The notes under the pieces: model-generated | Databases searched by the model: none | What the model saw: the letters and a program-made list of their open reading frames with translations, nothing else | What the model was told of the DNA's origin: nothing | Shown: positions 1 to 64,000 of the stretch, one piece after another | Position numbering within the stretch: position 1 is the stretch's first letter | Layout: every line of letters starts with the position of its first letter | From: Selaginella tamariscina | Lineage: Eukaryota > Streptophyta > Lycopodiopsida > Selaginellales > Selaginellaceae | Reading direction: 5' to 3' | DNA: 64,000 bases | NCBI GenBank assembly: GCA_003024785.1 | Contig: PUQB01000273.1 | Coordinates: 728,927 to 792,926, forward strand | Made by a program: the position numbers and the translations under genes

Positions 1-7
1 TAATTAG

Positions 8-111
8 GGAGTGGAGGTGTTGTTCTCAAGCAGGAGACTTGTAGGGCTGTAGAGAGCCTTGTGATGAGTGGTAGACACGAGGATGCAACTAAGTTGCTCA
101 GAGAATCATAA
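8..111 (+). CDS. Possible last exon of a gene entering from the left edge
   Basis: An AG at 6-7 is followed by an open frame of about 34 codons that ends in TAA at 109-111. The peptide starts GSGGVVLKQETCRAVESLVM and ends KLLRES. The same frame has a stop at positions 1-3, so if this is coding it must begin at a splice acceptor. The segment is clearly richer in G and C than the AT-rich DNA after it. The end loosely recalls the C-terminus of plant UDP-glycosyltransferases, but the match is too short to rely on. The rest of the gene would lie outside the window. Confidence 0.25.
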
Positions 112-154
112 TTCTTTTTATAAATTTTTGTTGAGATAGTTAGAAATTAATGAA

Positions 155-745
155 TAATCTAATATATAAATAGATAAGTAGTGTCTTTAAACATTTGTTT
201 TCCATGTTTATGAAGTAAAATTTACAAGCATATTCAAAATATATTGATTTTCCTGATCGATAAGGAAATTTCTTTCTAAAAGAAATTATTTTAAAATTAG
301 CTTTCAAATATTATTCTAAGATTTTCTATATATACTACACATTCTCTATATTAAATTTATTTAATTCACATTATTGATGTAAAATATCTCTACAACATTT
401 TGTACAAGTATGGCCAATAGGACGTCGAACCCATCTACAAACATGGCTCCAAAGCATCTATAAAGTACGATCCATGTACCCAGTTCATATGTATACAATG
501 ATATATATGTTTTTTTTAATGATTAAGAATGTAAGCTATCCAAAATCAACAAGCTGCGAAATTCTTCTGGTTGTTCTTGTTTTATAATTAATATTCTCGT
601 ATACACTTACATTTACTTGTTTTTCTAATATGTATAAATAGGTAAATGGTGTCATCATCTGTGATTTGGAAGTGTCTTTAAATTTGGTTTCCATGTTTAT
701 AAAATTTAAATATATATAAAAATTCAAAATGTATTAATTATCTGA
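155..745. repeat. AT-rich dispersed repeat, copy 1 (partner at 8188-8590)
   Basis: Stretches such as GAAATTCTTCTGGTTGTTCT (near 558) and ACTACACATTCTCTATATTA (near 336) recur in the same orientation near 8190 and 8540. The two blocks share several hundred bases in pieces whose order differs, with small indels. They bracket the 5-7 kb gene fragments, so this may be an old segmental duplication or two copies of a non-coding repeat. No coding potential was seen. The rest of 746-2730 is AT-rich and holds nothing I can support. Confidence 0.5.
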
Positions 746-2734
746 TTGGGTAGGTTCTAACCCTCCTTAATCATAATTAATTAAATTAATGATTTTAATG
801 ATTTTATTTAGAAGAAGACCTTTAGAGTTAATGCATTTCATCTATATACATGATTTAGTATATATAATTTTTTTTATACATGTTTTTTCTTTGGTTTTTA
901 ATATTTACTATTTAATTAAGTTTAATTAATCATCATTAATACAAAAGGGGGTATACCATAATGGTTCCAAAATAAATTTAAATTTGTGCATGGTTTTAAC
1001 ATGAGCAGCAAGTGCATTTTTCATAGGCAACGTGGCATAACGCACAAAAAGCGTTGTACAATTATATAAAAATGGAGCTATGTTGAATTTGGATGTCCAA
1101 GTGAAATAGGATATTAAATAAATTATGAATAATATAATTGAAACAGATAAAACTTTAATTAATGGAATAAAAAATTTAAAGTTTGTTATATTTAATAAAT
1201 TATAAAGAGGGGGTTTGGGAAGTACTGCCAATAAGTTAGTTAAATTATTATTAATATTCTGAATAATTTTATGTATCAAACTCAATTTAATGTTGCGGAA
1301 TAAACTTTTACTGAACTTTTATGTCTTTACAAATATATGGAGGAATCTTGTTGATATATTGATAAACATAATGTACATTATCTTATAAATGTGCATGTGT
1401 GTGTGAGAGAGAGAGATTGAGCTGCAAGCTAGAGTATATTAAATTAAGAAGCTTAATAATCAATAATGGAAATATAACCTATGTAAAGAACAGGGACACA
1501 TTGGGTGCGTGCGTGCGTGGGTGTGTGTGAGAGCACAGGTGCATGTGATTACAGTATTTCGTTTCATTATTGAACTTAAATTTCTGAATAGTTTGGGCAA
1601 TATTTACATAATCTACACGAGGAAAGAAATTAAAAATTTAAATTAAAAGGTCAGAAATAATCTTTCTAACAAAATTTACATATAAGCTTATTAAATGAAC
1701 TAGTTTAGGATAGTTTGATCAATAAGACATTAATTAAACAGATTTAGTGTCATTTTGTAACTTTTCAGCAGGTCAGAAAACTTTTGCCAGAAAATCATTT
1801 CCTGCATGCTTAGTCATCTGAAATGTCATCTTCATGTCCATGTAGGAATTGCCAGCCCATTACGTAGCATACATTGACATTTGTCAATCAAAACAAAATA
1901 TTTCATTGCTGTTAGTATCAATTTCTACTTATGCTGCCACATTAGGGTTGTAAGCTATGGCGCCAACTATAGACTACGTCTTAGCCAAATCAGATGTTAG
2001 CAGCTTTCAAATTGGCACCAATAGATTTCTTTCTTATGCGGTGCTTCCTTGTGCCAATGACAATTGTCATTGTAATATAATACAATAAAACTCATGTTTG
2101 TTATAATCTAAATGAAAACTCTAACATCATCTTATTTATACTGTCTAATGTATGTACATTTAACTGAAATATAACAATATACGATCTGAATCAGATAAAT
2201 CAAATCATTAAACTTAACAAAGATGCATTAACAAAATAGTCAATAATACTATAGCCCCACTATATGGAAAGCCTCTAACCCCGGCCAACAATCTAATCCA
2301 TTATAAATATAGTTAATAAAAAGGAAATAAAGAAATAATTTCCTTAAATATTAAAAGCTAGATTAAGAATATACTTTTTAAAATTTTCTATAATGGAATA
2401 TACTAAAGGTTCTTATATGTGGCATTTTGAATCAACATTGTGGTAATGAAAATAAATTCAAAAGAAGGTTTATTGAGGAGGCACTAGCTCTAAGGTACGA
2501 AGGTGCAACACAACTGGAGAGCCAATAGCTACACTTCATGACCAAAGATTATTTCAATGCCAAGAAAACACTAGGCACTCCACCAGTAGCACGGAGTACA
2601 ACGTTCCAAGCTAGGAGCATGGGTGTTAAGGTTTTTACCTAGTAGCTTGCCATATGCTAATTTTAGAAACCCTCGTTAGAAAACTCATGAATATGATAAA
2701 ATAACCCGTGTTAAAAAAGAACCTGACTTTTAAA

Positions 2735-3470
2735 AAGTCACACTCATAGTTGATTAAGTGCATGGAATATGCTTACCTTGTGAGTCAGGATGTGTGACTA
2801 GTTAAGTTACGAGTATCGTTTTTAATTTAGTATGGATTAAGTAGCTGGAGCAAGGCTTCAACAATTAAACTTATGGAATGTATGCTTCTCATCGAACAAA
2901 AAAAGTTAGTTAACTTCTTAAATTTGACGTACTTGGTCATAGGGTGCAAATTCGACAACAATAAAAGTTGCGCAAACCTTAGAGTGTGACATAACCCTAT
3001 ACATTAGAAGTTGGGTGGCACAAAGAGATATGCCTTGGCGACACAAATTAAAGCTTACACTAATAAGAAGGATAATAAGTTCTATCTTGAATATCATGAT
3101 GTCTTGTTACATATATTATATTTAATTAATATGATGGAACGCACACCCCCTCCCTCCCCTAATATATTTAATTAATATGATGGAACACACACCCCCTCCC
3201 TCCCCTCTCGGTTTTCATGTTTGAATAAGTGAGATAAGAGATAATTTTAAATTTAATTCTAAATCATAATTGATTAAGTGCATAAATAATGCTCACCTCG
3301 TGAATTAGGATGCATGACTAGCTGAGCTATGAGTGTCATTTTTAACTTAATGTGGATTAGGCAGCCACAATAAAGTCTCAACTATTAAACTTGTGAAATA
3401 TATACTCAATAATCTTTCTCATATGTGTGACCAGATTATTGAACGAAAAAAGTTGGTTAATTCCTTAAAT
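2735..3470 (+). repeat. Two degenerate direct repeats plus a ~45-bp tandem duplication
   Basis: The block 2745-2925 (GATTAAGTGCATGGAATATG and onward) recurs as a diverged direct copy at 3268-3470 (GATTAAGTGCATAAATAATG). Between them, 3119-3207 holds two near-identical units containing the run CACCCCCTCCCTCCCCT. A reverse-transcriptase remnant lies about 400 bases downstream, so these may be leftovers of an LTR or of an untranslated part of a retroelement. That link is inference. Confidence 0.5.
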
Positions 3471-3849
3471 GAGAGAGAGTTTTCTAAAAGGTAGTTTTAC
3501 TTTTTGTTTAAAGTTTTTGGAAGTGTCTAGCATAACTGATCGAACCACTTTTAAAAACTTAAATGCATTAAGCAAGGTTGTTTCACATTACATCTACTTG
3601 GAATTTAATAAGTAAAAATAAAAATAAAAAGTAGAGTCCTAATTATGATAAGGGATTTAATGACAACAAGGAGGCAACTAAGTAATAATTGAAATACCAA
3701 CGAGGGACCCACTGGAGGTGCAATTGCCCAGAGTGGCCCACCATGCAGAAGGAGTTCCAACATAATGCCATCCCTACCATGGAAGAGTTCCAAGACAGGC
3801 CCACGTATGGGTGGAGCCTCACACCAAGAGGTGGATACAGAGCCTCAAA

Positions 3850-4200
3850 TGGTTAAAGTTAATGCACATGGCAACCCCTAGATCATGGACCAAATCACGG
3901 ACTGTCTTCAAGCAAACAAGGACGTATTCACATGGACGTTCAAGAACCTTCGGTGTGTACCCCCATAGGTGTGTGCCCACTGAATTCAGCTCAAATCGAA
4001 GGTCAAACCAAGCAACAACAAAGATACCGCATGAAGCCCAACTAAATATGCAAGCTGCTACTGACTTTGCATATCTGATTGAGAATCCAAAGTGGCTATC
4101 ACTGATTGTCAGAAGGATGGACGCCTACAGATATGCGTGGACTACAAGAAACATGTTTCGATTCCATTCATTGAAGCCATCCTATATGTCACTGGCCTAG
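3850..4200 (+). pseudogene. Decayed Ty3/gypsy reverse-transcriptase fragment
   Basis: Read across shifting frames, the segment gives NKDVFTWTFKNLRCVP, then AYLIENPKWLSLIV, then QKDGRLQICVDYKK. These match in order the start of the RT domain in the two better-preserved elements of this window: DVFAWSYEDLKGVPP, then IYPIENPQWLSPIVVVPKKN, then GKLRICINYKKLND near 37.6-38.0 kb, and the equivalent at 62.2-62.5 kb. Several frame changes and stops break it. No LTR, protease or integrase adjoins it, so it is an isolated relic. The open frame 3811-4200 only partly follows the true frame. Confidence 0.7.
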
Positions 4201-5205
4201 CGTTTCAAGGGCACACACACACGTGTATGAACACATAATGAGGAGCTACTTCTCCTATTGTGTTTGAAATTTAGTCTAGGGCGTTTTGTTCCACATACAC
4301 ATTAAAAAAAATTAAAAATTAAAACATGCTTATGTGTTTAACATTTTACTTACAACAACTAATAGAATATTCAGGAATAGAGCATATACCTTGGCATCAA
4401 GCATATTTGGAATATGCTGTAGGCCCTAATTCCCTAATGTGAGATTGAGAGATCCCAAGCAATCCCAGGCAAAGAACGCACACCATGACACACAAACTTC
4501 ATTGAATTATGTGTAATTTGATGGTGTAATTATGGATTAGATCGCATTTAGGCTAATGAAAAGTTTTCACGGTTCAATCCCAAACAAGTCAATTGACACC
4601 GAAGCTAGATTCAGAGGCATTGATTCACTTGGCAAGGTAAGTTTGATAAGTAATTGATGGGGTATATGCCCAGAATGGGCATTTCATAGTTCTTGAAAGA
4701 CGTGTATGTAGATATTTTTGTTATACTCCTATGTAAAACACGCGTGTGTGTGTGTGTGTCCGTGTGCACGTGTACTAGCATGGATAAGTATGTAATGCAG
4801 AAGCGCATCTTTCTTAATTGTGCTGCCTCACACTTAACTTTAAAATATAACTCTTGAGTGAGATCAATACTGATGTCTGGTGGATATACATGTTCATGTA
4901 ATGCATATGCGCAATCACAATCAACTGTGTGTAGTCCCAAGTGTATGCCATCATTATAGATTACAATAAGGTCAACAATGTTTTATTTTAGCAGGAAAAA
5001 GGTGCTTAAATGGAATTGGATTCATGTTGGGGATGGCTACCTGACAAATTTTTATTAGGGAGATATTTACAAGGTTCCATTGGACAAACAGGTCAGTCTG
5101 GCTTCCATTTGCAAGAGATGTTTTGTCTCCTTTGTTCTGGGTAAGATATGGAATATACCCAAAAACTGGTAGATACCTTTAAAAACCCTGCAAATTAGGG
5201 CAATT
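4201..5205. other. Intergenic stretch with no supported gene
   Basis: Contains a TG-rich microsatellite near 4745-4760 and some short open frames on both strands with no recognisable motif. I see nothing else. The last 40 bases approach the candidate promoter of the 5.2-kb gene start. Confidence 0.5.
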
Positions 5206-5476
5206 TCAGAATTTAGGGTTCTTGAGAGAATGGAGAAGAAGAGCGGGTTGTCCTCGTCGATCGCGGAGCTGCGTGCGCGGACCAATTTGCCGGTTGCAAT
5301 TCTTAGAACAGGTCTGTTTCCTGTTGTAGTGTCTGGCCTCGGATGGCAGCGTTACAAAGCGAATCAGGTAAATCAATCTCATACACACGCGCCACACACA
5401 TTACGCAGACATGCATACGCTCTACATTTTCAATTGCAGGTAATCGTGAAGAAATTATCAAAGTGATTGCAGGAAG
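5206..5476 (+). CDS. Unrecognised gene start, three short exons
   Basis: A telobox-like TTTAGGGTT lies at 5213-5221, just before ATG at 5230. Three exons keep one frame with GT-AG borders: 5230-5311, 5350-5367 and 5440-5476. The product begins MEKKSGLSSSIAELRARTNL, continues PVAILRT and ALQSES, then GNREEIIKVIAGR. This part is GC-rich compared with its surroundings, as expected for coding DNA. The first intron would be only 38 bases, which is extremely short for a plant. I do not recognise the family, and no further exon can be assigned with confidence before the ABP1-like signal-peptide exon at 6209. It may be a gene fragment or the start of a real gene with exons I missed. Confidence 0.4.
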
Positions 5477-6208
5477 GTGTGTTTCAGATGTAGGTACCAT
5501 ATATATACATGTTGTGTGTGTGTGTCTGAGTAGAGAGAGAGAGCACAACGAAGGTGATGCTATGATTATGCAGAAGGACATTTTTTAGGATGATCCACAC
5601 TATTAATGAATATTAATCGGTTTTAGTACGGTGTTAGATATAAAATAAATATAATCGGAACTCAAATTAGTTAATGGAATGTAACGATAAAAGTGAGTAT
5701 AACTTGCAAGAGTTGCATAATAAGACTGGTTTGTACAAGCTTACTGACTTGTGTATATATAATCACACATATAGATAGCAGATAGCGCCGCGTGCATACA
5801 CAAGCACACACACACAGAGCCTAATATAGTAGTTTATATGCAAATATATATATAATTTGATGGTTGGATAAAAGCATATGATAGGCTCTCTCTCTCTTAT
5901 GGATAAGAAATATGCATTCTTATGAGTAATAAAATTGAACTTATAGTTTATTTGTGTTAAATTCTTCACGAATGTCTAAAACACTATGACAATACATATA
6001 TTATTGTTTGTTAATGCATATAGAACAGGTGCATCAAAAGGTAGAGGAGCATTCTCCACTCGCTCGCTGTACTATTACAAAGTTTTACTTCATTATTAAT
6101 TATTGCTTAACTATATTATATTTTTCTTAGTGAACATCATAGTAATATATACATAGTGGTGTTTTGTTCTAAGTAAATGACTTTGCAGGCAATTATCAAG
6201 CGTTAAAA

Positions 6209-6714
6209 ATGTTAGTTTTCATTTACTTGGTATTTTGTTCCCTATTTACAAGGACAACAGGTTCCACTCGCTCTTCAACAGCAGGTGCATACTTTTGTTG
6301 TACTTATAAATTATATAATGTATATATATATATATATTATCTGTGTTATATGTATATAGGAACTTATATTATGTGTTTTAATCTAGATGTTTAGTCGTTA
6401 GAAAACCTCTCCGATATTCCTCAGGACAACTATGGAGAAAGTGGTTTATCAATAGTGGTGCTTTCCACCATGGCATGAGAGAGGTGATTTTGTGGACTTC
6501 ATATGATTAGTGGCGCACACACAGGTTGAAGTGTGTCTTCAAACATTTGCGCCAGGATCTGGAAACTCCTATCCACCGCCACGAATGTGAAGAGGTGTTT
6601 ATAGTTATCAAAGGTCAAGGAACTTTATACTTGGCTATAGAGTCTGGTGAAGTGACTGCATATTCAATCTCTGAGAATTCCACCATTACGATTCCTGTGA
6701 ATGCAGTCCACCAG
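6209..6714 (+). pseudogene. ABP1: Auxin-binding protein 1-like cupin, frameshifted and truncated
   Basis: Exon 1 (6209-6284) encodes a signal-peptide-like start, MLVFIYLVFCSLF followed by a Ser/Thr-rich stretch. Exon 2 (6395-6483) encodes VVR, then in another frame NLSDIPQDNYGESGLS, then SGAFHHGMRE back in the first frame. Exon 3 (6525-6714) encodes VEVCLQTFAPGS, and after one extra base ETPIHRHECEEVFIVIKGQG and TLYLA, ending at NAVHQ. HRHECEE is the metal-binding cupin motif of ABP1, a secreted/ER auxin-binding protein. Splice positions after MRE and after HQ fit the ABP1 gene as I know it. Defects: three single-base frame breaks, a 41-base second intron, and no exon for the C-terminal part with its ER-retention signal anywhere up to 9 kb. 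MSH5 in this same window has no such errors, so decay is more likely than poor sequence. Confidence 0.8.
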
Positions 6715-8187
6715 GTGTGTGTTGTGTGTGTCCAGAGACATTTATAGATTCATTCATCTAATATGTATCTAATATGATAATATAGTCTGTTCTATCTAGT
6801 ATTATCATGTTATACACACATGCTTGTAAACATGCATACATATGTCGAGCATGCATATATATATATATGCTGTGTGTGTGTGTGTGTGTATAGATACTGT
6901 GTGCGTACTATGCATATACATGCACGAATTCATGTATGTATGTAATATAACAATATAGTTCTTATATCTACTAACTACATATAGTGATTAAGAAACTTGT
7001 GTTTATGAAAATTATTTACCATATATTCAAAATAGATACAAAATTGACACATTAATTTAAGTTTATTAATTGTGATTAAAGGAGGACGCCTGTACATTGG
7101 AATCTAGCCGAATCTATGATATATGCATACGCATGCACACATAGGTATCTCTCTCTATATATAACTTCATATCTCCTTGCAGTCCTTATAGAACTGTTTA
7201 TTTAATGGAAGCCTTGTAAATATCTATATCTATATTTTGTTAAACAAAAGTTATTAAGTAAATAAATTTGCATAGGTAAACCTAAGAGGTTAGGGATAAG
7301 GATAATTAAAAAGATTATTAAATAAAAAGTTATTTTGTTAAAAATATTATTAAATAAAGATTATTAAGTAAATAAATTTACATGGGTAAACTTAAGAGCT
7401 TAAAAATAAATTCACTAGGTTAAAAATAATAATTAAGTTAAGGGTTCGTTAAAGCATTATTACATCAATAAAGAGAGATTCATTGTGTTATTGCATATGC
7501 ATAATAAGTTAAAAAGGAAAGAGTGAAGTTATCACACAATAACTTTAAGATAAAGAGAAAATTAAATTATTACATATACACAGTAATTTGAATTATGAAA
7601 AAAGTGAATTTAAGTTGTAGGACTCTTTAATATTAGAGAGAGGGAAAAACTTAAGTTATTACATACATATAATAACTTGAAAGAAAAAATATTAAGGAGA
7701 GAGTTATTTTAAGTTGTAAAACTCTTTAAACATATTAAAAAGAAAGAGAAAAGGTTAAGTTATTACATACACATAAATTTGAAAGAGAGAGGAGAAAGTG
7801 AAGTTATGACAACTTAAGAGAATTAAGAGAGAAGTTATTACATATACATAATAACTTGAGAGAAAGTTAATTAATTAAGTTATTATATATAATAATTTAT
7901 TCTTTAAATGTATGAGAGAGTGTGTGTAAGAGTTAAATTATCAAATTAAAAATAATAATTGAGTTAAAAGTATAATTTAAATTCATTAGGTTAAGAATAA
8001 TAATTTAACTAGGTTAAGGATTTGATTTAGAAATAAACTCACTAAGTTAAAGATAATAATTGAGTTAAATTGAATAATTAATTTTTATTAAATAGTTAAA
8101 CCCATTAATGTACCGCATTGCCTTTGAAAATGCACTTGCACTTGCTTATGTTTAAACCACGCATGCAATGCAGCTGCTATGTACACG
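6715..8187. repeat. AT-rich intergenic DNA with irregular 'AAGTTATTACATA' repeats
   Basis: From about 7250 to 8100 short phrases such as AAGTTATTACATACACATAA, GAGAGAAAG and TAAGTTAAAAATAATAATT recur at irregular spacing. The period is not regular enough to call a tandem array. TG and TA microsatellites occur at 6855-6890. No open frame with recognisable content was found, and the missing ABP1 exons are not here. Confidence 0.5.
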
Positions 8188-8590
8188 CGAAATTCTTCTG
8201 GTTGTTCTTGTTTTATAATATTCTCGTTTACAGTTACATTTACTTGTTTTAAACCATTTTTATACTTATTTGTGTAGTTGTGTGTGGTGCCTGTTTGCTT
8301 AAGTGGCTGAGATAATGAGAAGATTAATTGAATAATCTAATATGTATAAATAGAAATTTTTTGTCATCATCTTCATTTGGAAGTGTCTTTAAACATTTGG
8401 TTTCTATTTATAAACTATATTAATGTATATAAAAATGCAAAATATATTCATTTTCTGATTTAGTAAGCAAATAACTGGTGGATTCCTTTCTAAAAGAAAT
8501 TATTTTAAATTTAGCTTTCAAAATAGATTTTCTGTACATACTACACATTCTCTATATTAAATTTATTTAATTCACATTACTGATGTACTA
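8188..8590. repeat. AT-rich dispersed repeat, copy 2 (partner at 155-745)
   Basis: Shares GAAATTCTTCTGGTTGTTCT and the block ending TTCTCTATATTAAATTTATT with the copy at the left of the window, in the same orientation. From 8590 to 9110 the DNA is AT-rich and I see no feature. Confidence 0.5.
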
Positions 8591-9120
8591 TTTAGTGGAT
8601 GTTTAGTGGATGCCATGTTGGTTTTACTTTCTCAAGAAATTCAATGAGAAAAATTAAATAAGTTTATAATATTCTCGTATACACATACATGTCATTGCTT
8701 TAATATATATTCTATGGAGATATACGTATTTGTATAGTTGTGTGTTGTTTGTGAAACTAGAGGATGTGTGTGTGTGTGTGTTCACACTAACACAGGAAGT
8801 TGCTTTTATTTTAAACTTTTCTAAGTTAGCAGGAAATGATAGAATATTATATCATTAAAAAAAATTAATGTAACAGCTTAGTCATTGATAATTATTTTAT
8901 TTTACATTATTTGCTTAAATAAAATTTATATTAAATATTGTTATAAATATTATATAAGTTTTTGAAATAATTTTGATTTTTTCTAGAAATTTTTATTTAA
9001 TTTTATTTGTTTATAATGCTAAAATAAATTATTTTGACTTGCTATATTTTGAATTTGAAAACTAGAGGGTCAGTTTGATATTTTTTTCAAAACTAGAGTG
9101 TCAGTTTGATAATTTTCCCC

Positions 9121-10122
9121 AGGGTAAATTAATTAGGGTTAGGGCAAATCAATTTTTAGGGTTTGGTGAGGGCGAGGGCGGCGTGTGTGAGGGCGAGGGA
9201 GGACGAGTAGCAGGTATGATGTTCTGTTCAAAATCGATTCATAATGTGTGTTGAATTTGTGATATTATGGGAGTTTTTTGTGTTTTTCAGTAATGGCGGC
9301 GGCACCTAAAATCAAGGGCTTTCCAACCACGCAAGGTGTTCACGTATTGTAAATTTATGATATTTTGCAGGAGAGGCCACTACAGGTGTTCTTCTCGGGG
9401 GTTTCCACCCATCTGGCCTGTCATTTGTGGAGGACTGTTTTATGGTCGATGAGTCTATTGCTTGGATGAACTCAAATGAGGTTGGGGTTATTTGGCCAAA
9501 TTATGGGTTGGTTTACAGTTGTACACTGTAAAAACCATATGACTTGCGCATATATACATATTGTAATTAGTATTTTGGTAGTCAAATGTGTGCGTGTGTA
9601 TGTGTGTGTGTTTTCCGTAGATATGCATGTACATGCTAAGTGTGGAAGTGACTTTGCGGTAATTATTGCTGCAATATATAGAAAGTATAAATAAAATAAT
9701 ATATATGTACATATATATGTCTGTGTGTATATATATGAATACATGTGGGGATATATATGTATTGTAACATTCTTTAAATTTACAGAGCCAGATTGGACGG
9801 TGTTCCCTTTTATGAATGAGGCATGTGGCGGACGGGCCTTACACCTGATGCTTGCTGGCGAAAAGGGTATATCTCACGCACACACACACATACACACACA
9901 CACAGCTAATCAGCACCTGCTTGATCATAAGCGTTTCTTTAATAGAGATTATCTTTGATGTGTTCAATGATATCACTGATGGGGATGTGGTTGAGGTTGT
10001 GATACCCGAAATGGGCATGGCACTCTTGAGCTTTTCAAATGAAACTTCACTAAAGCGCATCTCCCTTGCTGCTCCACTTCACATATTAGGACGTGTGGTA
10101 AGCTGGCCTATGCGAGTCTAAG
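9121..10122 (+). CDS. Unrecognised multi-exon gene start, possibly broken
   Basis: Telobox-like TTAGGGTTAGGG (about 9133) and TTTAGGGTTT (about 9157) precede a GC-rich leader, a candidate untranslated intron and ATG at 9293. GT-AG exons in one frame are 9293-9335 (MAAAPKIKGFPTTQ), 9371-9480 (EATTGVLLGGFHPSGLSF, then VEDCFMVDESIAWMNSNE) and 9788-9866 (PDWTVFPFMNEACGG, then RALHLMLAGEK). The next block, 9905-10122, reads ANQHLLDHKRFFNRDYL in the spliced frame and then stops. DVFNDITDGDVVEVVIPEMG and SLKRISLAAPLHILGRV lie in the neighbouring frame. So either one frameshift or a splice I missed breaks the gene. The first coding intron would be only 35 bases. I do not recognise the family. No convincing exon follows before 10.7 kb. 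Confidence 0.45.
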
Positions 10123-10715
10123 TAACAGTAGATAACATATGATATCCATAGTTTATCATATCTATGAGTGTTTGCAGGCACATACGGAGTGCATGCTTGT
10201 ATAGTTTGTATGTATTTTGTGCACAAATTGTGTTAATACATTATTCACACACACACATAGTTGCTTGTGTATATAAAACTCTCTCTCTCTCACACACACA
10301 CGTATATATTATATATATGGAGTTATAAATGGATTATTTCACATACCACTACATGTTTATATACATGACTATCACATGTATGCATATATATATATATATT
10401 AGGCAACAGGTTGCTGAGCTCTCCTGTTGCAAAACTGGTTTTTTCACACATATGGTATATGTTTGTAGATCTGTTTCATTCTTTATAGCCATTATTTTTC
10501 TCTCCTCTAGTTTTAGTTTTTGTATTACATGTGTGTGTTGTAGTAATATATACTTTAATATTGAATAAGTAGTGTAAATATATTGTTATGTATTTACTTT
10601 CTCTTTTAAAAGTGAATTATAAAATAGTTTTTGAAATGACAGTTATACAGTATCTGTTTATTCTTTGCAGAAAAAGGAAGGTAAATGAGTTTTTAGAACT
10701 TTAAAAAATTGTGAT

Positions 10716-11336
10716 ATTCATATGAGTAGGTTAGGTTGTGTGTGTGTGCACGTGTGTAGACATGTTGATGTACGTAGAGTACGTTTATATATATGTTATG
10801 TATTTATAAGTGTATTACAAGATAAAAGAGAATACATAATAATTATTGTACCTTTGGAAGGTCAAATTGTGGTATGGTGTTAATTTTATTTTTTTTTTTC
10901 TTGTGCGTTTTATGTTGATTAAATTTTATTATTATTATCACATGTAATAAAAATGTAAACTATGTGATAATCGATTAAGCACGTGATTTAACACACATTT
11001 GCATTGTATATTAGGCCACACGCTTGGTCGATTATTGCATAATTTATATTTTGTTATATGTGGTAGTAATAATAAAATTTAATTAATATAAGACACATAT
11101 AAAGAGAGAGGTAGTAATAATAAAATTTAATTAATATAAGACACGTATAAAGAGAGATGAAACTTATATCATATTACAATTTAACCTCTCGAAGGTACAA
11201 TAGTTATATATATTCTTTTTTATCCTGTAATATATTTATAAGTATATAACATATATATAGACATGCTTTGCGTGAATCAGTATGTCTACACACACATGTG
11301 CACACATACGCACACAACCTAACTTGTTCATATAAA
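10716..11336. mobile_element. Foldback (MITE-like) element with ~280-bp terminal inverted repeats
   Basis: The left half (GTAGGTTAGGTTGTGTGTGT, then TATTGTACCTTTGGAAGGTC, then TTAAATTTTATTATTATTAT) reappears as reverse complement in the right half (around 11330, 11195 and 11070). The two halves meet near 11000 with almost no loop. A 48-bp tandem duplication at about 11062-11157 lies inside the right half. No open frame was found, so it is non-autonomous. Confidence 0.7.
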
Positions 11337-13000
11337 TGTTGTGGTTTTTTAAAGTTAATATTATTTGTTAAAATTTACCTTTCTTTTTCCATAAAGAATA
11401 AGTGGATATCATTTTGAAAACCTACTTCATATTTCACTTTTAAACTTTTGAAAAAAGAAAGTAAATATATAATAATATATTTATACTATTTATTCAATAT
11501 TAAGAATATATGTTATTAGAGAACACCATATGTAATGTGGAAAACTGAAATTAAAGGAAGAAAAAAATTGAAAAATTTTTTAAAAAGTTGCGGCCCATGA
11601 TTGTTCAACTACTGTGTGTTGGCAAATAGTAACTTCAATGTAAAGGTTTGACGAGAAATAAATAAATTATCTCTCATTACATGCTTATATACATAGTTTT
11701 TTTGTTATTTCATTTGTTCTTATAGTAAAGTTATGACCTCTCGTATTTCCATACTTTTCTATGTTATTAATTTATGTTCTTTAGCATCATATTTATTTGT
11801 GTGTGGGTAATCACCGTGTAAATAGTCACATGATTGAGTTCAATATATGGCATGTGTATGTATACACATCAAGTCATGCTTTGTGTATAATTTGTAGATT
11901 TTGTGTCCAGGTTATACGCACATGCACATGCATTTTAATCGCTAAAAGAACAAGAGTTTTGAATAAGCCTTACATATAATCATAAATGTTAAAATAAAAA
12001 TATGTTATATGTTTGATAATAAAAATGGAAAAAAGTTATTTCTTAATATTTCATTGTTAGAAAGCCACTTAGAATATAACATTAAAAAATATGATTAACA
12101 CTTACCCATTCCTAATTAGGGTTATGATTGTATACCAAAAGCTCGTCCTCCTCTTGCCACGTTTCTCATGCGTATGTATGTGTATATGCATAGTTAACCA
12201 TAATATATACTATATTATATATAATAAAATGGTTATTTACTAATAGAAAAGCTGGCTACACTTGGTGTAATGCATATTGCATCGGCCCATTCAATGCACT
12301 TTTCTATAAAATATTACATTGGTTATTAATATAATCATTATACTGTACAGAATTATTTTAATAGTTAAGTATTAAAATAAAATCACTAGAAGATATTAAT
12401 GTAAATTTTCCATTGTACACCTGTTATTGGATACTTTTACTAGAAACATAAACCTATCAAAAAAGTTAATATATAAATTACTTTATATAGTAAATAATCT
12501 TTTATTTAAAAAAAGTAACTATATTTTTTTATTTATGATAGTTGTTCTTATTATGTATGTCTGTGTATACACGTGTTATGTATATGTGTGTACTAATATA
12601 TGCAATGTGTATGAATTTAATTTGTTAACACTCTTTTTCTTCTTTCATACATACACACCATGCATGATCCATATTAATATGTATTGTCTCTCTTCTCTCA
12701 AACATACACACTATGCATGATCCATAATATGTATTGTCACTCTTCTCTCATACATACACACCATGCATGATTCTGTACTCTGTCTCTTTAATATTAATAT
12801 GTACTAATATGTATGTATGTCTATGTGTATAATACTATGTGTGTATATATGTATCGTTGCTGTGACGTGAAACTTTAACACTCTCATGGACACACATGTT
12901 AAACCCTGCATGATTTTTATTCTTGGGGTGTATGTGATACACCCACGCACACGCACACGCTGATAATATAATGAAAGAATATTCGTTTAGGGCGAATTTA
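11337..13000. other. AT-rich intergenic stretch
   Basis: Contains short repeats of CATACACACCATGCATGATCC near 12650-12770 and microsatellites. Short open frames here are AT-rich and show no motif. I see no gene. Confidence 0.5.
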
Positions 13001-13004
13001 TAAT

Positions 13005-13170
13005 TTATTCTTTTTTAGGGTTTAAGTATATTCTTAGAAGGAATATTCGATTAGGGTTAATATATATTCTATTCCTTTTAGGATTTAGGTATATTCTTAG
13101 GGTTTCAAGAAGGCAGCGGAGGCGGTGGCTGGAAATCTCCTTCTCTCTCTCACACACAGGTGAGATCTCT
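13005..13170 (+). promoter_or_regulatory. Telobox-containing, leader-like segment beside the large palindrome
   Basis: Three TTAGGGTT/TAGGGTTT motifs (about 13015, 13050 and 13100) are followed by AAGGCAGCGGAGGCGGTGGC and a GT at 13160 (CACACAG/GTGAGAT). This resembles the start of a plant 5' leader exon with a splice donor. It could serve the decayed gene whose first visible exon is at 15033, but no transcript evidence is available. Confidence 0.3.
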
Positions 13171-13199
13171 CTCTCTCTCTCACGCACACTTTTTGAGTT

Positions 13200-13300
13200 T
13201 ATTTATTTATTTTTATTCACATATATATTATATGTGTGTGTATCTTAATAATATAATTTAGATATCTATCTCTCGCACACACACACACACTCGTATACAT

Positions 13301-13354
<54 letters not shown>

Positions 13355-13544
13355 TTGTGTATCTGTATAATTATATTAATTTATTAATTTTATCTCTTGC
13401 ACACGCACGCACACTCCTGTATAATTCTATTTATTTATCTATTTCTCACACACACACACCACTCCTGTATATATATGTGTGTGTGTGTGTGTGTTTATCT
13501 GTATGATTTTATTTGTTTCACACACTCATACACACGATATACAT

Positions 13545-13583
<39 letters not shown>

Positions 13584-13866
13584 CACCTATGTACATATAT
13601 ACATACATATATTATGTGTACTAGTATTTGTATAATTTTATTCATTTATCTATCTCTCACACACACCCGCACACTCCTATATATACATATACATATACAT
13701 ATATATGTGTGTGTGTGTGTATCTGTATAATTTAATTTATTTAGCACACACATACGATATACATATACATATACATATGTGTGTGTATCAGTATAATTTT
13801 ATCTGATTTATCTATTTCTGGCACACACACGCACTCTCCTACACACACATATACATACATATATTA

Positions 13867-13917
<51 letters not shown>
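13200..13917 (+). repeat. Left terminal satellite of CA/TA/GT blocks
   Basis: Units of very roughly 100-200 bp consist of a CA run, a TA run and a GT run, followed by TCTGTATAATTTTATTTATT, ATCTATCTCTCACACACAC and GCACACTCCTGTATATA. Several units are visible. The long open frames across this block are translations of the microsatellites and are not genes. Confidence 0.75.
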
Positions 13918-13918
<1 letters not shown>

Positions 13919-14745
13919 TGGCGGGATTAATCCTGCCGCCATTTCAGGTAGGTTATTCAGTTAGCCTTATGAGCGGCGGGATTAATCCTGCCGCTCATGA
14001 GGCTAACTGAAATCCCACCGCCTACACATGCCTTGCGCGGAATCTGGCGGGATTAATCCCGTCGGATTCCGCACAGGGCATTGGCGTTCGGCGGGATTAA
14101 TCTCACTGCCTAGGGTCTGAGTGAAGGGCCTGGGCGGCGGGATTAATCCCGCCGTGTACGCATGCCTTGCGCAGAATCGGGCAGGATTTATCCCGCCACT
14201 AAAGGCCTATTTGAAGGGCCTAGGCGGCGGGATTAATCCTGCCCGATTTCGCGTAGGGCATTGGCGTCCGGTGGGATTAATCCCGCCGCTAAAGGCCTGC
14301 CTGAAGGCCTAGGCGACGGGATTAATCTCGCCCAATTCCGCGCATGGCATTGGCGTCCGTAGGATTAATCCCGACGCTAGGGCCGAGTGAAGGGCCTAGG
14401 CGGCGGGATTAATCCCGAGCCTTCAATGCCTGTTGGAGGGATGAATCCCGCCACCCTTCCCTTTTTTCTCCATTGGTGAGTCGGACCAATCCCAAATGTT
14501 TCTTCTGAGACGTAGAAGGTTTACAACATACCAATGGAGGGACTGGGAAGGGTGGCGAGATTCATTTCACCATCCCTTACATGGTGGGCGAGATTAATCC
14601 CGCCGCCTTTCTGGAGCCACTGAAGGGGTGTGCCAAATAAATCCTGCCAAGTTCTCTTGAGACCGAGAAGGGTGGAGATTAATCCGCACTCCCGTTCAGG
14701 CCTTCAGAAAGGTGGCGAGATTAATCCGCCGCACCTTCCATGTGA
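13918..14745 (+). repeat. Left array of the 18-bp palindrome GGCGGGATTAATCCCGCC
   Basis: About 15 copies and variants occur at roughly 35-60-bp spacing, for example at 13921, 13975, 14045, 14091, 14135, 14225, 14270, 14401 and 14586. The constant core is GGGATTAATC with GC-rich flanks, set in GC-rich linkers such as GAAGGGCCTAGGCGG. Most copies are near-perfect palindromes able to form small hairpins or bind a dimeric protein. The array is much richer in GC than the rest of the element. Confidence 0.85.
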
Positions 14746-14844
14746 ATATATATGTGTATTAGTATATATAAGTTGCATATCTCATTTTATTTACTTTTAT
14801 CATCTTATCATAATATTTCGAGTAAAAGCTAGGAATCTATGTAA

Positions 14845-14931
14845 AACTGTCCAGAGCTCACATTTGTGGTGGTTCTAAAACGAAATGTTATCTTTCTTTT
14901 GCACTAGCACAAATGTGAGCTTTGGACAGTT
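14845..14931 (+). repeat. Hairpin conserved in both arms (left copy)
   Basis: AACTGTCCAGAGCTCACATT at 14845 pairs with AATGTGAGCTTTGGACAGTT ending at 14931. The stem is about 24 bp with a loop of about 39 bases. The right arm keeps the same stem at 30853-30942. Confidence 0.75.
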
Positions 14932-15032
14932 AATTCCGTCACTTCTCTCTGTGTATTATTTTTGTATATTCGGGTTTATACAAGTGTGTGTGCGTTTTTA
15001 TATGATTTGTATTCATAGTGTATTATTTTGCA

Positions 15033-18000
15033 GAAGGACGATTTAATTAAACAAGGAGATCGAGTCATTAGTATGGAGTCGTCGTCAAATTCTGGGTAAA
15101 ATTAAAATAAAATCTGTTATACTCGGATATGTGCTTGAACTAATCATTTTTGTATTCAGATGTGGAATTGAGGTGACATTAAAGACGAGAGCAGGAGAAG
15201 AGATGGGCAGGGGGATTCTGGAATCAACTTGGCCATATTTCAAACTAAATGGGAAGCGCATTGGAACAACCATGGTTGCTGTCAAACTAACCTCTGTCAC
15301 ATCGCATGGACAAGCAAAACAATGGAAAGTGGGTGTGCTAGTCAAGCATCCGAAAGCATGCTGAACCCAGATTGAACGATGCTCGACACATATGCCTTGT
15401 TCCATCCAATGTCACGTTCTCGGATCCAGAGGTGCCAGTTACAACATTAATTTCGGGTGGTTTGTCGACTTGTGGATAATGACGTTCACGTGTTCACTAA
15501 TGATGTTGACCTTGGAGTTCTTCTTCAACTCAACGAAAGCCCATCTATGGAGGGGATCCATCTGGATGTCTACTTCGAAGATCTTCAGACTCATCGAGTA
15601 GGTGTATTGTCAGGAGATATTGCTTCACAATACAGAAAATCACAAGTGGAGCAATCGTCCCTCTTCACATTGAAGAAGAACACAGCGACATCATAAGGAG
15701 ATTGAGAGGGTGGCTTGGTCTCAGGTTCTTTACAGATCACGTTCAATTTGCTTAGAAAATTTCGGGAGCTGGAAGAGTGTGCCGAGAACATTAGAACAGC
15801 ATCAATCGGGGATCACACATGTTGATTCGGATCGTAAAGAAAATCTTATCGTTTTGTCAGCTGCACCTGTGGCATCCCATGCTGCAATAAGCCACAAGGA
15901 AATGATGTTGGATGATAGGATTTACGAGTGTAGGGTTAAGTATTGCAGCGTCAACCCAAACTTCAATTACAGGCCACTCAACCAGGAACGTGTAGCTGAG
16001 CTCATGGAGAAGATGAAGGACGACAATTCTTACACCGTTCCACATAATGCTGTTTTGTGCCATACTACGAGAGAAACAAAGGCGCTGACAAAGTGTGGAT
16101 CACAACACCGGAACAAATGAGGAAGGTTCAGACGGAGAATAAAAATCATTAAGTACTACATCATTAGTGGCCAGCACACAATAACGGCAGCCCAACGACT
16201 TCTCGACGAACACAACAAAGGAACGATGGCAACAAAACTTTCCGAGCATACCCGTGAGAAGCTGACAAAAAGATCGGCGTTTTTAGCGAAGCCGAATCTC
16301 ACAATCGAGCAGTACCATAAGTTATCGGCGGAATGGGACGCTGCACAAACCACTACAACAGCAAAATATGGGAGAAGTTCAAACACACGCGAGCCGTGTG
16401 GGAATCTCTTCAGCGACCACAAAGAGCTACCGCAGGGAATACACAATCTGCGGACTACCGGGTAAGCAAATTGTTTGGGCGGGATTTATCTCGCCGGTAT
16501 ATTAATCTGTCTTTTTTCTCAGAGAGTTGAAGAAATTGTAGCAGTTGATTTTGCCCAGGTGGGCGGGAAGGAAACATCCTTTTTGATGATGTTGATTTCT
16601 TGTCCCGAGGATAGGATCTTTGCCAAATGGTTGGGGATTATGGAATCCTTTCAAAAGGAACACTGAAGAAGAAGCAGACAAGTGAAGGGAGCCCTCAAGA
16701 AGTCTGCAAAGAAACCCAGTAAGACGCCGAAGGCTAAGTCTGTTCAATCTATAAAGGATGTAGACAACGATTTCAAGCTCACATGGTTGAAGCCTTTAAA
16801 TGGAACAACGATGGAGGAGATGGAAGTCTTGGCTGATTTGGTGATTGATGGCAAATTACAGATTAATAACAGCAGCCCCACCTCTCCTTTTCATCTCAAG
16901 GCAATGGAGTTGAAGACGGTCAGGCACTTCAAGGAGTGGTTGGGAATACACTGCCACAAACTGGGTTGGACCTCGGCTTCAACATACGAAGAGGTCAGCA
17001 AATATTTGCATGTGACAAACGATGATATGCTTGTCGAATGGGTGAATCAATCGGAAGATCTGGGCAAGAATCTATTGCACGCCAACGCCAAAAGGAGAAC
17101 ATTGCGATGACGCCTTCTCTTATGGCAGTCCTTCAGCAGCGGAGAACCGAGTTGAACCTTATAAAGGAGGATGCTACGAATCACGACAAGCCCTACAGAT
17201 GTTTGTTGTTAGATTCGGAGACTTTATGGGGTACCATCACTGCTTGTAGGAAACCGTTTCAATTGTTCGTGATGGATCGGCGGGTGTCAAAAAATCCTTC
17301 GACAGACAGGACACTAGAGGATTTGGTGGAGAAACTTAGCCGTGCAAGCATGTACAAAGAAGGTATTTATTATTGAATTCATACTTGCACTCTTGACTGA
17401 TATCTACGTTTTCAGGTATTTATTTCTTGATTCTTGCTCATGTCACCGATACCTTTGCCTTCGCCTTTGCCAAGAGGAATAAACATCGTTGGACAGGATT
17501 TTATATGAATGATGCTGATCCGAAGTGCATTGATTCGGTTGTTCACTTGGTTGTTAGGAATGCGCCAAACAATTTCAAACTTCCAAATGACTGGCCAGGC
17601 ATCTGTTTGCACTCCAACGGCCCTGAACCTCCATCCGATACACCGATAGGTGAGAGTGACGTATTCGGCAATGTACGTTATCCAAACATACAAGTCAAGC
17701 GGCACGGAGCATCGTCAACTTGATCAGGGGTCCTCACAGTGATGCGTGGGTTTTTGACTACTGCACTAGGGGGTCCGTCTTGAAGGAGTGTTACCTTCGG
17801 ATACATGTGTGTTTGCCGTTGAAAAGGATAAGACCATGGTTGAGGACCTGAACAAGTGGATAGAGGTTCTCAACTGTACCCAACAAACCCATAAAGGAGT
17901 ATTTGAGAAAGTTCCCTCCGATAAGTGCGATAGCTCTGAAACGAATCTGGTTCAATGTCGGAGTCTGAGGACGAACTTCAATCAGATATTAGACCGGAAG

Positions 18001-18173
18001 TTATCTCGAGGAGTACAGAACATTCACACACTCCATTACCCATGGAAACATCAATAGAAGATGAAGATCTTGAACCATCTCACAAGCGGCTTAGACCTTC
18101 TTCGCCTCACTCAGAAGGTAATAGCGAAGAAGAATTGTTAATGAGTTTTAGAGTGACGAATAGTTGTAAATGA
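15033..18173 (+). pseudogene. ParB-like protein with possible methyltransferase-like C-terminal half (left-arm copy, decayed)
   Basis: Coding-like exons run across the segment with frame breaks. First visible pieces: 15033-15098 (GDRVISMESSSNS) and 15160-15360 (GIEVTLKTRAGEEMGRGILE). Around 15457-15650 lies VFTNDVDLGVLLQLNESP. A ParB-like part follows: RPLNQERVAELMEKMKDD (about 15970) and YIISGQHTITAAQRLLDEHN (about 16155). This recalls the ParB/sulfiredoxin fold, which has an R..N...V.EL helix and a later GxHR-type motif. An intron (about 16462-16520) contains one copy of the 18-bp palindrome. Later exons give LTWLKPLNGTTMEEMEVLAD (16770), LMAVLQQRRTELNLI (17119), HVTDTFAFAFAKRN (17440) and WVFDYCTRGSVLKE, then CVFAVEKDKTMVEDLNKWI (17750-17865). 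The last part resembles the Gly-rich SAM site and acidic strand of a DNA methyltransferase. It ends in a Ser/Glu-rich tail. The ParB call is moderate and the methyltransferase call is weak. Confidence 0.45.
16478..16495 (+). repeat. Isolated 18-bp palindrome copy inside an intron of the ParB-like gene
   Basis: GGCGGGATTTATCTCGCC differs slightly from the array consensus. The matching intron in the right arm keeps a related copy near 29670-29690 (GGCGAGATAAATCTTGC). It lies well outside the terminal arrays. Confidence 0.7.
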
Positions 18174-18299
18174 GTGTAACATAAGGCATTTTTGTATATT
18201 TCGTTTATATTTGTACAGAAAATAAATTCTCAAGGATTAATGAAGCTTTTAGTTCAAACATGGGTCACACATTAAAAGGTACCTTGATAATTTTAAGCT

Positions 18300-19482
18300 A
18301 TCATTTTGCAGATGTAATGAAACATTGAGAACATGGATTTTCAGCATTGCCATGAGGTAAGAGAGGGGTTTGGCGACAATTTCTTGTGCCACATGTCAGA
18401 ATGACAGAGTTCATGCAGGAAATGGATAATAATGCAGCTCAAAACATCGTTACCATGGGGGCCACTTCAGTTTTTTCATCATCATTTTTATTGGCTTCAG
18501 TTCCGAAATCAATTTCTTCAGCGCATGCAATATCTGAATCTTGTAAGGATGATGTACAATTAAATGATGAAGGGATAGGCAACGAGATAGTGCAACGGAT
18601 AAATGTGAAAGGGAGCAAACAAGTGATTTGCAAAGTATTCAAGAGGCAACGCTATCCATGTTACTCATGGCCATATTGTGTTGTTGGATGTCAATGGTGT
18701 TCTGCTTCATCGACAAAGGCCCGAGGATAGGAAAAAAGAAATCAAACAAGGAGATTTCATTCCTTGTCATGGTAAATTTCGATATGATATTATTTTTCGT
18801 CCAGGGTTGGATCGTCTCTTTCAAAAGCTTAAGGAGATGGGTGCGCTTGTGGGGATTTGGTCATGCATGCAGATTCATAACTTAACACCGCTGTTGAATT
18901 TACTTAAGAAACATTGTAGTGTTGCAGAAGAGGTAATTCGTAAAAAATTGGATTTTTAACTAACGAATATGTTATAAACCTCTCAAATTTTACAATATAA
19001 AAAAAGAAAGCAAGCCATACTTCTTGAAGAATGAAAGAATAATTGGGACTCATGGGGAGATGAATCGCTTAAGGATAATGAAGAACGCACAGATATTAGT
19101 GGTAGACAACTCTCCTCAGAAGGCTATGCTCAACTAAAACATTGCTTGTATTCATCCAATCACTTTCGACCCATATTCTGATACCGATATCATAGATGAG
19201 CTAATAAACTACTTGGATACATGCTTTAGAAAGAAGAATCTCGAAAACTTTTGTGAGCAATATCCACCGTATCAAACATTTCCTAAAGCTTTTCTTTCTC
19301 GTGATTTTGAATTTTATAAAATGAAGGATATCAACCGAGTGCTTTATAATATTATTCTTAAGGAACGTCAGTTTTTAGATGAGCCTTTATGTAGACCTTC
19401 TCTTATCACATCTTATGTATTAACAAGGATGGCAACTCCCAATTGCATTCGTGAGAGTGTTAGGTGGTGGCAACAACATTAA
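18300..19482 (+). pseudogene. FCP1/NIF-like (HAD) phosphatase, left-arm copy, decayed
   Basis: The core at 18660-18960 reads HIVLLDVNGVLLHRQRPE, then KFRYDIIFRPGLDRLFQK and MGALVGIWSCMQIHNLTPLL. This is the layout of an FCP1-type domain: first strand with catalytic Asp, RPGLDxL, then a W(S/T) motif. A second exon at about 19065-19482 gives AQILVVDNSPQKAMLN and NIACIHPITFDPYSDTDIID, matching the late D(N/D)SP motif of the family. The usual DxDxT signature is DVNGV, so the second Asp is Asn and the Thr is Val. Plant relatives with a changed motif exist, and activity is uncertain. A stop (TAA) after KAMLN replaces the CAA seen in the right-arm copy, and upstream exons are frameshifted. The gene follows the ParB-like gene in the same direction. 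Confidence 0.65.
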
Positions 19483-19891
19483 GATATTGACCAAAATGAT
19501 TCAATTAATCCGAAGAGTGATGGTTTAAATAAAATGAGAAGATTTCTCTGTATGATAAGAAAAAAGTATTTATAAAAAAATTAACATGTTGATAAGAAAA
19601 TGATTTCATTTGTAATTATGTTTGATAGTATTTCTTAATTATTGTAAACTATTTTTAGAATAATATGAATATTCTAAGATATTTTTAGGAATATTCCTTA
19701 CTAAGTAAGGTTATTGAAGGATTAATTAATTAATTAATTAATATTTAAGGCTTAATTACATATTAATTAAATGATTAATTAATAATTAAAACTTAAGTAT
19801 TAATTAGTAATTTATTTTATATTCCCAATTTCACGTATCATGCCCACTTTAGTTACAACGTGCATATGGCTTATTTGCCTTATTAGTTAAA
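19483..19891. other. AT-rich inner end of the left arm
   Basis: Low-complexity AATT-rich DNA mirrored at 26396-26760. It ends with CATGCCCACTTTAGTTACAA, a short motif that recurs in the loop. Confidence 0.6.
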
Positions 19892-20140
19892 TTGATAATT
19901 TCTATATATAACCTTCATCTAGGTGCTGATTGCAAATTGAATTTTGGTCTCCATGAGCTATTCTCAGTAGCAACACCATCAAATTCACATTATCTTTTAG
20001 AACATACCCATTTTTCATCTCTAAAACAAGAACCTGGAGTATTAAACTCCATGGATGTCCTTGCAACCACTTCTACTAATGTATATGATGCTTGTGTGAC
20101 TAATATGGTACGTGCTTGGAGAAGTTTGCAAAGATGGTAG
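19892..20140 (+). pseudogene. Unrecognised coding-like fragment in the loop
   Basis: An open frame includes LGADCKLNFGLHELFSVATP and VLATTSTNVYDACVTNMVRA. It is more balanced in base use than its AT-rich surroundings. There is no recognisable domain, no clear start and no partner exon. It sits between inverted copies of the TTAGTTACAACGTGCAT motif (19850 and 20514), so it may be a captured gene piece. Confidence 0.25.
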
Positions 20141-20513
20141 CATTTTTGGATGAAAATGGTATAGCACTAGTTTATAGTCCCCAAAGCTAGCATCAACGAC
20201 CCAATCATGCATTAGTTGTTCTTAGAAATGGCCTCTGAAATGGAATACTCTTTAAACATCATTATGCTAAAACAATGGCCATCATATAGCTCTAATGAAC
20301 CACAATTGACTTCTGAAGATAACTAGCTCCAGTGTTTGCTCTCTAGAAGATTTAGTTACACTTTAGTTACAACGTGCATCCTTCCTAGTATATAGATATA
20401 GTCTTAAGGGTACACCACCCTTGATAGTATATTGGCACCCGTGAGGGGTTATTTTGTATTCCAACCACTACTATAGTAATTGACTTTTTATAATCTTGCT
20501 ACTAGTCAAAAGA

Positions 20514-21870
20514 TGCACATTGTAACTAAAATGGGCATGCTATTGAAAATGGGAATATAAAATAATTATTAATTAATAGTTAAGTTCTAATTCTTAATTA
20601 ATTATTTAATAAATATATATTTAAATCTTTCTTTAAACAATTCTAAATAATATTTCTTTAATATTAAAAATATTAATTAATATTTAAAATTGCTAATATT
20701 ATTAAGAAATGGGATTATAGACATGCCCATTTTAGTTACAATGTGCATAAAGGCAAGCGAACACCTCCCTTCTAGCTCAAACTCTTGCACTCCCCAAATA
20801 TCCCTAGGTTCTAGAGGCACAAATCCACGTTTGCGTAGAGGCCAACCATCGTGTATCCCATACACCTTTGAGTGGGTCACTTGACTCTGGATCGAATCCC
20901 CAAAGTCAGACATTGGCAGCAACATCTTGGCAATCACCGAAGATGCCTACACTCAAAGCACCCCACACTTGGCATGGGAAGTCCTCGATGACCAAATATT
21001 TGGGGTGTTGGACATGCACTCTTATGCAATATCAATTACTTCAACCTTCATCTTTGGAGAGCAGCCATATCAATTCCATGATTCAAAGGATGTTTGTGGA
21101 CATTGATGTGCACATTTGCTCTTTGAAAGTTACTATTAAAGGTTAGAAAGATCATGTAGGAAATGCATTCATAAGATAACGTACCATGGGGAAACAAGAG
21201 GTAAATAGTCTATAGGAACACTTCTAAATAAGTTCATAAGAAATCCTTAGTAGTAGAAAAATTTTCAAGAGAAGAAATCATGTAAGGAAGTGTTAAAAGT
21301 AAGAAGTTAGGAGCATAGGCGAGAAGGTCTGTATGTAGCTTGAAAAGAAGGCTACATAGGAAGAAAATCATTATCGAGAGACTATGTACACATGCATATA
21401 TAAAAAGAATACATAAACATTTAAGATAATTGTTGTATAAAATTTAAAAACCATTAGATAAAATTTAAAAAGAGAAAAAAAAGGGAATGGAAGACTTGGA
21501 AGAAAAGGATGACATAGCAAAAGAGGAAAGTAGTTAAGAAGATAAGAAGGTAAGTAGAGCAAGGGAGAGGGAGTCTCCATGCTTGTTTTCTTGTGTTCAT
21601 GCTAGGAATTAAGGTGCATATTATAAGATTTTTTAATCCATTCTTGCCCTTGACTTTGGAAACTAGTCATTGTGACACCATAAAAAAGTGATTTAATATA
21701 TTATACAGTATACAAATGAAAAATGTTTAATATTTCTAAATTACAATGTGAAGGAACAAAGGTTTGTCAACAAACCTCAAGTGATATCACATTTTAAAGT
21801 TTTAAAATTCAACCCTTATGCGTGTTGTAACTAAAATAGGCATGTCTGTAGTCCCATTTCTTAATAATTA
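20514..21870. mobile_element. Small nested inverted-repeat elements sharing a TTGTAACTAAAATGGGCATG end
   Basis: The 20-base motif TTGTAACTAAAATGGGCATG or its complement appears at about 19845, 20355, 20518, 20728, 21825 and 26400. The pair at 20695-20752 and 21822-21880 extends to about 60 bp of inverted match (AAGAAATGGGATTATAGACATGCCC on the left, its complement on the right) and encloses 1.07 kb. Inside, 20882-21107 has an open frame with LAITEDAYTQSTPHLAWEVL and QIFGVLDMHSYAISITSTFI, which I cannot identify. This looks like a family of short-TIR elements or fragments that moved within the loop. Confidence 0.5.
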
Positions 21871-24125
21871 ACAATTTTAGTTATTTAATTAACATTTTCT
21901 AATATTAAAGGAATATTCTTTAGAATAATATTTATTAAAAAAAAAATTCTTTAGAATATATGTTTGAAGACAAAATATTCTTTAGAATATTTTATTTTTG
22001 TAATTGACCCTTTAATAAATTATAACATTCATGAATTAAAAATTAATAACATTATAAAAGTAGAAGGTATTAATTATATAATATATTATATTTAAGACTG
22101 TATGGGCCTAATATAAAAATTATTAAAGAGCATTACATTATATAAATATTTATGTTGTTATTAAAATACTAATATTTAAATATAACATTGATTAAAAATT
22201 TGTATTAGTAATAATAATATATATATAAAATCTTATATAGTCAATCTTCCATATTTTTTTATAAATTTATATAGTTAAGTAAACAATTTGGTACTATTAT
22301 TAAAGAGTTTATTATAATTATGAATATTAAATATATTATATTTTATAATTTTGTAATTGCTTTAAGCTTCAGAAAATATATATTCTTTTGCAGTTTTATT
22401 AATCGTGATTTTATCAATGCTTCTTAATATCCACCCATATCGAATGGATTTAACATTTATAAAACATGTTGGGTCTTTTTAATTGAGAAACCATATTTTC
22501 TTTAAGCATCCATTATATTTTTTGCTCTTCTTCTCATGTCGCTTTTTTTTGTGGTTTGAACCATAGAACCTTTACCATACGGTTTTTTTATAATAACTTC
22601 ATGTGTATCAATAATTTGACCCATCCAAATGGGTTGGTTATATAACACATGTGGAGTAATAAGAATGATCATCAGTTTTTAAAAGATCCTTATAACAATC
22701 AAAGTATGATTTAGGTTTTTGGTTTCGTTGTTCAACAAAGTGTGAAGTTTACACTTCCACATCACTACTGGCTTCTATGTCGTCTGCGCTCATTGATGTT
22801 ATTTTAATTTCCTCTTGCCACCTTGTTTTAGACCAAAAAAAGTGTTGTAATTCTTTACTTATGTTAATAAACCCTTCTAACTCTCGAACAATAGTTTCTC
22901 AATAATTAACCACATACTTATATAATTTTGAGTAACCAGTTGCCTTATCAAAATTCTTTGGCATTAATTTTTAAACCCATGTCACATATTTTTTAATGCC
23001 ATAAATTAATAATAAGCTCTTATTCCTTGAGTTGGGCACTTAATAAAATAAGGTCTAGTTGTCTTTCTAGGAGAAGTGGCTTTCCATCTTTTCCACTTTT
23101 GAAGAGCATTAAGCCCTCTTTTGGTGACCAATCTTGTTTTGATGGCTGTAACTTATACTACATAATAGGTATACTATCTCTTATGAAGAAAAAGAATTAT
23201 AGTGGCACAAGGTGACTAGTTAAAGAATCGCTCCCTTCTTTAATATACTCCTTGAGAAACTTTTTGAAATCTAGCACCTTAGTCATAAACAAAGCATAAA
23301 TTTTTTTGGAGATGCAATTTTTAAAAAGATCCATCATATGTGGTAAGGTAAGTGAACTTGTCCTTTTTGTAGAGTTGAAGACCTTACTAAAGAATGCATT
23401 AATATCTTATCAACCATAAGGAAACTAAGCGTGATTGTCTCAAACACACCTTTGGCAACAAGCATTGACAAGTATGCTAGTACATATCTAGAAAATAGAA
23501 GTATGAGCTTGAGAAACCCTTAAGTAAAATGACTTATTTTTATTCTCGCCTGCCAAAGTAAATGACAAGGAAGCTTATTTGATGTTGAAGACACATGTAC
23601 ACTATGTGAGCTAAATCCTTCCACTAAACCAAAACTTTCAACATGGCCATTTATTTTTTGTGCAGGCTGTTTGCAATGCCTCTCATATTCCCAAGTAGTC
23701 TTAAGTGCAGATGTGCTTATGAGAGCATTATGTAAAGGTTAAAGGTGTTGTTTCTTTACTTTAAGATCACTTATATGATTTGTTTGTAAGTGGGCTTCAA
23801 GGTTTCTGAAATACATAGCCAATGACTTAATAGTGAAATTGAAGTCACTAGACCAATGTGGAAGTGAAAAGTGTCTTAAACGTGTCCATGTGTTAGCACA
23901 CATGTTAATGAAATCGGAATTTTTAAACATTCCCAAGGCACTTTAGTGTTGCAATGAGCTTTGGAATGTTGGTCTTTAAGTGATCTATCTTGTCATGGAT
24001 CAAGCACAGGTATTTTGACGGACGTGACACAGAAAGCATGCGGTGTGCACACAGAAAGCATGTGGTATGCATAGAACTAGTGCATAGCATGTTGAGGTTC
24101 TTGGAATGGAATTTGAAGAGGGTTC
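21871..24125. other. AT-rich loop DNA with a possible decayed minus-strand coding remnant
   Basis: From 21880 to 22390 the sequence is very AT-rich. From about 22390 to 23960 base use is more even, and the minus strand reads stop-interrupted coding-like phrases such as LFKSGKDGKPLLLERQLDL and LPHWSSDFNFTIKSLAMYF. The pattern suits an old transposase or captured gene, but no catalytic motif is visible and I do not assign a family. Confidence 0.25.
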
Positions 24126-24140
24126 CAAAAGTTTAAAATA

Positions 24141-24573
24141 TATCAACTTGTATTAATCAAGCATGAGAATCTATACTTATATATAATTATATATTATTGC
24201 ACATGCATATATATTAAGCACCCTCGATTCATATTTTATTGCATATTGCATAAACAAATGTCATAAGTGACACAATTATTTTATGTGCAAGACAATATGT
24301 TTAATACTGGAAATAAAGTATATCTTTTTCAGAACAATGAGATAGTTGGCAACTTCAACATGCTATGCACCTTAATAGTTCTAGTGCCAACTATCTTGTT
24401 GTTCTGAAGAAGATATATTTTATCTCCAGTATTAAACATATTGTTCTGCACATAAATAATTGTGTCACTTATGATATCTATTTATGAATCAAGGGTGCTT
24501 AATATATATGCATGTGCAATAATATATAATTATGTATAAGTATAGATTCTCATGCTTGATAATACAAGTGATG
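24141..24573. mobile_element. Foldback MITE, ~200-bp inverted halves
   Basis: The left half (CTTGTATTAATCAAGCATGA, then AGAATCTATACTTATA, then GACACAATTATTT, then AGATAGTTGGCA) is mirrored by the right half ending ATTCTCATGCTTGATAATAC. A loop of about 30 bases lies near 24345-24395. There is no coding capacity. It lies directly beside the loop's 18-bp palindrome array. Confidence 0.8.
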
Positions 24574-25395
24574 GTGGGATTAAACACCCTTCTCCACCTT
24601 TTAGAATGGTGGCAGGATTAATCCGCTCATAATTCTCTCCCACAAGGAAGAGGTGACATGATTAATCATACCCCAACTCTCTCCGTGGGGAGAGGTCGGC
24701 GGGATTAATCCTCATCCATTCTCCTATGGAGAAGAGTGGCGGGATTAATCCGTCCATAATTCTCTCCGACGGGGAAAAGGTGGCAGGATTAATTCCGCCA
24801 ATGCTTCTCACCTAGAATTGGTGGTGGGATTAATCTCACCAATGCTTCCTTGCTTCCTAAAATTGGTGGTGAGATTATGAAGCATTGGTGAGGTTAATTC
24901 ATTTCCTAAAATGGTGGGCGTGATTACATATTAGCTTGTATGATGCCATTTGGGAAACTACTTTAGGAGTTTAGATCATTAGATTGCACTAGAATTCGTT
25001 AAGGATTTATCTCGTTCACATCTTTTTTAATTAGAATTTTCATTCGCCGAGATTTCAGAGAGATTCTTGATGGGGTGGCAAGAATAATCCTGCTAGTTGC
25101 TTGCCTCCTAAACTAGTGAGCGTGATAAATCTTGCACACAATTTTTTAAAACATGGAAGAGGTGGCAAGATTAATCCCGCCCCAAACTTTTTGAAATTAA
25201 TTCCGCAGCTCTAATCTGTTTCAGAAACTTGTGGGCGGGATTAATCTTGCTGCCCTTTCTAAAAGGTGGAAGCATTGGTTGGATTAATCCGTCACCTTTT
25301 CCCGCTTCAGAGAGTTGTGGCGGAATAATCCCTTTGACCATTTTAACAAACGGAAAATGAATGGTCGAATTAATTCTGCCATCCCATTGAGACTC
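24574..25395. repeat. Loop array of diverged 18-bp palindrome copies
   Basis: At least 12 variants of GGCGGGATTAATC(C/T)CGCC occur, for example at 24606, 24655, 24696, 24735, 24781, 25151, 25232 and 25277. They alternate with linkers such as TTCTCTCCCACAAGG. Copies are more degenerate than in the terminal arrays. The array is off the centre of the palindrome (about 23.1 kb), so it is a separate array and not the fold point. Confidence 0.75.
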
Positions 25396-26395
25396 TTTAA
25401 GATCTGACTAACCGAGAATTTTAAGTAAATGATGTGTAAATGGGATAAATTTCTAATGAAATCCTAATGAATTCCTAAACCTAAATTCTAATTTTAAAAT
25501 ATAAGAGAGTGAATCTTTATAAGTATTTCTAAATTTGTCTATAATACTTGTAAACAATACAAAGGGCGCCGTACTTTTTTATAAACAATAGCACCCAATT
25601 TAAGTGTTGCTCTTGAGGTGATTATTAAGGAAAGAGAAGATTAAAGAAGAAAATTATAAAAATGAAAAACTTTCCAAGAGAAAGACACATATGTGAATTT
25701 AAGTGGAAATTAAAAACATTTTCAAATTTTACATGTCAAACCAACAATATTTATGTCAAATTTCAAATTTTTAAAAATAAAATAAAATTTAAGATGAGTT
25801 GACACAAATAATCAACTTTCTGATATATAACTCTCGATTCCAATAATTTTTATAAATTGCATTTAATGTATTTAACATTAAGATTCAAGCTATTTAATTA
25901 TAAAAATTTTAGTATTATTCTAATTCTTATTATTCCAGTATATATTATTAAGTATATTATAAATATATACTTATACAATAGATAATGATATATTCATTAA
26001 ATGATGTATCATTTAAAATATATTCATAATGTGTATTTAATTTTTTTTATTATTATTCGAGTAATTATTCTACATTTTTTAATATTAATGGGATATTTTA
26101 ATTATTTTCTTATTATTTCAAGAATAATTCAATATTAACCTGATTATCTTAATTAAATTAGTATATAATAATATTCTTAATTATTCAAGTAATTATTCTA
26201 CATATGTTTATAATAATGGGATTTTCTCAATTATTTTCTTATTAAAGAATATTCCAATATTAAACCTTATTATCAATATTAATTAATACATATTATTAAA
26301 ATATATATTATTATGCATAATTTAAAATATGTTCATAGTGTGTATATTAATATTATTTTCACTTTAATTCAATGTTTCTTTAGTACACATATATG
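25396..26395. other. AT-rich loop segment
   Basis: Runs of A/T with short repeats such as TTATTTTCTTATTA. I see no gene or structured element before the right arm begins. Confidence 0.6.
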
Positions 26396-26759
26396 CACGT
26401 TGTAACTAAAATGGGCATGATACGTGAAAATGGGAATATAAAAAAATTGCTAATTAATACTTAAGTTTTAATTATTAATTATTTAATATATGTAATTAAG
26501 CCTTAAATATTAATTAATCTTCAATAACCTTACTTAGTAAAGGAATATTCTAAAATATTTTAAATATTCATATTATTCTTTGTTCTAAAAATGGTTTACA
26601 ATAATTAAAATACTATCAAACATAATTACAAACGAAATCATTTTCTTATCAATATGTTTAATTTATTTATAAATACTTTCTCCTAACCATATAGAAATCT
26701 CCTCATTTTGTTTAAATCATTACTCTCCGAATTAATCGAATCATTTTGGTAATATCTTA

Positions 26760-27835
26760 ATGTTGTTGCCACACCTAACACTCTTACGAATGCAGTTAAG
26801 AGTTGCCATCCTTGTTAATACATAAGATGTGATAAGATATGCTTAAAGGTTCATCTAAAAAATAAATTCCTTAAGAATAATATTGTAAAGCGCCTGGTTG
26901 CTCTCATTCATTTTATAAAATTCAAAATCATGAGAAAAAAGCGTCAGGAAATGTTTGATATGGTGGATACTGCTCACAAAAGTTTTCAAGATTCTTCTTT
27001 CTGAGGCACGTATCCAAGTAGTTCATTAGCTCATCCATGGTATTTGTATCAGAATATGTGTCGAAGTGATTGGATGGATCAAGTAATGTTTTGGTTAAGC
27101 ATAGCCTTCTGAGGAGAGTCGTATACCACTAAGATATATGTATTCTTCATTATCCTTAATGATTGATCTCCCATGAAGCCCAATTAATCTTTCGTTCTTG
27201 AAGAATTATGGTTTGCTTTCCTTTTTTATATTGTGAAATTCGAGAGGTTTATAACATATTCGCTAGTTAAAATTCAATCTTTACGAATCACCTCTTCTGC
27301 AACACTACAATGTTTCTTAAGCAAATTCAGCAGCGATGTCAAGTTGTGAATTTGCATGCATGACCAAATCCCCATAAGTGCATCCATCTCCTTAAGCTTT
27401 TGAAAAAGATGGTCCAACCCCAAACAAAAAATGATATCATATCGAAATTTACCATGACAAGGAATGAAATCTCCTTGTTTGATTTCTTTTTTTCCTCGGA
27501 CCTTTGTTGATGAAGCAGAACACCATTGACATCCAACAATACAATATGGCCATGAGTAACAGGGGTAGCATTGCCTCTTAAATGCTTTGCAACTCACTTG
27601 TTTGCTCCCTTTCACATTTATTTGTCGACATTATATCATTGCTTATCCCTTTATCATTTAATTGTACATCATCCTTACAAGATTCAGATATTGCAGGTGT
27701 TGAAGAAAGTGATTTAAGAACTGAAGCCAATAGAAATGGTGATGAAAAAACTGAAGTGGTCCATGGTAACGATGTTTTGAGTTGCATTATTATCCATTTC
27801 CTAATGAACTCTATCATTCTGACATGTGGCACAAG
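26760..27835 (-). pseudogene. FCP1/NIF-like (HAD) phosphatase, right-arm copy, decayed
   Basis: Inverted partner of the 18300-19482 gene. The minus strand reads LLDVNGVLLHQQRSE, then KFRYDIIFCLGLDHLFQK and MDALMGIWSCMQIHNLTSLL, and near 27100 ILVVYDSPQKAMLNQNI. Here Gln stands where the left copy has a stop, but the late motif has changed from VVDNSP to VVYDSP and the RPGLD segment reads CLGLD. Upstream frames (to 27832) encode a Ser-rich stretch with VFSSPFLLASVLKSLSS. Later exons are frameshifted. The two copies therefore carry different lesions and neither looks functional. Confidence 0.65.
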
Positions 27836-28059
27836 AAATTTTTGCCAAACCCTCTCTTACCTCATGACAATGCTAAAAATCCATGTTCTCAACTGTTTCA
27901 TTACATTTACAAAATGATAGTTATATCAAGGTAACCCTGTTAATGTGTGACCTATGTTTGAATAAAAGCTTCATTAATCCTTGAGAATTTATTTTCTGTA
28001 CAAATATAAACAAATATACAAAAATGCCTTATGTTACACTCATTTACAACTATTCGTCA

Positions 28060-30717
28060 CTCTAAGAATCATCTTCGCTATTTTCTGAGTGAGGCAAAGA
28101 AGGATTTAGCTACTTGGTAATCGTTCATGATCTTCCGTATCTTTTGTTGATGTTTCCATGGGTAATGGTATGTGATGTTCTGTACTCCTTGAGATAACTT
28201 CCGGTTTAATATCTGATTGAAGATCGTCCTCAGACTCCGACATTGAACCAGATTTCTTCAGAGCTATCGCACTTCTTGGGAGGGAACTTTTCCAATACTC
28301 TTGTATGGGTTTGTTGGAGTAGTCAGTTGAGAACCTCTCTATCCACTTGTTTAGGTCCTCAACCATGGTCTTATCCTTTTCAACAGCAAACACACATGTA
28401 TCTCGAAAGTAACACTCCTTCAAGACGAACCCCCTAGTGTAGTAGTCAAAAACCCATGCATCACTGTGAGGACCCCTGATCAAGTTGACGATGCTCCGTG
28501 CCGCTTGACTTGTGATGTTTGGATAACGTACATTGCCGAATATGTCCTCTCAGCTATCGGTGATCGGATGGAGGTTTATGTCCATTGGAGTGCAAATAGA
28601 TGCCTGGCCAATCATTTGGAAGTTTAAAATTGTTTGGTGCATTCCTAACAACCAAATGAACAATCGTATCAATGCACTTGGATCAGCATCATTCATATAA
28701 AGCCTATCCAATGATGTCTATTCTTCTCGGCAAAGGCGAAGGCAAAGTATCGATAACATGAGCAAGAATCAATAAATAAATACCTAAAAAATAGGTATCA
28801 GTGAAGAGTGCAAGCATGAATTTAATAATAAATACCTTCTTTGTACATGCTTGCACGGCTAAGTTTCCACCAAATCCTCTAGTGCCCTATCTGTCGAAGG
28901 ATTTTTAACACCCGCCGATCCATCACGAACAATTGAAACGGTTTCCTACAAGCAGTGATGTTACCATAAGTTCTGAATCCAACAACAACATCTGTAGGGC
29001 TTGTAGCATCCTTCTTTATAAGGTTCAACTCGGTTTTCTGCTGCTGAAGGACTGCCATAAGAGAAGGCGTCATCGCAATGTTTTCCTTTTTGGTTAGCGT
29101 GCAATAGATTCTTGCCCAGATCTTTCGATTGATTCACCATTGGACAAGCATATCATCGTTTGTCACATTCAAATATTCGTTGACCTCTTCGTATGTTGAG
29201 GCCGAGGTCCAACCTAGTTTGTGACAGTGTATTCCCAACTACTCTTGAAGTGCCTGACCGTCTTCAACTCCATTGCCTTGACATGAAAAGGAGAGGTGGG
29301 GCTGCTGTTGTTAATCTATAGTTTGCCATCAATCACCAAATCAGCCAAGACTTCCATTTCCTCCATCATTGTTCTATTTAAAGACTTCAACCATGTGAGC
29401 TTGAAATCGTTGTCTACATCCTTTGTAAATTAAACAGACTTAACCTTCTATGTCTTACTGGGTTTCTTTGTAGACTTCTCCTGAAGGCTCCTTCACTTAT
29501 CTGCTTCTTCCTTTTGCAAAGATTCCATAATACCAACCATTTGGCAAAGATCTTATCCTCGGGGCAAGAGATCAACATCATCAAAAAGGATGTTTCCTTC
29601 CTGTCCACCTAGGCAAAATCAACTGCAGCAATTTCTTTAACTCTCTGAAAAAAAAGAGACAGATTAATATACTGGCGAGATAAATCTTGCTAAGACATTT
29701 ACTTACCCAGTAGTTTGAACATTGTTCTTTCCCTGTAGTAGGTCTTTTGGTCGCTGAAGATTTTCCCACACGGATTGCGTGTGTTTGAACTTCTCCCATA
29801 TTTTGCTGTTGTAGTGGTTGGTGTCGGTAGCGTCCCATTCCGCCAATACCTTATGGTACTGCTCGATTATGAGATTTGGTTTAGCTAAAAATGCTAATCT
29901 TTTTGTCAACTTCTCATGGGTATGCTCGAAAAGTTTTATTGCCATCGTTCCTTATTGTGTTCATCAAGAAGTTGTTGGGCTACCGTTATTGTGTGCTAGC
30001 CACTAATGATGTAGTACTTGATTGATTTTCTATTCTTCATTTGAATCTTCGTGATTTGTTCTGGTGTTGTCTCCTACACTTTATCAGTGCCTTTCTTTCT
30101 TTCATAGTATGGGCACAAAATAGCATTATGTGGAACGGTGTAAGAATTGTCGTCCTTCATCTTCTCATGAGCTCAGCTACACGTTCCTGGTTGAGTGGCA
30201 TGTAATTGAAGTTTGGGTTGACGTTGCAATACTTAACCCTACACTCATAAATCCTATCATCTAGGATCATTTCCTTGTGGCTTATTGCAGCATGGGATGT
30301 CACAGGTGCAGCTAACAAAACGATAAACAATTTTCTTCTGTGATCTGAATCAATATGTGTGATCCCGACTGCAACTGTTCTAATGTTCTCGCACACTCTT
30401 CTAGCGCCCGAAGATTCCTAAGCAAATTGAACGTGATCTGTAAAGAACCTAGAACCGAGCCACCCTCTCAATCTCCCTAATGATGTCACGTGTTCTTCTT
30501 TAATAAGAAAGAGGACAATTGCTCCACTTGTGGATGTTCTGTATTGTGAAGCAATATCTGCTGAGAATACACCTACTCGATGAATATGGAGATCTTCGAA
30601 GTAGACATCTAACTGGATAACCTTTATAAATGGGCTTTCGTTGAGTTGAAGAAGAACTCCACGGTTAACATCATTAGTGAAAACGTGAACGTCATTATCT
30701 ACAAGTTGACAAATCAC
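28060..30717 (-). pseudogene. ParB-like / methyltransferase-like gene, right-arm copy, decayed
   Basis: Inverted partner of 15033-18173. Pieces in order on the minus strand: VFTNDVNRGVLLQLNESPF (about 30660), YECRVKYCNVNPNFNYMPLN and QERVAELMRR (30160-30260), LMAVLQQQKTELNLIKKD (29060), and an open frame 28106-28483. That frame has WVFDYYTRGFVLKECYF, CVFAVEKDKTMVEDLNKWIE and an acidic tail LKKSGSMSESEDDLQSD. The tail is in frame here but shifted in the left copy. The first two exons seen on the left (15033-15430) are absent: the flanks of that segment are joined directly near 30745. Multiple frame breaks make it a pseudogene copy. Confidence 0.45.
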
Positions 30718-30852
30718 CCGAGATTAATGTTGTAACTAGCGAATGCAAATCATATAAAAACACACACACACTTGTATAAACCCGAATATACAAAATTATT
30801 ACACAGATAAATTCACATACACCCTCTTTGTCTCAGAGAGAAGTGGATGGGA

Positions 30853-30942
30853 TAAACTATCCAAAGCTCACGTTTGTGCTAATGCAAAAAACTGATAACA
30901 TTTGGTTTTAAAACCATCACAAATGTGAGCTTTGGATAGTTT
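30853..30942 (+). repeat. Hairpin conserved in both arms (right copy)
   Basis: AAACTATCCAAAGCTCACGT pairs with ATGTGAGCTTTGGATAGTTT ending at 30942. The stem matches the left copy at 14845-14931, while the loop sequence has diverged more. Confidence 0.75.
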
Positions 30943-31039
30943 CACATAATTTACTAGCTTTTATTCAAAATATTATGATAAGATGATAAAAGTAAATAAA
31001 ATGAGATATGCAACTTATATATACTAATACATATATATT

Positions 31040-31930
31040 CATATGGAAGGTGGGGCATGATTAATCTCGCCACCCCTTCTATGCCTCCTGAAAGGGTGGG
31101 CGGGATTAATCTCGCCACCCTTCTCGATCCTCTGAATGGGTGTGCGGGATTAATCTCGCCATTGGTCACAGAGAGAACTGGTTGGGATTTATTTAACACA
31201 TCCATTCAAGGGAAAGAGAAGGGTGACGGGATTAATCTCGCCCACCATGGAAGGGATGGTGGAATTAATCTCGCCACCCTTCTCAGTCCCCTGAACTAGT
31301 GTATGGTAACCCTTCTCCGTCTCAGACAGAAGTTGTCGGGATTGATTTAGCTCACCAATTCAGGAGAGAGAGAAGGGTGGCGGGATTAATCCCGCCACCC
31401 TTCCATGCCTAGTGAGCGGGACTAATCCCGCCCATGACACTCTCATTTGGATAATGGCAGTTGGCAGGATTAATCTCGCCACCCCTTCTATGCCTGGTGA
31501 ATTAATCCTTATACCATTTTCACGCCTCCTCAGAGGGACGGCGAGATTAATCTTGCCACCAGGCATAGAAGGGTTGGCAGGATTAATCCCGCCGCCCATG
31601 GGCTGTGCAGAGTGTGGCGGGATTAATCTTGCTGCCCTCTTGTAAATCATGCGCACACACATATATATATGGAGGAGTGATTAATCCTGCTGCCCTTTGT
31701 GCAGGCATGGGCGGCGGGACTAATCCTGCTGCCCAGGCCCTTCATGCAAGTCATGAGCGGTGGGATTAATCCCGCCTCCCATGACCTGCGCAGAGGGCTT
31801 GCGTGAATGGTGGCGGGATTAATTCCGCTACTCATGACCTGCGTGAAGGGCCTGGGTGGCGGGATTAATCTCGCCGCTCATGACTTGTGTGAAGGGCAGT
31901 GGGATTAATCTCGCCGCCCAGGTGTTAATC
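31040..31930 (-). repeat. Right array of the 18-bp palindrome
   Basis: About 20 copies and variants occur, for example at 31057, 31099, 31379, 31465, 31578, 31616, 31763, 31813 and 31858. Spacing and GC-rich linkers resemble those of the left array, including GAAGGGCCTGGG. Open frames reading through this array are artefacts of the repeat. Confidence 0.85.
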
Positions 31931-31934
31931 CCAC

Positions 31935-32014
31935 GCACACACATATATGCATATGTATATATGAGAGTGTGCGTGTGTGCTAGAGATAGAAAAAACAATA
32001 AAATTATACAGATA

Positions 32015-32079
<65 letters not shown>

Positions 32080-32616
32080 GGATATGTATATCATGTGTGT
32101 GTGTTGTGTGCAAAATAAATTCAATTATACAGATACACACACATATATATATGTGTATAGGAGTGTGCATGTGTGTGCCAGAGATAGATAAATCAATAAA
32201 ATTATACACATACACACACATATGTATATATATGTGTATATATGTATATTGTGTGTGTGTGCTAAATAAATTTAATTATACAGATACACACACATAATAT
32301 ATGTATGTATATATGTGTATATAATATATACAGGAGTGTGCATGTGTGTGCCAGAGATAGATAAATCAATAAAATTATACACATACACACACACATATGT
32401 ATATATATGTGTATATATGTATATTGTGTGTGTGTGCTAAATAAATTTAATTATACAGATACACACACATAATATATGTATGTATATATGTATATATATA
32501 TATACAGGAGTGTGCATGTGTGTGCGAGAGATAAAATTAATAAATTAATAAAATTATACAGATACACACACATAATATATGTATGTATATATGTATATAG
32601 GTATATATATATGTGT
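31935..32616 (-). repeat. Right terminal satellite of CA/TA/GT blocks
   Basis: Reverse complement of the left satellite type. Units contain CAGGAGTGTGCATGTGTGTG, CAGAGATAGATAAATCAAT and AAAATTATACA between CA, TA and GT runs. It stops at the LTR boundary 32616/32617. Confidence 0.75.
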
Positions 32617-33224
32617 TGTTAACCTGTAATTTCCTACCCTCCGTACGTCGATAGGATTGTTGTCGATAAACCCGTACTAAGGGTCTACCGGATTAAGATA
32701 AAGATGTGATCAAACATCAGAAAGTCAGGAAAAGGGTAAGGATGGCAAGGTGTATAGCAGGTAGCAGTACTATGATCCCGTCACAGTATTAAAAAATAAG
32801 AACAGTATACTACATCATAGAAATACCGGTAGAAGATAGACGTATTGAGAGAGAAAGGAAACTTATATTATGTCCGCGCACGGTACATGATACAAAAGAA
32901 TAGTATACTCGGATACCCTTCTAGTCCTAAACTGGTCTATTATACCCCGTACTCTAGTCCCGTACTAGCAGTTATTATAACTGCCTCCTAGCCTTATCCC
33001 TTCAGTTACTGTAACTCCTTCTTATCCTTATCCATGAATGCCGTACTTCGCTGATATCGTATTGCGGTGATGACCCGTATTGTGGTATTGCATTAATAAC
33101 TCGTACTCCGATATATCCTTCCCACTCTCGGTTTTCCACAATATATATTGTTTTTGATATTTTCCCATTATATTGCCCATGAAATAACAAGAAATTCTAC
33201 TAATGTCTAACTATGCTCCTAACA
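32617..33224 (-). repeat. 3' LTR of the 32.6-40.0-kb element
   Basis: On the minus strand it starts TGTTAGGAGCATAG right after the polypurine tract AGTCTGGGGGGA (33225-33236) and ends GGTTAACA. It is about 608 bp. The matching 5' LTR was not found in the window. Confidence 0.8.
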
Positions 33225-33264
33225 TCCCCCCAGACTAGAAGTGTTGCATCACCCCGATGCAACC

Positions 33265-34840
33265 TTATGATGTGCCCGCATTTCCGCACATAGAACTGAT
33301 GAAGCTCTTCAACTTGAGGTTCTCTTCGTGCAACTTCTGTACTTCATCTGCATCATCCGATGTTGGTGTTACTACCGTATTGAACTCACTAATCTTCTCA
33401 TTGATACTACGGACTTGCTCAACTAGTGTGTGTACTGTGTCCATAAGTACCTTGTTTTGATCGTACAATTGGCGTATGATATTCGACTGCTCCAAGTACT
33501 ACTTGTCGAGCGTGTTGCAACGGTCATGAAGCTGCTAATTGAAAGTAGCTTTTGCGTGTTGAAGTGCTATCTACTGCGTAATACCATCAAATACACTATG
33601 AAGATGAGAGAGCTAACCTTCAACAGTTGTATCATGTGGTGGGTCTTGTGGTGGGAGTCCGGGGGAAGCTGTCTAGTCACGAGTGCACTTCGAACTCCTC
33701 GAGATGTCGCACTCCTGTCGATCTAAAGCGTGATGACCCATCTATGTATCGGTGAATAGGGCTATTGCAGGTGCTGCTCTTATCGTAATTGTTGTTGTTC
33801 TTGGCAGATGGTCTAGGTGTCGGTTTTGCCGAATCCGGTTCTTGTCTTGAGTGCCGTACTGTTGACTCCCGTACATGCTGTGCTGGAGGTTCTACCTGGG
33901 GTGGTATTATATTATCCGATGGTGGCGACGGAACTATGGGAGACCCGTACTGTTGAATGGCACAGAATCCTCATACTCCATGGGTTGTGTGGAAGTCGGT
34001 TCTGTAGTCGTATTGTGGTCTGGTAGTACTGTGCCATCGCCCGTCGTATGTGGTACAGAAGTTGATGCTGTAGGCTTATTTTGCATTCTCCGCTGATCTC
34101 CTCGTGGTAATGGTCTCCGTTGCAATACTTGATCATCGCCTTCATCCTCGTCCAAAAACTGGATTACGATTTCGGGCTCCTTTGTCTACGGCTCCTCTAG
34201 CTTCTTCAATTGCGTATGTGGTCGCTTCTTTGTCTTAGTTGGTAGTGGCGCATCCAAATTATGGACGTCAAACACATTATCAGGATACTGATTCGTTAGA
34301 CCTAACCAAAAGCCTATCTGCGACGTGAGTACCGGTGTACCTGTGGGTGCTAAATCCGTATACATAATGTTGAGACTTGTGAGAATATGATGTAGCACTG
34401 GAAATATCGTTGTTTCCTTGTCCTTGCTTTTTGAGTTGTGCAGCGTGTTCAACTCCCGTAGTAGCCCTACTACGACTAGTTCCCCCCAATCTGGTCTCTG
34501 TCCCTACTCAGATTGGTGATAAACATACTCGATCTCCTTGTTGAATCCTGCTGGCGTCTTGCGGAAAGCAAAGGCAGTTGTAATAGCCTTAATACGTCCC
34601 TTGTGTGGTTTGCGGAGGATTGATGTTAGTGCTGCATTGGCTGTCTTCTGCTTTTGCCGAAACTTGTCCATATTATTGGTGTAATGATGAACATATGTGT
34701 GGACTTGAGGAATCAGATCATAAGAGATATCTGGTTCTGGAAATTAAAAAAGATCCCGAATGAGCTTACTTGTAAACACAAATGCTCCACCCTGTAGTTG
34801 TAAAGCCTTGTATTGTTGAAATAAAGGAAGAAAAAGAAGA
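33265..34840 (-). CDS. Extra ORF downstream of pol, function unknown (disrupted)
   Basis: Minus-strand pieces are FRQKQKTANAALTSILRKPH (about 34650), TIFPVLHHILTSLNIMYTDL (about 34400), TSQIGFWLGLTNQYP, then a Pro/Thr/Gln-rich middle. The C-terminal coiled coil is IIRQLYDQNKVLMDTVHTLV followed by EKISEFNTVV, ending before the polypurine tract. One or more stops interrupt it. The layout matches the longer extra ORF of the right-edge element: a globular start, a disordered middle and a coiled-coil end. Plant Athila/Tat-type elements carry extra ORFs in the same place. I recognise no domain. Confidence 0.5.
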
Positions 34841-35229
34841 AAGAGAAGAAAAATTCGAAGATGGGAATAAGGAAGAAACTAAGGAAGAATTTTGAAACCC
34901 TAATGAGTGCTGGCGGCGGCGAGTACCCTTAACTTATACTCCAGAATTTATGGTCTGTCAGTTTCTGCGCAGCTGTCCACGTGTCGAAATCAGATTGGTT
35001 GTGTGTGTAATTTCCTTGGTTTTCGATAGATTTGACAGGAAATATCTCATCATTGGATTTTGCATTCCTCGGACTTGTCGCTTTCTTGGATTCTGTCCTT
35101 CGCTCGTGTGAGTTATCCTGTCGATGTTTCGAGAAGATTCTGCTGACGTCGACTCTCCAGCTGGCCACATATTTTTCCTTGTCTTGTTCCGAGTTACGAT
35201 TTTGATCGTATTCCGTGTTAGTGTTTAAT

Positions 35230-36433
35230 ACAGATATTTCTGTGTCCGTCGTATCGTGCCGTTCGTATTCCGGGTCATTGTCAGATCTTCCTTGGCTTGT
35301 TAGTTGTATATTTCCGTATTCGATTTATATTCGTCGTAAGTATAACCCTGTTGTAGCATCCATCAATGTGACAGTGTTGTTATCTCGTATGTCGGTAATT
35401 ATATATGGTCCATGCCATTTGGACTTGAATTTATGACCAATCGGTCGAAGATTCCCTTGATAATGCCATACCATGTCTCCGACTCGGAATATGGGTCGTC
35501 GTTGTACTCGTCGTAATCGATCGTGCCATGCCTTAATACGTGTTTGTATAGCTTGTATATTAAAAACTGCTTGTTGCCGTTTTTCATCAAGTTTTTCAGT
35601 TGTAGTAGTCGTTGCTTAACTTGCTCTTTCCCCAATGCCGTATTCAAGTGACATCCGCAATGATGGTATGATATACTCTATAGGCGTAATAGCTTCCAAT
35701 CCGTATGTAAGTTGAAATGGAGTAAACTTTGTTGCCACTTTATACGTAGTACGGTATGCCCATAATGCTGATGGAAGTTTTTCATCCCAGTTTTTACGAT
35801 TAGTGTTTACTATCTTGGTTAGTACGGTCTTCAGTATTTTGTTAGTAGCCTCTGCTTGTCCGTTTCCTTGTGGATAATACGCAGTAGAGGTGTAATGTTT
35901 TACCAAATATTCGTTGCAAAGTACTTTGATGACGTTGTTGACGAAATGAGTTCCTTGATCACTGATAAGTTCCATTGGAGCGCCAAATCGTACTACGATA
36001 TTCTCGTAGATAAACTTAGCTACCCGTGTTGCGCGAAATCCCGTAATGCGATAGCCTCTGCCCATTTAGTAACATAATCCGTGAGTACCAATATATATTG
36101 ATTCCGCTTGCTACTTTTGGATCCCATAAAATCCATTCCCCATTTCATAAATGGAGCTAATGGTTCCGTTGGATGTAATGGTTGGACTTGATGATGTGGA
36201 GCTGGTTGGTGTTCATTGCACTTCAAACATTTTGACAATAGTCATAGCGTCCTTGAATAACGTGGGCCACCATAATCCAGACTGTAATATTTTTCGTGCG
36301 TTAATGTTCCTGCAAAATGTCCACCATGTTCTCCTGAATGAGCTTCCCGTAATACGGTCTGCACTTCCTCCATTGGTACACACCTCCTTAACACTTCATC
36401 TTTGCCTTTCTTATATAGTATACCTGACACCAT
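35230..36433 (-). pseudogene. Integrase of the 32.6-40.0-kb element (frameshifted)
   Basis: HHCC part: REAHSGEHGGHFAGTLTHEK and LKCNEHQPAPHH. Core: WGMDFMGSK, LVLTDYVTKWAEA, ELISDQGTHFVNNVIKVL and STAYYPQGNGQAEATNKIL. This gives the D, D and E of the DDE triad. The end (KWHGPYIITDI region, about 35400) is the SH3-like C-terminal part. It is split over at least three frames. Confidence 0.85.
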
Positions 36434-36443
36434 GCAGTATGGC

Positions 36444-37992
36444 TTACATCGTAATACGAGTTGTTTGCGTGTGCGTTGTTGCGTACTTGACCGGTGCTGT
36501 TCCAGTAGTTAAAAAATATTCAATATCTTGAAGATATCCTTCGTAATTTCCATGCTTTGGTGGTTGTTCCTGTTGTACCTGGAATAAGTTAGCATCTGGT
36601 AGTTCATCATTCACGCCAACACCTTCTTCTTCATTCGTAATACGACTTAGGAAATCTGCTTGTTGGTGTAATTTGCCTGGTTTGTGAATGATTTGAAAAT
36701 CGAACTCCTGTAATAATAAAAACCAGCGTACTAATCTTCCTTCTAGCTTAGTCTTGCTTAGCAAATGTGTCAAAGCTTGATGGTCAACAATGAACTTGAC
36801 TTTGTTTGCAAGCAAATAATGTCGAAATTTCTTTGCTGCATAAACCATTCCGAGAGCTTCCTTTTCCGTAGTCGTGTAATTTTCTTCTGAGGTGCTAACC
36901 GTCACTTGCGTAATATAATGGTCGATCTTTCCCATCCTCCTGGGTTTGCGTTAATATGCATCCGATAGCGTATGACGATGCGTCCACTTGTACATGAAAC
37001 TCCTGTTGCCAATTTGGACTCGCTAAAATAGGAGCCTTCATTAATGCCTGCTTTAGTGTATTGAAACTCTGTTCGCATTCCGCATCCCATTTGAATGGTT
37101 GTTTTCCTCAACAACATAGTTAATGGCTTCGCTATTGCTGCATAATTTTTGATAAACTTCGATGATATCCCATCTTCCCTAAAAGCCTCGTACTCCACTT
37201 ACGTCTTTAGGTGGTTGCATTGTTTGTATGACTTTGATTTTATCTTGATCCACCATTATTCCGTCCTTGCATATAATGTGTCCAAGCAAAATCCCTGATC
37301 TCACGGAAAACACGCACTTCTCCGGATTAAGAGCTATATTGTTCAATCGGCATTTCCCAAACACTTCGTTAAACAGTCCAGGTGTATATCTTGTGCTCCA
37401 TAAATACTGAAATCATCCAAGAAAACTTTCATAAACGTGGTCAAATAATCCCAATTGTTTCACTAACCAAACGTTGAAAGGTAAATGGTGCATTACATAG
37501 CCCAAAAGGCATCAGCGATACGCATATGTACCCCAAGGACTGATGAATGCCGTTTTCGGTTGATCCTCAGGATCTACTTGAACTTGGTTGTATCCTGAAA
37601 ATCCGTCCAGAAAAGAGTACATTTCATGTCCTGCTACTGTATCCAACAATTCTTCGTGAATGGTATTGGGTACGTATCTCGCTTCGTTACATCATTCAAC
37701 TTCTTATAATTGATGCAGATACGTAATTTGCCATTCTTCTTTGGGACTACGACTATTGGTGATAACCATTGCGGGTTTTCAATTGGATATATGAATCCAG
37801 CCTGTAATAACTTGTCCACTTCTTCCTCACTTTCGCTAAAAATGTTGGATTCATTCGATATGCTTGCTTGTTTCCTCGGAACTGCTGTGGTAATAGTTCT
37901 ATCTTATGAGTACAAATTGTAGGTGGAACTCCCTTAAGATCTTCGTAGCTCCATGCAAAAACATCTGCATTTTGACGTAGTACTGCTATCAA
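36444..37992 (-). pseudogene. Reverse transcriptase and RNase H of the same element (frameshifted)
   Basis: RT: NADVFAWSYEDLKGVPPTIC, IYPIENPQWLSPIVVVPKKN, GKLRICINYKKLND, and near 37420 FMKVFLDDFSIYG, with LDD in place of the usual Y/F-x-DD variants. Connection: CRLNNIALNPEKCVFSVRSG. RNase H: YTTTEKEALGMVYAAKKF, VKFIVDHQALTHLLSK and WFLLLQEFDFQIIHKPGK. Several frameshifts lie between the blocks. Confidence 0.85.
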
Positions 37993-38219
37993 CTGTCTTC
38001 GGTATTCCGGCTCGAGATCAACTGCTATTCGTACTTTTCGTGGTCCATATTCACTTGTTTTATTTCAACTTCTTCAGTCTTCTCATTCGTAGTAATTTCC
38101 AGTTTTTGTTGAGTACGTATCCTCTGTTCATTCTCCTCGAATTGTAACTGCTGCTGCACAGGTTGTTTAAACTTATCCATTAGTCCAAGAGTATTCATAT
38201 GTTTGTTGTTGATCACTAG

Positions 38220-38819
38220 TTATGTCTTCTCCATGTTTTCTTCTTCCGGCGTCATCTGGTATAAATCCGCTTGTGCTATCTCTATGAGGTCTGGATTACT
38301 TTCGAATAGGAGTTTTTCTTCCCTGTTCAAGCCGTAATGCCAGTCAAATCCTCCATTTGCAATGGTCAGTCGGTCTCCTATTGGTTTCTTCTGCTGCGTT
38401 CGAACAACCGCTTCTCGTCCACTCTTATAGAGTACCATTTCGTCATGCTCCCAATTATGTCGTACTTTTGCATCCCTTAACCATGGTCTTCCCAGCAATA
38501 TTTGGTATGGTTTACTAGTCTGCTCGATACGTAATACGACTAAAGATACCTTAAACTTGATTCCTGCAATTTCCATACACACAGATCTGATTATACCAAT
38601 GGGTCTTACTTTCCTCTGATCAGCCATCCGCACCAAGAAAGGCGCATTTTCAATAGGCCCAAGTCCCAATTGTTTGCAAGTCTGTTCTTCAATTATGTTG
38701 ACTCCTGAACCTCCATCAATAGGTATATTCTGAATATTGTTTTTACCAATTCGAGCCGTAATCATTGGCACCTCCTCATCCCAGTCCTTCTCGTCTGTAA
38801 GAAACTTTCGTGGTATCAC
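38220..38819 (-). CDS. Retropepsin-like protease domain of the same element
   Basis: An open frame of 199 codons. It contains IPIDGGSGVNIIEEQT, where the aspartic protease loop is DGGSG instead of the usual DTG/DSG, then APFLVRMADQRKVRPIGI and LLGRPWLRDAKV, the typical late motif. It links into RT downstream. The right-edge element has the same DGGSG loop, so this is a family trait and not decay. Confidence 0.8.
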   Translation of the reverse strand: MIPRKFLTDEKDWDEEVPMITARIGKNNIQNIPIDGGSGVNIIEEQTCKQLGLGPIENAPFLVRMADQRKVRPIGIIRSVCMEIAGIKFKVSLVVLRIEQTSKPYQILLGRPWLRDAKVRHNWEHDEMVLYKSGREAVVRTQQKKPIGDRLTIANGGFDWHYGLNREEKLLFESNPDLIEIAQADLYQMTPEEENMEKT

Positions 38820-38821
38820 TC

Positions 38822-40045
38822 CTACATGACTTGTATCGCCTTGAATATACTACTGACGTCCAAAGCATTTGTTATATGTGTTCGTAAAAATGGTGCTAAT
38901 GTCAGTAACTCCCTTATAGTTAATTGTACAGGTTGTTGCAGAATCACATCAACAATACGATCTCCAAGTGGTACTGTTGATGTTGATTGCTGTGAATCCG
39001 TGCCTATTTCATTAATTGTCGAGTCTTGATTTTCCCCTTGTTGCATTTTCTGAATTTGATCAGTTACTCGTTGCACTAGCCTTTTCTTTTTCCCAATTCT
39101 TGCGTATTGGTTCCTCTTTGCTTGGCTCCATTCGTACTTGCTTGGCTCGTGTTACCGCATACGTCTCAGTTGAGGGTAGTTCTGCATCTTGCTCCCATTT
39201 ACACTCGTAATTTTGTTCTTGATGCTCATTGGTAAGTCATCCTCTTGTTGAACTTCAATTCTCCGTGTCGCTGGTTCAGTGGATGATGTTCGGTATTAAA
39301 TTCACGTTGTGGACATTCTGGTGAATAATGTCCCCTCCCCACATGTGTAACAGCGAATATTGTTAAGTCGATTACATTCAGTAGAATAGTGTCCTTTTTC
39401 TCCACATCTAAAACATGTCACATTCGGATTCTGTCCTCGTAATGCTGGTGGAGGTGGTATTGGTGGTAATAACGGTGGTCTGACTGTGCCGGAGCTGGTA
39501 ACAAAGGTGTCCTATGCGTGGTACATCCGTATTATTACTTTGCTAGTAGAATGCTCTGGATTCACGGGGAAATCTCCTTCCATTTCATTTATGCGTTCCC
39601 CATTATACGATCTTTGTGGATAGTCGTATGAATTAGCATTCCGTGGTGGTGGATAATCGTATGAATTAGCATTTCGATTATTGTTCCATCTGGGTGGTGG
39701 TTGAAAATTGTCAGTACGTCCCATGTTCTGACATTGTTTCATTCATACCTATTCCTCCACACATCTGACACTTGGGTATCTTACATTTAGAAGCATTGCA
39801 TGTTGTACAGAATATTGCTTTAGTTCTTGATCGTATTTCACTATCCTTCCGGTATTGCCTTCTTGTTTCCCGTTCATCCTCATCTACATATTTTGGAGGT
39901 ATCACTACTTCAAGTTGTTCTGCTTCTTTAATTGCTTCAACTAAATCAGGCGTTTGATCAGTCGTACTTGAAGCTGTAAACTGTCTCGTAGTTCGTTCAT
40001 ATACCATTTCTTTGCCAGTTTATTGCTGATATCTCCGACCTCACA
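38822..40045 (-). pseudogene. C-terminal gag with two CCHC zinc knuckles (truncated)
   Basis: Reads ISNKLAKKWYMNELRDSL (about 39980-40030), TTDQTPDLVEAIKEAEQLEV, then CTTCNASKCKIPKCQMCGG. Near 39330-39415 are two zinc knuckles, CFRCGEKGHYSTEC and a frameshifted CYTCGE/GHYSPEC. The capsid N-terminus and start are lost at the 40045 junction. Frames shift several times. Confidence 0.75.
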
Positions 40046-42761
40046 ACGACATAAAGTATTACCAATTCAGGGAGATTCTTATAGCGGAAACTAAGTTTTG
40101 AAATTCGGTATTTTTAAATTTAGTGAGATAAAGAGTTAGGAATTATTGAATGGCATCTGGCATGATGTGCTCTTTACGGAATGAGTACAATGAAAGTGAC
40201 AATTAAAAAACATATTATCTAAAGGTCGTCGATTGAGGCACTAGAGATGGGTTGAATTTCCTGGTTTCCACATTAGTTTGTAAGAAAGGTATGTTAGCTT
40301 ATCTGGTTCTTGAACTGGTCAGTGTTATGAAAGAATACAAAGTCGGTTGCAAAAAGTGAATATTAGTGCTATTACACTGATTTGACCTGAATTTAATTCC
40401 CATTGGGAATGAAGTTATGTCAATGACACATTAAGTGGATGGGCTAATTTCAAGTTGGCATGACTTTGTTATATACATGTGTATAGCCATGCGCCTCTGT
40501 GATCGCCTCTAGCCAGATTGACATGTCTACAAAGAATAAAGTTTTGAGAGAAGTACTCTAGCATCGGAAAAGAGCTTGATTCTGATAAAGTCTCATACCT
40601 AGTCTGACGTAACTATATACCCTTATGTAAAGAGTAATGAAAAACACCGAGGGATGCAGAAATGTGCAGCTATACATGGAAATGTGGAACCATTGGGAAA
40701 TCAAAGAAACGAGAAGGCGTTTGTTTAAGCACTTGAGATGGACGTCAAAATGCTTGTTGTGTGCTAAGACGACATGGTCGTTAATAGTATTTGATATTAA
40801 GGAATAAAGCAAGCATTTATTTCTTGTTAACCAAGGGACCGGCAACAATACAAACTTTGCAGAAGTGCAAAAGGTCTCCAAGTGACTTCATGTCGCAGGT
40901 GGTGCCTCCTGCAGCTGGGTTTATAACTCAGTGAATGACGGTTCTAAAGTACTTGGCTTCGCATAATGCAAGGGGGTAATAAAATTTATGTAAACTTTTA
41001 GTTGACTTCGCATAGAGTGATATGTTAGTTTTGATTAATTTTTTCTAACATTTTTAGTCTTGGAGTTGGACATTGATGAGGACGTTGACATTTTCAAAGG
41101 CGGGGCGTGTGTCATAGTTTTTACTATGACTCCTCTTTACTTTGAACATTGACTATTGTTACCTACTGTACTATGTTGATAAGCCCTAGATGTAGTGAGA
41201 AATAGCCTCGCTTAGTGTACTTAGGTGTTTAGGGGTAGTCCGACCGGCTGTCCTTAGATATTGCAAGAAACTCTAAGTGAAGGTAGCACTTATCTTCTAG
41301 AAAACTCTTACCCTCGTTTTCCGTGTCCCAATTGGGTTAATGGTTAGTTCTGGTGAGTTCGGCATGTCTGATATGTTTAAAAATACCCCTAGATTTGACA
41401 AGTTAGGGTTTAGGGGTCGATGGATAACTCACCAAGTATATTCCCTCTGGGAATGAGATTCCGTGCCAACCCACTTAAGTAAATAGGAAAACAGGGGGGG
41501 GGGGGCTCTGTCACATAAATAAGGTATGTAGGAGTGAGGGTTCCTGGGTTCATGACTGAGCTCGTTACTCTTCTTCCGGTGCAAGCTCTAGCTTGTGTCG
41601 TCAAGGCATAACCCTCTATTGTGCCGCCCTAACTTCCAAATGACAGGGGTACGTCCCACCTTTGGGGTAGCACACCCTTAATGTTGACGAACCCATGCCT
41701 GGAAGGTCTTGTCGGAATGTATGTTCCAAGAGGTAGAGGTTAAGGCTTGTCTCCAGCCTCCTCCTCCATATCAAGCTAAGTGTAGCACTCACGGCCAAAC
41801 AAGGCACATCCGTGTCCTTGTCCAAGTGTGGGCGTGGGATCTTGTTTGACATGTTCACGTTACCTAGTTCCTGAGGGTTCACTAAGGGGTTCAGAGTTGG
41901 AATTTAGGAGCTGCATTTGTGGCACTTGAATCTAAGGGCTATGGCATGATAACCCAGATTGTGGATGGCAGTGTCACATGGAGAATGTGACACGGGCTAG
42001 AAATCACACGATACAATGCCCGAAGCACACCCTTTGGGGTCATGTCATGGTTGTCGCCAAGGGGTTGATATCTATTAAACATACATGCTTGTGTGCACTA
42101 GGGTGCTAAACCTGGGTATTGCTCAAGGGAAGTTAAGTCTCATAACTAGCTGAGCTTTGCTATGGGGGGTGTTCTCTTTAGAATCTAAGGTTGAACAACC
42201 TAACTCATTAGCAGAAGCCCTTTCATGAAGCACTCGCAAGGTCATGTACTTAAGGTTATTTAAACCTAGCCTAAGGAGTTTGCTTAGCAAAACACTCGTG
42301 TTTTGCCTACGGTTCACACTTCCTCACTAAGTATTAGCCCTAGGCTAGGGCTTGGCCACTCAACCCTTCGGAGTTAGTCGTGGTTCAGGGTATCCCTTGT
42401 CGCCTTAAAGGGTTGTACTCCCGAATGAGGGTGATTCCTCAAGGGGTAAGTGACAATGCCTTGCTCTGTCACAGGGGTATGTGTGAGACACATCTCCTTT
42501 GTGGGGTTAGGGCATGAGCCTATCTAGGTCTATTAGGATAGGATCCTAAAGTCCTACTTAGGTTATCCTCTAGGATTTAGGGGATGGTCATTCTAGGGGA
42601 CTTAGGATAGGACTCTAAATCTTCTGTTTAATTGGGCCTTTGAGTCAGACTCTTAAGGTTATCTTAGAAGACTTAGCGTTGCTCACATAAAATGATGATG
42701 CTGAATGGCCACTTGGCAGCCACGTGTTGCCACGTGTTGGCCCTTAGGTTAAAACTCTAAC
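40046..42761 (+). mobile_element. 3' end and long LTR of a second retroelement
   Basis: A purine-rich tract AAAGGCGGGGCGTG at about 41096-41109 is followed by TGTCATAGTTTTTACTATGA, the likely LTR start. The LTR would run 41110-42761 (end AACTCTAACA), about 1.65 kb. A diverged second copy of its first ~1.25 kb starts at 51385. The stretch 40046-41095 is internal non-coding sequence with no pol domain. It is joined to the truncated gag of the neighbour. An 11-G run lies near 41496. Confidence 0.6.
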
Positions 42762-42890
42762 ATACGAAAACACAAAAAACTCAGATATCCTTTGTATTCA
42801 AGGTCAAGATTTATATTTTTTCTTTATCTAACATACAAAAAAATAAAAAACTCAGATATCCTTTGTATCAAGGTCAAGGTTTATATATAT
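42762..42890 (+). repeat. Two ~65-bp tandem units
   Basis: CAAAAAACTCAGATATCCTT plus TGTATTCAAGGTCAAG is repeated with small changes directly after the long LTR. From 42891 to 43500 the DNA is AT-rich and shows no feature. Confidence 0.7.
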
Positions 42891-43643
42891 AAGAAAAAAT
42901 ATATTCTAACTATATTGGACTATCCTATATAAAGAATTTAGACACATTGTAAATATCTCTAAATATCTCTAGTAATTTCTAAAATATACCATGATTAACC
43001 TTCATAATTACTTACAAAAGCTTTATTTAATATTTTATAATAAATATGAACCATGGAAAATGTCAAATTAATGAATATGTGGTTATATATAAAAAACCAT
43101 TTGGAAAATCACGTACGGAAAATACTAAGTCTCTACAAACCATATAGTATGAAAAAAAAATCTCATTATGAAACCATATGATTTTAAAAACCTCATAAAG
43201 TTGAAGTGTTACAGCGGGTCGAGATTGAAATGTTATGGATGGCTAGGATTGTCTTTTCTATCTTCACTCAACCGTTAATATTGTAATTCTCTTTTTGAAA
43301 ATCTTAAAATCTAAGATAAACGCCTATTTACCATTGTTTGATCACTTTCATTAATTAAAATAAATATTAAATATGTATTTAAAGAAAAATATATACCAAA
43401 TCGTGTATATAGATAAAATGCACTAACCCAAAGGTCTTTTTAATTTAAATCCTTTAAATATATATAAATCATTACTTAATTAACTGTGATTAAGGGAGGG
43501 GTTATTAACCCTCTGCCTGAACTAAAGATGTCATGTGTGTGTGCTATGTACTACGGCTAAAATATATATAAAAATATACATGCTTCCGTGTATGTGTGTG
43601 TGGGTGTGGGTGTGGGTAGAGAGACAGAGATTCAACTGTGTTG

Positions 43644-46600
43644 TCAGGTGGGAAAAAGCTCCAAAAGGAACCTGTTTACATCACCATTCTTGCAATCAAA
43701 ACTTTGGAGTTTGTTCACAAGTGTCTGCCACAAATAATATATAATTAGTGGTTAAACTCTGTGTGTGTGTGTAGTATGAGGTATACACTCTCCGACCAAG
43801 TTATCTATATAGATATGTATCATATCTCAAGTACACAATTATGGATGTGTGTCACACCCAATATATAGATACATACTGATGAATTAACATACTCCGAAGG
43901 TATAATAAACGATATGTATAAGTAGCGATATAATAGTATGTACATAGCTATGTATGTGTCATATATATATTATATGTGTGTGTGTGTGTAGCAACTTAAG
44001 TATGAATTATATATATAGAATCTATATTACCTTGTATTCTTGATCTCGAGCAAGTATACGTGAGTTTTGAATACGTTGTATACTTCTTCCAAGCTTTATC
44101 GATTCCAATACCTCTGCTGCTCTAGTTAAGATTTCTAATGGCACCCCTGCAATTAAAAATATCAATTTAATACTTTATTTGCTTAAACATATCGAATATA
44201 CATACAAACTGTGTGTAGACGTGTGTGTGTGTGTGAGTAATTATGTGTGTAGATGTGTTGTATTATGTATGTGCATATATTAATAAACAAATACTTACCA
44301 GCAAGCTCAGCACAATGAAGGCCTACAGCGAAAAGGATTAGAAAAGTAATTATAAGAATGTATGTATACTGAACTATAGGTTGTATATAATTAATATTAT
44401 CAAATATTTTAACGTATAAATGTTTGTGCTGTCTATGATATACATATATGTATTAAGTGTATATATATTCTATATGCATAAAACATGTATATGTACACAT
44501 ATAAGATACATATTTCCTTACCGTAGCTTGGAGCCTGATAGCCGGGCACAAGTCTGCAAACAAATTCACAATGTTACACACACACACACAAGAATGTATT
44601 GAGTACCTGTATAGAAAAATAATATCGGCAAATGCATCTTCTTCTCGCTTAACCTTTGGCTGTAAAATGCTCATTGTGTAAAAGGCAATTTTCGGTGACT
44701 GTTAAAGGAAAATATGATTTGTCAGTTAATACATATTATACATATATCGTATGGTTATATACATATGTATGCTATAACATTACTTTTGGTAGAAAACACT
44801 CTTCAAAGAGTTCACTGAAGTGAGTGCAAGCTAACACCTATAAAAAAAAAAAAATTAGTTTAAATTTATACTTAGAAACTATATACCTTCGGTGTAGACT
44901 CAGAAGTGGCAAAGCAACGAAGTGTTGAACACAGGAGACCGATACCATCTGCAAAAACATATACATATTTAATCACATATACAGTATATGTGTGTGCGTA
45001 CGTGCGTGTGTGTTCATATCTAAGGATATGTATGTGTATATGTATAAAGAATAATTATTTACCTGCGGAAATAGTCCCACTTCCAAATTCATCAATCAAG
45101 CATAACGACCGCGAAGTTGCATATCTGTATACACATATTCAGGTGCATATATACATATATACCCATCATACATATGTATATGGTCGTGTCTTATATGTAA
45201 ATGATACAATTGGTATATTTAGTGTTAAAAACGAGTCTAAAACTTCACACACGCACACACACACAAACATACATACATACAAGCACGTATGCATATATTA
45301 TATCTATATATGCATATAGATCTAATATATATAAGCTTGGAGAGAGAGAGAGAGAGAGAGACCTCAGCATGACGGCGATGCGGTGAAGGTCAGTCATAAA
45401 AGTTGACTGAGGAATCTTTCCAGATTTCTTCGAGGGCAAGCTTGAAAATATTCTGTCAATTGCCCCCACGAGTGCCTCGTCTGCCGGAACGAAACTTCCT
45501 ATATGTGAAAGAAACACTATAAGAGCAACCTGCAAAAACAATGTTATACACATATTCTTGGACGTCTATACAGATACGTAAACACATATGCGCACACATA
45601 GAGACTGAGTCTACCTGCTTGATGTAAATGCTTTTTCCTGAGTAGTTAGGACCAGTGACAACACATATTTGTCCTGAAACAACAACAGAATTAACACACA
45701 ACACTTATGTCCAAGTATTTATATTTGCAATTTCAATATATAGATAGATAGGTAGATAGATAGATATAGATATAGATAGACACACACACACACACACACA
45801 CACACATTGGTATCCCTGGACGTGTGGTTATGGGATGTGTGTGTGTGTGTGCGCGCGTACGCAAGTTTTACCTTCGCCTAACATCCGTGTGTCGTTTGGA
45901 ACAAATGTATCAACAGTTAATTCCTGCAGTGCATGCCTGTAAAAGAATCTCACATGACATATAATATAATGTGTATACATACACACATACATACGTGTGT
46001 GTGTTTACCTTCCATTCTTGATGATTAAAATATTGTCCTCTACTAATTGAGGCCTGCTGTAATTGTATTCAGCTGCGCTCATTGCAAACGAAACAAGACT
46101 GGATTTTAAAGCATAACAATTAGCAATTTATCTGTGCAACACACACACACATTAAGGAGAGTTATAAGTATATATGGATATATATGAATTATATGTAAAT
46201 ATATATATAGATCAATCACACACACACCAGTCGAGTTCTGCAGTTAAATCTGCTGAGCCTTTAAGCACTGTTTCATATTTCTGTAGTTGCGACTCTAGCT
46301 CCTTTATAACAGCGCGTTCCATGTCTACAAACGGCACATGTGCAGTACGCACGCACACAAAACAGATGTACGTAAATGTGTGTATAAACAAGACATGCAT
46401 TTTAATTAAAAAATTAAAATATACCGAGAATCTTGTAATAGATATCTCCCAGCACGTTGTCCAGCTCCCTGGTTCTATCTGAATGGTAAAAATACTCTTC
46501 TTCACTGCCAGTACCGCTTTTAAACTGCATATATGTCATGCTAATATACGTGCATAACACGTGTAGATAATAATGGAGATAATGTAATGTATGAGTTATA

Positions 46601-47007
46601 ATACGTACCGCAAGTTGGTAATCTGGAACGCTTCGTAAAGCCTCTGGTTTTAGCTCGTCGGCAAAGCACATTAAATACCCTAACAAGAGAGTTTAATCAG
46701 CACATGCACACTTATGCATGTATATAATACAACGCACGTAGCTTACCAACTTGAGGAATATAAACTATTGACCCTCGTTTCTGCCTTGGTAACTTCTTCA
46801 TCTCGGACAAGGCAATCTGGTGCAGCAAAATGAGAAAAAGTTAAAACACACACGCACGCAGAGAGAGAGAGAGAGGGAGATTACCTGGTCCAAGAATTCA
46901 GGAAGGCCTTCGTATATGGTCTTCAGTTCATCTAGCTGGAGAAACAAGAGTTAAATATGTAACTTATCAATATATAGAGCTTATAGCATATATAATTATT
47001 ATAGTAT

Positions 47008-47060
<53 letters not shown>

Positions 47061-47526
47061 ACTCACTTCTTGACAAATCCCATAAGCAACTATAGTTTCA
47101 GAACTCTCGCCACAAGTTTGATCAAAGTCAACTACTCCCTTAACCTGTAACGTAAGCAATTAATGTCATAATGAGTTATTCCGATAATAATATAATACCT
47201 CTAGTATCATTGTAAGCACACACTAATTATTATGTGTAATAGTTATAATAATCACTTACAATGTCGCTAATGTACACGAAGTCTTCCGTTACCGACGAAA
47301 ACACCTGTTGAGAAGAAAAATAAGAATACACACACAATCACACACACACGGTATGATTGTGTATATATAGTATACCTTTTGTATGATGTTGAGCTTCGAG
47401 ATTTCCATTCGATCATGTCGACTAGACAAAAATGCTGCCAACATCTGTCTGATTTCCAGGAGAGCATTGACACTCTGAAGTGCCACAGTTATCAATAAAC
47501 ACACACACGTACCGCATGCACAGATG

Positions 47527-47579
<53 letters not shown>

Positions 47580-49831
47580 GTGTGTTGTATGATGATGAAG
47601 TACTTACTTTCAGAAACGAGGACCAGTCATTAGAAGTTGAGAGAAAACTTGGAGACGAAAATTTCTGCATAAAACAGTCTTATTAACGATATGTATGTAT
47701 AGACGTACGTAATACTGCTTAGAGGCATGTAGATATGTCTGTGTTTCTATGTATGTATATACACATCTAGTATGAATATCTTACTTGTAAGAGGCGAGGG
47801 ATATTCTTCACTTGCTTCATTGTGTTTTGAAGTGCCTGTGTTAACTCGTTCGATGTCTTCAGCACTGAAATCTTTTTATAAAATCGGATATTCCTAAAGT
47901 GCAAAAGGAATACACTTTGTACGAAAGGATACGGTATCCAGGCGATCGTTGAGAACATTAATGTCCAATATTGGTCGTAAGAACCAACTCCTACGCACAT
48001 ATATACACATAAAATAGATGATACTCACACATAATATAACTGTTTTAGTAAACAGTCCTGTATTGTACATAAAAATAGCATATGTGAAAAAACTTATATC
48101 TAAGTACATATATATAGTTGTATATCTAAATACATATATACATCATATCTGTACATACATAATATTTGTACCTTAAGAGCCTCCGACCCATGAGCGTCAC
48201 GCACTAGAACAAAAACAGTTAATGCAATTTTAGAAAGACGTATCAATAGACATTAAGTTTATCTACAATACTTAATACTTATACATATGCATGAAATGTG
48301 TATATTTATGTATCGCATTGCACACATCTACCTTGTTAAACATTCCAAAAACAGAAAACCTGGTAAAGTGTACACCGTTAGATACGTAGATACATCACTT
48401 TGTGTGTGTGTATGCGGTGTATGCTCACCCTTCTTTAGGCTTGCCAATCCCCATATGGCTAGGATGCTTGTCAACTTGGAAAATCTGGAGAGCGTCGTAT
48501 GTAACAGCATCTACGTTCAGAAAACCGTTTCTACATATGGTATAGGATAAACATGTTAACAGAATAAATCTAAATGTCTGTGTGTATATATGTGTGTATG
48601 TGAGTACATGTGTCTATAAGGATACAAAGAGATCTCTGAGATGTTCAAAATCTGAACAGGCGATATATCCCTCTCTTCTTCAGGTCTATCTACAACAAGC
48701 TCTTGTTGTAGTATAGCTAAAAGTCCCCCAGCAGCACGCACTTGCACATCACTTTCAAGGTTCATTAGGGTGTTTAACTGCAACGTCAAACTTAGTTAAC
48801 CCGCGCGCGCGCGCGCGCGTGTATGTGTGTGTGAGAGAGAGAGAGCAAATACTTACAAAGTGAATCTTTTCTTTATGTTGCAAATCTTGGGGCATTTCAG
48901 ATAGCTGGAGATTGATGAGTCTGTAAATAGAAAAATTAGTTTACAACAGAATGAAACGATAGTAATTATTGATTATTAATTATCATTATCATTATTATTT
49001 ATTCATAAATTATTACTAGGAAATAATGGTATTAAGCACTACCTGTGCCAAGCTTGCTCGTAGCTGAAATATGAACTCTTCACCAGTTTGATTTCAATGT
49101 CTGGTGCATCTTCAGAAACTGTAAGAACCCGTGTGTGCCAATGTGTGCTAATATAATGCATGTATGTCAAACCTTTCTGACGAAGACACTCAATGAAATT
49201 CTCCTCCATTTTGGTGCTAGTGTAAATTGTAGTTGGCTGGGCTTGAAACTTCACTGCAAAATATCAAAGAATTAAATATAGAGCACACACACGTATATAC
49301 ACGTGTATGTATACACACATATACATGTCTGTGTATCTAAAAGAATCTTACTCAGGTGGATGGAAGGATATTCTGCATCTTCTTCTTCCCAGGCATCTGT
49401 CACATACATATTGCATGTGTCCAGTTCGTAGAAGGCCACACCAACTCTGTCAAAATAGAACATGTATACATTCACACATACATACATATAAATTATATAC
49501 ATAAGTATATATATTATCAATTAATGAAATTTACCTGCAGCCTTGTGTGATGCACGCCATGTACACCTGACATATATATAAAATAAGCGCTTTTAAGTCT
49601 TATATGTATCTGTTTATAATATGTATCATAGCTCGTACTACACGCACACGCACACACGCACACACGCACACACGCACACAGAGTCTTCTGTATATATTCC
49701 GCATTTTTTATTTAGTTCATCTTTCAGGAAACTATGCAACAAAATGGAGAACAACACAACCACGCACGCACGCATGGAAACGCACATGTAAATGTCACAG
49801 ACACATATACCTGTTCTGAAGGATCCGCCAT
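43644..49831 (-). CDS. MSH5: MutS homologue MSH5, meiotic crossover protein, complete (33 exons)
   Basis: Exons (plus-strand positions, 5' to 3' of the gene): 49811-49831, 49535-49566, 49352-49446, 49173-49253, 49043-49118, 48857-48920, 48626-48777, 48429-48530, 48332-48359, 48172-48203, 47923-47990, 47785-47864, 47608-47664, 47376-47474, 47260-47304, 47067-47144, 46885-46935, 46747-46816, 46609-46679, 46425-46524, 46228-46324, 46009-46098, 45872-45936, 45615-45673, 45363-45529, 45063-45124, 44887-44948, 44784-44837, 44607-44698, 44522-44553, 44299-44322, 44031-44146, 43644-43724. All borders are GT-AG and the sum is 2403 bases, 800 codons plus stop, near the usual MSH5 length. Start: MADPSEQVYMACITQGCRVG. 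ATPase: TGPNYSGKSIYIKQ (Walker A), GSFVPADEA, LCLIDEFGSGT (Walker B; plant MSH5 commonly has GKGT), ACTHFSEL. MSH5 pairs with MSH4 as MutS-gamma in the nucleus and stabilises meiotic recombination intermediates. Introns hold CA, GA and CG microsatellites. Confidence 0.95.
48802..48819. repeat. (CG)9 tract inside an MSH5 intron
   Basis: A run of alternating C and G is followed by TG and GA repeats. It lies in the intron between exons 6 and 7. Alternating CG/TG tracts favour Z-DNA and are unusual in an AT-rich plant genome. Confidence 0.9.
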
Positions 49832-49845
49832 AGCCAGGGTGTGAT

Positions 49846-49862
49846 AAACCCTAAACCCTAAC
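49846..49862 (-). promoter_or_regulatory. Telobox pair upstream of MSH5
   Basis: AAACCCTAAACCCTAACC lies about 15 bases upstream of the MSH5 start codon. Teloboxes (AAACCCTA) in plant promoters bind telobox-binding factors and recruit Polycomb or growth-linked regulators. Only two units are present, so it is not a telomere. Confidence 0.6.
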
Positions 49863-51384
49863 CATTCATTTTGTATATTAGTTCATAATATATGTTGTTT
49901 CTATGTAATTAATCAAAATAATCTTTAAATTTTAAGACTTCAATAAGAGTCTCTTTAAACTTATAATAGTATATTCCTAACGTTATATTCATTTACAACC
50001 CTAAAACTATTGAATAAACATTTTTATTAATTTGAATAATTAGTGTATATTTAAATTAATTTTTATTTTATAAATAATTACATTTTTACTATTGATACAT
50101 CTGAACTGATGATTGTCAGTTAAACTTTAAATCTTAAATTTATTAATAAGTTATTACATTAGTGGATATAAATATAATTATATTAATTTGTTAAAATGTG
50201 ATAATTATTTCTATAGTTATGAACTTAATTAATACTAATTAAAATTCAGCTTTTAAAATAAAAACATAATGTTACTTTTTAGTATTCCAATAAACTATTC
50301 AAGAACTAAGAAAATCGTAAACTAACATTTGATTTATTTAATTAATTAATAAAATATTAACTTTCATATTAATATTATCATGACATCAAAAGTGTTATAT
50401 CAACCTTATGTTTGAAATATATTTCATAATTTAGTTAAACTTCTAACATGTGTAAAATATTTTTTTCATTTATTAATTAACTTAAAAACATATTTCAAAT
50501 TATAATACTAATGTACTTCATATTAAAGTGTTGGACTTAAATCCCCTTTTCAAGTTTTCATATTTCATTATTATGGCCATTCTACCATGTCATAACCAAC
50601 TTCAATATTGAGTGTTTCTTTTCCAATATTCAACAGATATTATATAATACTTTATAATTAATGATAATCATAAAAAATTTAAAGTATAAATATTTTAGTA
50701 TATAAAGATAGGAAACCTCATATTCTTGAGTCATATATGGAACTGTAAACCCTAGACTTTAACAACAGAACTATCAAGAAGGAAGACCAACTTCTTGTGC
50801 TAATTAAGCATTTCAACATTGTATTTTCATGAATATCAAACTAAAAAGAACAACATCAAACCCTATTAAAAAATTTGCTTTCCAATGTTACAAAGAATCA
50901 ACAATATATATTTTGTATATTTATCGAGTACAAACATTCGTGATGATGCAAAGTCAAAGCTGATTTAGTAATGTCAACTTTCAAATCACCTCAATGTCAA
51001 TTCTTTAAGAAGGCACATGCACCACAACCTTCACATGCTGATAAAGAACTTGAATCATCAATCCCCACGCATTATAAATCTTCAACTTAAAGAGTTAATA
51101 ATGAAATGCATATGTGTGTGTCGAGCGCTTTTACCATGTAAATTCTTCTATACTCAATAAATTAGAAATATAATGTTTATTATTAACATTTCCATTTCTG
51201 GTATATCACACCATCTATCCTCACATGCACTAATAGTAGAAGTGCAATTTTAATCTCTTTTTTGCCACAAGCTATTATCCCAAGCCTCCCTCTAAGCATG
51301 CACTCTAAGTTCAATGTTAGTTAGCTTAGCTAACTTAGTTAAAGTAACTAAGGTTTCATATTATACTTGTTCAAACAAGTGACT
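49863..51384. other. AT-rich stretch, upstream flank of MSH5
   Basis: Long A/T-rich sequence with no open frame of note. It may contain the MSH5 promoter, but no further element can be assigned. Confidence 0.5.
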
Positions 51385-53045
51385 TTTATTTTTATTTTGA
51401 AGTTGATTATTATTACTTACTGAACTATGTGACGAACCCTAGATGTAGTGAGAAACAACCCCACTTAATGCACTTAGGTGTTTAGGGGGTAATCTAACTA
51501 GCTATAATTAAATATTTTGAGAAACTCTAAATAAAAGTAAAACTTACCTTCTAAAAAACTCTCCCTCGATTTTGACGTCCCAATTAAGTTTTTCGATTAA
51601 TTCTAATGAGTACAACATGTTAAATAGGGTTAGGAACACCCCTAAGGTTGACCTAACCCTAGGGTTGCCCTAACCCACATCCTAAATCCCCACCCCCTCG
51701 AGTAGAGTAGAAGTTAGGCTCATTTTATTAATAAAAAGGCTGGCATTCCATGCTAGCCCATTTACAAATAGGAAAAGAGAGGGGTGGAGGGTGGGGGCTT
51801 TGTCATGTAAATAAGGTAATGTATATATAGTGAAAGTTCATGGGTTTATTACTGAGCTCGTTATTCTTTTAACAGTGCAAGCTTTAACTTGTGTCATCGT
51901 GACATAATTCTTTGTTGTGTTGCCTTAACTTCCAGATAATAGGGGTACCTCCCACCTTCATGGTAGCCTACCCTTAACATTGGCAAATCCATGCTTAGAA
52001 GGTCCCATGCTTGGAAGGTCTTGCCAAACTACACATTCCAAGGGTCAAAGGTTAAGACATGTTTCCAACCTCCTCCTTCACATCAAGTTAAGAGTAGCAC
52101 TCACGGCTAAGTAGGGCATATCTATGTCTTTGTCCAACTATGGGTGTGAGATCTTGGTTGATAAGTTTTCTTTATCCAATTCTTGAGGGTTCATTCTAGA
52201 GTTAGCATTTGAGAGTCACATTTGTGGCACATTATGTAACTCTTGAATCTAAGGGGCTATGGCATGATAGATAGCCTACATATTGAAAAACAATGTCACA
52301 TAAAGATGTAACACTATACTAGATGGCACATTGTGCAACGCCAAAGGCACATCCTTTGGGATTGTCTCAAGGGCTCAATGCTAAGGGGTTGGATATTTTA
52401 GCAAGCAGGCATGTTTATGCGCACATTAAGGTGTTAAGCTTTATGCACAAGGGAGGTTAGGTCTCTTAACTTGATGTACTATTGGCACACTCGATTAAGG
52501 AGGGTCTTCTTTTTGGGATCTAAGGGTTAAACAACTTAAGCTCGTTGGCAAGAACCCATTTGTGAGACACTTCATAAGGTTGTGTATTTAGGATGATCCA
52601 AACCTAACCTTGGGAAATTTGCTTAGCAGAACACTTGTGTCCTCACTAAGTACTAGCTAGTCATACCCTAATTTTAGGGCTAGTACTTAGTGAGGACACA
52701 ATTGTTTTATTAAGTAAACCCCATAAGGCTAGGTTTGAACAACCCTAAGCACGTGTCACAAGGAGCTCATGCTAATGAATTAATACATTTAATTACGAGA
52801 CTTAATCTTTTTTAAGCATATGCCTAAGGCTTAACACCCTGATATGAACATAAGTATGCCAACTTGTTAAGATATCCAATCCTTCGGTATTAAACTCGTG
52901 ACACAATCTCAAAAGTTGTGCCTTAGGTGCTATACTATGTGCCATCTAGCCTAGTGTCACATGTTTATGCAACATTCTTTCCAAGACATTGGTTATCTTG
53001 TTATAACCCCTTAAACTCAAGAACTACACATGGTGTCACAATAGA
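51385..53045. repeat. Second copy of the long LTR, followed by its own inverted part (foldback)
   Basis: 51385-52675 matches 41140-42345 in the same orientation (CCCTAGATGTAGTGAGAAA, ACTTAGGTGTTTAGGGG, then GTGCAAGCTTTAACTTGTGTC), with many substitutions. At 52650-52705 sits a tight palindrome, GTCCTCACTAAGTACTAGC and GCTAGTACTTAGTGAGGAC. The next 340 bases (to about 53045) are the diverged reverse complement of 52210-52650. So an LTR relic has been inverted and joined to itself. Confidence 0.65.
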
Positions 53046-53811
53046 TGCCAACCCTAGAACCTATCACGACCCGATACAGGATACAGGATTCTAGATACAG
53101 GATACGGGTTGCAGGATATTCCTACAGGATATTCTTACAGGGATTCCGGATATAAGATACAGGTTGCAGAATATTCCTACAGGGATTCTGGATACAGGAT
53201 ACAGGTTGCAGGATATTCCTACAGGATATGCCACAAGATATGCCTAGAGGATAAGGGACATGTGGACTCATCTTAGCCTCTGCATGCATGCAGCCACTTT
53301 TACATGCATGCAACCACTTTTAGCACTCATGCCTAGATTAGCTCTTGGAGTTGTGAGCATAAAAGCTTTGACCTAATTGTTGTACAATTAGTTACTATCA
53401 ACACCAGTCTTTACTACGATCAATCTTGTCTTGTCTTATTCTTGTTTTGCTTCTTGTTCTCTCCTTGTTTCGCTCCTAGATCCTGTCTTGCTCCTGTCTT
53501 GCTCTCGGATCCTGTCCTATTCCTGTCTTGTTCTTGGATCCTGTCCTACGCCTTCTTGTCTTGCTCCGAATCCTATCATGTTCTTGTCTTGCTCTTGGAT
53601 CCTGTCCTGCGCTTGGTCTTGCTTCGGAGTTCCTAGTTCCTGTCCTGCTCCTGAGTCAAGCCTTCTTGTTCTTGAAATCCTGCTCTCTTCCTGGTTCCTG
53701 GATCATGGCTTAACAATTTGATAGTAACTAATTTCATAGCTCTCCGTTTTTCAGCTACTTTTTTTTCCTTGATTCTTTTCCTTCGTTTTCCTCCTTTTTC
53801 TTTCATAGATC

Positions 53812-54530
53812 ATGACTGATTTTGAGCACTTTCAACGCGAGCACCAAATGTTGCTTCATGAGCTGGCCACTTTGCGCCAAGTGGTCACCGATCTGCAAGG
53901 TTCCACCAATGCGGTGCATGCAGCTGCTGATGCATCCTCCAAGGCTGCTACGCAGGCTTTCTCTCAGGCATCGATGGTTCCCTCTTCATCGAACTTTTCT
54001 TTGGAGCCAAAGATCAGCATGCCAGAAAAGTTCAGTGGCAATCGTGTTGATTTCCAAGGTTTCTTGAATCAGATCCGGCTCTTGATCCGCATGCAACCAC
54101 GCCGCTACTCAACTGATGCACAAAAGGTGGGTCTTTTAACATCCTTACTAAGTGGATGTCCACGGGCTTGGGTTGCCCCCTTGCTGGAGCGTGACGACCC
54201 ATTGATGGAAGACTTTAAAGGTTTCATGGCTGCCTTTAAAGCCTGCTTTGGAGATCCTGATAAGTACCGTTCCACATGCACGAAGTTACGGAAGCTCACT
54301 CAAGGATCCCGACCAGCTTCCGTCTATGCACCGAATTTCAGCAACTTTGCACGAACATTCCATGGGACGAGACTGCATTGATCAAACACTTCCGTTTTGG
54401 GTTGAGGAATGATGTGAAGGACCTTCTCCTTACGTTACTGGATGCCCAAACATTAGCGGAGATCATGCAACAAGCTATTCGTTGTAACAATCGTTTATTC
54501 GAGCATCGTCAGGAAAGATCTCGTCAGTAG
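53812..54530 (+). pseudogene. Gag polyprotein of the chromovirus half (one frameshift)
   Basis: Starts MTDFEHFQREHQMLLHELAT with a coiled-coil-like N-terminus. It continues EPKISMPEKFSGNRVDFQGF, the usual start of the retrotransposon gag domain, then GCPRAWVAPLLE and FGDPDKYRSTCTKLRKL. After a frame change near 54330 it reads TALIKHFRFGLRNDVKDLL and MQQAIRCNNRLFEHRQERSR, and stops at 54530. A zinc knuckle should follow, but the next 100 bases are out of frame. Confidence 0.85.
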
Positions 54531-54839
54531 TTCCTGCAAACCAATCTTGTAGCTGTGGTACATGTTCCTGCACCACCTTCTAAAATAGTTCCTATGGAGG
54601 TTGAGAAATCCAAACGTGACTCTCTTTCTGTTGCTGAGAAGCAACGTCGCTGGTGAAGCAGGACACAAGGTGGCAAAATGTCCTATTAAAGCCAGAAAGT
54701 TTAAGACGCGTGAAGTTGAAGCTGAAGTTCAGTCGGAAAACTTCAATGTCTACTTCGTCTAGGAGCCGCGAAGTTGGACGTAAGTGCAGGCTCCATTGGT
54801 GCTGCTCATACCATTCCATCACTTAAGTTTCTTGTACAC

Positions 54840-56126
54840 ATTCATTAATAATCGAGAGCTCAAGGAGTTTGCCCTGTTAGACACTGGTGCAAATGCATGA
54901 CACTTTTGCAACTTAACATGGCATTTCGGTGGTGAAGTTGAAGCGTGCAGTTCCTATAGAGGTGGCCAATGGGCATCTGATTACTTCTGGCGTAGTTACC
55001 CATGTTACCGAACCTCTCTTTTGCAGTCATGGCACATTCAACTATTCAATTTCCTTCAACTTGATCAAGACTCGGTCAACTCCCATCATTTTTGGCATGC
55101 CATGGTTCGTTGTTGCAAATCCGCAAATCGACTGGAGGTCTAGGACGCTCACGTTTTCCTCTCTGGCAGCCAGGATCAATCTTGTACCTTCCTGCGTACA
55201 GGATACATCCTTAGTATCTTAGGCAGTACAGGCTACAGGATTGACCGTGCCTGTTCCTGTATCAGTGTTGAAGACTCCTCCTCAACAAGATTCACCTCAT
55301 GTCAGTTCCTCAGCACATCCGCAGGCTCTCTCCACTCCTGTAAGTTTTGCGATTTTCTATACAGGGTTCTTCCAATCCTGTATCAGTGTTGAAGGTTCCT
55401 CAATAGGATCCACCTCATGTTGGTTCATCAGCACACTCACAGGTTTTCCCCACTCCTACGCAACCACGGACTCCTATACAAGATTCTTCCAATCCTGTAC
55501 ACTCGTCAACATCCACACATGTTTTTTCCAATCCCATCTCTTTTTGTTACTCTATTTCTGTTCCACCCCCCAAGATCCTTCCTCTTTTTCAGTCACAGCT
55601 CCCTCCTTCTCCTCTCTGAGTTCTTACCACTACCATGCATGAACTTGCCACTGATCCTACTCCTTTCCACCTTTTTGCCTTTCAAGTAACTCCTACGTCC
55701 TCTTCTACCTTTCCTGTGTCTGACTCTCCTGTTTTTCAATCTCCTTCTCCTTCTCCTCCTTCTTCCTTACCATCCAAGTATCACTCCTTTTAGGACGTTT
55801 TTGACAAGCATAGGGTTGCAGTTCTTCCTGTTCACAGGTCCTACGACTGTCCTATTGATCTTGCGGAAGGAAAGACTCCACCGTTCGGACCGATTTATGC
55901 ATTGTCACCCACAGAGTTGAAGGTTCTTCGTCAGTACATCGAGGACAACTTGGCATCCAACTTCATTTGACACTCGAAGTCCCCTACAGGAGCACCTATC
56001 TTTTTGTCAAGAAGAAGGATGGGAGTTTACGTTTGGTTGTGGACTACAGGGGTTTGAATCAAGTCACCATTCGGAATCGGTACTCATTGCCATTGATCCC
56101 GGAACTTCTCGATCAGCTGCGAGGAG
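54840..56126 (+). pseudogene. Protease and partial reverse transcriptase of the chromovirus half
   Basis: Protease-like: LLDTGANA near 54880, with a stop right after, then VKLKRAVPIEVANGHLIT and TPIIFGMPWFVVANPQIDW. A Pro/Ser-rich linker follows. [61 protein letters not shown] and [21 protein letters not shown], then sequence ends at the inverted LTR. The catalytic Y/F-x-DD block is missing. Confidence 0.85.
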
Positions 56127-56745
56127 TGTCAAGCCACGATTCAGGAACCAGGAAGGGAACAGGATTCCAAGGACATGAAGGCCTGACTCAGGAATAGGAC
56201 CGAGAGTAGGACAGGAACTGGAAATAGGAACAGGACGGATCTAAGAGCAAGACAGGATCAGGATAGGATCCGGGAGCAAGACAGGAACAGGACAGGATCC
56301 CGGAGCAGGATAGGAATCCAGGGGCAGGACATGAAACAGGAGCGAGACAGGAACAGGATAGGAACAAGACGAGAACAAGACAAGACGAAATTGATCGTAG
56401 TAAACTGGTGTTGATAGTAACTGATTATACAACAATTAGGTCGGAGCTTTTATGCTCACAACTCCAAGAGCTAATCTAGGCATGCATGCAAAGTGGTTGC
56501 ATGCACGCAAAAGTGTTGCCTGCATGCAGAGGCTAAGATGAGTCCACATGTCCCTTATCCTCTAGGCATATCCTGTGGCATATCCTGTAGGAATATCCTG
56601 CAACCGAATCCTGTGTCCGGAATCCTGGTAGGAATATCCTGTAGGAAAATCCTGCAACCCATATCCTGTATCCGGAATCCTGTAGGAAAGTCCTGCAACC
56701 CATGTCCTATATTCGGAATCATGTATTTTGTATCGGATCGTGACA
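56127..56745 (-). repeat. 3' LTR of a second chromovirus fragment, inverted relative to the first
   Basis: On the minus strand it runs TGTCACGATCCGATAC to GGCTTGACA and is the reverse complement of the 53062-53715 LTR type. Its TG...CA ends are intact. It is preceded on the minus strand by a purine tract, AGGGAGGAGGTGC. Confidence 0.85.
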
Positions 56746-56756
56746 GCACCTCCTCC

Positions 56757-57124
56757 CTAAAGACGAGTTCCACGAGTCTTGGGACCTGGTTTAGCAGAAT
56801 AATGCCGATGGAAGGCAGCAACCTTGGAAGAAGCATGGAGTAAGTTGGATGCAGGTTCCCAAGTGCGATCAGTAGGCAGGTACCCTTTCCAATCCACCAA
56901 GTATTGGAGTTGGTGACGATGAAGACGAGAGTCAAGGATGGCTGCGACTTCGTACTCAGGTTCCGTGTCAATGACCACAGGAGGGGAGGAGAAGAAACAC
57001 GACCGGGAAGAGAAGAAGGATGATACGGCTCCAACAAAAGGTGTGAACACAGTGTTAACATACAAAACTTTCCTGTGTGCAGAAAACACTGTTCACAGCG
57101 CAGGAAAAGCTTTGCAAGTTAAAG
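56757..57124 (-). pseudogene. Chromodomain end of a chromovirus integrase
   Basis: Minus strand: PPVVIDTEPEYEVAAILDSR, QLQYLVDWKGYLPTDRTWEP and VAAFHRHYSAKPGPKTRGTR, then stop at 56757. This is the chromodomain (Y/W aromatic cage, WEP) found at the end of chromovirus integrases, which targets heterochromatin. The rest of the integrase is missing because the LTR of the next element begins at 57125. It belongs to the same family as the left half. Confidence 0.85.
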
Positions 57125-57592
57125 TGTAGGGATTTCGTCCAATAGAGAGCTCTAGATATATACTTATTTCGTCTCTAAGGTCAAGGATAGGATTTTGCTT
57201 TGGCCATTGCCATGTATAAGCATTCACAATACCCATAAATATGCACTTGCATTACTATATGAATACAAAGAGATAGCAAGTGTGGAGACTTACTTCTCTC
57301 CCTAAGATACTCTCTCTCTCATGCATTGCTCTCCATAGCCTTCATAGCCTTCATAGTCTCTCTCTCTTCTGCCCTTCCTTGCCCTAACCGAATCCTGTCC
57401 TCCTCCAACCGTCATAACTGTCTGCTTCCTGCAACCGTAGGATCCTTCCTACCCTGTAGGATTTTCCTACTGCTGTAGGATTTTTCCTGTACACAGGATA
57501 TTTCCTACTACTACTTTCCTACAAGTTATTCCTCCACCGTAGGAAAGTCCTATGTATGCAGTTCCTACATGCTATATTTTTGGCCTCTAACA
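57125..57592 (-). repeat. 3' LTR of the right-edge element
   Basis: Minus strand TGTTAGAGGCCAAAAATATA to GAAATCCCTACA, about 468 bp. It contains CCTACTG/TAGGA repeats near 57450-57550. Confidence 0.8.
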
Positions 57593-57621
57593 CTATTCCC
57601 CACCTTGAATTTGCAGTGTCC

Positions 57622-59831
57622 TCACTGCACCTGTCCTGCACCCTCATTCTCCTGCGGCTCCTCAGGATACTCTGTCTCATATTCCTCCTTGTACCTCACA
57701 AACTCTGCCTTTACCTTCTCCATTTCCTGTGCCATGGATGCCACCTGCAGTCGGAGACCCTGGTTCTCCATCTGCAGTCGTTGAAGTTCCTCTCCCAGCA
57801 CCGTCAGTATGCTCCTCCCTGTCGGAGTTCTTCCTGTGTCTTGACTATCTTCTGCGCCATCGGCATAGGTTCTGAAACACTCACCGGCTTGCTCTCAAGA
57901 ACCGTAGGACTAGGAGTCCTTGCCTTCACCGGTCGTGCTCCTATCCTACTAACCGTAGCCTGCATGGTGTTGATCTTCGGCATTACCACTGCCTCCACCG
58001 CTTCTGCAATCAACCTGCGAATTTCTGCTCTGTCCTTCACTGTGTAGCCCATATTCACAAACTGGTTGTACAATGCTGAAGCCAACTGTGGTACATCCTG
58101 CGATGCTGAACTCACCTTGCCGATTTGTCCAGTATCTCCTGCTGCATACGAGACAAAACCTGCGCCAGCTGTACCTCAACCTCCATAGGCACTTCCTCCT
58201 GTCTGAAGGATTTCCGCCGCTTACCACCGTCCATGAACGTCCCTGGTTCCATAAACTCTGTTGCCATTTCTTCCGCCGCCGCTTCGTAGCCATGAGTCAT
58301 TCCCCCACCTACGTGATGCATAGGATACCCTCCTCGTGCAAACGTACCTCTTCCTCTTGGAGAATGCCCTGCCGCTCCACGGTTGAACCATGGCTGCCGT
58401 GTCATTGGAACACGTCCCATACCTTCACTTGGTGATTGATCTTGCCCGTTGGTAACTGCAACAAAACTGCAGTTGCCTCCTCAACTGTTCCTGGAATATC
58501 CCCGGGAATCTCCTTTCCCTTATTCCCTAACGGCTCCGGTGACAACTCCACCGATTTCCCTTCTCCATTGTTGGTAACTCCTCCTTCGTCACCTCCCGCA
58601 ACTCAGGCGACTTCTCTTCCTTATTGTGTTCACCAGACGTTCTATCCTGCGACTGTTCTTTCACTTATCCTCTGCTACCTTCGTCTGAGTCGCTGGTACT
58701 TGTTCATGTGGCTTCTCTAGCTCCATTTGTACCACTTCCTCCAACGTCTTCTTCTCCGGACGCTGTCCCACCTTCTGTGGCTCTCTGGTTTTCAGCGGCT
58801 TCACCCTCAAAACCTGTTCCGTGTGCTCTTCCTCCTCCTCTTCTCCTGTTCCTGTTGAATCCTCATCATCCAAATGGATGCTCTCCGTCGCGGGCTTCGT
58901 CTTTCCCTTCCGCACGGACTTCCGCATCGGCATCACTCGTGATATCTTTTGCTTCTTCCCCGGTGGTGTCTTCATCACCTTACTGGTACTCTCCTGACGC
59001 TTCCCACTAGTCACTTCCTGTACCTTCTTTCCTATCAGCCTGTTCTGAGGTGTGAGCACCTTCTGCAACTTACTAGCATACTCCTGCTCCTCAACTTCCT
59101 CTCCACACTCCATCACATGATTCACAAGTGTCTGTATCCACGCCAATGCCATCATCGGAGACTCCTTCTGCTGTATCTCCTTCTCCTGAGCAGTAAAAAC
59201 ATACTCACCCAGTTTCCTGAGGAGATAACGTGCAACTCCTGCACACTTCCCCGTCTTAAGTGCGTCATACAGCGACATAACTGTCTTTGAAGCTGTGGTG
59301 GAAGAAAGTCTGAACTCAAAAGAGTTCACCAGAAAATTTACCACAAGCTCCACTTCTTCCTCCAAATCGCCACACGCAAGCCAAGCTTGCTATTGTATTG
59401 CCTCCCCTCTTTCAGATAGATATCTAGATTCTTCTTATCTACCTCTACTCTCCTTCTCCTAATGGCAGCCGGAATATCTCCGCGATTGCCTTCTCATTAA
59501 TCAACATCCTTCTCCCTTCGGCATATGCAACGAAGTTATCCCCAACCATCTTTTCTGCCATCATGATGAAATGATAGCACTGTAGCGCATCAGGATTTAC
59601 CTGCGCCAGAAGGTGAGCGTACTTCTCAAGACCCAATCCCTGAAGAGCGTTCTCCAGCTCCGGATTGATCTCCCATCCCGTCAACATGACTGTAAAATGG
59701 CCACATGCCAGATCCTCAGCCGCCTTATGCAGAGATCGGCAATTTTTCACCACAAGAGTATTCTTCCTCCTGCCATATCCGCGAAGAAAGAAGCTACAAA
59801 CCCTAGATCTAGGTTTGGCGCTGATTTCCAA
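57622..59831 (-). CDS. Long extra ORF downstream of integrase, unknown function
   Basis: Minus-strand pieces. First, 59445-59831: KNTLVVKNCRSLHKAAEDLA, ENALQGLGLEKYAHLLAQVN, then GRRMLINEKAIAEIFRLPLG. This resembles the start of plant 'transposon protein' domains that end in ..IF.LP. Second, 58661-59365 (234 codons): VELVVNFLVNSFEFRLSST, MSLYDALKTGKCAGVARYLL, then a Lys/Glu-rich tail. Third, 57804-58420, with GGGMTHGYEAAAEEMATEFM and MGYTVKDRAEIRRLIAEAVE. The final coiled coil, LGEELQRLQMENQGLRLQVA, ends at a stop at 57622-57624. Stops or frameshifts separate the pieces. Position and architecture match the extra ORF at 33265-34840. Function unknown; Athila-type elements have an extra ORF in the same place. 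Confidence 0.5.
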
Positions 59832-60980
59832 GTGTATTGGAATATTCGTATAGAATATATCTCAACGTCTATAAATGATACTTCATACCTCCTCAACTTA
59901 TTTATGTTTACCCTTTCCTGCATTCCGTCTCCTGTTAGGGTTTCAACATTTACCACACCTTCCTCACTTATCTCCTTGACTTTGAATGGACCTAACCATT
60001 TCATTTTTAATTTATCCTGTGGTTTATCAACACTTCCTCTATACCACAAGACCAAATCTCCTTCTCTTATATCATGCTTCTTCTTTTCCTATTGTACCAG
60101 GCTCTCCTTCTTTTCTGAATTGCCTGTACAGTCCATAAAGCATGTAATCTTATCTCATCCAGTTTTTCTAATCCTGTAACCTACGTTGTAAGGATTCTTG
60201 CTCACCTAAATTATGCTTTACAGCAATCCTTAAAGATGGCACAATATATTCAACAGGAGTTATTGCCTCAAGTCCATATGCTAACTTAAAAGGCGTCATT
60301 CCTGTTACAACCTTATAGGCTGTCCTGTAAGCCCACAAGACTTCAGGAAGTCTTTCATCCCAGTCTTTTCCATTTTCCTGAATCACTTTCCTTAAAACAT
60401 TCTTAAGGACTTTATTTGTAGATTCAGCTTGACCATTCCCTTGAGGATAATAAGGTGTAGATTTCTTATGTTTTATAACAAATTCTTCCATAAGTGTTTG
60501 AATTGTTTCATTAATAAAGTGTTTTCCTCTATCACTTATGATTTCCTTAGGAATTCCATACCGCACTATAATCATATTATATATAGCACGGGCTGTATTA
60601 TAAGCATCAGCTTTCCTCATAGGTTCTGCTTCTACCCACTTAGTCATATAATCCGTAAGTACCAGAATATATTGATTCCTTTTTGTACTCGCAGGATTTA
60701 TAGGTCCTATAAAATCCATTCCCCACCTTTGAAAAGGTTCTAGCGGTAGGATAGGATTTAAAGGATATACCTGTTTCTTAGGTGGTATATGTGCTCTTTG
60801 ACACTTATCACATTTCCTACAGAAATCTCCTACATCCTTCCATAATGTAGGCCACCATAACCCAGCCTGTAATATTTTCCTTGCAGTTATTTCCTCTGCA
60901 AAATGCCCTCCTGCTAGACCCGCATGGGCCTCTTTCAGGATATCCATAACCTCAAAAGGTTCCACCCAACGTCTTAACAA
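59747..60980 (-). CDS. Integrase of the right-edge element
   Basis: Zinc-binding part EAHAGLAGGHFAEEITARKI and CRKCDKCQRAHIPPKKQ. Catalytic core WGMDFIGPINPASTKRNQYI, EIISDRGKHFINETIQTLME and TPYYPQGNGQAESTNKVLK, giving all three acidic residues of the DDE triad. Then ERLPEVLWAYRTAYK. The main frame (60168-60980) is open for 270 codons. The SH3-like end, KMKWLGPFKVKEI and NINKLRRYEV, is in a second frame down to 59747, with no chromodomain. It is the best-preserved pol domain in the window. Confidence 0.9.
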
Positions 60981-62555
60981 TCCTCCGTCTTATATAACTT
61001 TCCTCCCACCAAAGAATAACGTCGTGTCCTCACGACAAATAACTTTTTCTGATCATTAGTCTCATAGGATGGTGGAACTAGTCCAGTCGACAAATAAACT
61101 TTTATATCCTCCATCCATGTAGGAGGAATGTGCACATGAAACAAGTGTGCATCAGGAAAGTCATCCATATACTGGATTGGAACTTCTCCTGTTTTAATGC
61201 GGCTTAAATGGTCAGCCTGTTCATGCTGTCTACCGGGTTTATGTATGATTTGAAAATCATATTCCTGTAACAGGAGAAACCATCTAGCTAAACGTCCTGT
61301 TAGGACTGGCTTGTTTAAAAGATGTAACAAAGCCTTATGATCTACAAAGATTTTGACTTTATTAGCCAATAAATAGTGTCTGAATTTATGAATTGCATAT
61401 ACCATTCCTAAAGCTTCTTTTTCTGTGGTAGTATAGTTTACCTCTGCCGGTGTTAACCTGCGACTTGCATAGTAGATAGGACGGTCCTTTCCATCTTCCT
61501 GCGTCTGCGTAAGGATGGCTCCTATTGCGATGTCTGAGGCATCAACCTGCACATGAAATTCCCTGTCCCATTTAGGATTACTAATATAGGTGCTGTTACT
61601 AAAGATTTCCTTAATGTATCAAAAGCTTCCTGACATGCAAGAGTCCAATCATAGGATTTTCCTGCCTTTAAAAGGTCAGTTAAAGGTCTGGCTATTTGGG
61701 CATAATCCTTAATAAACCTCCTATGATAGCCAATCTTTCCTAAAAACCGCCTTAATTCTTTTAGATCCTGCGGTGATTGTAAGGTAAGTATAACTTTAAC
61801 CTTATCCTGATCCACCAGGATTCCTTCCTTACATACTACATGTCCTAAGAGAACTCCTGATTTTACAAAAAAATTACATTTCTCAGGATTTAAAGCAACT
61901 TGATTTTGCTTACATTTCTGAAAACACCTTTCTAAACATAAAGATGATTCTCTTTATCACTATATACACTAAAATCATCCATAAAAACTTTCATAAAATC
62001 CAATAAATATTCCCTAAAGGTATCAGTTATGATCCTTTGGAAAGTAAAAGGTGCATTACATAAGCCAAATGGCATAACTTTATATGCATATGCACCCCAT
62101 GGACTTATAAAAGCTGTTTTATGTTGGTCCTCCGGAGCTACTAGAATCTGATTATATCCTGAGAATCCATCCATAAAGGAATACATCTCATGTCCGGCCA
62201 CACTATCCAACATTTCTTCTGTAAATGGGATAGGAAAAACATCCTTCTTGGTGGCATCATTTAACTTCTTATAGTTTACACATACTCTCAACTTTCCATT
62301 CTTTTTAGGAACAATCACAAGTGGTGATAACCATTGTGCGCCCTGTATAGGATAAATAAAACCTACACTTAACAGCTTATCTATCTCCTCCTTCACAAGC
62401 TGTGCATAATTAGGATTCATCCTATATGCTCTCTGTTTCACAGGCTCACTTCCTGGTAATAATTGTATAGTGTGTGTACACAATTCAGGAGGTATGCCTT
62501 TAAGATCTTTATAGGACCAGGCAAAAACATCCTGATATTTTTGAAGCAAATTCAA
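60974..62555 (-). CDS. Reverse transcriptase and RNase H of the right-edge element
   Basis: RT 61932-62555: LLQKYQDVFAWSYKDLKGIP, VGFIYPIQGAQWLSPLVIVP, GYNQILVAPEDQHKTAF, FGLCNAPFTFQRIIT and FMKVFMDDFSVYSD (catalytic MDD). Connection 61522-61815: DLKELRRFLGKIGYHRRFIK. RNase H 60974-61552: MQVDASDIAIGAILTQTQED, NYTTTEKEALGMVYAIHKF, KIFVDHKALLHLLNK and DFQIIHKPGRQHEQADHLSR. Two frame shifts separate the three blocks; each block is open. Confidence 0.9.
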
Positions 62556-63286
62556 TCCTTTTTCCGGAATTCTTTATCTAATTCCTGAGCAATGAATAGG
62601 TTTTTAGGTTCATTTTCTGTACCTATATTCACTTGCTGCAAAGGATCTGTAGTATACACATATGTATCTGCAGGTTGTTCCTGTAAATCAATCTCATATG
62701 GGATTGCCTTATAGAACTTTTCCTGCAATCCGGGCCTATCTTCTTCCTTCTGCTGAACAGTTTTCTTTCCTTTCAGCACTACGTTTAAGTCTATATCGTC
62801 AGGACTTTTAAGTCAGGATATGCTTTCAGGATTTCTACTTCTTCCTGATCGTCTAAGCCATTAAACCAGTCATATCCTTCTAAAATAAGGTCTTTTTCCT
62901 TTTTAACATACCTTTTTGTATGATTGTATATCACCGGTTTTCCTTCTCCTTCTCCCAGCGTCATCTTTCCTGTTCCCCAATCCTGTATAACTTTAGCAGT
63001 TTTCAGCCAAGGCCTACCTAATAACATAGTATATACAGTATCTTTTCCTTCCATTTGGAGGACAATAAGGGACACTTTATATTTAAGACCCTTTATAGAT
63101 ATAGTCACTCCTCTCACTATACCTGTAGGCTTGACACTTCTCTGGTCTGCCATTTTTAAATTAAAAGGAGCAGGCTCAATGGGTCCTAAACCCATTTTCT
63201 TACAAGCATGTTCCTCAATAAAATTAACTCCTGAGCCTCCATCTATAAGGACTTCTTTTATCTTGTTTTACCAATATATACAGTAA
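62552..63286 (-). CDS. Protease domain of the right-edge element
   Basis: Minus strand: near 63240 IDGGSGVNFIEEHACKKM, then MGLGPIEPAPFNLKMADQRS, GLKYKVSLIVLQMEGKD and TMLLGRPWLKTAKVIQDWG. The catalytic loop is DGGSG, as in the relative at 38.7 kb. A linker of about 75 codons (62552-62779) rich in Lys, Glu and Gln leads to RT. Confidence 0.8.
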
Positions 63287-64000
63287 TGCTGGGCACATAC
63301 CCATCATAATCACCTTCTTTTTCATAATGTTTTTCTACTCGGTGAATTTCATTTCCTGTATATGCAGGTAAGGATTTTGGAACAATGTTCAACATTTCCA
63401 AGATTTGATTTTTAATATATGGGGCAATATGTATTAATTGTCCCAACGTGATTGTAATTTCTTGGCTCAATGCACTTTGAGCCATTGATTCTGCCACGTC
63501 ATCCTGAATCCGTTTCACAGGAATGCTCTGTTTTCTAGGGTTACTCTGTTTTACAGGAATATTCTTTTTCTCTTGAATATTCTTCCCTAAAATAGAATCA
63601 GTTATTTTTAGATCTTTAGGTATATCCGTCGGTTGTGTATCATCATCCGAGATATACTCAGGGAGATCTCGTTCTTGGAGATGAGTGTTCATCTCTCCCA
63701 TTGTTTGCGTACTATCCCGCAATGGATACAGAATTTCCTTCTTCTGCTGGAAGGTTTCCTGTTTCTGACATATATTTTTTTTGTACAGATTACTGCTCTC
63801 ACGGCAGGATGGTTTTCTAGCTCATTCTCGTCCACATCAATGAACCGAGCTCCAAGCTCTCTCTTAGGAGCATTGTTTGAGGTGGAAGGCTGATTCTTAG
63901 GACAATTTGGAGAAATATGTCCTTTCTCTCCACATGTATAACAAGTAAGATTAATAGAATTCCTTCCTTGTACTTGTCTTTGTCTATAGTTATTTTGATC
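63258..64000 (-). CDS. Gag C-terminal part of the right-edge element (partial)
   Basis: 63258-63722 is open: DLPEYISDDDTQPTDIPKDL, IPVKRIQDDVAESMAQSALS and ITITLGQLIHIAPYIKNQIL. Near 63915-63960 lies a zinc knuckle, CYTCGEKGHISPNCPK. The capsid part lies beyond the right edge. Confidence 0.75.

Follow-up and report, generated by a model that had tools for sequence, protein, structure and literature searches.

A 19.4-kb inverted repeat as the probable by-product of three neighbouring pieces of one large DNA-transposon family

The locus studied here raises the question of whether a palindrome of 19.4 kb (positions 13200 to 32616 of the window, that is, of the whole 64,000-nucleotide stretch analysed) is itself a mobile unit, as proposed in the first-pass annotation. 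Part of that description holds. In a self-alignment, the inverted arms (15434–19867 versus 30740–26391) are 88.1% identical across 4,474 alignment columns containing 80 gap openings (E=0), and the array and satellite modules also align, the array blocks at 54–64%; the arms are indeed gene-bearing and have the same module order in opposite orientation. The 18-bp palindrome GGCGGGATTAATCCCGCC forms an array in both the left (L) and the right (R) arm, as had been noted, and the arm hairpins are real, with z scores of -8.0 (L) and -8.5 (R) and equal folding in 0 of 200 shuffles. No Rfam families or tRNA genes were found. The 19.4-kb palindrome is, however, not an element. It is very probably the by-product of three neighbouring pieces of one large DNA-transposon family. 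One of them, L, is young and comes from the 3′ portion of the element. The other two are old: X represents the 5′ portion, and R, which lies reversed inside X and was subsequently interrupted by a Ty3/gypsy element, again the 3′ portion. The features are as follows.

12552..19865, plus: L, 3′ part of a young transposon copy, B half missing; from genome-copy alignments, ends GTGCAT at 19865
13214..13916, plus: satellite of L, CA/TA-rich
13917..14740, plus: palindrome array 2 of L, with GGCGGGATTAATCCCGCC recurring at intervals of about 44 bp
14845..14931, plus: hairpin of L (z -8.0); self-inverted match in the window alignment
15037..18120, plus: gene 1 of L; by eye, the product resembles ParB and N4/N6 methyltransferases; open frames, natural frames in other copies
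~16461-16522 and ~17363-17415, plus: gene 1 introns in L, by eye
18627..19482, plus: gene 2 of L, NIF/FCP1-type HAD phosphatase-like (PF03031)
19839..19865, plus: A-end terminal inverted repeat of L
20513..20748, plus: 236-bp miniature derivative with both element ends, AAAG on each side
21818..26392, plus: X, 5′ portion of an old copy, aligning with positions 1-2232 and 4502-5543 of the C302 element
21818..21844, plus: B-end terminal inverted repeat of X
22752..23816, minus: decayed DUF7869 (transposase-like) gene of X; PF25273 on read-through
24572..25293, plus: palindrome array 1 of X; C1248 and C302 have an array in the equivalent position
26393..32616, minus: R, reversed 3′ portion of an old copy; its A-end base adjoins X
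26393..26419, minus: A-end terminal inverted repeat of R
26774..27590, minus: gene 2 remnant of R
28118..30740, minus: gene 1 remnant of R, without 5′ exons
30854..30942, minus: hairpin of R (z -8.5)
31050..31950, minus: palindrome array 2 of R
31950..32616, minus: satellite of R
32617..33224, minus: 3′ LTR of the Ty3/gypsy element cutting R; last base by eye

The first-pass annotation had rightly suggested searching the genome for copies whose ends are defined and flanked by target-site duplications; this search was run on the host assembly (300.7 Mb) with the core of the left arm. It gave 69 matches with 34 of 3,679 candidates scored; 41 rows were kept and 28 short ones dropped. Near full-length cores make up 23 of the 41 kept rows, the window's own copy included. 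Twenty copies were fetched for comparison of ends and identity, 19 of them being displayed at the 3′ end and 14 at the left end. All 19 stop at GCAT, followed by flanks that differ between copies, and share the boundary seen at 19865/26393 in the window; the boundary at 21818 is common to both copies read that far. On the left side, all 14 displayed copies continue beyond the start of L. Two full units were read through, one of 13,916 bp flanked by ACAT/ACAT and one of 13,357 bp flanked by ATAG/ATAG, with 27-bp terminal inverted repeats (TIRs; 2 and 3 mismatches) and with duplications of 4 bp in both cases, no longer match existing there. The true unit is a 13.4–13.9-kb DNA transposon with 27-bp TIRs and 4-bp target-site duplications, as observed in these two copies, and it carries the DUF7869 gene, two 18-bp palindrome arrays, a CA/TA satellite, gene 1 and the NIF-type phosphatase gene. 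The miniature form matches the two element ends with its bases 1–112 and 114–236, at 88% and 84%, respectively.

Mobile DNA is accordingly involved, as had been supposed, in the shape of a dispersed family with both ends and 4-bp duplications, and a false 'giant palindrome' gives way to a defined, recently amplified transposon family. The extents assigned to the palindrome did not stand: none of the 20 fetched copies has ends at 13200 and 32616, L aligns to other copies from 12552 onwards, and 32616 is the base adjoining the Ty3/gypsy 3′ LTR (33224 to 32617, TGTTA...TAACA, preceded by a purine tract; last base by eye). The loop, taken to be unique, matches full-element positions 1–2232 and 4502–5543 (window 21818–24049 and 25408–26392) and has its own palindrome array at 24572–25293, and where no transposase had been seen there is a DUF7869 gene remnant (22752–23816, minus strand).

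X aligns to the full copy C302 up to 26392–26394, which is the start of R, while the alignment to the other full copy, C1248, ends earlier, at 26369. L and, 1.95 kb onward, X both lie in plus orientation; R abuts the inside of X in reverse, most probably as the result of an insertion, and was afterwards cut by the Ty3/gypsy element. Insertion is inferred from one junction, because, with R cut by the gypsy element, its far end and target-site duplicate are not visible. In a variant of this account that affects R alone, X and R may derive from a single old element that underwent an inversion of its 3′ half, for instance when its A end abortively inserted into its own interior, a scenario that we consider possible, if rather doubtful. 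It would account for the content of the two pieces, since X comprises element positions 1–5543 and R about 13357–6948 without overlap, and for their similar ages (87.8% identity to C302 over 2,174 bases for X; about 89% in the copy comparison for R). A breakpoint exactly on the terminal base would nevertheless require the transposase, and an A end adjoins the interior of another copy also at C1015 (inverted), C740 (direct) and C984 (inverted), the abutting copies at these sites overlapping in content and hence being separate. Alternative-transposition models were considered as well and dropped.

A fold-over, that is, an inverted duplication of one shorter element, was the other proposal of the first-pass annotation and would fit the shared order of modules in the two inverted arms. 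It is very improbable, because the two arms are not equally old: L shows 97.5–98.6% identity to 18 of the 20 fetched copies (95.8% to the other two) and only 89.0% to R, whereas R is 87.7–89.5% identical to all 20. The arm extents also differ, L starting at 12552. Moreover, the decay of R is of the methylation type with a strong CG/CHG bias (changes versus copy L013 at 68/285 CG, 58/280 CHG and 130/1275 CHH sites), and L is free of such decay (9/310, 9/293 and 23/1348, respectively). Another reading, in which the arms were host genes duplicated long ago in inverted orientation and the inner edge carried a miniature element, was overturned by the genome copy search.

An undescribed class of giant element with the 6-kb arms as TIRs would find some precedent in Sola terminal repeats, for which widely varying lengths (11 to 1124 bp) are given in the available text (PMC10741241); yet it is barely credible, as no copy that was examined shares the outer ends, an LTR junction forms the right end, and both copies read through have other, well-defined ends with 27-bp TIRs. 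An assembly artefact is just as implausible despite probable 1-bp indel errors, since the arms are about 11% apart, a fold-back artefact presumably being near identical, and copies occur on many contigs, both of those read through having 4-bp duplications.

Residual 1-bp indel errors in the assembly are likely, copies L013 and L014 differing by 12 substitutions and 28 indels. Because such indels outnumber substitutions in near-identical copies, many of the frameshifts may be assembly errors, and the view that the arms are dead pseudogenes throughout was rejected on the same grounds. Some genes were also analysed on read-through. In the element, gene 1 lies on the plus and the DUF7869 gene on the minus strand. 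The DUF7869 remnant in X, on read-through, matches PF25273 with E=4.4e-8 and a score of 33.4 bits, above the cut-off of 26, and in C361 the gene consists of two adjoining open frames. The host genome has 300 matches to DUF7869, each of the rows listed lying above the cut-off (control, 0/14). Fold searches with a DUF7869 homologue gave no Foldseek match at E≤0.001 and, separately, only weak VIA rows, and the term DUF7869 was not found in the literature searched. The autonomous unit would move by cut-and-paste, with the 27-bp termini as the putative substrate of the DUF7869 protein, which would mobilize the 236-bp miniature form too; the family offers a copy-rich setting that ties this protein to defined transposon ends.

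Inspection of gene 1 by eye revealed the motifs VNPNFNYRPLNQERV...YYIISGQHTITAAQRLL and VFDY.TRG.VLKECY...VFAVEKD, suggestive of a ParB-like and N4/N6-methyltransferase-like product. In Pfam, gene 1 matched no ParB or methyltransferase family and gave chance-level matches to others; against PHROGs, its read-through had one weak match, to a virion structural protein (61 residues, E 7.6e-4), and its structure model has a mean pLDDT of 32, too low to support a fold. No homologues of read-through genes 1 and 2 were found among 5.8 billion proteins at E≤1 and E≤0.01. Gene 2 matches PF03031 (E=9.9e-7 on the window letters, 2.6e-11 on read-through), PDB sequences yielding only weak CTD small phosphatase rows (E 0.5–0.8); we would guess that the phosphatase acts on RNA polymerase II or chromatin. 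Between L029 and L013, gene 1 has 56 synonymous and 56 nonsynonymous changes and 0 stop codons, as compared with 60, 165 and 16 between the decayed R and L013 (Fisher p 3e-5; 0.004 for stops), so that gene 1 shows purifying selection between subfamilies. Gene 2 differs between L029 and L013 by 0 synonymous and 3 nonsynonymous changes. Within the main family, codon-position counts for gene 1 of L013 show no third-position excess (10/10/6 with L023, 9/12/9 with L026, 7/1/5 with L027, 8/9/12 with L012), the exception being L (3/2/12).

The closest published match that we found, compared by description, is the giant Sola-1 element Sola1-1_Ec32 of Ectocarpus, a 21.5-kb DNA transposon in which an accessory gene with ParB-like and N4/N6 DNA methyltransferase domains lies opposite the transposase (PMC12477816). 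Gene 1 likewise lies opposite the DUF7869 gene and has motifs of both kinds by eye; the present family differs in its size of 13.4–13.9 kb, in residing in a plant-like nuclear genome, and in carrying a NIF-type phosphatase gene as well as two palindrome arrays, neither of which appears in the available description of Sola1-1_Ec32 (PMC12477816). Sola elements are described as having TIRs, 4-bp target-site duplications and a DDD transposase, some exceeding 15 kb and the moss Physcomitrella being among the hosts (PMC10741241). The duplications ACAT and ATAG in the two full copies, AAAG at the miniature form and the 27-bp TIRs agree with Sola-1, and the opposite-strand accessory gene agrees with the giant Sola-1 form that has a ParB-methyltransferase gene. 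Abutting copies of one transposon family are also known from the KolobokP multimers, which are reported as tandem or abutting and target TTAA (PMC9587614). Unlike these, the present family is flanked by ACAT and ATAG. Mutator-like elements have a 9-bp target-site duplication, in contrast to the 4 bp of both full copies here.

ParB-methyltransferase accessory proteins have been described, in the text available, from transposons of brown, green and red algae (PMC12477816); no land-plant transposon of this kind was found in the literature searched. If gene 1 encodes such a protein, this kind of algal-transposon accessory protein would extend to a plant-like genome, there would be evidence that selection kept the accessory gene, and the palindrome arrays would become candidate binding sites, making the idea of self-marking testable. 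The Ectocarpus parallel leads us to suppose, as our best guess, that gene 1 encodes an accessory protein whose ParB-like part would recognize both arrays and whose methyltransferase-like part would modify the element's own DNA. It is tempting to speculate, though we consider it less probable than its opposite, that this is a land-plant transposon with a self-recognition system of its own: the putative ParB-like half would bind the GGCGGGATTAATCCCGCC arrays, the methyltransferase half would mark element DNA and the NIF-type phosphatase would alter transcription or chromatin, jointly countering CG/CHG silencing. In that case, the palindromes would correspond, in a eukaryote, to clustered ParB sites; they might in addition keep the two ends of the 13-kb element together for transposition. 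Bacterial ParB proteins bind short palindromic sites that are often clustered. The clustering of short palindromes is similar here, whereas the sequence of the candidate site differs from parS.

Scans of viral contigs gave none for gene 1, none for the TIR and one contig for the palindrome. In two copies, 67 ATTAAT-anchored units were counted, with 40 of 63 spacings at 40–46 bp, the 18-mer being conserved, unlike the spacers between units. As regards a possible hairpin role of the palindrome, complementarity of half-sites lies only slightly above the column expectation, with 312 observed versus 294.5 expected for the inner six pairs and 34 versus 24.2 for the seventh pair.

The inverted arms reported in the first-pass annotation are present in the window. 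Self-comparison returned a single long inverted pair (15434–19867 versus 30740–26391) with 88.1% identity over 4,474 columns, far above chance, and matches continue outward from it through the hairpin, array and satellite. In the arm core, 416 substitutions over 4,314 aligned bases separate L, the 3′ part of a young transposon copy, from R, the 3′ part of an old one, gaps numbering 17 in L and 50 in R. At their outer edges the arms end in a different way from their inner edges. Each inner edge terminates on 27 bp, ATGCACRTTGTAACTAAAATGGGCATG, a motif that likewise borders a 236-bp miniature element (20513–20748) with AAAG on both sides. The right outer edge, at 32616, adjoins a Ty3/gypsy 3′ LTR (33224 to 32617; TGTTA...TAACA, a purine tract before it, the last base placed by eye), of which no second copy was found within the window. 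The Ty3/gypsy element itself (32617–40030) comprises the 3′ LTR and pol, the 5′ LTR not being found in the window, and by eye is seemingly cut near 40030. The palindrome had been proposed to be a mobile unit; it is instead an unremarkable outcome of insertions that lie nested and side by side, and full-length copies on two other contigs define a different unit:

C1248 element, 13,916 bp, 4-bp flanks ACAT/ACAT
C302 element, 13,357 bp, 4-bp flanks ATAG/ATAG

The upstream stretch was read for these two copies, and both start with the B-end (5′) terminal repeat. Of the 27 positions, the paired terminal repeats mismatch at 2 in one element and at 3 in the other. The unit runs from the B end through an opposite-strand DUF7869 gene, palindrome array 1, an AT-rich spacer and a leader with CCCTAAA repeats to the satellite, palindrome array 2, the hairpin, gene 1, gene 2 and the A (3′) end. 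The miniature element at 20513–20748 is made of both unit ends (88% and 84%). A 21-bp A-end copy at 20359–20379 is followed by CCTT, which also precedes the B end at 21818; this pair, in reversed order, may be due to chance or be the trace of a rearranged insertion.

Searching the 300.7-Mb assembly, in which the window occupies C586:728927–792926, with the left core gave at least 69 matches, a lower bound since 34 of 3,679 candidates were scored; the right arm is absent from those listed. In the 41 rows retained (28 short ones were left out), 23 are near full-length, counting the window's own copy. Twenty copies with flanks were sampled. The element terminates in ...GCAT in all 19 of these examined (L024 left out), the flanks then being copy-specific, and 14 of 14 copies examined run on upstream beyond 12552, the start of L. 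The DUF7869 gene yielded at least 300 genome matches with 150 of 4,249 candidates scored, all listed rows lying above the family cut-off, as compared with 0 of 14 control genomes. On contig C361, the domain is split across two open frames (650 and 373 codons) that lie next to each other, 54 bases apart. Nine public relatives share 35–49% identity; a structure model of one is of middling quality (pLDDT 51), and fold searches with a homologue gave no Foldseek hit at E<=0.001 and merely weak VIA rows. The alignment contains DKMD in 10/10 sequences, DN in the 9/9 reaching that position and GHTHED[IV]D in the 8/8 reaching it, read by eye as a putative DDE/DDD triad.

Gene 1 carries ParB-like and N4/N6-methyltransferase-like motifs, noticed by eye ahead of the Ectocarpus parallel; Pfam searches of the gene did not confirm them, and one weak PHROG match, spanning 61 residues at E 7.6e-4, pointed to a virion structural protein. 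Gene 2 is a NIF phosphatase (PF03031, Pfam). According to PMC12477816, Sola1-1_Ec32 of Ectocarpus is 21.5 kb long, the gene opposite its transposase encodes ParB-like and N4/N6-methyltransferase domains, and comparable proteins occur in transposons of green and red algae. PMC10741241 gives Sola elements 4-bp duplications, a DDD transposase, sizes possibly above 15 kb and an occurrence in moss. Compared with these descriptions, our unit agrees with giant Sola-1 elements in its size class, its duplication, its strand layout and, by eye, its putative motifs. By analogy, it would function as giant Sola-1 elements bearing a ParB–methyltransferase gene do, without being filed as Sola-1. The transposon family behind the palindrome merits further study.

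The window pieces map onto C302 as follows:

21818–24049 (+), X, 5′ part of an old copy: C302 1–2232, 84%
25408–26392 (+), X: C302 4502–5543, 76%
12552–13736 (+), L: C302 6062–7200
13545–19865 (+), L: C302 6899–13357
26393–30742 (−), R: C302 13357–8907 reversed; additional pieces extend to about 6948

The alignment of X to C302 reaches 26392–26394, where the terminal repeat of R begins, which places the R terminus at a junction with the interior of X; the alignment to C1248 ends earlier, at 26369. At C1015 and C984 (both inverted) and at C740 (direct), an A end likewise adjoins the interior of a different copy; there the neighbours overlap in content and are thus separate copies. It is possible that X and R form one element with an internal inversion, as they do not overlap in content in the window. 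Within X, a 424-bp foldback (24146–24569; 81% self-inverted overall, outer arms 97%) looks like a separate miniature element.

The copies differ in age. With gaps excluded, 18 of the 20 fetched copies share 97.8–99.8% identity, biased upward by sampling near the top of the match list; the remaining two, L028 and L029, make up a subfamily with 95.4–96.8% identity to those 18. L is 97.5–98.6% identical to the main 18, and R 87.7–89.5% to all 20. An excess of changes at CG and CHG is the expected mark of plant-type methylation. C-to-T type changes relative to the natural copy L013 amount to 68/285 (CG), 58/280 (CHG) and 130/1275 (CHH) in R and to 9/310, 9/293 and 23/1348 in L; for X relative to C302 they are 18/56, 25/85 and 122/629. 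The CG/CHG excess in R fits plant-type methylation. L013 and L014 are separated by 28 indels (21 of 1 bp) and 12 substitutions; more indels than substitutions in near-identical copies suggests residual assembly indel errors, and frameshifts need care.

Within the frames open in L029, gene 1 of L029 and L013 differs at 29/27/67 sites by codon position (56 synonymous and 56 nonsynonymous changes, 0 stop codons). L029 against L018, L010 and L gave a similar pattern in three non-independent comparisons. For R versus L013, the corresponding values are 97/95/113, 60, 165 and 16. The two comparisons differ in synonymous share (Fisher, p 3e-5) and in stops (0.004), so that gene 1 was under constraint while the subfamilies diverged, R decaying freely afterwards. 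In gene 2, the L029–L013 pair shows 0 synonymous and 3 nonsynonymous changes. Comparisons of gene 1 among main-family copies showed no such codon-position pattern, as expected for recent neutral change. Between L and L013 within 15890–19479, 25/384 bases differ in the gene 2 exon compared and 17/2,523 in gene 1, a possible sign that the subfamilies have formed mosaics or undergone gene conversion with each other.

The palindrome arrays were analysed through 67 units from the two full copies, anchored on ATTAAT alone, with array limits chosen from the C302/C1248 unit comparison. Spacing is 40–46 bp in 40/63 cases. The six bases on either side of ATTAAT carry 0.8–1.6 bits and those beyond 0.04–0.6, the 67 units being duplication-related and non-independent. 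Half-site complementarity is barely above the column-composition prediction (inner six pairs, 312 versus 294.5 expected, raw counts), and the signal thus looks more like conserved sequence than a conserved hairpin.

Elsewhere in the window, by eye, host genes resemble an auxin-binding protein (5160–6720, ABP1-like exons) and MutS (43640–47700, MSH5-like exons); Pfam confirmed MutS domain V in the latter. Together with the CG/CHG decay and the CCCTAAA repeats of the element leader, these exons point to a plant as the host. The left flank contains a weak self-inverted repeat (10495–11565, 1.07 kb, 68%), and inverted minisatellite blocks (53061–53715 and 56127–56746, 78%) surround a Ty3/gypsy-like gag region. 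Direct repeats at 41136–42301 and 51391–52640 (68%), with a reversed relative near 2950–3620 and another occurrence in sequence flanking the C1248 element, are a dispersed repeat family.
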